Assembly (NCBI GenBank): GCA_002794775.1
Contig: NBAY01000001.1
Span: forward strand, 2,170,001 to 2,234,000
DNA: 64,000 nucleotides
Origin: Porodaedalea pini
Lineage: Eukaryota; Basidiomycota; Agaricomycetes; Hymenochaetales; Hymenochaetaceae
Direction of reading: 5' to 3'
A program made the position numbers and the translations under genes. Under the pieces are notes generated by a model that did no database searches, was not told the DNA's origin, and worked only from the letters and a program-made list of their open reading frames with translations. Within the stretch, counting starts at the first letter, position 1. Every line of letters starts with the position of its first letter. Below, one piece after another: positions 1 through 64,000 of this stretch.

Positions 1-279
1 TTCGGTCTAAAGGAAATCGTTGATGCTTCCGAATTCAAGATACTCGAGATACGGAACGGTCCAAAGATAAACACAGAGGTTGTACGAAAGCTGATGCCAG
101 AAGGCAAGATATTTATTTGCACGGAGCATGACTGGAGTGAGCTTTCGTTTTACCGCTATTTTGTCATTATTATCGCTCATAACGCTTCTCCAGCACGTAA
201 AATAAATATGTTCAAGTATAAGATGCCAGAGAAGCCTGCCCGTGGGTCACTTGAGCGCATGGAGCCTTTTTATGCGTAA
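1..279 (+). CDS. 3' end of an uncharacterised protein gene (5' truncated by window)
   Basis: The frame is open from base 1 to a TAA at 277-279 and gives 92 C-terminal residues, with one internal Met at residue 32. The beginning (GLKEIVDASEFKILEIR) has the alternating hydrophobic pattern seen in the leucine-rich tails of fungal F-box proteins, but no F-box is visible because the 5' part lies outside the window. The frame could also be a chance run. No intron consensus is needed to keep it open. I do not recognise the family. Confidence 0.35.
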   Translation, partial: FGLKEIVDASEFKILEIRNGPKINTEVVRKLMPEGKIFICTEHDWSELSFYRYFVIIIAHNASPARKINMFKYKMPEKPARGSLERMEPFYA

Positions 280-1131
280 CATGAGTGAACGATGGCACCA
301 AGGTGGCAATTCTCAGCTCACGATGGGGTCCTGGACTCCTGGACTCGAGGAACCAGAAACAGTCGATTGTGCACATGGAGACGAAGTTTACTCTTTTAAT
401 TTATTGCACAATGGCATTCATATTCAGACGCGCGGGGTGCCCATCGCCTTTCCGAGTATTTATTGTCATCCAAGCGTGTTCCTCTCCCCCTTTTTCATGT
501 GATTCATGTCCACTAAAATATGATTGTAAAGACAGTCGCATTTTAATGCATGATCGCTTGACTTTTCCACAGTTCCGTCGTTCACGAAGATCTCTTTTTT
601 ATGTTGCATGGCGGACGTACTTTCGAGAAACAATAACTATTGCTTCCACGCGTACCGCATTGCCACTGAAAAAATAGCTCGCTACTTCATCAATCTTCTT
701 TAAAACAAATATGGCGAACCTTTTCACAGACTCAATATCTTCTTTGCTATCCGCAGCTTCCGTAACCCTGCCCTTACTTTACGAGGAGTACTGATGAAAG
801 GCTAGACAGTACTGGTGTAGATCCGCAGACCGCACTAAGAGGAAATTGTTATCGCGTTGGATGGTGCTGACATTTGTTGCACAGTGCGAAATGATAGGTT
901 CCCCATGCTAGCAACCATCAACTGCTCGCTTGCGATCTCAGGTGTTTCTCTATAGATTGTTATTTATAAATCAAAGGAGCAGATACGCGCATATTTCATC
1001 TGGTATGCGACGTGTTGTTTACGCGCTATTTGTGCACTCTTCACAATTGGAAATAATCGACGATCGCAAGTTGCTGCCATCTTGTAGACTGCACATCATC
1101 AGATACTTAGGCTGTAGCGGTTACTCGCAAC
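280..1131. other. Intergenic region, no gene seen
   Basis: Several short overlapping frames occur here in all registers with no recognisable protein. The stretch leads into the methyltransferase start at 1132 and presumably includes its promoter; no clear TATA element was found. Confidence 0.5.
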
Positions 1132-2256
1132 ATGGTCGATTCTGAAAGCGAGTCCGAAGGCTTCGCGCTCGACGGCATGTTTACTGTGATAGTCTCGCGC
1201 GCCCTTCGCTATCGTGCTCATCTGATTTCCCGTACTTGCTTAGGAATCACCCCGTCCACCCTCGCCTGAACCTACGGTCTCTACGTACGTGCGGGAGAGT
1301 GCACCGAGCTCTTTGGATGGAGGTGAAGATAAGGATGAAGATCAATGGTCAGAGATCGAGGTCAGGCTCGTCGGCTCGCATCCGTTATGGGGGCATTACT
1401 TGTGCGTACCTTGTTGCTTTTATGACGTAGTATTATTATTCTGATATATACCTAGATGGAATGCTGCACGAGCATTTGCGAAATATCTTGACCTCAACAC
1501 GAATTTGTATCGAGGGATGAACGTGCTCGAGCTAGGCGCAGGTGGTGGGCTGCCAGGTCTGGTCACTGCACTTAACGGCTCACGAACAGTGCGTCGCTCT
1601 GCATATTCCCACACAATTGTATCTGAATAGCTTTCACAGACAGTTCTAACAGACTATCCCGATAAAGACCTGTTGGACAACCTCTCGCACAACGTCAAAC
1701 GAAATATACCGGCACTGCGGAATGCCAGTGTCCCCGTTCAGGGTTACATATGGGGCGCACCTGTTGACCAACTACTCGCAGTCGCTCCAGAGAAATATGA
1801 TCTCATAATCCTCTCGGACCTTGTTTTCAATCATTCCCAGGTGCATGCATATACTTGCATGCCTATAAGTTATCTCTGCTTACGATCCTGATAATTATGT
1901 GCGACAGCATGATGCCCTCCTAAAAACATGCGAGCTCACGCTTCGTAAAAGCGATCAAATTGAACATTCACATGATTCTGCTGTGCCGACAGTACTCGTA
2001 TTCTACACACACCATCGCCCACATCTTGCTTCACGCGACCTTGACTTCTTCTCAAAGGCGCAAGAGCGCGGCTGGGTATGCAAGGAGATGGTCACAGAAC
2101 AGTATCGAGTACGTTTGATTCCGCCTCTTCCAAGACAATTTTTCTGGAGATTCGTTTATGAAATTGACTGACGCGATTATACAGCCGATGTTTCCTGATG
2201 ATCCAGGCGAGGAGAAAGTCCGAGCTACAGTTCATGGATGGGCCCTCACGCGATAG
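1132..2256 (+). CDS. EFM7: Protein N-terminal and lysine N-methyltransferase EFM7-like (nicotinamide N-methyltransferase-like fold)
   Basis: Six exons join in phase: 1132-1185, 1244-1401, 1456-1588, 1640-1840, 1908-2108 and 2185-2256. They give 272 aa, close to the usual ~260 aa of fungal EFM7/NNT1 proteins. The family signature HPLWGHYLWN lies at residues 64-73. SAM-binding motif I, NVLELGAGGGLPGL, lies at about 93-106. It is followed by the acidic post-I segment VLTDYPD and by DLIILSDLVFNHSQH, where the chain meets the exon 4/5 junction. Known family members are cytoplasmic SAM-dependent enzymes that methylate elongation factor eEF1A at its N terminus and a nearby lysine. The start is the first ATG before an acidic, poorly conserved N terminus (DSESESEG). 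All five introns are 51-76 nt GT-AG introns and no lesions are visible, so the gene looks functional. It lies about 700 bp upstream of the giant transposon, on the same strand as its left transposase. Confidence 0.9.
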
Positions 2257-2950
2257 ACACAATCCAAGGTGATCGGTAAAGACAATCTGTGTTTCCGATG
2301 ATGGTGGATGTCTGTGTAACTCGTCGGTAAATGTTCACTACCTTTCCAAATTTTGGACTGGCAACATCGAATAAAGATACTCAGACTTCAATTTACCTCG
2401 ATCAAGTAACAGGAACTCATCACTCGATTTCCCTCTCCTTCAGTCGCTTTCGTTACACCTTCATTCGTATGCGATTTGTTGAATCTGAATATCGTCGTCT
2501 TCTGATTTCTTCCGTGATCTTTGCCGGGAAATATCCCTCATGCTAATGGACACAGCAAAGACTTCCTTCTAATATACGAGCCCCTTTGGACGCCGATTTG
2601 AAAGTACCGCCGTCCGGTGCGGCACAGAGCGCGGTGGGCTGCTGCTGTTATATTTTCTATTCGGACGCTCAAGTCATATGGCGAGATATCAGAATGTGGA
2701 CCATGAGTCTTCGTTTTGGCCTTCGTACATCCCAGTTTATAGAATGCCCGTGTTAGGGAGAAGCGCGTTTCATTTGTGCGCACTTGAAGATCAATACCCG
2801 GAGCACGAGTATGCGGAGTACAGTGAGTAGGTAGCGGCCAAAATGCTGAACAGAAATCACTGGACTTGACGCACTATGAAGGCGAGTCACACACACATTC
2901 ATAAAGCATAGAGCATCGCTATGCAAGTTGCAACTTGAACGAGCCCATTT
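2257..2950. other. Intergenic flank of the giant Tc1 element
   Basis: No convincing coding region is seen; the short frames on both strands lack family signatures. The right edge (ending ..CCATTT) is the original insertion site. The duplicated TA at 2951-2952 is the left target-site duplication, and the matching right flank resumes at 22345. Confidence 0.5.
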
Positions 2951-2952
2951 TA

Positions 2953-4985
2953 CAGCCATTTTCATAAGTCCTGCAACACGTGCATTTCACATGAAATGAG
3001 ACGTGTCTGAGCCAAAACGTCGAAAAATAGAATAAATGTTGATTTTCTCTGTAAATTCTGCGCAGTACCTGCTCATTAAGTACTCAAAAAATAGGCATGG
3101 TTCTCAGGAGCAGAAATATGTAAAATAGGGAGCAATACATTGACTGTGTAGGTGGGTGGAGATCAAACAAGTGCAGCCAGTCTGTTCTCTCATACATTTC
3201 CACTGAGATTCAAAAATTATGGCTCCTCTACATCTACCTATAAAATTCTTTCCCATGACTGTAAATTAAGTATATGACTATACCAACAGCTCCTGCAAGT
3301 CTGAAGCCAATCCATGCAGTATTCATGGTGCAGCAGCAAGGTTTGTGTTCCACTTCGAGCTCTTTCCACCTTCCTCTTCTCACAACAGGTCTTGCAGCAC
3401 AGGTGAGAAGGCCGCTAAGATTATGATTCTTTTTGTGTAATTATCAGACACATAAGAGCCATCTTCCCTGCAAGTTTCCTGTCCATTCACTTTGTGCTTT
3501 GACTGCTACGCTCAAATTTCTGTGCATACTACCAACACCTGTGAGCACGTGAGCACATGTTAGCCAAGCCACTGCCATGCAAACATGAAAGCCAACACTC
3601 TACTTCCTCCTCCTCTCAGGTCATTCCATGATGGTTTCAGGCAAGGCACTCTCAGATGATGCAAGACACATCACATTCAGACTGTATCAGTCACAACTCT
3701 TTACCATGCATGACCTGGCCAGGGTAATAGATATCCATCAAGCAACAATCCACCAAACTGTTGCTCAACATGAGTGCATGGGGCATTTACGACAGGAGGA
3801 CACAAGGACTGGAAGACCAAGGTTGCTTGATTATGTGGATACACAGGTGAGTGCATTTTTTGAATTGTAATGACTCGCTGTGGCTAACTGAACTATAGTA
3901 TCTCTTGAGCACGATAGAGCATTGCAAGGACCAGTACTTAGACAAGGTGAGGGAGGAGCTGGAAAGGGTAACAGGCAAGAAGGTTTCAGACACTACAGTA
4001 TGGAGGTCTCTGTGCCGGGCTGGGTTCACTCTGAAGATGGTGTGGTGATGCTTATGGCTTCACATCAGCAAACTTACTCTGCTCAAGATATCAAAAAGGG
4101 CACTTGAATGCAGCAAGTCCGCTCAGCTCCGGTACACATTGAGAATGGGATCTCAATATGAGGCAGAACAGCTCGTCTTTGTCGACAAGAGCACATGCAA
4201 CCAACGTACCTTCTTAAGGAAGAAAGCATGGGCTTTGCAGGGTTATCAGGCATGTCAGAAAGTGATCTTTACATGGGGAAAAAGGTGCAATGCTTACCTT
4301 TATGACTGCAGATCTGACTGCTTGCCTCTTCTAGGTATTTGATCTTGCCTGCAATCACTTCAACTGGCATGCTTGACTGTACAATACTGGAAGGATCCTT
4401 CAATGCCACCTCCTTCTCCACATTTATCAGGGATCTCTTGGACCACATGCAACCTTGGCCAGCCCAAAACTCTGTCGTGTTGAGGGACAACTGCACAATC
4501 CACAAGTCACTGGAAATTTGCGAACTCATTGAGTCAAGGTCCATCTATTTTGACCTGTTGTGCTGCGAAGCAGGGCTCTTACTGATCTGACTCCACACAG
4601 GGGCATGAAGCTGGAATTTCTCCCCACGTATTCTCCGGACTTCAACCCGATTGAGCTGGCATTCTCTCTGCTGAAATCTCAACTTCATCAGGTCAAATTC
4701 AGTGATGAGGAAATGGACACTTTGGTATTCGCGAAGCTTTATGGTGAAACTATGTCTATCAGTGCTGCGGACTGTCGTGCTTTCTATCATCATTGCAGTT
4801 ATCTCTGTTAGTGTCAGGTTTCTTCATTGAGTGGATACAGGCTTCCTTGTCACTGTCTCAACTGGTCCAACAATGTAATATATTCTGTCTATATGATGTA
4901 CGCATAACTACTGTTCCTTGATGTGAGAAACATCCTCCTGCACATATCGAATGATATGATTGAGTAACCCAATGCTTGTCTCCAC
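2953..4985 (+). repeat. Left inverted arm of composite Tc1 element
   Basis: This arm holds the TIR, a ~675-bp subterminal region, the intact-looking transposase gene and, at its inner edge, the last ~25 codons of cargo gene X on the opposite strand. Similarity to the right arm is high through 4943 and becomes more divergent from 4944 to about 4985. Confidence 0.85.
3628..4811 (+). CDS. Tc1/mariner DD34E transposase (left-arm copy, apparently intact)
   Basis: Five exons join in phase: 3628-3846, 3899-4039, 4088-4284, 4335-4538 and 4601-4811, giving 323 aa. An N-terminal helix-turn-helix region (DLARVIDIHQATIHQTV, about residues 31-47) should bind the TIR. The DDE nuclease core shows D153 (LVFVDKS), D237 (LRDNCTIHKS) and E272 (YSPDFNPIELAF). 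There are 34 residues between the second D and the E, the DD34E spacing of the Tc1 family. It would act in the nucleus, cutting at the TIRs and inserting at TA. The gene points inward from the left end and converges with cargo gene X, whose stop is only about 100 bp away. Exon borders agree with the right-arm copy, which supports the splicing model. A few residues near catalytic motifs differ between the copies (VVLRDN here, VVVMDN on the right), so activity is uncertain. Confidence 0.8.
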
Positions 4986-6697
4986 TTGAGCATCAATAAC
5001 CATCTTCTCGAGCCTTCCAAATTCTAAGTAAGCCAAGTCATCCAAGCGTTTAACATCATTGGCCTCGAAAACAGGTAGCAGAGACCTGTATTGGTAGTCA
5101 TTGCGGCCTCTCTCCATGTCATCGTGCAATGATTCAATCCAATTCCAAACAGAAGGGTAATCACATGGCCTGCACTCAGTTATGCATTTTGTAGTGCTGG
5201 GCAATGACCGGCTGGTTGAAAGGTTGCATTGGCACTACAGTTGCCACTGTTCCGGCTGTCACAGGAGCACTGTTGGGGAGGGATGTTGTAGGCCCAGTTG
5301 CTATGTCAGAGCCAGTTCCTGTGCTGGCATTTTCAGCTGCTTTCCACTGCTTGTCCAATACTTTCAGTTGCCCCAGTACTTCGTTCACTTTGACTCTGGG
5401 AGTATTCTTATACTGGACAAAGTATGCTTTTAGTCCGGTGAGATTGCACTTTGTCAATGGACTCACAATCAGTTTTGCATGTTCAACAAGATGTTTGTTG
5501 GAATACATAAGATGGTCTTTTGACCCTCTTATTTTACCACAGAGCCTGCCATCGTGTTTATCACATTTGAACGCTGCTGTGATTTGTGCCATAATCCATT
5601 TGAGTACAGCATCATAAGCTTCCTTAGCACTGGTGACCCCTGAAGGAGTCGCATTCGTTCTAGTCGCACTTTGCTGTTTATTGCTGTTCCCATTGTTCCC
5701 ACGTGTATTCTTCACTGCATGTCAGGAACCACTTTATACATCAAATACTATAGACAAACCTGATTACTGAGATTCCAAATGACAATTCTGGGGTTTTCGT
5801 TACCTCGTTTCTTCTTCTTTTCAGCTGCTTGATGTCTGTGAACTTGTTTGAACAGTGTGTCCAACTGGTCTTGTGTATCCAAATATTCTGGTTCAAGCTT
5901 TGTCCCAGACTTCACAGACCAGCAAGCTGTGTAACCAAGTTGGTCAAATGTAGAACAGCCTCAGGTGATTGAAACCACTTCATTGATCAAATCAGCCAGC
6001 AACATCTTGGAGTTGATCTTCATGTCTCGCACACCAGTACTGTCATGAATTTTTACCATGACTTCCAGTTCAGGCTTTTTCTCTGTAGCAGGTGTCAATG
6101 TGATCCATTCATAAGCTTTTGCATGTCTAAGAGAGGGAGTATTCCAGTCCACGTACTCGCCAGCTATACTTTTCTTAGCCACAGCCTTAGGCAACAATGA
6201 ATGGAGGTTTCGTACCATCATCAAGATGGAAAGAATGCTCATCAGGCTTGTCAGGGGAGTCAGGAATTTCATCAAAGGCCGATCTGTCATTGTCAAAACC
6301 CTGCATTTCATTCATAGTGTCATTCAAGCCAAGTCCTGAAGCACGAACAATGTCCGCAATGGATATATCCTCCTGATCTTCAGGTGAATGCTCCTGTTCA
6401 ACTGTATCCTTGTCATTGCCCTTCTTGCACGGCTATGGGCATGAAAACTGGTCAGAGAGAGCATTTGCATCAAATTTCACAACTCACAGTTCAGCAGGTC
6501 GGCTTTGCTGTTGTAGCATATTTCTTCCCACTTGATTTCAACTGCTTTTTTGTGGGAGTTTCGGGGACCTGATTGGGGACTTCATTTTTTCTGGGGCGAC
6601 TAACAGGGCATTTCTTCATCTGCACAGCTAATTCCGCAGCTAGTTCTTCACCGTCTTTGAGTTTTTTGGACTTCTTTCTGACACGTTGAGGCAGCAT
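4908..6697 (-). pseudogene. Cargo gene X: uncharacterised protein, decayed
   Basis: A minus-strand reading starts at ATG 6697 (MLPQRVRKKSKKLKDG, a basic lysine-rich N terminus). It continues through an acidic segment (about 6420-6240), a segment with MKINSKMLLADLINEVV (about 6030-5965), a Lys-rich HQAAEKKKKR stretch near 5810, and a Ser/Thr-rich linker (5715-5176). The C-terminal region PSVWNWIESLHDDMERGR...RLDDLAYL (5140-5010) resembles a small helical SAM-like domain and ends SHIKEQ at 4908. A frame change near 6230 and an in-frame TGA at 5961-5963, with coding-like sequence on both sides, show damage unless unusual introns remove them. I do not recognise the family. It lies inside the transposon, divergent from gene Y, and its 3' end falls within the inverted arm. 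Confidence 0.5.
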
Positions 6698-7019
6698 TGT
6701 GGGGTCAGGAAAAGAAATGCAATTCGATTTCACTTAGAGCATTGGATGTTTTTGCTTACCAAATATTTTGGTACCTAAGCCTCCCAAAAGATGTCAGCGA
6801 CCTCTACCTCCTTCATGACTATTGCTTTCATGCCGACTGAGCCATTGTGGACCAAGGTTGAAGGTAGGGAACTGGCTATCCCAATGCGGCAAGAATACAA
6901 AAGGAGGGTTCAGGGCATCAAAATGCACCGGTCTCATCTTTATCTCTCGTCCTTCTTCTCCCATCCCCATCAATCTTGCTCTCCCACCTTATCGCTCACC
7001 CCTATAAGTACTCATTGCT
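6698..7019. promoter_or_regulatory. Shared divergent promoter region between cargo genes X and Y
   Basis: The ~320 bp between the X start (6697, minus) and the proposed Y start (7020, plus) must carry both promoters if the genes are expressed. A pyrimidine-rich stretch (about 6940-7005) precedes Y. No TATA box of good consensus was identified for either. Confidence 0.35.
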
Positions 7020-10000
7020 ATGGAAGGACAAGCTGGACGGCATCCTATGGATCCTTCCAGTGATATAGTCATAGTTAATGGTACAGAATAGATCGCCATG
7101 TTCTAAGTCTTTGGTGGCTTACAAACAGGCATTTTGTGTAGCACCCAGTGAAGTTCATGATCATGAAGATACCATAGAAGACTCTGAGCAGTTGCAAGAG
7201 GTGCTATCTGGTAAGCATATGTCTTCCCTGGTAAGTTCCATGGGCCCTTCTGACGTGATGTCAGATGAAGTTTCTTCTGAAGGACCTGCAGAGAATGATT
7301 CAAAAGGAAAGGGAAAGGAAGTGGCTCAAGAGAGTTCAGGGGAGGAATCTAGTCGTAGTAGCCATAAGTACTATTTATACAATTGCTGCGGGATCGTCCT
7401 GATGCATCTGTGCACTATTTTTCAGTGTCCAAAAGTGCAGCACTAAAGAAGCAGCTTGTTCAAGTGAAGGCATCACAGTCCTATGATGAACTTGTGGTAA
7501 TTGCAGAAGCAGCTGTTGCTAAGCATGGTTAGATTGAGGAAAAGTCAAAGCGGTGTAAAAAAATGTCTTCACACCAGAAAAAATTATGATTTTCTCTTGG
7601 CTAGGATAACCCAACTCGAGTCACAAATCCACACAAGCTTGGCCACCATGCTTCAAACTGTTCAAGATGTTGCTGCAGCCAATGAGGCACTTTCTTCAGA
7701 GGCCCAGGTCGGCCTTCTTATTGTCACGGATCGGGTTAATACGTTGGAGGAGAAAAGTGAACAAAGCAAAATCAATGCGCATCGAGTAGAAGATGAAATA
7801 CGTGGTGTACTTAGTCTTCATACAGATGCTATTCTCGGGGTAAAGCTCCTTCTCTAGTATCACTCTACTTGATTCTCACATTCTGATTTAGGAGCCTGAA
7901 GTGGCAGATAAGTTGCACCTTTGAAAATTAATCGAGGAAGGAAAGATTATACTCCTTATGGGATTCAGTGTTGTGGAGCGTGTCCTGCAGATTCACTACT
8001 GCTTGGGAAACACTTCAAATAATGAGGATGCCCGCAAGCCTAAAAGGATTCATTATTTCATCCCGATCGACCACTCTTGTATTCAGCAAAACACAGTGTA
8101 TGACCTATGGTCATCCGAACGGGTCTTGAGGGACCTTGTGCAGTGCACTCAAACCCCAAAGGCAGGCCCTGGCATGCCCTTTGAGGCATTCAAATCAATT
8201 GCCAATTGTTAGGTGGGAGTCCGGGAGACGACTTGGACTGGGCAGGCCTCGGCTGACTGTCGTCTGGGACGTGCTATACTCGAGCAGGGACTTGGGACAC
8301 ACTATACTCAGGCTAGGTCGTCACAGAGGTAAGAGGATTGATACAATATACTCTACTACAGGAGGGGGACGTGGTCTCACCTAGATTGTCACGGAGGTAA
8401 GAGGAAAAGCAGAACAGGTGTTCAGATGCGATTCCTCTTCCTTATATACAGTGATCACCTCATGAGAACCGGTTGCCCCATTGTCTAGAATTATATAATG
8501 GGAGTGGAATGGAACGAATGAAGGTCATGTGAAGGGAGTGTGGGAAATGATTAAAAAGATGATTAATTATAATGGAAAGGAGCGATTAAAAGAAAAGAAA
8601 TGATAAAAGGCAATTAAAAGAAGGTAAAAGTTCGAGTCCTGACACCAATATAACAAAAGACTACGCATTTGATCTCAGGCAACTCTATCCAAACTACGAC
8701 AGAGAGAAGGTAGTCCAAAACTTGCATGACTTGGTAGTTGCTTTTATGTGTGCTCATGAACGGCTGAGTTTCTGGGAGATGAACGCTTCACTTTCCTTTG
8801 CCATGAGGGTGGAACAGGCAGGATATGTAAATTGCAAAGCTTTCTGTGGCCAGGCCCAATACAGTGATGTGGATGCTTATGTTCTGGCAGAAGTTATTAG
8901 AAGCAGACTTCTGCAGGCATCCAAGATATCCACAGAGCTACAGGAGAAACCTGAGACTATGAGCAAAATTGAAAGTTTCATGGGCCACAAAGTGATGTGG
9001 ATTTTTGATCAGTATCAGCAAAAGTATAAAAAGAGTTGGCCTAAAAGAGGCTCTGCTCACTACTCCACGCACTCTTCCCAACTCTCTGACGCGGACTCTA
9101 CCCCTTGCAATACTATATTGGGCATGCAACTAGATTTGAAAGGGAGACTTACGTGCGATTCTGTCAACCGAATCGCATACATACTTCATCTCACCTTCAC
9201 GCAACAAAAAGAGGATGTGGATATCTTGTTTAGCGCTTCCCCGATACCGCAACTGGAGGGAACAGAAAAATATGATTTTAAGTCAGCCGATAGTCAAATG
9301 AGAGAATATGCCGGTCTTCTTGTGGGTCCTTGTAATGAAGCAAGCTTGTCATACAAAAAACTGGACAACTGAGTACTTCTCGCAGAGGCCAGTGCGCCAG
9401 TGGGCAGTGTGAAGCACTTGCTATCCAGGAATTACAGGAATCTTAGGGCATATATGCCTTTCATCAAGGACCTGTCTGTGCTATCAGCAGCTCTCAAACT
9501 CTTGGAGGGCAGAATTGCCAACATTCTATTGTGGGAAGATGCCTATGACTCACTTGTAATTGCATTACATGGAGGTGCCCATGATATGTCTGAGCCTGTG
9601 GAATCTTATGAAGCTGCAATAAATGCATTGGAGGAGCATGGCGTTTTGCAGGGGAAGTTTAAGGAGTGTGCTCCACATTTCAGAGTGATTTTGGCCGTCC
9701 AGCAGGGAATCAACATGCATAACAGTATCCCCGACAGACCTATAAGTGTAGGGTTCCCCCTTCCACATGTGGACAATGCAGTGCAATCCAGTGAACGGGA
9801 ATCCAGTGCATTGCAATCCTATCCGTCATCATCTGTGAACTCATTTTGCAAGTGTCCTGCTGACGATCATGCCCTTATGATGAGGCCAGAGAAAAAAAAG
9901 AATCGATTTGATTACCCGCATGATGAAGGCCCCTCTAATTCAAGAGGAGGCATGGCTCGTGGAGACACGTCCCCACCATCCCCCCCCCCACTTTGTCCTC

Positions 10001-10299
10001 ACTCCAGCCAGGCCCCTCTAATTTGTTTAATGCCGGAAGGGGAGGCACAGCTCATGGAAACACATCCTGGTCCCTCCTCACTTCATCCTCGTCCCGGCCA
10101 CCTCCCCCCATTGACTGGGATCAGACTTACAAGAACTACAGAAGAGAGGGTAGAAGAGAGGGTAGAAGCGACCGGAAATGGAGACACAACCACCACTCCA
10201 GAAGAGAGGATAGAGATGACCAGAGATGGGAATACAGCTACTCCAGAAGAGGGGGTAGACGTGGACATCACTGAGAGAGTTCCAGAAGAGTTGCTCTGA
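7020..10299 (+). pseudogene. Cargo gene Y: large uncharacterised protein, interrupted by a solo LTR and stop codons
   Basis: Coding-like segments run in order: an acidic Ser/Glu-rich N-terminal part (7140-7360), a predicted coiled coil (7600-7840, RITQLESQ...VNTLEEKSEQ), a segment ending FEAFKSIAN at 8206, the solo LTR 8207-8644, then a resumption in the same protein (DYAFDLRQLYPNYDRE) to 9369, and finally 9373-10299. An in-frame TGA at about 7922 and another at 9370-9372 (LDN-stop-VLLAEA, most simply a former TGG Trp codon) break the frame. The last ~130 residues are Pro/Ser-rich and include repeated EERVE/EERIE motifs encoded by near-repeats at 10140-10250. I do not recognise the family. 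It is the main cargo between the two transposase arms. Confidence 0.5.
8207..8644 (-). repeat. Solo LTR related to the Gypsy LTR at 13073/19883
   Basis: The sequence is the reverse complement, with considerable divergence, of the LTR at 13073-13532. It begins TGTTAGGTGGGAGTCC and ends GAGTCCTGACA. A 5-bp duplication CCAAT flanks it (8202-8206 and 8645-8649). No internal retroelement sequence is present, so this is a solo LTR left by LTR-LTR recombination. It sits inside cargo gene Y and splits its reading frame. Confidence 0.85.
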
Positions 10300-12035
10300 C
10301 ATCACAACAATGACCTCAAGGCATTGTAGCACTCTATCTATGCTTAGGCGTCAGCTGTCCCAGCATACCACCCGCTTTATTTATTATTATATACAGATAC
10401 AAACTCCATAAACATGGTCAAGCACTTTGTTTCATCACCGTCTATCTTACACTTTGCATTTCACGCGCTCAAATGGTCACACTTGCCCATTCGAGTGTCA
10501 ATATACCTTTGAAGTTCTCATATTATCCCTTAGTAACCTCATAAATATGTTCAAACACTTTCATACACCCACTCTAACACTCATACCACTTCCTATTCAC
10601 ACTTGAACGCTTCGTTTCCTTTATATTCATCCCATATCACACTATATATGTGCTTGAGGACTCTATCCACTTCATATTCACTCGTTCGAACATTTGTAGC
10701 ACAGCCAGATCACACAGTTGGGCTCAGGGAATGCATTGGGTTCCAGCAGGGGTCACTCAAACAGTCCTCGGGCCGCCGACGTTCAATGTATCACGCTCGA
10801 ACGACTGGATTCCATCATTCACTGCATTCTCCATGTGGCTCAAGCATTATTTATCATCGTCTATCACTCCCATGATGTGCATTCATTGCCATCACACCCT
10901 TGGGGGCATTTGGGGATGTTTGAATGGAGTTGTTCGGAGCACACATGATAAGTTTCTTGGTTTCATTGGTCTTCTCCTTGATGTTGAACCATTATTCCCC
11001 TTCAAGTTCGTGATATATCATGTTCTTGAGTCATTCCATCCCTAACATATGACTATTCTGACTTGAACATGCACTGCATGCAATCCTCTACCTCCGTATG
11101 TACGCTCGACATCGGTACCAAGCTTGTTTCGACTAGAGTATAAATAGTGCACACCTTTGTACTGATTCTGCAGAGGGAATACAGCCCCCAGTTCACTCCA
11201 CAGTACACATTTCAAGTCTCATAAGTTGTTCGCACCTTCAGATCGCCTCTGCTCAGCTCTACCAAACTCCCCCAACCACTCAAATAGCACGTTCAACTCA
11301 TCACATATGCTCAAAATCAGAATTCCAAGGCTTTGAGCACTAGACACACCCAACAGGGTATCGTACCAGCATATCCCCATCACCCCGCACATTCGTGACC
11401 TACTAAGAAGCCGTTCGAGCGTATTGGAGTACACACGAAGGCTCTCGAGCACGTTTTCGAGCGCGTTCGAATGCTCAACAAGCCCCGACCGGAGATTCAA
11501 ATCATCTGAGGCAGTTTAATACAGCCCCGCACCTACCTCAACTTCAGACTTCAACCGTTCAAGTCACAGGGTCTGCGTTAGGAGCTCAATTCTAATGAAT
11601 TTGAGCACTTTGGCAAAGCCTCTGGACCAGTAGAGCCACTGTTTCGAATGTTCGATCACTCCATTTCTATTTGGTTGTCCTTCCTCAACTATTGAGCCAC
11701 CGCAGTCTCCCTTGGGAAGAATATAGATTCGCCCTTGAGTTGACTGTTCGGTCCACAAAAGAGTCTGCATTGCAATAGTGTCCAAGGTGGTCACTGGAGC
11801 GGCGGTAATGAGGAGGGACTCCAGCATGGATCAAATCGGTCTGAACAATCAGACACATGCTCTCGCATAGCCTCAAATCCTTTTGTCTACTATTTCCTTT
11901 TGTATTCCTCCTACTAAGTCTTCTTTCATACAGAAATACCAGGGTTTTGTATGATTAGTTGTGTAGAATGTACATTTTATTTATTCAATGATTGAAGTTT
12001 ACTGCTAGAAAGTGACCATGATGATGGAGTGCATG
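10300..12035. other. 1.7-kb non-coding segment inside the composite element
   Basis: No protein-like frame is present. Short motifs containing CGAAC or GTTCGA recur many times (10480-11500), and a TATAAATA lies near 11140-11147, followed by a CA-rich stretch as in an LTR promoter. I looked for TG...CA ends with target duplications and found none that were convincing, so its origin is open. Confidence 0.4.
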
Positions 12036-12204
12036 ATGTTCTGCACCACTCAACTCATTGTCCATTGCTACAATAGCCTTTGGGCATGGCAAGACTGCAT
12101 ATGGTCCAAGAGTGAAGGATGCAGAGGTCGAGACAAGTCTTGCATTACTCACTCACACTATTCAATATGCGCAGGAGGATGTTTCTCACATCAAGGAACA
12201 GTAG
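12036..12204 (+). pseudogene. C-terminal remnant of a second copy of cargo gene X
   Basis: An open frame ends VETSLALLTHTI...AQEDVSHIKEQ-stop at 12202-12204. The left gene X ends VETSIGLLNHII...VQEDVSHIKEQ at 4908. The match covers about the last 25-30 codons and is more divergent than the rest of the arms. No upstream part of X is recognisable. This places an X-type gene 3' end beside each transposase copy, as expected for an inverted duplication followed by loss or replacement of one X copy. Confidence 0.6.
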
Positions 12205-13072
12205 TTATGCGTACATCATATAGACAGAATATATTACATTGTTGGACCAGTTGAGACAGTGACAAGGAAGCCTGTATCCACTCAATGAAGAAACCTGACA
12301 CTAACAGAGATAACTGCAATGATGATAGAAAGCACAACAGTCCGCAGCACTGATAGACATGGTTTCACTGTAAAGCTTCACGAATACCAAAGTGTCCATT
12401 TCCTCATCACTGAATTTGACCTGATGAAGTTGAGATTTCAGCAGAGAGAATGCCAGCTCAATCGGGTTGAAGTCCGGAGAATACGTGGGGAGAAATTCCA
12501 GCTTCATGCCCCTGTGTGGAGTCAGATCAGTAAGAGCCCTGCTTCACAGCACAACAGGTCAAAATAGACGGACCTTGACTCAATGAGTTTGCAGATTTCC
12601 AGTGACTTGTGGATTGTGCAGTTGTCCATCACCACGACAGAGTTTTGGGCTGGCCAAGGTTGCATGTGGTCCAAGAGATCCCTGATAAATGTGGAGAAGG
12701 AGGTGGCATTGAAGGATCCTTCCAGTATTGTACAGTCAAGCATGCCAGTTGAAGTGATTGCAGGCAAGATCAAATACCTAGAAGAGGCAAGCAGTCAGAT
12801 CTGCAGTCATAAAGGTAAGCATTGCACCTTTTTCCCCATGTAAAGATCACTTTCTGACATGCCTGATAACCCTGCAAAGCCCATGCTTTCTTCCTTAAGA
12901 AGGTACGTTGGTTGCATGTGCTCTTGTCGACAAAGACGAGCTGTTCTGCCTCATATTGAGATCCCATTCTCAATGTGTACCAGAGCCGAGCAGACTCGCT
13001 GCATTCAAGTGCCCTTTTTGATATCTTGAGCAGAGTAAGTTTGCTGATGCGAAGCCATAAGCATCACCGCAC

Positions 13073-13532
13073 TGTTAGGACTCGAACTTTCATCTTTTCT
13101 TTTATTTTCCTTTGACCATTTCTTTTCTTTTATTTTCCTTTGACCATTTCTTTTCTTTTAATCACTCCTTTTCATTATATTTAATCATCTTTCCAATCAT
13201 TTCCCACACTCCTTTCACGCGACCTTCATTCGTTCCATTCCTAGTTACATAAACTATACAGCACTTAGATAATACTCTCCCATGGACGACACTATATAGA
13301 GGAAGGTGGAATCGCAGAAGCCCCCTGTTCTGCTTTTCCTCTTACCTCCACGTCGTCCAGGTGAGACCACGTCCCCCTCCTGTAGTAGAGTACATTGTAT
13401 TAATCCTCTTACCTCCATGTCGTCCAGCCTGAGTAAGCGTGTCCCGAGTCTACGCTCGAGTATAGCATGTCCCAGGCAACAGTCAGCCGAGGCCTGCCCA
13501 GTCCGAGTCGTCTCCCGGACTTCCGCCTAACA
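13073..13532 (+). repeat. 5' LTR of Gypsy element
   Basis: 460 bp, bounded by TGTTAGG and CCTAACA. It carries two copies of a 28-bp pyrimidine-rich unit (CTTTGACCATTTCTTTTCTT core, about 13100-13160), where the 3' LTR has one. A TATA-like CTATATAGAGG lies near 13292. The sequence after the LTR (TAAAAGCAGAAC) is not an obvious tRNA primer-binding site. Confidence 0.9.
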
Positions 13533-14119
13533 TAAAAGCAGAACCTCACCCAGGCTCATCCCCAGCGTACGTCATCACTGTTGACTCGCCTTCACTCGGT
13601 CTAGAGGAGCGCTCCCCTCGATGGACTTGACGTGTAAACCCCCTAAACGACAACCCTCAACCCTGCCCGGACGTTTTCGGATGTTTGTGTATTACGTAGA
13701 CATCTCAACTGACATTTCCTGACCCTGGCTCTACGAATTAGCCTCTGGTGGAGCACGCACCTAATGTGGACGTGGGTAACCAGACGAGTCCAAACTTCGA
13801 TGACAATCTCGTTTGTGATCTCACTCGGATCCTACCGCCTCGTCATCAACTTCGCTGATGAACCCGTTCAACGTTGGTGTAACCCCAGATCGAACGCACA
13901 ACCGATCCCTGTCCCTCCACCAATGTCAAGATAGATCTCACCGACGAACAGCAATGGGCCCTTCCTGCTTCAGCCCGTTGGGATCCAGACCGACCAGGCT
14001 ACGTTGTGACCAATAATAGCGGCGTCACTCACGACATCTGGTGGAGTGAAATCCGGTGCAGCTGGTATTCATCAGACGAATGAGGAAGGAGAGCAAGGTG
14101 GCCCCCAGCTGCTCCATCG

Positions 14120-15325
14120 TTGCCTGCACCATCGACGTCCACGGTCAACCTACCACCGACCCCAGGTCCTTACCGCGAGACTAACAGAGACCCCTCACCA
14201 CCAACTCCCCCGGAACCTTCAACACCCGCACCTGAACCTGCCATGTCAGCAGAAGGTTTCAGCCAACAGCAGATGGCGCAGATCGCGGCCATCATCGCAA
14301 ATGCCTTCACCCATCAGGTGAACAACGCCCCGGCACCGGTCACGGCTGCTAACCCCCCGACCCCCAACATAGACGTCGCCCGGCCACGAGAATTCACTGG
14401 CGGCGACGACTACCTAGACTTCAAGCGCGAGGTCCTTCTTTTCATCTCCGCGAACCCGAACAGATACCCCACGTCAGAGAGTAAGATCTATGTTGCTCTC
14501 TCCTACTTGAAGGGTGGTAATGTGGCGACATGGGCGCAGAATTACGTAGAGGAATCAACGATGGCCGGCATCGTAACCTTCACCGATAGCTGGACAAGAT
14601 TCCAAGAGCACCTGGACGCCTCGTTCGACGATCCAAACTGGAAGGAAAAGGCGCTGGCGAAATTCCGGACCAAGGTTCAGAAGGACCTTACCGCCGATGA
14701 GTTCTTCCAGGATCTTGACATCATCATCACAAGAGCAGGTTTAACGGACAACAGCATCATCTGTGACCGACTGAAGCAGGCAATGAATATCGAAGTAGTG
14801 AGAGGGGTACTACGGTCGACGCCAGTCCCGACGACGTATGAAGACTGGAAGAAGAAGGCAATCGAGATCGACCGGGGCGAGCAACAGATTCACGCCATAC
14901 AATGAGGCTGCGCCTTCCCACCCCCACCACGCCCACCGCAGCAGCATGGACCCCCAGCTCGTCGCCAGGTGACTGCCCCCCATGTTGACAAATGCGATGC
15001 GACAGGCATCACATTTGGAGGAGCTGGCCAGCTGATGGACGTCTCCATGAATGAGGTGCACCGCCGACGTGCGTGCTGGATATGCGGCCAGCTCGGTCAC
15101 TTCAAGGACACGTGCCCGCAAGGGAAGATGATTGTGCAGCGTATGCTGTGGATGATGGCGCCGGGAGAATGTCGTCTAATTGCCGACGAGCTCGGTGTGA
15201 TGAAGGAGTCAGCCTTCGAGGAAGTCATGGACACTCGAAAGACGACGGTGGAGGACTATGCAGAGGAGGAAGGAGATGACGAAGAGGTCGTCGACTCACA
15301 GGGTTTTGCGAGTGGTCAGGCGTAG
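14120..15325 (+). pseudogene. gag: Gypsy gag (capsid and CCHC zinc knuckle) with one in-frame stop
   Basis: The frame is open from at least 14120; the first ATG is at 14243 (MSAEGF). It has a Pro-rich N terminus and then a retrotransposon capsid region (REFTGGDDYLDFKREVLLF, later FQDLDIIITRAGL). An in-frame TGA at 14903-14905 is followed in the same frame by a proline-rich linker and the knuckle CWICGQLGHFKDTC (about 15076-15117), so the stop most likely replaced a CGA codon. The frame ends at TAG 15323-15325, overlapping pol. Gag would form the virus-like particle; the knuckle would bind the element's RNA. Confidence 0.8.
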
Positions 15326-15343
15326 CCACCGGGGCGACTGACC
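15301..15343 (+). promoter_or_regulatory. Candidate -1 ribosomal frameshift site at the gag-pol overlap
   Basis: In the gag frame the bases read G GGT TTT at 15301-15307, which fits the X XXY YYZ slippery pattern. Pol is in the -1 frame and is open from 15301 onward. Six bases later GGTCAG (15314-15319) pairs exactly with CTGACC (15338-15343), with a GC-rich loop that could pair further. The gag stop lies 15 nt past the heptamer. Confidence 0.6.
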
Positions 15344-17770
15344 GAGAAGAACAAGGGACCTCGTATCTGGACTCTATAAAATATAACCAACCATCTGTAC
15401 AACACATAGATGCAAATGACGTCGATGGTTTTTCTGATTACGAAGTCCCCACCGGTGTGAACAAAAAGAAGGAGTACGATCAGCTGTTCATGAGGGGAAC
15501 TGGCGGATGCCAGCTGGACCTCCTCCTGAACGTCGGATACAATGTGGAAGGTGAAGTGAAAGAGGTAGATGCGCATGCCCTCGTGGATTCGGGGTGTACG
15601 GGATCGTGCATCGACGTGAGGTTCGTCGAGAAATACGGGTTAGAGACCAAGTGTTACATCAGACCCCTTGCGGTGCTCAATGCGGATGGCACGCACAACG
15701 AGGCCGGTTTGATTGAGAAGTACGTTGACGTTGAGCTAATAATTGGACACCACAAGGAAAGGATCATCCTTGTGGTAACATCCCTGGCATCGTCCAACGT
15801 CTTCCTTGGCTACGACTGGCTTCGACGTCACAACCCTGAGATCGACTGGAAGATAGGTACACTCGACTTCACCCGCTGTCCGGGCAAATGTGTGGTGGAG
15901 AAGGTCGTAGAAGAAGGCGTGCGGAAGGTGTTGAGAGCAGTGGAAGAGACAAGGAGGGTGAGAGAGGTGCAAATGGACAAGACGTCCTGGCCCGCATACC
16001 TCAACGACTACGCCGACGTTTTCTTGGAGAAAGGATTTGAGAAGCTGCCGGAACACCGCCCGTGGGACCACGTCATTGACCTGAAACCCGACTTCAAGCC
16101 TAGCGACTGCAAGATCTACCCGCTGACACCGACGGAACAGCAGTCGCTAAAGGACTTCCTCGAAGAGAATCTGAAGTCAGGTCGTATACGAAAGTCGATC
16201 TCACCGATGGCGTCACCCTTCTTCTTCATCAAGAAGGCCGACAAGTCACTACACCCAATCCAGGACTACTGTAAGCTCAATGACGGTATGATCAAGAATA
16301 AGTATCCCCTCCCTCTCATCGACGAACTTGTTGACAAGGTCAAGAAAGCGAAGTACATCACTAAGCTTGACCTTCGCTGGGGATACTACAATGTCCGGAT
16401 CCGCAAAGGTGATGAATGGAAGGCAGCGTTTCGTACGAACATGGGCCTCTTCAAGCCAACGGTCATGTTCTTCGGTCTTTGCAACGCGCCAGCAACGTTC
16501 CAAGTGTTCGTCAACCACATCTTCAAGGGACTGATCTACGACAACCTGATCATCGTCTATCTCAACAACATCCTCATTCTTTCGCAAACTCTTGAGGAAC
16601 ACATTGAGACGTCGAGGCGCGTCCTCCAGATCCTGCGAGAAAACGGCCTGTACCTGAAGCCAGAAAAATGCGAGTTCGACGCCAAGACCGTGAAATACCT
16701 TGGCCACATCGTCGGCAATGGCGAAATCAGGGCTGACCCGGCAAAGACTGAGGCAATCGCAGACTGGCCAGTCCCGCGAAACCTCAAGCAACTGCAGCAA
16801 TTCCTCGGCATGGGCAACTGGCTGCGACGGTTCATCAAGGACTACAGCAAGGTGGTCCATCCACTGACATTGCTGATGGGCAAGAAGGACTGGGTATGGG
16901 AGACCGAACAGCAGGAGGCATTTGAGGAGTTGAGACGATGTCTCTGCTCACCTCCAGTCCTGGCCATCGCGAATGATGAGGGCCCTTTCCGCGTTGAAGC
17001 GGACTCATCAAACTTCGCTCTTGGAGGAGTGTTGTTGCAAAAGCAGGAAGGCAAATGGAGGGTAGTCACCTACAGGTCGGAAGCGCTCCTACCAGTGGAA
17101 CGAAACTATGAGATCTACGACAAGGAGATGCTCACGATCGTTTCGGCACTCAAGGAGTGGAGACAGTACCTCCTCGGAGCCCGTCACCCTATCAAGATCT
17201 GGTCTGATCACGCCAACCTCACGTACTTCAGGTCGGTGCAAAAGCTGAGCTATCGACAAGCTCACTGGCGGACAGAGCTCGAAGAATTTGACTTCCACCT
17301 CGAGCACAAGTTGGGGAAGACAATGGGCAAGGCAGACCTACTATCGCGCAAGGCAGGCTACGACAAGGGCCAGGATGACAACGACGGCGTCGTGTTCATC
17401 AAGGAGAAGTGGTTGAATCATGGAGTCGTGAGGACGTCACGTGATGAGGTGTTGGACAAAGTGGGTGAAGCGCAGAGGGCGCAACACGAGTCGGAGAGGC
17501 CGACTGGGATGACGGAGGTCGATGGCTTGTGGCGAATGAAGGGCAAGGTATACGTACCATCGTCAATGAAGGAGGCCGTATTACGGGAATGTCACGACTC
17601 AGTACTGGCTGGACACCCAGGAGCATCGAAAATGGTGGAACTTGTCCGACGAGACTTCTGGTGGACGTTGATGTTCTCCGACGTCAGAGCGTATGTCCGA
17701 GGGTGTGATCGCTGCCAGTGGACAAAGGCTCTGAGGGCGTCGAGGTCGAGGCCACTTCACCCGAACACGG

Positions 17771-18698
17771 TGTAGATCCTGACTTAGGGGTGTCTGGGAT
17801 CAACGGTCCTTTTGGGGACGTGATCGCATTGCTCTGGGAGGTTAGGGGTAGACTGCGGTGAGATCACTCGATGTACCGGTACGCGTCGGTACACTTTGGT
17901 ATGCGCCGGTACGTGTTGATATCGAGAACAAAGGTCAGGAACTCCTGTCGCATCTGTGGTTTGACCGGTACGGAGTCGGTACGCGCAGGTTATCAACACC
18001 GGTACGATGTGATCACGACGAGCGGCGAGGTTCGAGTTACGAAGTATGAGACGAGAGACGGTTTCGAAAGACGAGATGCTAAGACGAAGACGAAACGACT
18101 ACAAGATTACGAGAACAAAGACGGATCGCACTCAAGTTACCCTATCTGAGGGAGACTCTGCGGTAGAACTCACTTGTCCTCTACCTACAACATGGGGTGC
18201 CTATTTATACTAAGTCCAAAGATCTATCTACAGTTAATAATTTCCATACGGGCATACTGTGCATATCAGTCGAAACATAGAGAAGTCGAAAGGAAAAGTC
18301 ATAGGTCATAGAGGCGCACATAGAGTGCATAGAAATCAGAAGAACATAGAAAAAAAAACATAAATCATAATGAGGAAAATGTCCGCTTCACGTCCGATCA
18401 CACCGGTGCTCCACCGGAACTCAGATCGTCCAATTGGTACGTGGCTCCCGTCATCGGACAGCAGTCCGGTACGCGTCTTGGCTGTATGCTCCATGTGACC
18501 GCGTCCCTAATCGTCGAGATAAGATCTCCGGTACGTTCCGGTATGCTTTTGGAGGTGTCGGAACGTGCTGATGACGCAATCGCGAGGTTCTGATTCGAGA
18601 CCGGACCGATCGGGTTGACTGATCGGTATGCGTCGGAACCAGTTCTTGAATGCTTCTGGAGTGATCGGCGGTGATGGGATGATCGGCACGGCTCTACA
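17771..18698. repeat. Solo LTR of a second family (TGTAGA...TCTACA) inside Gypsy pol
   Basis: 928 bp beginning TGTAGATCC and ending GCTCTACA, flanked by the 4-bp duplication ACGG (17767-17770 and 18699-18702). It has a TATTTATA motif near 18201 and many YGGTAC motifs. No internal domain is present. It is about 90 percent similar to the copy at 20656. Orientation relative to transcription is not certain. Confidence 0.85.
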
Positions 18699-19882
18699 AC
18701 GGTCCCGGAAGGCCCATGGGAAATTGTCACGGTCGACCTCATCGGAGAACTCCCAGACTCCAAGGGGCACAACGCAATCTGCATTTTCGTCGATAGGTTC
18801 TTGAAACAGATGCACGCGATCCCGACAATGACAAAGTTGTCGGCGGAAGGCATGGCTCAACTGTACCGTGACCACGTCTTCCGCCTCCACGGCTTACCGA
18901 AGAAGATCATCCATGACCGAGGCACACAGTTCGACGCATCGATGATGAAGGAGCTGTACAAACTCCTACACATCAAAGGCAACCCGTCGATGGCGTATCA
19001 CCCACAGACAGATGGTCAGACGGAATGTGTTAACCAAGAGCTTGAACAGTATCTTAGGCTCTTCGTGAACCATCGGCAATCGGACTGGAAGGACTGGCTC
19101 TCCCTCGCAGAGTTCGCGTACAATAACCGCGAGCATTCAGCAACGAAGATGTCCCCTTTCTACGCGAACACAGGACGTCACCCCGGGAGCTTTGACATGA
19201 CACGAACCTCGTCTACCAACATGTCGGCGGAAGAATTCGCGAAGCACATAAAGGAGACTCATTGTGTTGCAAAGGTCAACCTGGTCAAGGTGGCGGACGA
19301 CATGAAACGCTACCACGACCGGACAGCAGGGATTTTGGTTGAGTACAAGGCCGGGGACAAGGTTTTCCTTGATGGGCAAAACATCAGCACAGATTCGCCG
19401 ACAAAGAAACTCGCTGACAAATGGTATGGCCCCTTCGAAATTGTCGACAAGGTGGGAGCAAGCGCATACAAGCTCAAGCTCCCAAAGCGATGGAAAAAGG
19501 TCCACCCAGTCTTCAACGAGGCCCTGCTAAAGCCCGCTGTCAAACCGTCCTTTGAGAGCCAAAGACAACCAGCACCGCCGCCACCTGACATCGTCGACAA
19601 CGAGGAGGAGTACGAGATCGAGGAGGTTCTAGACTCGCGTCTGCACCGAGGGAAACTACAGTACCTTGTTAAGTGGGTGGGATACAATGAACCGACTTGG
19701 CAGCCTGAGATGGACTTTGGCGAGAATGCAAAGGAGGCAATCGCTGAGTTCTATCGAAAACACCCTGGCGCTCCTCGAAAGCTCGACATCCCTCGCCAAC
19801 AACTCCGCCCACGCTTCATCAACACCGAGCCAGACGACCTCGATCTTGGTTGGTCGGGACGCCCAACCTTGAGGGGGGGTAA

Positions 19883-20314
19883 TGTTAGGACTCGAACTTT
19901 CATCTTTTCTTTTATTTTCCTTTGACCATTTCTTTTCTTTTAATCACTCCTTTTCATTATATTTAATCATCTTTCCAATCATTTCCTACACTCCTTTCAC
20001 GCGACCTTCATTCGTTCCATTCCTAGTTACATAAACTATACAGCACTTAGATAATACTCTCCCATGGACGACACTATATAGAGGAAGGTGGAATCACAGA
20101 AGCCCCCTGTTCTGCTTTTCCTCTTACCTCCACGTCGTCCAGGTGAGACCACGTCCCCCTCCTGTAGTAGAGTACATTGTATTAATCCTCTTACCTCCAC
20201 GTCATCCAGCCTGAGTAAGTGTGTCCCGAGTCTACGCTCGAGTATAGCACGTCCCAGGCAACAGTCAGCCGAGGCCTGCCCAGTCCGAGTCGTCTCCCGG
20301 ACTTCCGCCTAACA
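19883..20314 (+). repeat. 3' LTR of Gypsy element
   Basis: 432 bp, matching the 5' LTR except for one fewer 28-bp unit and six base differences. It overlaps the last ~40 bp of pol and is preceded by the polypurine tract at about 19871-19879. Confidence 0.9.
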
Positions 20315-20655
20315 CGCACCGTCTTCAGAGTGAACCCAGCCCAGCGCAGAGACCTCCATACTGTAGTGTCCGAAACCTTCTTGCCTGTTACCCTTTCCAG
20401 CTCCTCCCTCACCTTGTCTAAGTACTGGTCCTTGCGATGCTCTATCGTGCTCAAGAGATACTATAGTTCAGTTAGCCACAGCAAGTCATTACAATTCAAA
20501 AAATGCACTCACCTGTGTATCCACATAATCAAGCAACCTTGGCCTTCCAGTCCTTGTGTCCTCCTGTTGTAAATGCCCCATGCACTCGTGTTGAGCAACA
20601 GTTTGGTGGATTGTTGCTTGATGGGAATCTATTACCCTGGCCAGATCATGCATGG

Positions 20656-21589
20656 TGTAGATCCTGACTTAGGGGTGTCTGGGATCAGCGGTCCTTTTGG
20701 GGACATGATCACGTTGCTCTGGGAGGTTAGGGGTAGACTGCGGTGAGATCACTCGACGTACCGGTACGCGTTGGTACGCTTCGGTACACGCCGGTACATG
20801 TCGATTTTGAGAACTAAGGTCGGGAACTCCTGATGGGTCTGTACTTGACCAGTATGGAGTCGGTACACATGGGTAATCAACGCTGGTATGGTGTGGTCAC
20901 GACAAGCGACGAGGTTCGAGTTACGGAGTAAGAGACGAGAGACGGTTTTGAGAGACAAGATGCTAAGATGAAGATGGAACGACTACGAGTTTTATGAGAA
21001 CTAAGATGGGTCGCACTCAAGTTACCCTATCTGAGGGAGACTCTGCGGTAGAACTCACTTGTCCTCTACCTACAACATGGGGTGCATATTTATACTAAGT
21101 CCAAAGATCTATCTACAGTTAATAATTTCCATACGGGCATAATGTGCATATCAGTTGAAACATAGAGAAGTCGAAGGGAAAAGTCATAGGTCATAGAGGT
21201 GTGCATAGAGTGCATAGAAATCAGAAGAACATAGGAAAAACATAAATCATAATGAAGAAAAACGTCCGCATCGTGTCCGACCATACCGGTGCTCCACCAG
21301 AACTCAGATCATCCAATCAGTATGTGGCTCCCATCGTCGGACAGCAGTCCGGTATGTGTCTTGGCTGTATGCTCCATGTGACCGTGTCCCTAATCGTCCA
21401 GATAAGATCTTCGGTACGTTCCATCATGCATTTGGAGGTCTCAGAACGTGTTGCTGACGCGATTGCGAGGTTCTGATTCGAAACCGGATGGATCAGATTG
21501 AGTCCGGTACTGATCGGTACATGTTGGAACCAGTTCTTGAGTGCTTCTGGAGTGATCGGCGGTGATGGGACGATCAGCACAGCTCTACA
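20656..21589. repeat. Solo LTR of the TGTAGA...TCTACA family in the right Tc1 arm
   Basis: 934 bp, TGTAGATCC to CTCTACA, flanked by the 4-bp duplication ATGG (20652-20655 and 21590-21593). It splits exon 1 of the right transposase copy. Removing it with one ATGG restores exact colinearity with the left arm, which independently confirms the borders. Confidence 0.88.
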
Positions 21590-22541
21590 ATGGTAAAGAG
21601 TCGTGACTGATACAGTCTGAATGTGATGTGTCTTGCATCATCTGAGAGTGCCTTGCCTGAAACCATCATGGAATGACCTGAGAGGAGGAGGAAGTAGAGT
21701 GTTGGCTTTCATGTTTGCATGGCAGTGGCTTGGCTAACATGTGCTCACGTGCTCACAGGTGTTGGTAGTATGCACAGAAATTTGAGCGTAGCAGTCAAAG
21801 CACAAAGTGAATGGACAGGAAACTTGCAGGGAAGATGGCTCTTATGTGTCTGATAATTACACAAAAAGAATCATAATCTTAGCGGCCTTCTCACCTGTGC
21901 TGCAAGACCTGTTGTGAGAAGAGGAAGGTGGAAAGAGCTCGAAGTGGAACACAAACCTTGCTGCTGCACCATGAATACTGCATGGATTGGCTTCAGACTT
22001 GCAGGAGCTGTTGGTATAGTCATATACTTAATTTACAGTCATGGGAAAGAATTTTATAGGTAGATGTAGAGGAGCCATAATTTTTGAATCTCAGTGGAAA
22101 TGTATGAGAGAACAGACTGGCTGCACTTGTTTGATCTCCACCCACCTACACAGTCAATGTATTGCTCCCTATTTTACATATTTCTGCTCCTGAGAACCAT
22201 GCCTATTTTTTGAGTACTTAATGAGCAGGTACTGCGCAGAATTTACAGAGAAAATCAACATTTACTCTATTTTTCGACGTTTTGGCTCAGACACGTCTCA
22301 TTTCATGTGAAATGCACGTGTTGCAGGACTTATGAAAATGGCTGTAAACTAGATAGTACAGAATTTTAATCAGTCTCAACAAAAAAGGAGCGAGAAGGCA
22401 TAATTTGGTCCTGAGAATAGTGCAGAGGCGGATAGAAAAGGCGCACAAAGAAGACACAGGATAGATAGATTGGTTGACAGGTGTAAGGTAGACAAGAGGT
22501 GCATGCCGAAAGCATAGGTGAATGGGCTGTCATTATGATTA

Positions 22542-23300
22542 CAGTGTTTTTCATAAGTCTTGAGACACTTGAGATTTGTGATTTTTGTCACACAGAGTAC
22601 CTCAAAATACAAAACTTGCTATACCTTGGCAAATATTTGACTGTTTTGCATCATCTAAGTTAAAAAATTCATGGTTTTACAATTGGTTTCAAATCCCAGC
22701 AAGGACAAAGAGAAATGAGCCAGTATTGAGTGAGATATGTTGTAAAATGCTGATTCTGCATGTATTTCTCATGTGCATTTTTTCCTGGCCTCATCCTTGG
22801 TCTTACAGCTCTCCAGACAAGACCAAAATGATAACATGATTTTATTGTGAATTTATAGACTGAATTTGAGCTCTATACTGTGGTGTATCTGCTGGTTTGA
22901 TGCATCCCTGAGCTAAGCTCAAACCTATCTTTTCTCCTAGTCTCTCAGACCTCAAAATAAATTTATTCTTAGGAGTGTTGACATCTTTAAATTCACATTA
23001 TTATAATCACACCACTTTAGTACAGTCTAGGGTGTTGTGGAATCCAGTCTGAGGTCAGGAAAAATGTGCATGAAGGATGTGTCTAAATTTGGCATTTTGC
23101 AACATATCTCACTCAATTCTGATTCATTTCTCTTCATCCTTGCTGGGATTTGAAACCAATTGTAAAACCATGAATTTTTTAACTTAGATGATGCAAAACA
23201 GTCAAATATTTGCCAAGATATAGCAAGTTTTGTATTTTGAGGTACTCTGTGTGACAAAAATCACAAATCTCAAGTGTCTCAAGACTTATGAAAAACACTG
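22542..23300. mobile_element. Foldback miniature TA element (MITE), 759 bp
   Basis: The ends are inverted repeats starting CAGTGTTTTTCATAAGTC, flanked by TA (22540-22541 and 23301-23302). The inverted arms extend well over 150 bp each: the block with CTCAAAATACAAAACTTGC recurs inverted near 23230. The terminal bases resemble those of the giant Tc1 element (CAG.. TTTTTCATAAGTC), so a related transposase may have mobilised it. No coding capacity is seen. It lies 196 bp from the giant element's right end. Confidence 0.8.
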
Positions 23301-23302
23301 TA

Positions 23303-24588
23303 ATCAAACCACAACTCATCACTGGATGACCTGACTCTCTCTCAGATGACTTCAACTCATTCTCTAAAAAAAGAACAAGCCTTGACAATGAATGGCAGGA
23401 CACCCTATGGGATGACCTAGAAGCAAACAGGTTATGATATAGATAGTATATCAATTGTCACATCCTTTCCAGCATTTCTACAACACAATGAAACAGTGTG
23501 TTGATAGAATTTAACATAGTTAGATGCCAAAAAAACTTACCTGACTTTCTAGACATGTTTATGTAGATTATGGCCAGACAGTAAAACTTTCTGCTGAAGA
23601 TGGAGCAGATAAATGAGGTAGAGAAAATCCAGAGTCATACATGCACAGACATGGTGAGCTTCATGGTAAAAAAATACTTTCCACTGCCTAGAATGGCATA
23701 AGCCAAATGGTATGGAGCAATATTGATCACCTTATCTCTAATGAAAGCTAACATATAAAAATAGAACAAAGATGTGACTTTACAGCTGCAGTCAATCTAA
23801 TCAATCGATCCAGCTGCATGTTGCATTGTATTATGTATACCTTGGAAAAGCTTGATCCAAACTACCACAATGCTTTACAATGAGTTCACTCACTCTTAAA
23901 AGAAAAATACTCACAAGTCAGATTGTTTGCCAATCATTATAAACATTTTCCTTTTATCCTATTTATATTTCTTTTTCTCATATTTTCTCTCATCCTGCAA
24001 AACTCTTACCCTATTTGAACACCAACTCATTAGAAGGCACCTAGGTAGCACCAACACTTGAGCTCACAAGACAGACAGGACAAAACAATCTTTGTTGCTA
24101 TCAGAGAGACTAAAATACATACAGGAAAATTGTCTACTTACCTTTGTTGCTGTCAGAGAGACTGAGGCAACAAAATCATCAGAAAGGGTTCAAATAGGAA
24201 GGATTATATAATAGGAACCATACAGTACTAGTCCAAAAGGAATCCATTGAGAATTACTCTTGGAATATGTAAATCATTGACACATGTATACTAAAGTATT
24301 GCTCAACTTGATGTGAGTGCTTATAAGCTTCAGATGGGTCAGAGAGTGAAGAGAATATAGAAAGGATATGAACAGAACATAGCATGCCATGCTCTGAAGG
24401 ACCAGAGGCTATGTTGCCACCAAGTTTTGGACTTGTACTTGATATAGTTGCAGTATAGCTATATGGTAGCCTTCTAGAGTTTGTGCATCTCAGAATATTG
24501 GCAGCTCAGTAACTCACAGTCATGACATGATGTCTGGATGATTGGCATCATGTCAGACATGGTAAGAATGCTCTGGCAGGCTTACACC
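23303..24588. other. AT-rich non-coding stretch, probably LTR/terminal sequence of the adjacent decayed chromovirus
   Basis: No gene is seen. The right edge (GGCAGGCTTACA, ending at 24588) adjoins a CCCTTCCCCCCTC tract, which on the minus strand is a polypurine tract followed by TGTAAG, the expected start of a 3' LTR. I could not find the other LTR border. Confidence 0.4.
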
Positions 24589-25262
24589 CTTCCCCCCTCA
24601 AAAGAATAAGATCCCCCTCCAAGAAGTGAAATGCACTAGGAATGAGATGAAATAAATTGAAAATAAGAAAAAGAAAAAGATCCTCAGCTACTTTGGGGCC
24701 TCCTCAGGGCCCCTCCCTCCGATCCCACTGTCAGACCAACTCCAGAGCTGTTTGGCTCAGCTCTGAGTGGGATTTCCACTCCATCCCTTGGTTGCTATAT
24801 CCATTCTATCAGACAAGTAGCTGCATGCCTTGGCCCTACTTCTGCTCATCCACAATGGCCTCCACCTCATACACATTCTACTCCAGCTCTATGGAGTCTG
24901 GATGTTCTAACCTCTGAGCTGGGAACTGTCCATCATCATTTGAAATGAACTATCAGAGTTGGCTGGCATGGAATCCCAGAAACACCTGGCTGGAGTCTGG
25001 CAGCTCTAAGGTGTACTCTGAGTTCTCAGGGTGTGCAGCAATGATGAAGTATGGCCCATTGTACCTTGGCATAAACTTGGCCACTTGGTCCTGCCTGGCT
25101 GCCTTGTACTCATGGCACTGATTCCAAGTTGAGAGCACTACCTGGTCTCTGACCTTGAAAATGTTGTCTGGAGCTTGCCTTCAGTTTGCATGGTGGGCCT
25201 GCTGAGTTTTGGATGCCAGAAGGGTGTCCTTGGCCTCAGACACATCCTGTTGACATGACTGC
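24589..25262 (-). pseudogene. Remnant of a second chromodomain Gypsy element (integrase C terminus plus chromodomain)
   Basis: On the minus strand, 25262-24953 encodes the integrase C-terminal region (KFMPRYNGPYFIIAAHPENS, then YTLELPDSSQVFLGFHASQL), typical of Ty3/Gypsy polyproteins. After it come the remains of a chromodomain (YEVEAIVDEQK, then QLLV, then NGYSNQGMEW at about 24880-24770), broken by several TAG and TGA codons where Trp or Arg are expected. A minus-strand polypurine tract at about 24589-24601 follows. No other pol domains remain upstream, so this is a 3' fragment. Confidence 0.75.
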
Positions 25263-25973
25263 TACTAGACATACCCACTGGCTTGTATTGTTTATATGTA
25301 AATTATTTTGTATATAAAGCACTGTTATTGAGTTGAAATTTGCATTGGTGTTATGATGTTGACGGATTTCAAGTGAGATGTGAACAAGTTTCTATATATG
25401 GGTGTGCCATGATTTTTTACATCCGCCTGTAAGTTAGTCCCACCCATGAATGTACAGTAGTAGACAGCGAAGTTCTTCAGTCTTGAATTAGATCCGTCTT
25501 CTCCACCCTGTCTAGGAGTTCAGGCACAATCACATTCTGCTCTTTACACAATCTCCCTTTGTTATCTGCGACTGTCTCCAACTTGCAAAGCTTTGCTTTA
25601 TGCTCGCGGTACTCCTTATTCGTCTCAAAGAGATGGAAACGAAGTTGCATCATAATCTGTCTCTAATCAGGTCGATGATACATAGAGGCAAATTACAAAA
25701 GACAACCCCACACCACTGAACCTTATCTACACAGCTAAGGGCTCTGACGAAAGGAAAAGTTCATCACTAGTACTGGGAGAAAGAAGACATCAACGGCTTG
25801 GATCAAATTTCACCATGCTTCTTGGATTTTTAGTTCCGTCAAAGCGCTTCTTTCTGCCTCAATCCAGGGGTGACAGGATTAGGGCTTTACCTGACTCTGC
25901 TTCATTTGCTTGGACGACGGGTTGTGAATCTCAAGTTCTTCTGGATCGACTCCTACTTGTACGCTGCTAAATC
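25263..25973. other. Intergenic region upstream of the FAD monooxygenase gene
   Basis: No coding region is seen. The sequence near 25415-25433 ends ACATCCGCCTGTA, which resembles the end of a TA element, but I found no partner end. Confidence 0.35.
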
Positions 25974-27814
25974 ATGCAGAATCAAGGACGTATCAGAGTG
26001 GCGATCAGGTGCGTCGATCATTGTTGATCCTGTTGATGATACTTAGCACCACTTATCAACCTTAAATGTCGCCATCAGCGGCGGGGGGCTCGGTGGACTC
26101 ACGCTCGCGCTCGTTCTCAGCAAATACGCGAAAGAGTCGATAGATATCGATATCTATGAGGCTGGTCCCGAGTTCGCGACTGTCGGAGCAGGCATTACCA
26201 TCTGGCAGCGCACGAGGAGTATTCTGCAGACATTAGGGCTTAGCAACGCGCTACAGAAGAAAGCTGTCTCTCCACCTGTTAATATCAGGAAGAGTGATGA
26301 TAGGGATGAGGGATTTGAATTTCATGAACTCGTCGTTCCGCGTGAGTTCACCACTTCTTTCCCTATTCTCATAATTTACTTCTGAACTGAATAATGAGAG
26401 CTGATATGTTTTGATCATCGACGGACAGATGGCTCAGTGGCCCTCCACCGCGCTGAGATGCTGAAGCTGCTCACGGACGAGCTTACGCCGGAGCGCGTCC
26501 CTCAATTCCATGCTCGATTCTCAAAGCGACTCACATCATATGAACAAGACGATAGCGGCGTGACGCTTCACTTCGCTGATGATAGTACAGCACGCGCGGA
26601 CATGCTTATCGGCGCCGACGGCGTTGGCTCTCCAACACGCAAGAAGATATATGAAGACCTTGCGGGGCACGTGGAGAAGACGAGTGTGGAAGAAGCGGAG
26701 GCTCTGCGCAAGTTCATTCCGCCAACTTGGACTGGTACCTATGCATACCGTGCGTTGATTGAACGAGAGAAGCTCGTAGCCGTCGCCCCAGAGCACCCTG
26801 CTTTGACACAGGGGTTGATTGTGTGCACCTTCTCTTCTTTTGCTTGCAATTTCGCTCTCTGACGATTTTACAGTGGATTGGTAAAGACAAGGTAAGGCAA
26901 GCCTCAAATTGTCTTTAAGATTTAACACCAGGATATCGACTAATGCGTTCGAAGCATATAATATCATACCCAATATCTACTTCCACCATCAACATCTTGT
27001 TCTTTGACACGGTCAAAGACGGGCTAGGAAAGACATTGAATGGTCCTTCAGCCGTGGAGGCGCAGAAAGAGGAAGTAATCGAGCTCCTGAAAGACTGGGA
27101 GCCTAACGCTCGTATTCTTGCTGAAGTGAGTGGATACCACTGAAATTTAAGGTAAGCGATCGGACTGACACCAGTGCTCTGGTCAAGCTTATAGCTAGTC
27201 CTTCGAAGTGGGCAATCAACCATGTGCGCGGTCTACCAACATACATCGATGGATGTGTCGCACTGCTGGGGGATTCGGTGCGGAATTTCGTCTTTTTGGC
27301 TCCGTAAAATTTCCGGTCTTAGCATTGACTTATATCTGGGATGCCGCAGGCGCACGCGATGTCAACACACCTTGGTGCCGGTGCAGGCCAGGCAATTGAG
27401 GTAAGACGCTAGTCTATATTTTATAATCGTCCACAGTTACTAAACATATTTGCAATTTCGAAGGACGCTTACGTCTTGGGGCGCATCCTAGCGTTCTCCG
27501 CAAGCTTGTCCGGGGCAGAGCAGTTTATCCCCGTTGATATTCCCGGTGCTCTGAAGGTGTATGACGCTATACGCCGGCCCATCGCTGAAGACGTAGTCGA
27601 GCGCTCGCTCACATTGGGTTTCCTATACGAACTGGATCCGGCCCACCTGCCCACTGGCATTGATGAGGCACAGCTTGCATTGGGCGATCGTGCCACACTT
27701 GCAAAGCTGATGGAGGAGGTAATGAGAATATGGGGATTCCACTGGGAGAGTATGCCTGAGGAAGACTGGGTAACCGCGCAGGAGATGCTCCGTGCGCGCC
27801 AGGCGACTCTATGA
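25974..27814 (+). CDS. FAD-dependent monooxygenase (salicylate hydroxylase-like)
   Basis: Eight exons fit: 25974-26008, 26079-26341, 26429-26820, 26874-26880 (7 nt), 26932-27126, about 27175-27277, 27350-27400 and 27464-27814. The N terminus VAISGGGLGGLTLA is the FAD-binding GxGxxG motif, split by intron 1. LIGADGVGSPTRK is the DG motif. LLGDSAHAMSTHLGAGAGQAIEDAYVLGR is the second FAD motif (GD..H), built from three exons. Known relatives are NAD(P)H-dependent aromatic hydroxylases in catabolism or secondary metabolism; the substrate cannot be told. One problem remains: exon 5 ends in phase 0 at 27126 while the conserved exon-6 frame (SPSKWAINHVRGLP) needs phase 2 with the obvious acceptor. 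Either a 26-nt intron, an unseen splice choice or a small indel is involved. No secretion signal is present. Confidence 0.8.
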
Positions 27815-28900
27815 TAAACCGAACACAATGGATCATATTTGTTACTACCGCCTGCAGTTGCGGCGAGTATAGCATATGTGTACACACTGCTATTAACGCT
27901 GCATTTGCCCCTTTAGAACCAGGATGAACTTTGATTGTCTTCAGCTAAAATCATTACATAGCACTTCTTTCTGAACGCGTGCTGCGCTTCTGCACTATCG
28001 ATTCGCCTTTTTAGTGAAGGCTGAGAGCTTCGCTGCCTTTTCCGGACTGCGTCAGACGCCGTGAAGAGCGGCACAAGCCGTCACCCTCCCTCAATCAGTG
28101 ATCGATCCCCAACATACGACCTTCTTATAATATCGGGCTTTCAGTGAGAGACCTCGCTCTCCATTCTCCGTATAATCTTGATAAACTTCAGAGCGAGAGA
28201 GCGGAAGAAAAGTAATTCATTTTTAGAGCAAATACTAAGAAATTCACAACACTTTTTTTTAACCAAGCTTGAGACCACTGGAAGACCGATGGTAAATTAC
28301 AAGAGAGCTTGAAACCGAGCTCAGAAAATTGCAGAGTGATCGACACGAAATTGCCAAAAGGAGCGGCCATCAGAAGATCAAATGCACGTGGCAACAGGCG
28401 CTCGCGTTCGTGCCACTCGAGCCGCGCAGCCACTCCCTTCAAGACCTGCTCTTCGACTAAGGCCTCGGTTATAGACAGCAAACTCACGAGCTACACCGTC
28501 GGCCAAACTTGGCAAACTACTTTGCTTGAGGCGAAGGACGGACGAGAGGCGCATTCAAGTCGAATACAACAATAAGCCACGGAAGCTGCAGTCTCACGGC
28601 GAACAGGCGCCACGGCTAGCATCCATTCTTTATCGAATATCACGCAGCACAGCACGCCCCTTTGGAGAGTCAGAGTCAGACGCCCAGTTGCCTTGCTTTG
28701 CCTCAGTACGCCCACGCCCACCCCTCCTACCATTCCCCGACCGCCCCGGGAAACCCATCCATACCGACGACCAAGCACGCAAGCCACCCGAGCAGCGCTA
28801 CGACGAATCCGAACATCGCCGCCACGCGTCCGTCAGATCGTCAACAACAACCGGAACAAGCGAGATCAAAGAGAGCGTTAAGACCGAGTCAAGAGGCAGC
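27815..28900. other. Intergenic region
   Basis: No convincing gene. The frame upstream of 28901 stays open to 28526 but contains no ATG, so it is likely 5' untranslated or promoter sequence of the next gene. Confidence 0.4.
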
Positions 28901-30651
28901 ATGGAACAGTCAGCAGACATCGAGATAGGATCGAGTTCCAGTCCAGCGTCGGGCTCGACTTCAGAGACATACAGCGACGAATTCCGATTACTCGACTACC
29001 TTAGCACCGATTTTTCATACCTTCGGCGCTTTATCCTTGCGTCGCACCAGATGGTACGACTTCTTCAGACAGAAACGGCACAAAGCAACGAAGATATCCA
29101 AGAGAAGGTGCGTCGCCTTGTTTCTTGCTTGTATGGATGATCATCTAAACCATGTCCTTGTTTGCTTTCGTGACCTATCATCAGCTCGTCAACAACATTG
29201 AGGTGCGTGAACCCTCTGCTTCTGACTGATCGCCACTTACTTACCGTCTTCGTCTGTTTTTTGATGCACGCCCCGAATCCCGTCTTGGACTCGACCTGCA
29301 CATCATTCTCTCTATACCCATTGGACGTGATGCTGTAGATCGCAAAGGAGACGCTCTCAGAAGCCGGAGCGAGTGCGCGCCCGTTCGTCGCCTGCCCCGA
29401 GCACCTCGTGCGCCACCGCCAATCGTATTTCGAAATGCTATCCGCAGCCCGCTCGCTCGTCCCGTATATGAAGGACGCGGATGTCAAACGTGAGCGACTG
29501 CAGATCCGCTTACCGTTCGGGTCTTAATCGATGTTGATCGCTGATGTCTTCTTGATTCATTCCAGTGCGCCTGAGAAGGCTTGTCCTCCCGTTGACGTCG
29601 ACGTCACGCTTCCGTGTCGCGCTTCCCGCCGAGAGACCCAAAGTGAACAATGGTACACCATTGCCGAGTTGGTGGAATAATCCAGGTACGAACCCAAAAG
29701 TAGAGTCATTGGGTCCAGGCCCGGCTGCGTTGCTGAAGCCGTCCGCACCTCGAAGGAAAATGAGGCGTTCCTCGGCATCTGCAGTCCTGAAGTTTGCATC
29801 CTCACCGATTTCGTACTCTACATGTTCATCCAACTCTCCTTCGAAGTCGTCCGTTGCTCGATCTGCAGCAAGTCCCAAACGCCTCAGGGCGAGCCCATAT
29901 CCAAGCCACATACCTCCAGTCAGTAGAGATACTGATGCACCTCCGAATGAGCAGAAAGGTGCTGAGACCGCAGCACCCAGCCCTTCTACACCTGACACCT
30001 CCACATCCTCTCCGCCTTCTCAGCAAGTCCGACCTCAACTCCGGTGTGAACAAATGCCTTCCGTACCGCCCCCAGCATACGTATCCCCACACAGCCCCAA
30101 ACCTCTCAGCCTTCTGCAACAACAGCATCGTGATCTCGGTGCAGGGTACGCAGCCTTCCGGAAAAGCACGCAATCGGGCGCCTCAAACACAGCGAGGTGG
30201 GATTGGTCTACACCGAACCGATCCAGCCTCAGCGGGCTAGACTGTAACCTCCCGCACCCGAATGGTCCTCCTGGTAGTACCCCGGTACGTACCGCTAACA
30301 ACCTGACCACTATTTCATCGAACGACGCCAACGGGTGTCCCGATGAGGACTTCGACGAGGCGAATGAGAGCTTTAAGAAAGGACTAGGCTGGGCGCCGCT
30401 GTTGAAACGCGACTGGAGCGAGACGGGTGGCGTGCCGACACCCTCCGAGGGATTGACGTGGTGCACGAGCTGGGATGACGAGACTGGACCGCACTCGGCG
30501 CACAGTTCGGAGTTGGTTGTGGATACGCTCGCTACGTTCCCTAGCGAGCCGACGCCGCAGAAGTCGCTTGCGGAGTCGACATGTATAGGTAAGTCCAAAG
30601 TCAAACTCCTTCAAGCAACGATGCTAACGACTCGTCCTGGTAGTTATGTGA
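28901..30651 (+). CDS. Uncharacterised Ser/Pro-rich protein
   Basis: Five exons join in phase: 28901-29107, 29185-29202 (18 nt), 29339-29489, 29566-30588 and 30644-30651, for 468 aa ending in CIVM. The first ~125 residues look ordered and partly helical (FRLLDYLSTDFSYLRRFILA; later LVRHRRQSYFEMLSAARSLV). The rest is low-complexity, rich in Ser, Pro and Thr, with a basic patch (APRRKMRRSS). The last exon contributes only the end of one codon, one Met and the stop. I do not recognise the family. No membrane segment or signal peptide is visible. The ATG at 28901 is the first in the frame. Confidence 0.7.
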
Positions 30652-33600
30652 TGACCATCTGGACCGCATGAGGCGACCTCTACATCATGCATTCGTGCAC
30701 AGCTACTCTTTCAATCGATTCGTTTTCAATCGATTCGTCTGCAAGTGGTCAGAAACAACAGGCTGGAGGAGATAATGTAAATGTATAAGTTTCACCTGTA
30801 GCTCGGATCTCGTCTATCGTCTCTCTTGGTTTTGTTCTTCCCCTCCTAGTCTTCATCTCTCTCTTCTTCTGCGGCTCCCAGAACTTGCTCCTTGAACTTG
30901 CTCCTTATTGCGCATCTGGTTTGTCTGTCATAGTGTAATTTTCAAATGGCATTGTCTGCTCTTGGTTGAATGGGCATGGGCAAGCACCCGTGAAAATGGA
31001 CACCTTGGTCTGACGATCTAGCATTCAATCACGTGGCATGAAGAACGATGAAACGTCGACGTACCTAACGTTGCATCGCCCACCACCTAGATGCTTCAGC
31101 TGAGGCGCCATTCAAGTCAGGCGCAGGGATATGCAAGAGCCTTGGAGGAAAGGGTAGTGCTGAGGTGAGTCAATGAAGTACGCAGTGGGATGCGGTACAA
31201 CAGGGTGCATGACACATGACAGCAGAGTGGGACTGCGGAAAGCCCGATCCATAAGCAAATGTTGCTTGAAATGGGTTCCAAGGCGAAGTAATGCCGAAGG
31301 TGACCGTGGTAGACTGGAAGACTACAAGAGCAGCGCAACGTGCTGTATGAAGGTGCAATCAATATCATAAGCATATGAGGAAGCAAAGGTCCGAAGAGAC
31401 GCACGGGATATAGACTATGGATCCAGCGCCGACGTCAAGGAGGTTACTCTTGTCGCGACTTCCAGCGGCTAGAATTGTCGCTGTGAACGTGTTTGCATGC
31501 GTTGCAAAGCAGCTCGAGGTAAAAGCGAGACGCAACAAAGGTGTGCAGAGAAAGAGGGTGGAAGGAAGTAAAAGGGGGAGGGAGGGAAAGGGCAGTGAAG
31601 GATCGATAAACAAGCCTTTTGAGCCCGTAAGTCATCGGTGGATCGGGTGTCAAGGGCACTGCAATATGTAAATGCATACACAAGGCAGGCCTCGCACCGA
31701 ATAGACTAAATAGGCCAGCACTCGGCGACTGCTGGGCCTGCCCAGGTTGCCCGCCCCGAATCGACTTAATTGCAGTCGTGTCTGTCGCTGCATTCACAGC
31801 TGAAAACCCTGCGTTGAGTAATCCCGCCCGCTAATCCCGCTCCGCGGTGCATCGCCGCTGATGGGTTCTGATAGATGAGATCGGAGACCTTGGTGCGTTA
31901 TGGAGCGAGCACCTCGGCTGTTTACACCATGCGGCAGTGAATAGATGCGAGCGCTGTATGCGGTTGACGACGTCGAAACTGGGTAGTTGACAATTCAGCT
32001 GTGGTCGCCGAGGAGCTCACTTGACCGTGCCCAGGATGTGTCGACTAGATGAGACTTGGAGCTGGCGGCGTAGGACGGGTTTGAAGGGAGAGAGGCTCAA
32101 ACAGCCATTTCACGCGAACGGGAAGGATGTCGAAAGCGGAAGACAGCACGGATAGGTGGCGATCCCGGCCTCACCGAATGCGAAGTCTCGGAAGCACGGG
32201 TGTGGGCAAAAGAAGCGCGAAACAGCTGCTCGGGCAAGACACGGAGCATCTTCGACGAATGGACGGAGCTCAAACGGAAGCTCTTCACAATTGTTGCACC
32301 TAGAGAAGACTAAGGACATGGACGGATATGCTTGCGATGAAGACCTGAAAATATCTTCGACCTAGGCTTGCGCACCCGTGACTCCGAAACGAACGACTGC
32401 GATTCTCGGGCGCCAGCATCGGTGGACTCGGGAATGGGTGTGCGGGTTAGTGATTCAGGCTCTACGGGTTGCCGCCCATATCCATGAGTTGTGCGCACCT
32501 AGCGAACGTGTTAGTGAAAGTTTCATATGGCGAGACGTGCAGGTGCCGATATTACGCACAACGCCAGAAGTGCGACACATGTTGGACCTACCCATCACCG
32601 ATGAAGCCCGAACCGCCGCTCCTCTCCTCTCCAACGCAGAGTGCGAGACTGTAGAAGGCTCAAATGAAGATATGCGAATGATCACGGAGCGAGTGAGCGT
32701 CACTGTCAAAGGGGTTACGCTGACTTCAACATCCTAGACTTGACTGTGATATATGCATCGAACGCCGACATTGACGGGTGCAATGACGAGCCTGAGCATC
32801 ACAGTACATTGGCGAGCCAGGAACCCATCACGACGCTCTACCGTAACTGGTATCGGATTGTGCGGGAAGAGGGACAAATTGAACGGCGAGGTCGGGTAGC
32901 ACGGCCAGCTCGGTGATCTCGCCCGCACAATGTGCACCCTCACACTGCGGCATTAAGTTATGAATGCAGCAGATGGTCAGACAGCTGCGCATCGGTACAG
33001 AAATGATGTTCGTATGCTTTTTTGTGGACAAAAAAGCGAAGGAATGAGCGCAAGAGAGAATGAGCTTGAGTGAGCGATTCGGAAAGTGAAGGTCAGAGAG
33101 AAAGAAGCGCGAATTAACCTTTTGGCTGGTCATCAGCGGCGGTGCCGTAGCCTAAAATGGATATCCGAGTACGTAAATAGTATTACTATTAGTAGGACAG
33201 TCCTGGACCGTGACAGGATGTTTAATAGGCAGTCACAAACGTTCTTGATCGAGACGCCCGAGATTTCCCCCATCTGTTTTTAAGGTCCAAGGTAAGACGC
33301 ATACAAACTGGTTTTATACAGGTGGTAGATCGCAATTTCCTCGCGCTAATCAGAGCCAATTGATCATCTGCTCGTCTGCTACCTTGACGCTGCGCAATCA
33401 AACTGCTCAGACGACTATGTGCAGAATTTTCTGTTTAGGGACCCAATCTGGGAAACATACCTACCTACCACAGTGATGGCTTGCGCATTTCTTTACCATT
33501 TTTTTATTTTCTTCTGCTGCGAATCTAGTTTGGCATGCGTAAATCACTGCACCTAAACTCTTTGCCTTCCGGATCGAACTTTTCAGTACGACCATTGTAC

Positions 33601-33906
33601 TCACATCCGGACATTAGTTATCTCAGCAACTTGGACCCAGAGTTGTTAATGTTCGGGCCCGGGGTACAGATGAAGGAATAAAAGAGTCTCTGCCGAACAT
33701 CCTACAGTACAAGCGATGTTAGCAGATGATGCCAGTGAGTCCAGTCTGGAACACTCAAAAATGATTCTGTACCAGAGTTCCTGAGTCCCCGAGCCTCCAG
33801 ATCCGTGGTGGTGGAAGATGAACTTCGGTGCTTCCGATGTTCAAACGACATACTAGATGCAGGTGAGGAAAAGGGGGCCATAAAATGTTGAAAGGCTATT
33901 CAAGGC
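30652..33906. other. 3.25-kb gap with no supportable gene
   Basis: Short frames occur on both strands (for example 31117-31404 minus and 32378-32737 plus) but none has a recognisable domain, a consistent exon chain or codon bias like the neighbours. It may hold a decayed gene or regulatory sequence. Confidence 0.45.
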
Positions 33907-35441
33907 TCATAGCTTAGCCTGACTTTTCTGACTCAGAATAGTCAGCGTGTGCGGTACTTTATCAGGCAAACCAGCACGATAGAATCGATATAGAAAGAGT
34001 GCATCACAGCTGATATTGTAGGTATCATTCCCCTTAAGCCATTCGTCCTCCTCAATGTCCACATAAAGATTCATACATTTCTTAATATTAATAAAGACAT
34101 CACGGCCCTTTCCATTTGTCCAAAGTATATCCGAGTCGCCTTCATCTTCTACACGTTCTCAAGCAACTCGAATTCAGGAGTGTCGAAGATTGTACGCAGC
34201 GTCGAAATAAATTCCATATCAAACGTTTCACAGTGCGAGAGGCGCAAGCTCCGCAACGGCGGATGTTCATGTACGCCTGGATCCCTATAAGACTGGTGGA
34301 GAGCCAGCTTTTCTGGCTACGGAAAGTCGCCCGCTTCGATGGACAAGAAGTTGCGAGAATGCATCAAGAGAGTATGAGAGATTTCATCGTGCTCGGAGGC
34401 GTCAACGTGGCAGTGTAATGATTCCAGGCGCGGCCACCGTGGTTCACTGGGTGGGAAAAATGACTCGAGCGTGAAGAAAGCCAAGTCGCATCTCCAAGCC
34501 TCAACGTGAATAGCCGGTCGTTTGTTATTCCGTGCTGAGAGTATGTCAAATAGCGACAGTATCAACTCGCTAGATGAACTCATAATCGTGACGCTCAGAG
34601 TTTCGAGATGAGGAAGTTCGACGGGAACGCTCTCGTTTAAGCACTCGTCTATCATTAACAGGCTGAGAAAGAGTTTCTCGAGTGATCCAAGTGAGCCTAG
34701 GAATCGGGTGATAGCCTCCAGATTCTAAATCATGCTGCCATAGTATGTCCGGTCCCCGGGCAGCGTAAGATGAAGGTATGTTAGATTAATCAGGCAAGCG
34801 GGAGGAAGGACAGGAATAAACCCGGTAGCATCAACACGTCGTAATGCTGGCATATCCCATGTGCTGAAAAAACTTCGGAGAGTCGCGTTGAAGTCATCCT
34901 CGTTGTCTATCACCGTCCCGTCTCTTCTTATGGGGGCCTCAGTGTCGTAATCAATCCGCGATGTCTCGAGAGCCGGGAATGATCGTCCCTGGAACCTGTC
35001 CCGCAAGCCCCGCAAGATGTGCCCAGCACACCTCTGCGCAGAATCTAAGTATCCACCGCCTATTGTGTCAAGTGAGATTGCTCTCCACCTGGACGAATGC
35101 GGGTCAAGAAGTTCCAAAAACCGTTCCGAGCGCACAAGAGGTTGTGAAAGCTGCCTGATCGTGATATACAAGCTCTGTGAACAACTCCTTTCTAAGAGAA
35201 GTCTAGGGTTGTGAGCATTGTTCAATTTCGTCCACAAGCTGGACATTTGAAGAGCGAAGTCGCGGAAATAACGACTGACGAAAAGGATGTCGTGCCACTC
35301 ATGCGAATCTTCCTCTTCGCGGAGAAGTAAGATTATGTTGGCGATAACTTCGAAAGGCAAAGAGCAGATCCCTCGACTGTTGTTAAGCACGCCTACAGTT
35401 TCCAATGTTCTATGTGCTTCATGGTATTCCTCCGATAGCAT
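33907..35441 (-). pseudogene. F-box protein pseudogene
   Basis: From ATG 35441 the frame encodes an N-terminal F-box-like motif (LPFEVIANIILLLREEE, then ILFVSRYFRDFALQMSSLW, about residues 28-71) and then the leucine-rich C-terminal part usual in Agaricomycete F-box families. The frame is broken by a TAG at 34725-34727 (SMI-stop-NLEAITRF), another at about 34317 (GDFP-stop-PEKLALHQ), and an extra GT near 34155 that shifts the frame just before EDEGDSDILWTNGKG. Coding-like sequence continues to the stop at 33907. No intron boundaries explain the stops. Intact relatives would recruit substrates to SCF ubiquitin ligases. Confidence 0.75.
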
Positions 35442-35543
35442 CGAAAGAAAAGACCTTCACATAGTTAAATGAGTGGGTCAGAGTACATTAGAAGTAGAGG
35501 GTGAAGGCGTCTCACCCGTCCGCATTTCTGAAACTATTGCGAT

Positions 35544-35723
35544 TCAGGCGGCCCTCTCAGAGGCACCCTTCGCGAACACGAGAAATTTATCCAGAACAGC
35601 AGAGTTGAGGGATTCATCCATCGTCTCGTAGCTGTTCAGGTAGCAGACAACGCCGGCAGTGGTATGTACTGCGGGCCCGTCGACGTAGAGAAAGGCCGCG
35701 CCGCGTCCGACGCCGTCCGTCAT
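35544..35723 (-). CDS. Possible 59-residue small protein
   Basis: ATG at 35723 opens a frame of 59 codons (MTDGVGRGAAFLYVDGPAV ... FAKGASERAA) ending at TGA 35544-35546. The composition is protein-like and GC-rich, unlike the flanking AT-rich sequence. A perfect TATAAATA lies on the same strand at 35783-35776, about 53 bp before the ATG, which suits a short 5' UTR. An upstream in-frame TAA rules out a longer single-exon N terminus. It could instead be the last exon of a lost gene. Function unknown. Confidence 0.45.
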   Translation of the reverse strand: MTDGVGRGAAFLYVDGPAVHTTAGVVCYLNSYETMDESLNSAVLDKFLVFAKGASERAA

Positions 35724-35775
35724 TTCAAAATTTTCAGGCCGCGGTGTCTGTGCTTAGTCAGGCAGGTGGAAAGAC

Positions 35776-35783
35776 TATTTATA
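35776..35783 (-). promoter_or_regulatory. TATA box upstream of the small ORF
   Basis: TATAAATA on the minus strand, about 53 bp before ATG 35723 and 95 bp after the stop of the TPR gene on the same strand. Confidence 0.45.
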
Positions 35784-35877
35784 GCAATTTACAAGGCAAC
35801 AAAACAAAACGTGGTGAGAAACAGTACAGGTCAAAAGAATAGCTTTGGACATAGCAACAGAAAAAGACGGCATGGGA

Positions 35878-38190
35878 TCAGATTTGGAAGGGAGGATTGT
35901 AGCTATCGTTCTCAGTGAGATTTCCGTTCTCCAATTTCTTCTGAACCTCCTCGTAGAAATCCAAGCACTTCTTTATCAAATTATCACGTCCTTCCATAGC
36001 ATACGCAGAGTGCTCCCAAATCTTTTTCATTTTTGGCGCGCTCTTCTTCAGCTGAGCGAGAAGCGGAATGGTCTTCTTCAACTGCACGTCATCGAACATC
36101 CACCAACTACCGAGCGAGTTCATGATATAAGCTAAGTTTTTTACGTTGAGATCATTATGGTGCATCCTTCTAACGAAACAGCTTAGTGAACTCACAGCAA
36201 TGATATTCATCATCTTCAGGAAACTTCTGTGCAGCAAGCCAATAGTAATCTGCACTTTCACCCCAAAGCTGCGAACTCTCCTCGCTTGGTTTGCCCTTCG
36301 CCTTGTGCTTTAGGCTGTACGCCTTCACTCTGGAAGCAGAAGAGCATTTCAGTACGCCTTTTACACTGAAGATGAAACCAGACACGAACGCGCATGCCTC
36401 TGCCGCAGGGTAGACATAATATGCCAAATAGAATGCTTCACCGTGAAAGCGCCGGACAAACATCCCTACTTCATTACATTCTGATTCAACGTCTTCGAGC
36501 AATTCAGAAGCTAAAGTATCCAAGCTTTCCGCGTCGAATCGTGGATCTCTTCCTCCAGTCGCTGCATGGGCCTGCGTTATGGGAGTTCAGCTTGCAACAA
36601 AGATAATAAAGCAGGTCTGGTACGACCTTCATAGATGCCTCAAGGTGGATTGCACGAACGCCATAAATGAAGCTCAGTTCAAAAATTGCGCCTCTATCCT
36701 CTTTCTCGACATCAGCCCAGATTACTCTACCTCTCTGAAGGACATCGATGGCATTGCGATAAAACTGGACCGCCCCTGTGAAGTCCTGTCTTAGGCCGGC
36801 ACTCAGGAAAGCGCGCATAATCCACCCACTGTCCGTGAATGCATTGTCGTCGCAGGTCAGGATAGAGTCAACAACATCGGATGATGAGTAAGACCACTTA
36901 CCGGACCGTGACGCTCAGTGCCGAACGTGTCCTGTCCCAACCACGCTCCCTGACGCGTTGCTGTGCTTCAGACAGTACAACTTCAGGACCATCCTCGTCC
37001 CATGCCTCGGCGTTCTGTATTTGCATGAAGACTAGAAAGAGGAAAGCTTTCAAATGACTTGCTCTAGTGATGCAGGTAGAGCATACCTTGATCGTTGTAG
37101 TTTGTCAGCCAGTTTGCATTATCAATATAGAATGAGCGACGATCACTGAGTATAGCGTTGCTCATATCCTCCAGGACCTGCATGTATTGTTAGTCAAAAC
37201 TGTAAGTCAGCGGGGGCCGACGTACATCGGTGCGCCCCATGAAAGTCATTCCGCCGTTGGACATTCGTATCTTCTGTAATTGACGCATCCCATTGAGTGC
37301 CCGTTCGAAGTCCTTCGGGCGCGTTCAGTGGATGATCCTGCAGTCTAACGATAAGAACTCACATTAGCTCCCATGTTAATGACGTTCACCTGCAATGATC
37401 TCAAGTAAGTACTCGTAAGGAAAGCCACTATCCTAAGTTACTCTGTTTTTCAAAACCAACTCACGCTGCTGAATATACACTCTTCGAGACTTCCTCTAGC
37501 TTCAGCAGATTCAAGAATAGCCTTTGCCCGGTCCCATGGTCGTTGGACTCCACGCATAGCACGCACACGATGAACTTCCGGCTCTTTAGGGTTCGCTTTC
37601 TTTTTTGCAAGGCAAAGCCCAGTCTCGTACTGTTCCTTCTGCTTTTTCTCTGCCGCGGTCAATCCGCGTGGCGGCAGCTTGGCCAGAGCCATCTCGTAAG
37701 CATCTACAGCTTTGTGCCAGCTTCCCAACTCCTAATACAGCCGAGTGAGAGAAATTTGGAGCAGAAGCCATGTCTTGCTCGCCTGTTCTGCAGCTCCCAT
37801 GCGACCCCAACCTTTAGCATATGTAGGATCAAGTTCCGTTGCCTATGTAAATGTAGTTAGTTAAGTTATCTCGTTTTTAAATCCAGCTTTCGCATCTATA
37901 GAACTCGCCAACTGACCTTCTTCGCATCCGAACAGGCGTCAAGATATCTGACATATTCAAATCGAGCTCGCGTTAGTCCGTGTCGTAAAATGTACACAGC
38001 TGAAATTCAAGACACACCGGCCCATAGATATACAACAAGCAGAACGATTGGCGTAGATTATAGCATTGTTTCCACCGACTTTCAAAGCCTTGCTGTACTT
38101 GTCGTAAGCCTGTGAGAATTGTTTGTTCGCGAAGAACTTGTTTCCTTCTTCCTTGAGCTTCGCTGCCAGTTCCGGATTTAGCTCGCTCAT
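35878..38190 (-). CDS. TPR-domain protein
   Basis: The start at 38190 gives MSELNPELAAKLKEEGNKFF, then a first tetratricopeptide repeat (FSQAYDKYSKALKVGGNNAIIYANRSACCISMGR) of the Hsp90-cochaperone/STI1 type. TPR 2 is assembled from the next exons (ATELDPTYAKGWGRMGAAEQ, then ELGSWHKAVDAYEMALAKLP). A helical C-terminal region without recognised domains follows, ending NPPFQI at 35878. About ten exons are needed. The intron between AAEQ and ELGS starts GCGAGC and ends TTAG, a GC-AG intron. Such proteins are common in mushrooms as multi-copy families of unknown role. The N-terminal repeats suggest binding of short peptide tails. Middle exon limits were not all resolved. Confidence 0.75.
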
Positions 38191-38599
38191 CCTTGGTAGG
38201 ACTTTGAAAGATATCAGCTATGGCCAAGTTTAACGGAGTATGAGACACAAGAATTTCTAGGATAATGGTGAGAGTAGCGAAAGGGTGAAGGTAGGAGAAC
38301 TACTTGAAGGTAGTTAAGCGGCAACGCGTCTCAAGCGCGTTCAGCCCTCTTTCTAAATTAGACACCGATCAAACGCGTACACGTAAAGCTCTGGAACTTC
38401 TGAGCAGTACTTTGTAATTTGTAATGCCGCCGCAATGCGAACACGAGTCTCGACGAATCGAGCTGCTGAACTTCTGCCTTTCTTGTTGTATTATTGTAGA
38501 GCATAAGACTAGTGCGCTCCCTATCGTTTTTATATCATCAAGCAATGAAAGCGTCAAGAAACTTATAGGGATACACATCGTACTACAGGCTGAGTACAA

Positions 38600-40941
38600 T
38601 CACTCGCCGGTTGTTCCAGCGACAACACTTCCGTGCACGCCCCAGGAGACACCCAGACCAAACATTGTCCATCCGACAAAAATGATGCCAATCGAGGCTA
38701 CCAGGAAAAGCCAACGTAAGCCTTCACGACCTGGCACCGGGGACTTCAGCCGTTTCTCCTCCTGCTTCATGTCGACATTCTCTGAATGTTTCATGCCCTT
38801 CTTGCGTAGCAGGCGCTCCACTTCTGCATCGAGCAGCCTCGGCTGTACTTGAGACAAACGCGCTGCAGGCAGAAGCGACGTCTTTGAAAAGATGAGCAAG
38901 GCCCCGGAGATGGCGACGGAAAGGAATGCGTAGATGAGCCAGAGCGTCACGGCGCCATCAAGTGAGTCGCTCGCAGTATCATCTTGCAGCTTCCCAGCTG
39001 CTGTAGTGATGATGACGATCGAGGCCTGAACAACCGATTCTTTGAATTATATGAGTGTCTGATCAGTATATCTGGGTATAGCCAACTTACTCTTGATAGC
39101 AAATGCCGTGGCGAACCATTGGGGGTCGGCGATAACGCTCCTGACAATTTCTACTTGAGGCGCTGGAGTAAGACACTGTGACTCATCGTCAGCATAAATC
39201 AACAATGGTCCAGGTCATCTGAATCACCTGGGATATCGCGTAGAAAATATACGCCGCCACTAAGAGATGAAATTCAATCAGCACTCTGCCTGATGTAATT
39301 TTTATGGACTTACCAAATGTCGGGACGGTATGTGAGAACTTCAAGAGCAACATGGAAACCAAGAAGGTCAAACCCGATGCGAACACTGAAATAACATCAG
39401 CGAAGAACGAAAAAGTCCGATGCTTAAGTAGAAGCACATACAGAACGTCACTCGCTGACCGTAGACATCGATGAATATGCCCAAGAAAGGTGTCAAGCAT
39501 GCGGGAAGCAGAAGGTAAAAGCTCGACACCCATCCACCGATGACTGCACCTTTCTTCAGCCTCTGCTGAGCAAATTGCCTAGTTATGAGCGAGTTGTCAA
39601 TCATGCATTTCATAGACGTTGATGAATACTTGCGTTGAGATTGACACGAAAGATTGCACGCCGGCGTTCTCGAAGACCGCAAAGAGGACAACGATCCTGA
39701 ATTCTAATGTTAGCGTAAGGAACTTGATAGTTTACGAGAGAAGATAACATACCAAAATGTCAGCGGGAGATGTCTGATTGCCTTGATACTGAACACGCCC
39801 TTCCGAGTGTGGTTTTTAAGGCTCTGTCCATCGGTGTGGTCGGTCACTTCGTAATGCTTGCAGAGCCACTTGTCCAGGACGATAACAGAAATGGCGCATA
39901 GGACAGAGAAAAGCGAAATGATGGCTGAAATCCAAAGCGCCCAAGCGTAGGTGCCAAGGTTGGTCGCGATGACGTTCGCAGTCGATTGACCAGTGAACTG
40001 AGCAAGATTCGCAACCCCCCTAGAGAAAAGTCTCCTATAAGTAGAGTCGAACATCCATCGAGCGGCAGTTTACATACCAAATAGCCCCTGGGTATTGCTT
40101 GCGTCAGAATCTCTCGCAGCTTCAAGTGTGCATCCATGCGCCACTCACCGATTGAGAAAGCAAAACCGCCGCCACGAGCGAAGTAAGTCGAAAAGATCCG
40201 ATGCTGGGCATTGTCGAGAGAACCATCTCCGATGGCGGCAATGACCTTGCCGAGGATGAGAAGCGGGTAGCTGTTCAGGTTGTTCGTCGCAGCACCAGCC
40301 ATAACCACGGCGCCGCCCATGTGGAAAGATGCTAGTATGACAGAGAGCAGAGGACCACCCCACTTGTCGATGCTGAACCCGATACCGACGCATAGGAATG
40401 TGTTGACCTGCAGAGTAAGCACTGTTAGAACCTATTTGATCAAAGTGGAACGTGGAAACCAACCAGGTTCGTGACGGCGACCAAAGTTGCGAATTGCGAG
40501 TTGTTGATTTGGGTTTCCTTGATGATCGTAGTCTTGAGGGCACTATACATCGGCAGTAAGATCGGAGCATCAAAAAGATAATAAAGAGATGGCCATACAC
40601 TATCAGACCCTGTAGTGAGGAAAACATCATGTGAGAACTTGCACGAGGTTAACGAAGAAGTGAGGACAAACATTACTCCAATGATTCCCGACTACAAGAA
40701 TGAGTGAACAGGTTAGATGTTTCAGAGGGAAAAGTGGGCTCTGAGGCCGATACTCACAGCTGCACAGACAAGTCAAGACAAGAATCAAAATCCGCCATCC
40801 GATGGGTAACTTGGCTTTCCGAGCACTGACACCGACAATATGCTGTTCATCCAAGCTCGAGACCTTCTCTGAAGATTCTTTGTCGTCTAGATCTGGTCTG
40901 TTGGGCAGAGACTCTAGTTCTGAACGACTGGACGTGACCAT
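38600..40941 (-). CDS. Major facilitator superfamily transporter
   Basis: ATG at 40941 starts a hydrophilic ~55-residue N tail. A first membrane segment (RILILVLTCLCSC) and about eleven further hydrophobic segments follow, spread over roughly ten exons to the stop at 38600. The loop SIDKWGG after MVNTFLCVGIGF-type helix 2 is the MFS motif A region (G.D..GG). Other helices include LSVILASFHMGGAVVMAGAA, AWALWISAIISLFSVLCAIS, FASGLTFLVSMLLL and RWLFLVASIGIIFVGWTMFG. The general architecture resembles MFSD1-like fungal members; the substrate is unknown. Introns are short GT-AG (for example 40088-40149). No stops were seen in the assembled frame. Confidence 0.8.
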
Positions 40942-42176
40942 AGCTAAAAGTGATCGAGAACAGAAGCTAACGGGCGCACCCTGGCCCAAGTGCGGCGGGT
41001 CTCAGTTTTATAACCTCATCGCTGGCTATTCTTGTCAGACACTCTTCGCGCATATGTGAAAGACAAGATGTTCGGCGACAGAAGGCGAGACAGACAGATG
41101 GTTCCTGGCGCGAGAATAGAAGGCGGTCGTGTCAGGCAAAGGAGTAGAAGGGTAATCAGATACGTAGGGTCCATGCGCCATCTTATCAGATGCACGAGTT
41201 GTTGAGGAGTCTGTGGCACGCGCAATGCCAAACAGGGTGGAGGTGTGGCAGTTCCATCTCACGACTGTGAGAATTTGAAGCCCAGAACATGCTCAAGCTT
41301 GCGTCTTCGGAGAAAGCGATTGCCCATTGAAGTACAGAAGTTTGTTCATCATTATCTGATACAGGCGTATCTGTCGGGTGATAAGACGGGGCCCAATAGT
41401 GTAGTGGGGAGCTTCCTGTCTCACTTACGGGAGTTCGCACCTCCGAGGGAACAGACTACTTAAGAGGAACTTGTGAAAAGCAGGTCTATCTGAAACGCAA
41501 AATTTTCTGGAACAGTTTACCTTTAGAGGACCAGAAGCTCATCTGCACGTTTAAGTTCGCGAGGGAGTTTGACGACAAGCTTAAGAAGGGCTGCTTATCG
41601 AAACAAAGGCTTTTAGTGACGAAGACGCCAAGGACAACTACCGCAGGGAACACACGGACGGATAAATGGTCCGGCCATCTGAGCCCAAGGTTCTGTCTGT
41701 CCTTGATGATTTACACTCTATCGCCGCACCAAGTCTGTTTCTTCAGTTCCCTATGTCAAACGGACGAGGGCACGCGATCGTGCAAACCAAAGTCGAGGTA
41801 AAGCTGCATTCTCACCTGAGATTTCCAGCCACGAAGTTTCTTCAACAAGTTCAAAGGCGATTCGATTCGTATGTACTCAACTTGAAAGAGTTGTTTCTCT
41901 ACAATGCAACCGTTTATTGCTCGATCTTTTATACATCCAGCTAGAGCTGCAGTCTAGACACGTTCAATTGCTCCCTTGCTTTTGTCGCTTGTGATGTAGA
42001 CCAAGAGCACAGTGTTGGGAACACTTACGCAATAAACAGTCATTCTGGCATTCATGTGCGAGAGTACTAGCCCTCGTGATATCGATAGAGGCACGTGCGT
42101 ATCCCCACTGCGGCGACGGCGTTGACGCATATAAGTATTATAACATCTCTCTCTCCACCATCGACCATCCTCAGCC
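40942..42176. other. Divergent intergenic region between MFS and malate dehydrogenase genes
   Basis: No gene is supported. Both neighbours are transcribed outward, so both promoters lie here. A TATAAGTATTATAA motif at about 42130-42143 followed by a CT-rich tract precedes the malate dehydrogenase ATG by ~35 bp. Confidence 0.5.
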
Positions 42177-43677
42177 ATGACCAAAGCTGTCGTACTTGGT
42201 GCTGCTGGTGAGTCCTGTAGTGAATATGATCGCTCATTACTAAGACGTTTCTCTGCAGGCGGTATTGGCCAGCCGCTGTCGCTGTTGCTCAAGACCAGCC
42301 CACTGATCTCTGAGGTGATCGAACTCCCTATCTCTGACTCGGAACGTGTATTTATGGAGGCGTCGTTATGCTAACAGCTCAGCCTCTATGATATCGTCAA
42401 CACTCCCGGTGTCGCAGTTGATCTGTCTCACATCGACTCGCCTGCAAAGGTAGAGGGCTTCCTCCCTCCCGATGACGGGATCGGCAAGACTCTCAAAGGT
42501 GCAGACATTGTCGTCATCCCGGCAGGTGTTCCAAGAAAGCCAGGAGTAAGCATTTGAGACTTAAATTACATCTAAATGCATCTGAACCTTTCAATTTCTA
42601 TAGATGACAAGGTATAGTGGGTCGATGTATGCGCTTTGAAATGTAGCTGATCGATTGTCGTGTAGAGACGATCTTTTCAAGGTGAGCTTAGGGATCGATA
42701 CCCCTTGATTTCTTACTCAACATACGCAGATCAATGCTGGCATCGTTCGCGACCTCGCCACAGGCATCGCCAAGAACGCACCCAAGGCATTCGTTCTCGT
42801 CATCTCGAACCCGGTCAACTCTACCGTCCCGATCGTCGCTGAGGTCTTCAAGCAGCACAACGTATTTGACCCGAAGAGGTACTTATTGTGAAGTGCGGTG
42901 TAAGTCGCAGTGACTAATCAACCTTTAGGCTGTTCGGTGTGACGACATTGGATGTTGTCCGTGCCTCGACGTTCGTTGCGGAGAAAATCGGAGACCTGTC
43001 AGCTGCCCCTGCGGTCACCGTTCCTGTCGTTGGCGGACACAGCGGTGTCACTGTGCGTTAACATTTTCATCTACATACATGGTGACGAATTCACTCAATG
43101 ACCGTCAAGATTGTCCCCCTCCTCTCACAATCCTCCCACCCGCTGCCGGCGGACTTGACGGAGGAGGGTATCAAAGCGCTTACGAACCGCGTGCAATTCG
43201 GCGGTGACGAGGTCGTCAAAGCGAAGGATGGCGCAGGCTCCGCAACGCTCTCCATGGCGTACGCTGGAGCGGAATTCGCCGCAAAGCTGCTGCGTGCAAT
43301 TAAAGGCGAGAAGGGTATCATCGCACCCACGTTCGTGCACCTTACCGCAGATGAGGGTGGGGAGACTGTCCAGAAGGAGATCGGTGCCCCGCTCGAATTT
43401 TTCTCTGCGCGCGTGGAGCTGGGGGTGCGTGTTTCGCTATGGTCTTCAGATGCCAGTCACTGACGACCCGCCGTCTGTCTCAAAGACGAACGGAGTTGAG
43501 AAGATTCTTCCCATTGGTAAGATCTCAAGTTATGAGCAGGGCCTCTTGGAAGCTGCTGTTCCGGAACTAAAGACCAACATCGAGAAGGTACGTTTTAGCC
43601 CATGACCTTTTCGTGGGGTAGGTGATCGAATTTGACTTTCACAGGGTGTCTCTTTCATTCAAGCCCCGAAGCTCTGA
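42177..43677 (+). CDS. mdh: Malate dehydrogenase (NAD-dependent)
   Basis: Ten exons join in phase: 42177-42207, 42259-42314, 42378-42545, 42604-42611 (8 nt), 42666-42681 (16 nt), 42730-42878, 42929-43052, 43110-43424, 43486-43587 and 43645-43677. They give 333 aa, the usual length. The NAD-binding [10 protein letters not shown] is at residues 8-17. The substrate-binding PRKPGMTRDDL loop is assembled from three exons including both microexons. NPVNST and the catalytic-histidine motif GGHSG follow. The enzyme interconverts malate and oxaloacetate. There is no N-terminal targeting extension (MTKAVVLG), so a cytosolic form is most likely. The last three residues, PKL, resemble a weak peroxisomal PTS1 signal, so dual or peroxisomal location is possible. 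Confidence 0.95.
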
Positions 43678-44357
43678 GCGGTCCGACTAGAGTGCGTAGA
43701 AATCTATAGTAAAGCCGCAATCGTGTGTGAAGTGTAGTCTTCCTTGTATGCTCTAAATATGTATTGGTCTACGGCAAATCGAATAAACCTGTGGACTCTA
43801 TTGGATCGAGAGAGTAGTGTCAGCAGAGTTTAAACAATGCCACGGAGTAGTCTGATTAAGGGCTTTTTTTTTGTCTGACTTGCCAAGACGCGCATCGCTG
43901 AGACTTTCCCAATGCGTCTTGTGACTTTATTGCTGCATTGCTTTAGCTTTATCGCTGAAGATTTCCTCGACGTAGCATAATCAAGCTTGAATCGCTTGAT
44001 GTCGTGAGGCTGATCGACAGACTAGATACTCTACGGAAGGATAAAAAAGAGAGAAATATTAATGTTCAGACGTGGTTCAGCACTAGTACTGCGAGATCTT
44101 GTTAGGTCCCTGAATGCGGAATAGGGCGTTCCGGACGGTTTGCCTTCGGTGCCGCGTCGCGTGACCTTCGACGCGACGCGAAGACAGCACGTGAGCTTGG
44201 ATAATTCGGCGCGTCGAGTTGAAATGCCACTCTCCTTTGTCCCTTTCAGATCGTCCTCAGCCTCAGCACAGACACTCCTTATACGATAACATAACAAAAT
44301 TTCACGAAACTCTACGCTCTCTTTCTCTCACTTTTTCATTTTTTCAAAGTGACTACG
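43678..44357. other. Intergenic region
   Basis: Contains the 3' end of the malate dehydrogenase transcript and a pyrimidine-rich leader (44310-44345) immediately before the next ATG. No gene seen. Confidence 0.5.
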
Positions 44358-45522
44358 ATGGGGGAATTCGTGAAGGAAATTCGCCGAGTTCTAGATGCCT
44401 TTGACGGGGGAGTCAACGCGCCGCAGAGCATCGCGGAGTTCATCACACTCAGTCAGAGACTGCAGCTCCTCTTCAATCATTTCACCAGCTTTAGGGCAAC
44501 CGAGGAGGGTTCTGAGTCAGAAAAATACGTTCGTGTAATTTCCCCGTTATATAGTGTGCCACCTGAAGCTCAAACATGTTACGATCTTTTAGCTGTTTGA
44601 GGCCACAAAGGTTCGTCAAATATATCTAAGCTTCCTCCCATTTTTCAATACGTTGAAATCCTTTACAGCACTGTATTGCCTATTTTCTTATGCATTTTGA
44701 AGCTGATGTTCTCCGCCAACACTTTGCGACCGAGCTCCAAGCCAATGACTTCGACAGCATCGTCCATCCGGCTTACCAAGCCTTGGAAGGGCTTTTCACG
44801 ACTGCATCGGAGCAGGCAAAACTTTTCACGGATGAATTTCTGAAAGGTGTGTTTGTAATGGACTGAAATGGTGTTTGCGTAGCTTGCATTAATGCCAGGG
44901 AATAGATCAAATCCACCACACTGCTATGCTGATTTTTGGATTTGTACCGACACTGGATCCTCCGCAACTGGGGCGTAATTCACCTGTCTCTAGCAACGCC
45001 ACAGATTTCTTTCCTGTTCCTGCATCTGCCAATGAGGCTTCTTTCGACTCTGGGATGTCTAGCGGGAATAGTTCTTCCTCCAGCCTCAGCGACGAAATTG
45101 ATACACCTCCCGTTGCACAACTTCCCGAAGATACGCACTCTAGCTCTATAGACAAGGTCTCCGACGCTGCACTCCCTGCATCGAGTTCGCGGTCTCTGGC
45201 GGAGGGCATGGATATCAATGACATAATTACTAGTGGACTCGGGCTATCTGGAGGTCACCGCGGTCAAGCTCTACAGATAAACAACGACTCCGAGATTCTG
45301 CTCCGCAATGGCACGGCTTCACAAACCGAGGCAGAGCAATCACCTGCTATGACGCATGATGACCTAGGACTATCTTCTGCAATGTCGTCAACAAATGAGC
45401 TCAGAGATCCAGCGGAGAAGAAGAAGAAAAGACGTGCACCGAGGAAATCTGGATCTGGAAGACAGAGGACTACGTCGTCGCACTCGAATCCCAATAAGGA
45501 GAACCTCCGTTCCGGCGTGTAA
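44358..45522 (+). CDS. Uncharacterised protein with helical N terminus and basic C-terminal tail
   Basis: Four exons join in phase: 44358-44528, 44593-44610 (18 nt), 44669-44848 and 44899-45522, for 330 aa. The N-terminal ~145 residues are helical (MGEFVKEIRRVLDAFDGG ... FEADVLRQHFATELQAND). The rest is Ser/Asp-rich and ends with a basic, probably nuclear-localising, cluster (EKKKKRRAPRKSGSGRQR). Donors of the first two introns both read GTTCGT. No named domain recognised; a nuclear role is only an inference from the basic cluster. Confidence 0.7.
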
Positions 45523-46086
45523 ACAACTCAGTCCAATGAAGACATCCCATACCTCGCCCCTTCCCCTTCCCGCTCCCTTACGAATGATTTTCCGATATCG
45601 ACCATCTTTCTCATTTTTCCCTTTCCTTCAAAGTCTTTATCGTTGGCCCAACAAATAAGGAAGAAGGTTTTGTTCTGTAACGTTTATGATGACCTACTAG
45701 TAGAAGAAAATGTAGCTCCACTACCCTCATGTATCCAAAAGGTTTCCCCTGCGCTACAGGCTTAGATGATTGTTGTAAGTTTGCTTCACCAGAGACTGCA
45801 CACTACTTGACGGCTCTACTTCTTGGCTTTGCCAACTCATAGAATAAGATGTGGACGAAATGAATGCGGATCTGCCGATCAAGAATTGGCGGCCGCTTCT
45901 GAATCTGATCCTTTTGCCGCCCTCAAACTTTTGGCCCACGCTAAGCGCCTGCCTTGTTATGATGAAGGGGCGTCAACAGCAACTCGAGAAACGTATCCCC
46001 CCCATCAATCCTGTTGCCTTCTCCTCTCATCTTCACCCTTCTTGATCATGTCCTGATTTCACCAGAGCATCTTGTTTCCTTCGACG
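45523..46086. other. Intergenic region
   Basis: No supported gene in 560 bp; a pyrimidine-rich stretch (about 46005-46045) precedes the next start. Confidence 0.45.
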
Positions 46087-49000
46087 ATGGAATTCGACAC
46101 ACATAATGATCACGGTGCGTTTAGTTCGAACGGTTCTCGGCATTCCCGGAGGCGTCTAATCGCAGGTCATGTCGTTCAAGGACGAGACTTTGCTAATGAA
46201 CCATGGACCGATGTTGGAGGAATGCTCTTGCCGAACTCGAATGCGACAGTGGACAGTGAGCGGCGCAGCCTGATGAGTCCGAGTCATCGAGCTGTTCAAA
46301 GAAGATGGACTGAACCGGACGACGTGCAGGGGTCTCGTGCCAGCTTGCTCAGTAAAGCCAGCAGAGCAGACTTCAGTGATGGCGGTCTTTCCAGTGCGTT
46401 GATCCCCTTTATGTTCTTACAGAATAATGTGATTGAAGTTTTGTGGGCGTGTGGCAGCCACAGCGAGTGAGAAGGAGAAGCATGGACCTTTGCCGCAACC
46501 GTCAGTCGCCGTTGGCGAATTCAAGGAATTCATCAAGTGAGTGCTCATTGGATCTGTCTCGTGTCATTATTAAGTACACGCCAGTGCATGCCAGAACGTT
46601 GAGAAATTCGTACGTGCTATTCGCTCTTTTGAGTTCTATAATAAAGATCGACGCTCAGGTTTTGTGCCATGTAGCTCGAGAGCTTTACCCATCAGGTCCA
46701 GAAGCTCGGATCTGCCTTCGGTCTGGTCAAGGCATCGCGCGAGCTCCACGATAATCTATGGACAGTCAGGGAGTATTTCGAAGAGAATGCACAGACCTTA
46801 GGCCTTCTGCTCAACAAAATCAAGGCTACGAAAAGCCCGAAGCAAGCCAAAAAGCGCAAGAAGAGACGTGGTACCGTTTCCGGACGTTCCAGTGGTGGAT
46901 CAAGTATTTCTGAGAATACCACGGACAACTTCATTGGTGCGCTCAACAAGCTGGCCAAATCGGTGAAGAAATTCACTACTGGTGGGTCCTGCTAAAAGCT
47001 ATGAGTGAGTTTAGATCCTTACATTCCGCAGCCATTATGGATTTCGAAGATTACAATGATGAAGAAGGGAACAAGGCTTTACAAGAGTTTGAGATTGAAC
47101 TTAGAGTACGTTTGCTCTGGCGTTCTTGGTCTTTCTTCGCCGCGGCTTATGTCTCATATATAACAGGTTCTTTCCGGTGGCCTTGAGTTCTTCAGTGCGT
47201 TGGATCGTCTTCTCCTGCTGATGAATCTGGATAAAGTCATTGATACTAAATGTGTGTATACCCGTTGGCAGGTGCCGATGGGGAATCGCATGAACTACGA
47301 AGATTCGTCACAGCACGTGCAAGCTCCTTAAAAGTGCATCTGGACAACCTATCCAAGGCCTTGAAGCAGTTTGAAAAAATTGGTACATTGTCTGCCTCTT
47401 TAACGTGGAAGATCTCTTAGACATATTCTAGGAATACCTTGCATAAGCTTTGCGCAGAAGCGCTCATCGAGGATGCTCCTGAATGCTGCAACAGTGGCAA
47501 CATTCTTTGCCGGCGTAGCAGGTGAGAAATGATGACTGATACTCCTTACAGAAGTCTAATAAGTGTCTGGGTAGCTACAACGCTTCAGTATTCAGTCGAA
47601 TTAACTACGAGAAAGCGTGAGGTCGCGATAAATACGCTCTGGTTTAGCTCTCTCGTCCTGAGTATCGGTGCAGCTATAACTGGCATGTTAGCTATGACGT
47701 GGAGACTGGCAGTATTGTCCGTATCAAAAGTTTGATTTCAACCTATAATTGACAAACTAAAACTTGTTTCTTTGCTTCGTTTCTCTAGTTCAAGCCCCAA
47801 ACGTCAGTTACCCTGGTACATCCGGTTTTGGATCAGATCTGGGTACATGGCACTGCTCATTGCTTCCGTCATCGCTTTCAACGCCGGGCTAGTGATTTTT
47901 GTTTTCGACACTATGGTAAGGGAATTAGACAACCAGTAATCGACAAGCACTCATCGCAATTTCGTTCGAAGCCCGCGGTATCATTCTGGATCGTCACTGC
48001 TTTCACAGTATTTTGCGTTCTGGGTCTTACAGCAGTGTCGGTATTGTTCGTCAAAGAGCGTTATTCCTTCGCGCAAGTTCGTAACGAGATACGAAAAGAG
48101 CTAAACCCGGTAAACTGGCAGCGCATCTACGAACATGCGGACGAAGGCTGGTGGTATTGGCTCCAATTTCACTTCTTCGATCAGCTCCGGGGGAAGAGGC
48201 GGATGTTCATTAAGCAGTACTCCACCGATATAGGGCCAGCGCATCACGACAAAAAGCCTTTTGCCCAGCATATCAAAAATATTCTGCGCACCATTAGCTG
48301 TCTTTCCTGGAAGGCAAATAGATTGCGGCGACAAGCCACTGAAGATTCTGAGGCGGCTATTGAAGGCAACATCGGCGAACTCAAGCGGCCGCAACCGTGG
48401 AAGAAGGGCTCGAAGAAGCCCGCTTCTGTTCCTCGTCGAGGTGGTCATGGTCGCATACAGGGTGACACAATGCGACATCAACTATCTCAGCAAAGCACAA
48501 TGGATGACCCGACTTTTACGCTTCGGTACAACTCGTATGTGAAGCAGCTCGGACTAGGCCTATCTGCGCCAGTAGATACGCGTGCAGTGCACTTGCAATT
48601 CTCGCCGGACGGCCATTGGCTGGTGGTGTGCTATAAATATGAGTGTTGTGTTTTTGACGTCGAGGTTCGTCACTTTATTATTGAACCTTCACTTCGATTT
48701 AATCAATGTTTCATATGAACAGAACTCCTTTGAGTATCACACAACTCTCCGACACGTGCAGAAGAAGGCAAAGCAAGTCGAGTGGTCTTCGAGCGGCAAA
48801 CGCCTGATCACTCGGACAAGTGATTTTGTCAAGGTCTGGGCTGTTGATGAGCAAGGTGTACGTTATAAACTCAATTCTGATAAACATGCTCCTTAACTTT
48901 GTATACTCAGACATTCACGACGAACAAAGCGATTCGCTCAGACGATGTCGAGGAAATCACTGACATACAATGGTTGAATGATGAGGGTTGGTACTGACAA

Positions 49001-50599
49001 CTGAAACCTCTTGTCTTCGATATGCTAAGACAGGATTTGTTGCAGAGTTCCTGGCCATTACGGATGATTTGACCTTTTTCCGCGTAGTAAGTATGTTGAA
49101 TGTACCAGGCAGCACACTTTCTCATGTGAACTCTCGCTTCTCTAGAACGTGACTGATCGTGTGCCGGTAAAGACCCGGTACGACCCCGAACCGGGAAACT
49201 CTTTGCTGGAAATATACTACTTGTATACCTTGCCCGACTCCGACCTCGTCATGATAGTCGGTGCGCGCAAAATCGAAGGACTTCAAGAAGATAAAGCTAT
49301 AGATTGCATTATCGGTGCGTCGGTGTCCTCTTTGCTGAAAGCTTCCGTACTGAGTGACTGCTCTATGACCAGTTTATGAAATGAAAACAAATGATGCTGA
49401 TATACACAGTCATGCTTCACACGAAACATCGGGAACGTGGAGGGATTATAATTGGGGACGTGGGTGTATAAGGCGGTAAGTAAATTCATCTGGCGCAGGT
49501 AGGTGTCAGAACCCTGACAAAATATTGCCAGGCGCATTCCTCTTCTGCATGAGTTGGAGAGCTTGTCCTTTGGGCCGTATGTAGATCCTGAAGCGACCCG
49601 CCGTCGGATGGTGATCAGCTACTCAGACAAGGTTTGTCTTTATTCAGAGATTGAAGGTAGATACTGACTGGATGTCGTCCGTCTATTTAAGCCACCGGAA
49701 ATGTGGACGGTTACTGTTACTAATGAATGGATCCGTCTCACTTTAGAAATAGAACTTGTAAAGAAAATGGAACCGGACGAAAAGCAGGACGACGAGGCGG
49801 AGTGGGGAGAGGCGTTCCTGATAGGTCCGTCTCAGAGCGTCGTCGCATGTGCAGAAGATGGTCAGCCGAAAATTTCCTGTTCGTAGAAGAATGACTAATT
49901 CAAAATTTGCTTGTCAGGGATGATGTATTTCTGGGATCTCGAGCAGTCTTCACGAGATCAATTCCATCGGCTTAAAATCGTTACCGAGGACGAGGAAGTG
50001 GAGGAGCTACCGCTTGTCTCATGGATTGGACCTCGCGCAGGAGAAAGGTTGCCGTTGATGGCGACCGCTGGGAAAGGTTTCTCGTTGAAGATCTGGGCAC
50101 CAATGAGGAATGCAACGATAGACGACGATGCTGATGGTCAGGGAGCGGCTCATGGTGGTCAGACTCAAGCAGTGCGGACGGGTTCGAATGGTCACCAACT
50201 GCTACCATCAGACGTCAGTCTTACCTTCATATTATCCGTTGTACGTCACTTACCTACTTCTGCGATGTGCTGCATTTTATTCAGGACTCGGGAATGAGAC
50301 AAGTGAACTTGCCACGAAATGCGAACGTCTACACGCCTCCATATCCTTCGGTGTTACCGCCCAGGTCGGACGTTTATGGTCTCCCGTATGCTACGACGGC
50401 ATCCCCTGAGCAAGCCAGCAACATCAATCTATTCCCGATAGCCCATGCCCAGGCCGATGTTCCGAGCGCAGATGATGATGCAGACTACTTCGATGGCACG
50501 CACCTGGCAGTCGATAGTCAGTACTGTACGTCGCCCGAACCGTCTTTCAAGGATGACGATGTTGCTATTCAACAAGAAACCGTCGATCCAAACGAATGA
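46087..50599 (+). CDS. Large membrane protein with C-terminal WD40-like beta-propeller
   Basis: About 18 exons appear to form one gene. The N-terminal ~100 residues are hydrophilic. A coiled-coil region follows (NVEKFLESFTHQVQKLGSAF; LNKIKATKSPKQAKKRKK). Four hydrophobic segments come next: LNAATVATFFAGVAATTL, FSSLVLSIGAAITGMLAM, YMALLIASVIAFNAGLVIFV and FWIVTAFTVFCVLGLTAVSV, about 47470-48060. After a basic linker come propeller blades (HLQFSPDGHWLVVCYKYECCVFDVE; QVEWSSSGKRLITRTSDFVKVW; FLAITDDLTFFRV; MYFWDLEQSS; KGFSLKIWAP). The C-terminal tail is acidic. The topology suggests a membrane-anchored scaffold with a cytosolic propeller. Around 49440-49540 the obvious splice choices disagree by one phase, so that junction is uncertain. 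Whether one or two genes are present was not proven. Confidence 0.65.
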
Positions 50600-51118
50600 A
50601 AAAGAAAAGCGTAGGGTTTACTAGCGATGCCTTGACTCGGACTAATTTATTATGATCGTGATATAAAGGTGTCAATTTAGTGACTTATGTCTGACATTTA
50701 TCGTCTCTGGGGCCTTTTATTTTTTTATATTGTATTATATTATTGGATGGATGGATCAAATTAAACGGAACATCTGTGTTTATATTTCCTGTACGTTTCA
50801 CTTGCGGTTTAATTTAATGCAGAAAGGCTCTCTCGCACGGACCCACGGTTGCCGTATGGAAGGACAGCTCAAGCTGAATTCACTTTCAATAATATTCACC
50901 GACTTCCAAGCAACTAAGTTACGGGTGGCTAAATTGGATGTGTGCGCCACGAAAGGGATATTAATATCGAATAGCCACCGCAGCTACGACGAAGGTTCGC
51001 CACGTGATTTTGTCTTTAGGCACTTTGACAGATCGACGCGTGATCGACAGCAGCGCCCAGGAATTTGCAGTCGAGTCAGGCTCAGCTTTATCCACAGCTG
51101 ACGTTGATCTTGACGTCC
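50600..51118. promoter_or_regulatory. Intergenic region with MATE gene 1 promoter
   Basis: No gene seen. The last ~120 bp (CACGTGATTTTG ... GATCGACGCGTGATCG, to the ATG) recur upstream of MATE gene 2 at about 55700-55821, so the duplication included promoter and 5' UTR. Confidence 0.55.
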
Positions 51119-53019
51119 ATGTCGTCGACGTATGCCCACTATTCGGCATCTGCTTCATCGCTGCCAACGGACTATGGCTTGCTCTCTCGTTACGCCGCCG
51201 CTCGCTCCGTACAGCCCAACGACGACTTTGGAGACGACGAGGTCGACGAAATCGAAGAAATAACCGACGCAGAACACCGCAGCTCCCATTCCCCGAGTCG
51301 TAGACGGAACGAACCAGCTGGCCTGCACCGCCCAGTGAAGCCGACTATGGCGTCCCTTCCAGCGCCATTCGATTCATCTGAAAACACACCACTCCTTGGG
51401 CCTAACCCGCCAGTACCGCGCATCATCGAGGAAGGTGATGTGGTGGCCGAGAGAAAGGCAGAGCCTGGAGCGGTAGCCATCTATTGGGAAGAGAGCAAAA
51501 CTCTTATGAAATATACCATGCCTGTTTACGGCACACAACTGCTTGAGTACTCGCTCGTTATTGCCTCTGTCGTCTCCATAGGCCACCTGTCTACGGCAGC
51601 TCTCGCCGCATCAACGCTGGGATCCATGACTGCGTCTGTCACAGGATACAGTATATTGCAAGGCTTTGCTAGCACACTTGATACTGTCCTTCCTTCGGCT
51701 TGGACCTCCGACCAACCACAGCTCGTTGGTCTATGGGCGCAGCGTATGACTTTCATCATGGCCGTCACTCTCATTCCCATAGCATTAATCTGGGTTAACG
51801 CTGAAGCTCTTCTCCTGCTCCTACGCCAGGATCCAGAGGTCGCAAGCCTGGCAGCTCTTTATTTGCGATGGGCACTTCTTGGCCTTCCTGCCTATACATT
51901 CAATCAGGTTTCACGACGTTACTTTCAATCACAGGGTCTTTTCGCTGTTCCGACACGTGTTATCCTCGGTGTCGCACCAATAAATGTTCTTCTCAACTAC
52001 CTACTCGTATGGGGACCTGAGTCGATTCGCCTCGGATTCATTGGCGCACCGATTGCGAGCTCGATTTCTTTCAACCTCATTGCACTCTTTTCGCTTGCGT
52101 ATGGCGTTTTCTGGGTACCTCGGACAGCATGGTACCCTCTTTCACGTCGTGCGTTTACCAGCCTCGGTATTCTCGTACAACTCGGCATTGCCGGAGTCGG
52201 CCAGACCGCGTCTGAATGGTGGTCTTGGGAGCTTGTCGGCCGTAAGTGCAATACTTATCTTCTTGATTAGCTCTTAAGTCCCACAATTTGTTTTCTTGCA
52301 GTCGCTGCGAGCCAGCTTGGACCGGTTGCACTTGCTACTCAATCCGTTCTCCTGGTTTCTGCATCAACAACGTATCAAGCGCCCTTTTCCCTCAGTATAG
52401 CTGCCTCAGTGCGAATCGGTAATCTGCTCGGTGAGAAGAATGCATACCGGGCAGGGGTCGCCGCCAAAATGTCTTTCCTCCTGGCCCTCGTGATCGCAGG
52501 AGTGAACAGGTGTGTCAACCAGATGCCCATCATATCTGATGTCCATCATATCTGATGTCGTCCTGACCTCTCATCTACGCGCGCAGCGCAATTTTCCTCG
52601 CCTTCCGCTCGTCCTGGGGCCATCTCTTCAACGACGACCCCGAAGTCGTCACACTCGTCGCTTCGATCCTGCCGATTGTCGCGCTCTTTCAGGTCGTCGA
52701 CGGTTTGAGCGCCTGCACCTCAGGCGTGCTCCGGGCACGCGGGAAGCAGGCGACCGGCGCACTGCTCAACCTGTCCGCGTACTACGTGCTCGGCATCCCT
52801 TTCGGGCTGTGGCTCACGTTCTCCCGCGGCATGGAGCTGATGGGTCTATGGTTCGGTCTGACGGTCGCGCTGGTGTACTGCTCGACGGTGGGTCTGTGGC
52901 TGTGTTTGAGGACGGATTGGGAGAGGGAGGTGAAGAAGGTAGAGATGCGGATGGAGAAGGAGCGCGCAGAGGGTGAACGGCTTCGTGTGTTAGCAGGGGG
53001 TGGGAACGTAGAGAATTGA
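51119..53019 (+). CDS. MATE family efflux transporter, tandem copy 1
   Basis: Three exons join in phase: 51119-52241, 52302-52509 and 52587-53019, for 587 aa. A ~140-residue hydrophilic N tail (acidic, with [13 protein letters not shown]) precedes twelve predicted membrane helices. Family features include [20 protein letters not shown] (helix 1), [20 protein letters not shown] (the conserved MatE segment), [12 protein letters not shown] and [10 protein letters not shown]. Relatives are proton- or sodium-coupled drug and metabolite antiporters of the plasma membrane or vacuole. The start at [14 protein letters not shown] is shared with copy 2. The paralog follows on the same strand 2.8 kb downstream. 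Confidence 0.92.
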
Positions 53020-53414
53020 TCGAGTGAGTTCGACGCTGGTATATACTTGACCGCTTGATAATCCGTTATATCCTTTCGCTGATGCCTTATGCAGATGAAG
53101 GACCTTAATTAAGCCCATGGGTAAAGTTCCAGTTCTCTTCTTCTTTCTCTCCGTCGAGCCAGGATAAAATATATTGCGGAAGGTGGGGTTCATTTCTTGA
53201 TATAAACCTAATGGACATATACAAGACCGTTCTATTAGATTTCATCTTGGACTTATATTTGTGTAACTTATTCACTCAAGAATTGGAGCTATGAGACGCA
53301 ACTCACGACACTGCACTATAGCGGTATATATAGCGGTCGGAATGCACTGCTACATATACTTAAAGGATGGTCAAGGATCAAATAAAAACAAGGGGAAAGG
53401 CCGAGGAAAGGTTA
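53020..53414. other. 3' flank of MATE gene 1, duplicated at 57700-57880
   Basis: The first ~170 bp (GATGAAGGACCTTAATTAAG, then GCCAGGATAAAA) resemble the sequence after MATE gene 2, so the duplicated unit includes the 3' UTR. No gene. Confidence 0.5.
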
Positions 53415-53416
53415 TA

Positions 53417-54587
53417 CTATAATGCGACCCCTCTTTACACTTTTTGTCTACAGCTTCAACACAACACTTTTTCATCCCCCAAAAAATTAAGTGTGTCTAC
53501 TTGTATTTTATGTATCCTTGCTTTAGAAAAAATTTTAGAGGTTTTTTTGAGAGGTATAGAGATGTGTGATGCGTTGGGTCCCTCTTTACACTTTTCGTCA
53601 CACGACGTCATGGGGCAGAGGCCTGCGGGATCGTCGTGTTTCCCAGGATGCACTACAGGTGGATTTTAAAAGTTACAGGACACCCTGAAAAGGAAACTCT
53701 TTCTTGACCACAAAAATCCTTTGCTTTGACTTCATAGAAAATTCAAGGATGGCAAGAAGATAAGAGTACTAGTCATCATCTTTGTACAAGAAAATATCTG
53801 TGTTCCGTGTTTATGCAAGGGTGGATGGTAGGTCCCAAGGAAAAATAGCAATTGTGATATAGAATCATATTGAGTGAGATCTAACTGGAAATCAACATCA
53901 AGTGAAAATTGAGTGTAGGATGTTTTCATATTGTGATATTGAATGGTCAGCAAAAGTACAATTTTTAAGGCTGTGAAGAGGCTTGATTTCACTTGTTTCT
54001 ACTCAATTTTCAAATTACAAACATTGAGTGATTTCAAGTGGTATTAGATTTCACAACATAAAAACATCCAGCATTCAATTTCATTCAATGCTCATTTGAT
54101 GGTGAGATTTTACTCAACCCAACTTGATGTCACAATTGCTAATTGTTACTGGGGTAGGTAGTGACAATGTGTATGGGTTTGCTCAGGCAGATGTGAACCA
54201 GCTTCCATTTTCAGGTGTCCTGTAACTTGTAAAATCCACCTGTATGAAGCTTTTATCTCTCTTTATCACTTCTGGGATTCTTTCCTCTCCTGTAATTCAC
54301 AATCAGGATATACTGGGAAAAAAAATCAGGTATGCTCATATGTGAGTATAAAACACATTGCTGCCCAAGAAATTATAAAAAATGACATATATATGCTTTT
54401 TGGGAACAGTTTAGCTCAAAAGCATGTGAATGAACAATTTTAATCTATATATGTGCATATTTTTTCACTACAGAAGCATCTATGCTATATTATTGTGGTC
54501 TGACTATCAGTACATCTTCAGAAAAAAATTTGAGGCAAGGTGAAATATGGCTGAATTGGACAAGTGTAAGGAGGGGTCCCATTACAG
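53417..54587. mobile_element. TA-flanked miniature element containing a nested element
   Basis: The ends are imperfect ~26-bp inverted repeats: CTATAATGCGACCCCTC on the left and, read from the right, CTGTAATGGGACCCCTC. They are flanked by TA (53415-53416 and 54588-54589). About 580 bp remain after removing the nested element 53656-54242. No coding capacity is seen. Confidence 0.65.
53656..54242. mobile_element. TA-flanked MITE nested in the 53417-54587 element
   Basis: 587 bp with ~35-bp inverted ends starting CAGGTGGATTTT and including GTTACAGGACACC, flanked by TA (53654-53655 and 54243-54244). The interior is AT-rich with no open frame. Confidence 0.8.
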
Positions 54588-54693
54588 TATGCTTTGCGAC
54601 GTCGGCTGCTGGATTCGGTGTGGTCGCCGATTGGCTGGCGTTTCGTGATGGAATCACGGAACCATATCTGTGACTGATCTTCTGCTCTCATTA

Positions 54694-55531
54694 CAGCCAT
54701 TTTCATAAGTCCTGCGACACGTGCATGTCACGTGAAGTGAGCCGCGTCAGAGCAAAATGTCAAAAAATTAGAATGAATGCCTATTTTCTCTGTGAATTCT
54801 GCACAGTACCCACTCATTAAGTACTCAAAAAAAAGCATGGTTCTCAGGAGCAGAAATATGTAAAATATGGAGCAATACATTGACTGTGTAGGTGGGTGGA
54901 GATCAAACAAGTGCAGCTGGTCTGTTCTCTCACACATTTCCACTGAGATTCAAAAATTATGGCTCCCTACATCTATCTATAAAATTCTTTCTGTGACTGT
55001 AAATTAAGTATATGACTATACAACATCTCCTGCAAGTTTGAAGCCAATCCATTTAGTATTCATGGTGCAGCAGCAAGATTTGTGTTCCACTTCAAGCTCT
55101 TTCCACCCTCCTTTTCTCACAACAGTCTTGCAGAGTAGAACACAAATCTTGCTGCTGCACCACAAATACTGAATGGATTGCTTCAAACTTTCAGGAGATG
55201 TTGTATAGTCATATACTTAATTTACAGATACAGGAAAGAATTTTATAGGTAGACATAGGGAACCATAATTTTTGGATCTTAGTGGAAATGTATGAGAGAA
55301 CAGACCAGCTGCACTTGTTTGATCTCCACCCACCTACACAGCCAATTTATTGCTCCTATTTTACATATTTCTTCTCCTGAGAACCATGCCTTTTTTTTGA
55401 GTACTTAATGAGCAGGTACTGTGCAGAATTCACAGAGAAAATAGCATTCATTCTAATTTTTCGACACTTTGGCTCTGACACGGCTCATTTCACGTGATAT
55501 GCACGTGTCGCAGGACTTATGAAAATGGCTG
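54694..55531. mobile_element. Foldback MITE derived from the ends of the giant Tc1 element
   Basis: 838 bp flanked by TA (54692-54693 and 55532-55533). Each half is about 415 bp and corresponds to 2953-3400 of the giant element, in opposite orientation, meeting near 55135. The TIR CAGCCATTTTCATAAGTC is identical. There is no transposase, so it depends on the enzyme encoded in the giant element's arms or a relative. Confidence 0.88.
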
Positions 55532-55821
55532 TAATATTGGATTTTAATTCTACCCGCACATTCTTATATGCTGCAAATTTTATAATAGAATTAAATAATG
55601 AATTAAAAATGGACCATGATATTATAACAAGAAATTCGAAAATTTGTACCAGGATGAATCGAAGACTGTGCTCTAAGTGTCCGAAGGGATGGAGATTTAC
55701 ACGTGATTTTGACTTCAGCTCTTTGCTCCGATAGATCGACGCGTGATCGGCTGCCGCGCCCAAGAATTTTCAGTCGAGTCAAGCTTAGCTTTATCCATAG
55801 TTGACGTTGATCTTGACCCCC

Positions 55822-57699
55822 ATGTCGTCGACGTATGCCCACTATTCGGCATCTGCTTCATCGCTGCCAACGGACTATGGCTTACTCTCTCGCTACGCCG
55901 CCGCTCGCTCGGTACAGCCCAGCAGCGACTTTGAAGACGACGAGCTCAGCGAAATCGAAGAAATGAGCGATGCAGAACACCATAGCTCCCATTCCCCGAG
56001 ACGTCGACGGAATCTTTCAGCCGGCCTGCACCGCCCAGTGAAGCCGACTATGGCGTCCCTTCCAGCGCCATTCGATTCATCTGAAAACACACCACTCCTT
56101 GGGCCTAACCCGCCAATACCGCGCATCATCGAGGAGTGCGATGTGGCGGCTGATGGAGAGGAAGAGCCTGGCACGATAGCCATCTATTGGGAAGAGAGCA
56201 AAATTCTGATGAAGTATGCCATGCCTGTGTGGTGCACACAACTGCTCGAGCACTCGCTCGTTATTGCTTCTGTCGTCTCCATAGGCCACCTGTCTACGGC
56301 AGCTCTCGCCGCATCAACGCTGGGATCCATGACTGCGTCTGTCACAGGATACAGTATATTGCAAGGCTTTGCTAGCACACTTGATACTGTCCTTCCTTCG
56401 GCTTGGACCTCCGACCAACCACAGCTCGTTGGTCTATGGGCGCAGCGTATGACTTTCATCATGGCCGTCACTCTCATTCCCATAGCATTAATCTGGGTTA
56501 ACGCTGAAGCTCTTCTCCTGCTCCTACGCCAGGATCCAGAGGTCGCAAGCCTGGCAGCTCTTTATTTGCGATGGGCACTTCTTGGCCTTCCTGCCTATAC
56601 ATTCAATCAGGTTTCACGACGTTACTTTCAATCACAGGGTCTTTTCGCTGTTCCGACACGTGTTATCCTCGGTGTCGCACCAATAAATGTTCTTCTCAAC
56701 TACTTACTCGTATGGGGACCTGAGTCAATTCGCCTCGGATTCATTGGCGCACCGATTGCGAGCTCGATTTCTTTCAACCTCATTGCACTCTTTTCGCTTG
56801 CGTATGGCGTTTTCTGGGTACCTCGGACAGCATGGTACCCTCTTTCACGTCGTGCGTTTACTAGCCTTGGTATTCTTGTTCAACTCGGCATTGCCGGAGT
56901 TGGCCAGATCGCATCTGAATGGTGGTCTTGGGAGCTTGTCGGCCGTAAGAGCAACACTTATCTTCTTGATTAGCTAAGTCCCAACAAACTTTTTCTTGCA
57001 GTCGCTGCAAGCCAGCTTGGACCGATTGCACTTGCTACCCAATCCGTTCTTCTTGTCTCTGCATCAACAACGTTTCAGGCACCTTCTGCTCTCAGTATAG
57101 CTGGCTCAGTGCGAATCGGTAACCTGCTCGGTGAGAAGAATGCATACCGGGCAGGGGTCACCACCAAAATGTCTTTCCTCGTTGCTCTCGTGATCGCAGG
57201 AGTGAACAGGTGTGTCAACCAGATGCTCACACCATATCTGATATCATCCTGACCTATCATTGACGTCTCCAGCACGATTTTCCTCGTCTTCCGCTCGTCC
57301 TGGGGCCATCTCTTCAACGACGACCCTGAAGTTGTCTCACTCGTTGCTTCGATCCTGCCGATCGTCGCGCTCTTCCAGGTCGTCGACGGGTTGAACGCCT
57401 GCACCTCAGGCATGCTCCGCGCGCGCGGCAAGCAGGCCACTGGCGCGCTGCTCAATCTCTCCGCGTATTACGTGTTGGGAATCCCCTTCGGACTATGGCT
57501 TACGTTCTCTCGCGGGATGGAACTTTTCGGCTTGTGGATCGGCCTGACGGTCGCGCTGGTGTACTGCTCGACGGTGGGTCTGTGGCTGTGTTTGAGGACG
57601 GATTGGGAGAGGGAGGTGAAGAAGGTAGAAATGCGGTTGGAGAAAGAGCGCGTGGAGGGCGAGTGGCTCCGTGCGTCAGCATTTGTGGAGGGAGCATAG
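55822..57699 (+). CDS. MATE family efflux transporter, tandem copy 2
   Basis: Three exons join in phase: 55822-56944, 57002-57209 and 57273-57699, for 585 aa, with the same exon plan as copy 1. The N tail differs at many residues ([16 protein letters not shown] against [16 protein letters not shown]). Helix 1 reads [20 protein letters not shown]. The central part of exon 1 is almost identical in DNA to copy 1, while both flanks have diverged. Exon 2 has a changed stretch ([20 protein letters not shown]). The frame is open throughout, so it is probably functional. Confidence 0.92.
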
Positions 57700-58507
57700 A
57701 GGGCTGGTTGGGTGAGTTCGACGTTGTCTGCTTGATAATCCATTCGCTGATACCTTGTGCAGATGAAGGACCTTGATTAAGCCCATGGATAGAATTTCAG
57801 TTCTCTTTTTCTTCGTCGGGCCAGGATAAAATCATATTAATATTGCGGAAGGTGGACTTCATCGCATGTTCTAACCCTATTGTGACCATTGACGTCTAAA
57901 AGCTCTTCTTTTCCGGTTCAATTAGATTTCATTTTGGACTCATATTTATGTAATTTATGCACTCACGACTTGGAGCAATATTAATATTAACGAGATGCAA
58001 CTTACGATACTAAGCACCGATGTTGGCTGTCTCGTGCGCCAGCAAGCTTGAATGAGAAGTAGAATTTATTCCATGAGGCAAGCTTACGCAGGAGCTCATG
58101 AAATAGAACCTTCAGGAGCATTTGTGTAACTACAAGTCGAAAGCCCCTCGGCGCCACCAGGGCTGCGCTCGCGACGTGCCCCTGGGTTGCCTACCTGAGA
58201 ATTTGCTTTTTTCGAATTTGCAGGTAAGCATCGCAAAAGGCAGCATCAGTGGCCTTTTAATATAAAACAAGATGAAAGATGTCCTCTGCGAGAGCAAAAA
58301 TCGGTGCATGTTGTCGGCCTACGCGCCCGCTTTGATCATGTATGTATCTTTCTTATAATGAAGCATAGCGTATCAACGTACAGATAAAGAATCAGCACTG
58401 CGAGCCTTATAATTTCAGTTGTCCACATTCAGCTCCCTTTAAATTGATGACTACCAGAGATGAGAAAAAAAAGAAGTGGTCAAGAAAATGGGGAGGAAAC
58501 AAACAGC
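57700..58507. other. Convergent intergenic region
   Basis: Holds the 3' ends of MATE gene 2 and of the cytidylyltransferase gene on the opposite strand. No other gene seen. Confidence 0.5.
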
Positions 58508-59926
58508 CTATGGCGTAACCGGAGAAACAAGTGAAGCGGATTGAGGCGCAGGTGCACGGAGAGCGCGCGCCGCACGCGAAGGCGGGCGTGATGCAGCGGG
58601 ACTATCATCAAAGTCCGACCCCTCCGCCTTAAGTTCCGAATGGCCGATCTTCTCGAGCTTCGTGTCAAACTCGCGTTTGCGATACCCTGAGACAATGCGC
58701 TCGAGGAGCTCGGAGGTCGACACGCCGGGAGTGCGACGCGTGGGGAGGAACTTGCCGAGGGACTTGGCGAGAGCGTAGACGTCGTCGTGCCCCGAGGCAG
58801 CATACGGATCCTCGTCGTGCGCGACATAGTCGATCTCCCATTTGTCGAGGAAGTCTGGGTCGATCACCCATGGTGCCTCTTGCACGACCTCGTCGACCCA
58901 GCGGCAGTGTCGCACAGCTTCGCATCTGTGGGAATTAGATTTGAATTAGAATTGAAACGCCCTTTCAGTAGAACTGATACGCATATAAAGGGGAGGTGGA
59001 GCGAATAAGGGGACGTACCTTTCAGCGTGCGTCATAACGGTACGCGCTTTGTGCTCCTTCACGAGTTCATCTGAGCAGACGCCGACGAGGAGGTATACAG
59101 AGGGGAACGCGTGTTTTGCTTGACGCAGCTGTAAAGCATGACTTGTAGGTGACAGAGATTGAACTGTTAATCCAAGCGAAATCGAGTTGTTTCTTCGGAA
59201 TATGGCTCACCCGAAATGGAAGAGATCGTAGACACCTGCAGAAAATAATGTTATAAAAAACTGTGTCTATCTCGGACTCAGTATGGACCCACCATCGGCA
59301 TAAATGCGAACCGGCCTTCCAACAGGAGGCGGATTGATCGTGTATTGTCTTTTCGCCCCGGTTTCAGTTGGACCGCCCGTAATAGCATTTCGCACGAACT
59401 CCTGGATGTCCTCCACAGTTAGCCTCGCTGGGTCGAATTCCGCCACGGAAACGGGCACGGGCGCAGGCTCCTCTGCCACTCCCAACGGGACCGCCGCCAC
59501 ATTCACGGCCTGTCCTTGCTGCGAGGGCCCCGAACCCGCACCGGAATTCTGGCGCGAGGCAGCTGTGATGGTAACAGCGGGTGCGCTCGTCTGATCTCTC
59601 GATTCCGCTGGCGTGACGCCTGGGAAGTTTGCCGATGTCGGCGACGTCAGAGTCGACACGGAAGCAGAGGCGGATGAGTGGTCGGACCCAATGTTCGGGT
59701 GTGGATGTGAGTGGTGTACGGTACGAATGCTCGTGCTCGTCTCGATGTCGCCGTCGTATGTTGGGGAGTCAACACCGTCGTCTGAGATGACGCCTGAGAG
59801 GTGGTTGTGTCGCGCACGCGCCCCCTGACGCGCCCCCGAGCCGCGCGCGTTGGCGAGGGGCGATGTGGGTATTTGCTGGTTGCGCGAGACACTTAGCGAG
59901 ATTGTCGATGCAGCGTCGTCCGTCAT
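58508..59926 (-). CDS. PCT1: Choline-phosphate cytidylyltransferase
   Basis: Four exons join in phase on the minus strand: 59926-59293, 59235-59211 (25 nt), 59141-59019 and 58925-58508, for 399 aa. The first ~200 residues are low-complexity Ser/Thr/Pro. The catalytic domain starts [20 protein letters not shown]; the nucleotide-binding HFGH is at residues 218-221, made across the exon 2/3 junction. [19 protein letters not shown] and the signature RTPGVSTSE (about 325-333) follow. The enzyme makes CDP-choline from CTP and phosphocholine in the Kennedy pathway of phosphatidylcholine synthesis. The C terminus is short ([12 protein letters not shown]). An in-frame ATG at 60010 could extend the N terminus by 28 residues. 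Confidence 0.93.
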
Positions 59927-61902
59927 CGGGTCGTTGTCCTCCTCTGACCTGCTCTCAGATGTCAGACAGACTATATGCCGAGGGAAAAACTTATATGAAC
60001 ACGTACGCATCGTATGCAGGCGAATCGATCGGGGTTGAGTGCTTCCCTGCCCCCAGAGTGCGCTTCGTGTGCAGCATTTTCTTGTGGTAGTGGATTGGGT
60101 CCGCGCTTGTGCTTGTGCTTGAGTCCATAGTGACGTCGTCGAGAGTGATTTATCGGATTTTAAATGCAGCTCCTGAGCCCAAGATATTGCGGATGCACGT
60201 GCTTGATCGCTGTGACCTCAGTGGATTGCTAATACTACCGTTAAGAATGTTGAGCTGGCGACTCCAACTCGTTGGTGAAGTCAATCAAACTCGTCGTCGT
60301 CGTCGTTGTCGATAAAGCGGCGGCAAGACTTCGTCAGTCCCTCGGTCATTTATCGGTACCCTATGTAAGCTAGCCATACGAAATGTAGTTTTTATTATGT
60401 ACTAGGAATCTAAGTAATAAGATTCTCGTTGCAGAAAACAGTTATAATTTCTAGGACTCCATGACAGGCCCGATGTTGTTATAGTTTGAGAAGGACTAAC
60501 GCAACAATCTTCATTATCGTATCAAAAATCCTCTGTCGTACCACCTCATTAAAGGATGTCCAAATTATCATCGTCGGATGCTGCAAGCAGTCCTTCAGAG
60601 AGGGCTTGATCCAGCTTCTCCGGATATGACTGTCCTTTGTGGAGACTCAGAAGAAGCAAGTATATCTATAAGTCCTAGCATCGATTTTCTTCAAAGTCGA
60701 CGGTGGGCCTGTAGTCATGGAATGTTTTTCTCCATACGTCAGTCATGAACTGACTCTTACACGATGTAGAATCCGTTTCTGAGCGCTCGCGATGTTCTTC
60801 TTGCATTGGAAGAGCCATCCCTTTGTTGAGACATGCCAAAGCGCAACATACAGGAAGGGTCTGAGGTCATCGCCGAATTTGTATGCATATGGCATCAAGG
60901 GTCGAGGATGTAGCGATATAATATTGAAATTGTTCCCGAACGCGAACAGGAAGGATTGTGAATCTTGAGAATGAAGCAATCTACAAAGACCTTGCGCGCT
61001 ATACCTTCTACATGTTATCAACATGACGAGCTATCACTTGAATTTTGAGCGAGCCGTGAACAATACCTGCTTCAATACCAATCATCAGGATTAGCCTGCA
61101 AAGAAATAAGACATACTCCGAGTCACATTGAAGACACTGACTAAACGGACTCGGAGAGCACACTTCAAGGGACTGCCGGATATAGGCCTTTCTTGAACGC
61201 GCCCGAAATTTAGCCCATATGTATGCATTGCTAAGTACTTATGTCCGAAGCTTCCGCCTTCTTGATCGGAAGATTGGGCCTCAGAAAGGCAGTGGCACTG
61301 GCAGTGCTTGAAGGCCATGAAACTGATAGATTCTCGGCGGTCCGTTTGCTTTCTGCTGGAAGTGAAGCCGTTGTTTCAAGAGCCAGTACATCCCTGCTGT
61401 ATGCAAACCTGTCGTCTGTCAACTCGGAGATTTTGTATGCTATACCTGGGCTTGTTTTTAATCAATTTGGGTCTGTAGTAGTTCCAAAGGTCTTGAACTT
61501 TGAAAGGGGAAAAGCCACGTGATTGCTAGACCTTTCGCCGACCAAAAATATTTTGTATCCCCGGATGCGGAATAGAGAAAGAGTCGAGCCCCGAGCGCAC
61601 GGAGGTTGTAAAACGAGTTATGGATGAAGATGAGCGCAGGATTCAAGGTGGCCGCCAACAAGCAGGCGCGGTCTCGTGCAATTTGTGGCGACGCGTCGGT
61701 AAAAATAGACGCGTCTCTGCACGTGATGCTGGTTGAAGTTGAAGTTGAAGTTGCGTCAGAATTCTTTCTCTCAACACTCAAGACGCCGCCGCCGACAACC
61801 CGACGATCCCATCTTGCTGTGCCACACTCTTTTCAAGACCAAGACTGTGAGGCGTGCGACACTGCTCCGTGACCATTAGTATTGAGCAAGTACACCAGCC
61901 CT
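59927..61902. other. 2-kb region with no supportable gene
   Basis: A minus-strand frame at 60743-61024 (with PLMPYAYKFGDDLRPFLYVA) is protein-like but has no confirmed start, exon chain or domain and could be a decayed fragment. Short repeats GTCGTCGTCGTC occur near 60292. The rest shows nothing recognisable; both flanking genes are transcribed outward, so their promoters lie here. Confidence 0.4.
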
Positions 61903-64000
61903 ATGTGGTCGAAGGTAGCCAATGCATTCAAACGCAATGACGCGGATGCATCTTCCGTGCCGCCACAGCAAGATGGGATGAGCCGTTCTTCTCATGATGA
62001 GGTGCGCGAAAACATCTGAAGGTTCCGAACTTCCAATCTAATGATGAGCAGTCTGCATCTGACTCTGCGGCTGAGCCAGCAGCTGTCTTTAGTCCTCCTG
62101 GCTCTCCGAGCAAGAATGGCAAGCGCGGGCTTCTGAGGCGTGGGTCTCGTCTGCTGGACAAGGAGAATGGAGCATCTCTTAGTCTTGCCAAACGGGTAAA
62201 GTCATCACTTCATCTGAACACAAACTTGAATGGTACATTCAAACGTTCTGTTTATTGCGTAAGGTGTACTGATGCGTGCTTTAGAGTCTAACATGTCCTT
62301 GACATCCCCTACCAAAACAGAATTCGGCACTCAGCCTGTCTTTGGCTCGGTACGTTCCATCTTCAGCAAGGACCGCAGACCCTCTGCGATGCAGATGCAA
62401 GCTGCGATGAACAGTACGTGTTGGGACAATATACAGACACTTCACCGGGTCTCTGACTGCATTATAGAATCCGACGATGTCCTTAAAAGGGAGTCTGCAG
62501 AAGAGCTGCGCCCTTCGTCTCCTTCACCCGCATCGCCTTTGCAAGGTCCTATGACCCCTCTTGATTCTCGACAGTTCGGCTCGGTACGCTCCATCTTGCG
62601 GGACAAGAACACACCGGGATCCGGTCAGAACGTGCGCTTCTTTTCTCGAGACGCCTATCGCGTCATCAGCCCCAATACTAGTGCAAGCGCAAGTGCCGAT
62701 AACACTGGTAGCTCTGCCGATCCAGCGGACCCTCCCTTCATGCAGCGAATTCAGGAAATGAGCCCGGACCGCGATGGTGCATCACCGGATGTGACGAGGT
62801 ACCTTTCTGCGAACACCTCGCCAAACATGTTCTCTCCGGCATCGGTGTACGCATCGCCGAACTCTATGGGCTTCGAGAGCCACCAGACTGCGAGCAGCAC
62901 ACCATACGTAACTCCATATGCTTCACAGGCACAAGCACAGCAGACTATGAACTCAATGCTTATGCCCGTTCCTCCGCCCCAACTCTCAGGTATCTTCGAT
63001 TTCTCCGCCGCGCAGGAGCACGGCGTACATTCCATCCGTGGAGGTGAAGAGACCGGTCTCCGTGATAATGCAGTCGAGATTGATGAGTTCGATCACGTCA
63101 TTCGGAACTCGAGCCCGGCTTCACTTGGTATGAGACCTACCATTAACGTGCAGCCGGAGAACAGGGTGTCGAGCCACTCGACCGCCTCATCCATGTCGAT
63201 CGAAACCCCGAACAGCATCATCAATGGAAGCGAGAAATCTCTCCGACGTCTATCTGATTCTGATGACACCCCGTTCCACTCGCTAGCTGAAGATGGAGGC
63301 GAGAAACATTCGCTTTCGGGACGTGGCGCGTCGTCGCTTGGCTTGCATAAAGTATTCAAGCGCGAGAGCACTCCTGCCGGTGATGGACGTTCGAAGTTAG
63401 AGTTCCCAGCTTCCGCGAATGCTTCCAGTCGCGTACGCGCACTGAGTGAACGCGTCTTTTCCCGGCCTTTGGACGATTCGAAGAACAAGGCCGGGGCCGA
63501 TAACTTAGTGTCCGCAGCAACGCCTAATGATGGCGAACCTCCCGACCCGTTCAGCGCGGATGCAAGCAACTACTACAACGCAGCTGCTGGCTTCCCTAAG
63601 ACGCCGCCTCGGATTGGTCACGTCCGCTCAGACTCGGGCGTGTCTGGCGTGAGCATGAACTCCGGAAGGTCTGTCTCAGCAACATCTCATCGCTCAGGGA
63701 CGTCGCGGTCCTCTCATGCTTCCGCTACGCAAACACGAGGCTTTGTCGCAGAAGATGACATGATAACAGCTCTCCGTGCACAACTGGCATTCCATCAAGA
63801 GCTTGCAACCCAATACGAGCTTGACATACGTGCTCGTGATGCGCACGCTGCATTGATGAGCCAGAAGCTACAGGCACATGAAGCGGAGGCCGAAAGGCGC
63901 GCTCGAGCGATGCGGGGGATGCGTCGCCGCGTCGCGGAGCTTGAGCGTGCAGCAGCCGCTCTTGAAGAGCAGGCGGAACGCAGCGCGCTGGAGAGCTTCG
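61903..64000 (+). CDS. Ser-rich coiled-coil protein, 5' part (truncated by window end)
   Basis: ATG 61903 gives MWSKVANAFKRNDADASS. After a 20-nt apparent intron or frame join at about 62002-62021 the reading continues with VPNFQSNDEQSASDS and GKRGLLRRGSRLLDKENG. Two copies of a short motif follow: FGSVRSIFSKDRRPS (about 62347) and FGSVRSILRDKNTPG (about 62578), the latter followed by VRFFSRDAYRVISP. A long Ser/Pro/Asn-rich stretch leads to an Ala/Glu/Arg-rich coiled coil from about 63750 (MITALRAQLAFHQELATQYE) running off the window. The repeated FGSVRSI motif looks like a docking peptide. The overall plan fits cytoskeletal or spindle-pole scaffolds, but no named family is recognised. Confidence 0.7.

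Follow-up and report, generated by a model that had tools for sequence, protein, structure and literature searches.

Is a DNA stretch that carries a transposase gene in each of two inverted arms, with non-transposase genes between them, one transposon or two insertions around host DNA? The Tc1/mariner superfamily supplies the textbook example of a minimal transposon, and the question arises in a 64,000-nucleotide stretch of the Porodaedalea pini genome (the window). There, positions 2953-22344 hold one Tc1/mariner-type copy in the order TIR, transposase arm, cargo A, cargo B, inverted transposase arm, TIR. We read it, at a probability of about 0.83, as an aged DD34E cut-and-paste transposon, one end of which was duplicated in inverted orientation to give ~2-kb transposase arms that flank cargo A and cargo B and convert each other.

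Structure of the window copy and its transposase

The right arm of the window copy is interrupted by two retroelement-like inserts (Table 1), and the inverted arms align in three blocks: 2949-3707 with 21590-22348 (100% complementary), 3698-4042 with 20317-20661 (96%) and 4040-4994 with 12118-13072 (97%). The innermost match is close only over 4045-4951/12161-13067, where 18 of 907 sites differ. In its remainder, 4952-4994, divergence has already set in (12 of 43 sites differ), which leaves ~2.0 kb as the arm proper. A scan of the window for the 28-bp TIR, with up to three mismatches allowed, placed it at 2953 (+), at 22344 (-) and, with one mismatch, at both ends of a palindromic MITE; no inner copy was found at this threshold, and none was expected from 100 shuffles. 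The ~10.8-kb unit also includes a solo LTR within cargo B and an insert of ~1.46 kb, neither of which the original prediction had named.

Table 1. Features of the window copy and of a related MITE (positions in the window)
Feature	Position	Strand	Basis or remark
Left TA target-site duplication (T-TA followed by CAG...)	2951..2952		flanks read; TTA/TAA in 14/14 copies
Left arm: TIR CAGCCATTTTCATAAGTCCTGCAACACG and transposase gene, ~2.0 kb homogenised	2953..4951	+	diverged homology to ~4994
Five-exon DD34E transposase	exons 3628-3846, 3899-4044, 4099-4284, 4335-4538, 4601-4811	+	exon model mapped by offset; Pfam
Cargo A, multi-exon	4908..6697	-	C-terminal exon ~4908-5721, stop-broken in window copy; last codons inside arm
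Cargo B, multi-exon	7047..10274	+	broken by solo LTR 8207-8644 and stop 9370-9372; start codon guessed
~1.46-kb insertion, interval between cargo B and right arm	10325..11780		missing in reference copy C7 (alignment gap, window vs C7)
Second cargo A 3' end, inner edge of right arm	12109..12201 (C1:2182109-2182201)	+	query residues 244-274, 68% aa; homology gone upstream
Right arm, inner piece (3' part of transposase)	12161..13072	-	arm alignment
Gypsy-type LTR retrotransposon in right arm	13073..20314	+	TSD CGCAC read directly; Retrotrans_gag 23.1 bits, just under cut-off 24.1
Right arm, middle piece	20317..20655	-	96% to 3698-4042
Solo-LTR-like insert in right arm, TG...CA ends (TGTAGA...TCTACA)	20656..21589		sequence read
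Right arm, outer piece and right TIR	21590..22344	-	arm alignment, TIR scan
Right TA target-site duplication	22345..22346		sequence read
838-bp palindromic MITE, same family, two arm ends joined	54694..55531		90-91% to outer ~400-445 bp of arms

The transposase gene has five exons: all four introns keep GT-AG borders in each of the 28 arms (14 copies), and the spliced product of 321 aa contains a DDE_3 domain (Pfam, 8.8e-31) with a D-to-E spacing of 34, counted by hand on the spliced translation. Its N-terminal HTH matches (HTH_32, 3e-6; HTH_Tnp_Tc3_2, 4.7e-5) are both under the Pfam cut-offs. An in-frame TGA that apparently lay inside the transposase of all 28 arms is accounted for by an intron. 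Judged by the DDE_3 domain, the DD34E spacing and the TA duplication, the family of the window copy (family 1) is a member of the Tc1/mariner (IS630-Tc1-mariner) superfamily. A search of solved-structure sequences with the transposase gave no match up to E 0.1, and no relative was present in the viral contigs searched.

The original prediction, made from the letters of the window, had named inverted ~2-kb arms with perfect TA-flanked outer TIRs, a five-exon DD34E transposase, the lack of inner TIRs and two later insertions in the right arm, and the analysis bears it out in each of these.

Copies in the host genome and movement as one unit

The host genome (53.3 Mb) holds ~39 cores (41 matches), against 75 transposase candidates at first look, a ratio close to 2:1. 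Among the scored arm matches, 32 of 40 make 16 facing pairs, with equal bit scores in 12 of the pairs. The 14 full copies examined lie at different loci, and all have both inverted ~2-kb arms, the outer TIRs and TTA...TAA flanks; those free of interruptions measure 9288-9405 bp. Genome-wide, T precedes 460 of 499 exact TIR ends.

Two copies, C4 and C12, are nested in arm-type sequence of the family itself, halves of which match query positions 2/3-130 and 129-302. In both, the empty site is TTAA with the TA duplicated, as the TA stands on either side of the copy. At C19 the left half alone of the disrupted sequence is present. The recurring full copies and the empty TTAA sites of the two nested copies indicate that the whole unit moves and that it does not represent two independent insertions. 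This was what had been proposed, and the prescribed search for other copies and empty TA sites thus came out in its favor.

Single-arm elements were looked for in several ways. None with a second TIR of its own occurs among the copies examined, nor is the cargo fixed host sequence in them, and inner exact TIRs are absent from 13 copies scanned, apart from the end of a neighboring MITE at C24. By eye, none appears among the TIR positions listed (100 of 499), where close facing pairs are ~0.8-1.3 kb apart. Two candidates for single-arm autonomous elements, C6:1294079-1299702 and C6:1039932-1048776, turned out to be MITEs with inserts. At two relatives (L053 = C139; L054 = C23), two arms were not seen inside the 10 kb taken at each.

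Exchange between the arms and the place of the cargo

The nearest relative of each arm is the opposite arm of the same copy (28 of 28 arms), and arm divergence is 0.37% within a copy vs. 2.45% between copies. Defects are shared as well: premature stops are common to both arms in C7, C46, C10, C12, C5, and C5b, and so are catalytic changes in C65 (E to K) and in C10 and C5 (first D to N). In three copies the two arms share an insertion whose position agrees to the base (C4, 936 bp in both; C35, 6253/419 bp; C110, 412/6240 bp); the C35 and C110 pairs each consist of a long element facing a solo LTR. In the window copy and in 13 others that were checked, the similarity stops close to position 2000. 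Variants private to one arm number 28 vs. 50 found in both arms (23 vs. 33 in a narrower count). Gene conversion is the simplest reading of the within-copy likeness and of the shared stops, residue losses and insertions; the two arms have the look of a single end that was duplicated and that conversion has kept uniform.

In outline, the inverted duplication of one end would have given each arm a full five-exon transposase gene. Transposase from an intact copy would then bind the two outer TIRs, the sole TIRs of the element, and move the 9.3-kb unit; the same enzyme may move the palindromic MITEs in trans. Each arm would serve as repair template for the other, so that the ends stay matched and the transposase genes are kept or lost jointly. 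Cargo A would be an accessory gene of the transposon.

A second, divergent family has the same plan (transposase 43-67% aa identity), and blastn over the stretch tested found none of its DNA to be similar to the window. In that family, cargo A adjoins the transposase in convergent orientation at 24-40% aa identity (about 38%), a position kept over such divergence that makes it a long-kept element gene and random freight unlikely. A search up to E 10 did not recover cargo B from the second family; one match at E 0.08 aside, its hits are family-1-like cores only. Its last exon encodes 645-675 aa in most copies without interruptions. Neither cargo has a Pfam match above cut-off, and single-sequence structure models of cargo pieces reach a mean pLDDT of 33 and 39, too low to be of use. 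None of the hits traced, which are part of all hits, could be recognised as a cargo A that clearly stands outside such elements.

In family 1, a neutral model that uses the observed CpG-rich spectrum accounts for the nonsynonymous and synonymous counts of each of the three genes, and purifying selection was not detected by polymorphism within the family, most changes being CpG decay. The raw pN/pS of cargo B in young copies is 0.49, and the mutation spectrum alone accounts for 0.49. Only the transposase stops depart from expectation, being somewhat fewer (3 against 5.5 expected, p 0.03). So far as such counts go, current selection on the family 1 genes is hardly shown.

Could the arms be alike for another reason? 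If the second arm were rebuilt from the first at each transposition or gap repair, by template switch or hairpin, arm identity would record the time since insertion, with no continuing conversion. Common stops, common insertions and a within-copy likeness above that between copies are predicted here too. A single clock, however, fits poorly with the window copy, whose arms differ at 2/755 outer, 11/323 middle and 18/907 inner sites (middle and inner vs. outer, p = 7e-5 and 0.0011, computed with 2/749 outer sites), and the long elements facing solo LTRs require copying after the retroelement had inserted in that copy's lineage. We regard such rebuilding as improbable. An assembly artefact, in which one arm was duplicated or polished onto the other, must be considered because highly similar inverted repeats are hard assembly targets. 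It is very improbable in view of the differing flanks with TTA/TAA at both sides, the constant inner arm boundary, the zero N bases in the window, the arms' remaining differences (0-34 of ~2000 sites per copy) and, again, the mirrored pairs of long element and solo LTR. Hardly credible at all is a bacterial-style composite of two independent single-gene Tc1 insertions in opposite orientation around host DNA, now moving jointly: two inverted transposase genes do flank non-transposase genes, but the lack of inner TIRs and of single-arm elements in the copies examined, the same core at ~39 places and the like plan of the second family all speak against it.

It is also conceivable that cargo A and cargo B are host genes caught by chance and carried as passengers. 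The lack of Pfam matches, the neutral look of family 1 polymorphism and the confinement of cargo B to family-1 cores agree with this, whereas the convergent cargo A of the second family and the want of a free cargo A among the hits traced do not, and we consider it unlikely for the pair. The original claim that the two genes are unrelated to transposition is unproven. Tentatively, and at somewhat less than even odds, both families may represent a Tc1/mariner lineage turned self-templating palindrome, its duplicated transposase arms maintained by arm-to-arm gene conversion much as in the palindromes of sex chromosomes, and its core genes, cargo A if not both, may be accessory factors needed to move the 9-kb unit.

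An element of 9 kb whose duplicated transposase ends apparently convert each other, and which has long retained an extra gene, would mean that multi-gene growth in the Tc1/mariner superfamily is possible outside ciliates. The ~39 natural cores would permit a direct reading of exchange between transposon ends; where a long element and a solo LTR occupy mirrored positions, the record of such exchange is unusually clean. TIR divergence would not be usable as a simple age clock in such elements.

Relation to known systems

The nearest parallel is the TBE of Oxytricha. By the accessible text of the papers, these ciliate Tc1/mariner elements have two extra ORFs of 22 kD and 57 kD, of function not known and one of them reversed, a single transposase gene, TIRs of ~100 bp (117 and 112 bp for TBE2.2), a length that the paper's totals put at about 4 kb and, in TBE1, the TSD ANT (PMC4724952, PMC7325037). 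Compared by description, they share with the P. pini element a DD34E-type transposase and two extra genes between TIRs, one reversed, but lack the duplicated transposase arms. Canonical Tc1 elements, as described in the accessible part of one of these papers, have ~30-bp TIRs, a single ORF and a mean length of ~1300 bp, the TIRs of Minos being several hundred bp (PMC7325037). TIRs and a DD34E transposase (Minos group) are common to them and the P. pini element, which differs in its unit of 9.3-9.4 kb, its ~2-kb arms containing the transposase, its two transposase genes and its two further genes.

In bacterial composite transposons each flanking insertion sequence has two ends of its own. The likeness to them that had been claimed is partly real, as a transposase gene lies on each side of the cargo in both, going by the accessible text (PMC6431247). 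It fails in that no separable insertion sequences are seen: the P. pini arms are without an inner TIR, and no arm stands alone among the copies examined. Foldback-type elements have their transposase located between the TIRs and are not known to have one within each. Of these, Galileo, FARE, Tm1 and Tetris have long inverted ends, with homogenisation of the end repeats suggested for 2/3 complete Tetris elements; as far as the available text goes, they belong to other transposase superfamilies (PMC3169594, PMC4079207). Teratorn-like piggyBac/herpesvirus fusions are large eukaryotic DNA transposons with long inverted repeats, for which an intermediate with a transposon copy at either end has been proposed (PMC10175614, PMC6431247). 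Their piggyBac transposase, internal TIRs and viral genes, so described in the accessible text, were not seen in the P. pini element.

The arrangement had been inferred to be undescribed, which calls for a qualification: by the text available, the TBEs of ciliates also belong to Tc1/mariner and carry two additional ORFs (PMC4724952). In the titles and abstract openings of the accessible literature, a scope that leaves aside subscription papers and Repbase, we found no description of a Tc1/mariner element that has a transposase gene within each arm. Extra genes as such have precedents in Tc1 elements; the combination in the P. pini family is new.

Recurrence of the whole unit

The layout of the element in the window is given in the table. 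A search of the window for its 28-bp terminal inverted repeat (TIR) returned the two outer ends of the element and, with one mismatch, the ends of a separate MITE (a short palindrome of two joined arm ends) only, which agrees with the original observation that inner TIRs are lacking.

Features of the window copy and a related MITE
Feature	Position	Strand or orientation	Remarks
Left arm	2953-4951	+	inverted-repeat comparison with right arm
Right arm, outer piece	22344-21590	inverted vs. left arm	
Right arm, middle piece	20655-20317	inverted vs. left arm	
Right arm, inner piece	13072-12161	inverted vs. left arm	
LTR retrotransposon	13073-20314		interrupts right arm
Solo-LTR-like insert	20656-21589		interrupts right arm
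Cargo A	core of element	minus	damaged in window copy
Cargo B	core of element	plus	damaged in window copy
Separate 838-bp MITE	54694-55531		28-bp TIR at both ends, one mismatch

In the host genome (53.3 Mb, 201 contigs), a 302-bp arm query gave at least 47 matches (best 40 of 913 candidates scored), a core query 41 matches at about 39 distinct places, and a transposase query 75 first-look candidates, with 16 facing pairs among the best 40 scored. Fourteen full copies were analyzed: the window copy and, named by contig, C46, C148, C65, C7, C10, C39, C24, C4, C12, C5, C110, C35 and C5b (C5:1347900-1357450). Both arms and TTA/TAA outer flanks are present in 14/14, so the whole unit from outer TIR to outer TIR recurs elsewhere, as had been proposed. 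Without insertions the copies measure 9288-9405 bp; longer ones carry inserts. Left out of the count were two MITEs with inserts, a copy (C23) whose right end lies outside the fetched stretch, and an old core (C139) with arms absent from the 10 kb fetched.

TTAA is the preferred target, since T precedes TA at 460 of the 499 exact TIR ends genome-wide. Copies C4 and C12 are inserted within the family's own arm-type sequence: the flanking halves match the arm query at 2/3-130 and 129-302, and their overlap at 129-130 places TA on both sides of the insertion. The corresponding empty site is the TTAA at window 3076-3079, in an uninterrupted arm. At C19, the left half alone is found among the matches listed.

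MITEs of about 820-850 bp, each two arm ends joined (the 838-bp MITE is an example), are the commonest close TIR pairs, judged by eye among 100 of the 499 TIR positions. Another palindromic MITE of 759 bp adjoins the element (window 22542-23300); its arms are 85% alike over 318 bp, and its TIR, TTA|CAGTGTTTTTCATAAGTCTTGAGACAC, is by sequence a third related type.

Likeness of the two arms

The closest relative of each arm is its partner in the same copy (28/28). Over about 2000 bp, pooled arm divergence is 0.37% within one copy vs. 2.45% between copies; across the transposase stretch alone (1.36 kb), the corresponding averages come to 0.46% and 3.0%. Variants private to a copy occupy 50 sites in both arms vs. 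28 in one arm (33 vs. 23 in a narrower count). As CpG transitions make up most changes, mutation in parallel was weighed as an explanation. It would not bring a copy's own arms closer to each other than to foreign arms, however, and it leaves the insertions unexplained. Six arm insertions occur in 5/14 copies. Three of them occupy mirrored positions, exact to the base, in the two arms. C4 carries a 936-bp insert in each arm (putative solo LTRs, judged by their ends). In C35, 6253 bp in one arm faces a solo LTR of 419 bp in the other, and in C110 a solo LTR of 412 bp faces an insert of 6240 bp. The long insert of C35 is a retrotransposon by its reading frames; that of C110 is putatively one, from its length and LTR-like ends. 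Three insertions are one-sided (one in C24, two in the window copy).

The simplest reading of the within-copy likeness is gene conversion from arm to arm, which would be hindered where an insertion breaks arm pairing. The window copy, with its broken right arm, is the source of 13 of the 28 one-arm private variants (14 of 23 in the narrower count). Its arms differ at 2/755 sites in the outer piece, 11/323 in the middle and 18/907 in the inner (p = 7e-5 and 0.0011 for middle and inner vs. outer, computed with 2/749 outer sites).

Arm similarity falls at about position 2000 in the 13 copies checked: past a shared motif there are 17-20 differences in bases 10-60, and 42-46 in the following 50. 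At the inner arm edge, 36 genome places still match the end of cargo A over 29-33 residues (61-70% identity). From these matches we infer that the inverted duplication formerly extended further into cargo A, homogenization now being limited to the outer ~2 kb.

Genes of the element and a second family

The five-exon transposase gene keeps all GT-AG borders in the 28 arms of the 14 copies, a set that includes some with gaps or missing parts due to inserts. The spliced product has 321 aa (DDE_3 at 8.8e-31), and 7 of the 28 arms are free of gaps and stops. Premature stops are common to both arms in C7, C46, C10, C12, C5 and C5b, and catalytic-residue changes in C65, C10 and C5. Neither cargo protein has a Pfam match above cut-off. 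Family-1 polymorphism of all three genes is consistent with neutral CpG decay, except that transposase stops are somewhat fewer than expected (p 0.03).

Differences between copies are mostly C-to-T or G-to-A at CpG (cargo B 171/236, cargo A 69/89, transposase 89/105), pointing to methylation decay following a recent burst. In the last exon of cargo B, a short repeat, SGREDRDYQRREYSY (copy C12; feature at 2665-4959 of its fetched stretch, L042), varies in number, so that the reading frame ranges from 645 to 765 aa across uninterrupted copies.

The apparent conservation of cargo A is based on comparing two families. Outside family 1, a search with its protein locates some 25 places with identities of 24-40%; many of these adjoin DDE_3 matches in facing pairs. 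At the one place sampled, C97, the transposase is 43-67% like that of family 1 in amino acids, the cargo A exons match at 38-47% (with a rough cargo A query), and the arms are identical across the 372 bp visible, after which an LTR interrupts the right arm. A transposase DNA query from C97 gave 12 facing pairs, 7 equal in bit score (best 40 of 59 candidates), and an outer-arm query 14 facing pairs no more than 36 kb apart, 8 of them equal (best 40 of 89). Both ends of another place, C100, read TTA|CTGCCCCTATCAGAAGTATTG, with 14/21 bases as in family 1; the unit spans about 8.66 kb by its end coordinates. Cargo B was searched for in this family and not found; at one stretch (L057) a plus-strand frame is visible in its place, the likeness being by position alone. 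On this evidence, the plan is common to two well-separated families, in which cargo A has been retained alongside the transposase.

Place among known elements

By its enzyme and TA duplication, the element would belong to the Tc1/mariner superfamily. Among the titles and abstract openings listed by a search of openly accessible papers, no description of this combination of features was found. The plan is not that of canonical Tc1 elements, as portrayed in PMC7325037. Nor is it that of bacterial composites, and the resemblance to them first suggested holds in part only. Precedents for single features are to be found: TBEs for extra genes (PMC4724952), Teratorn relatives for a two-transposon framing (PMC10175614), and foldback elements for long ends (PMC3169594, PMC4079207).
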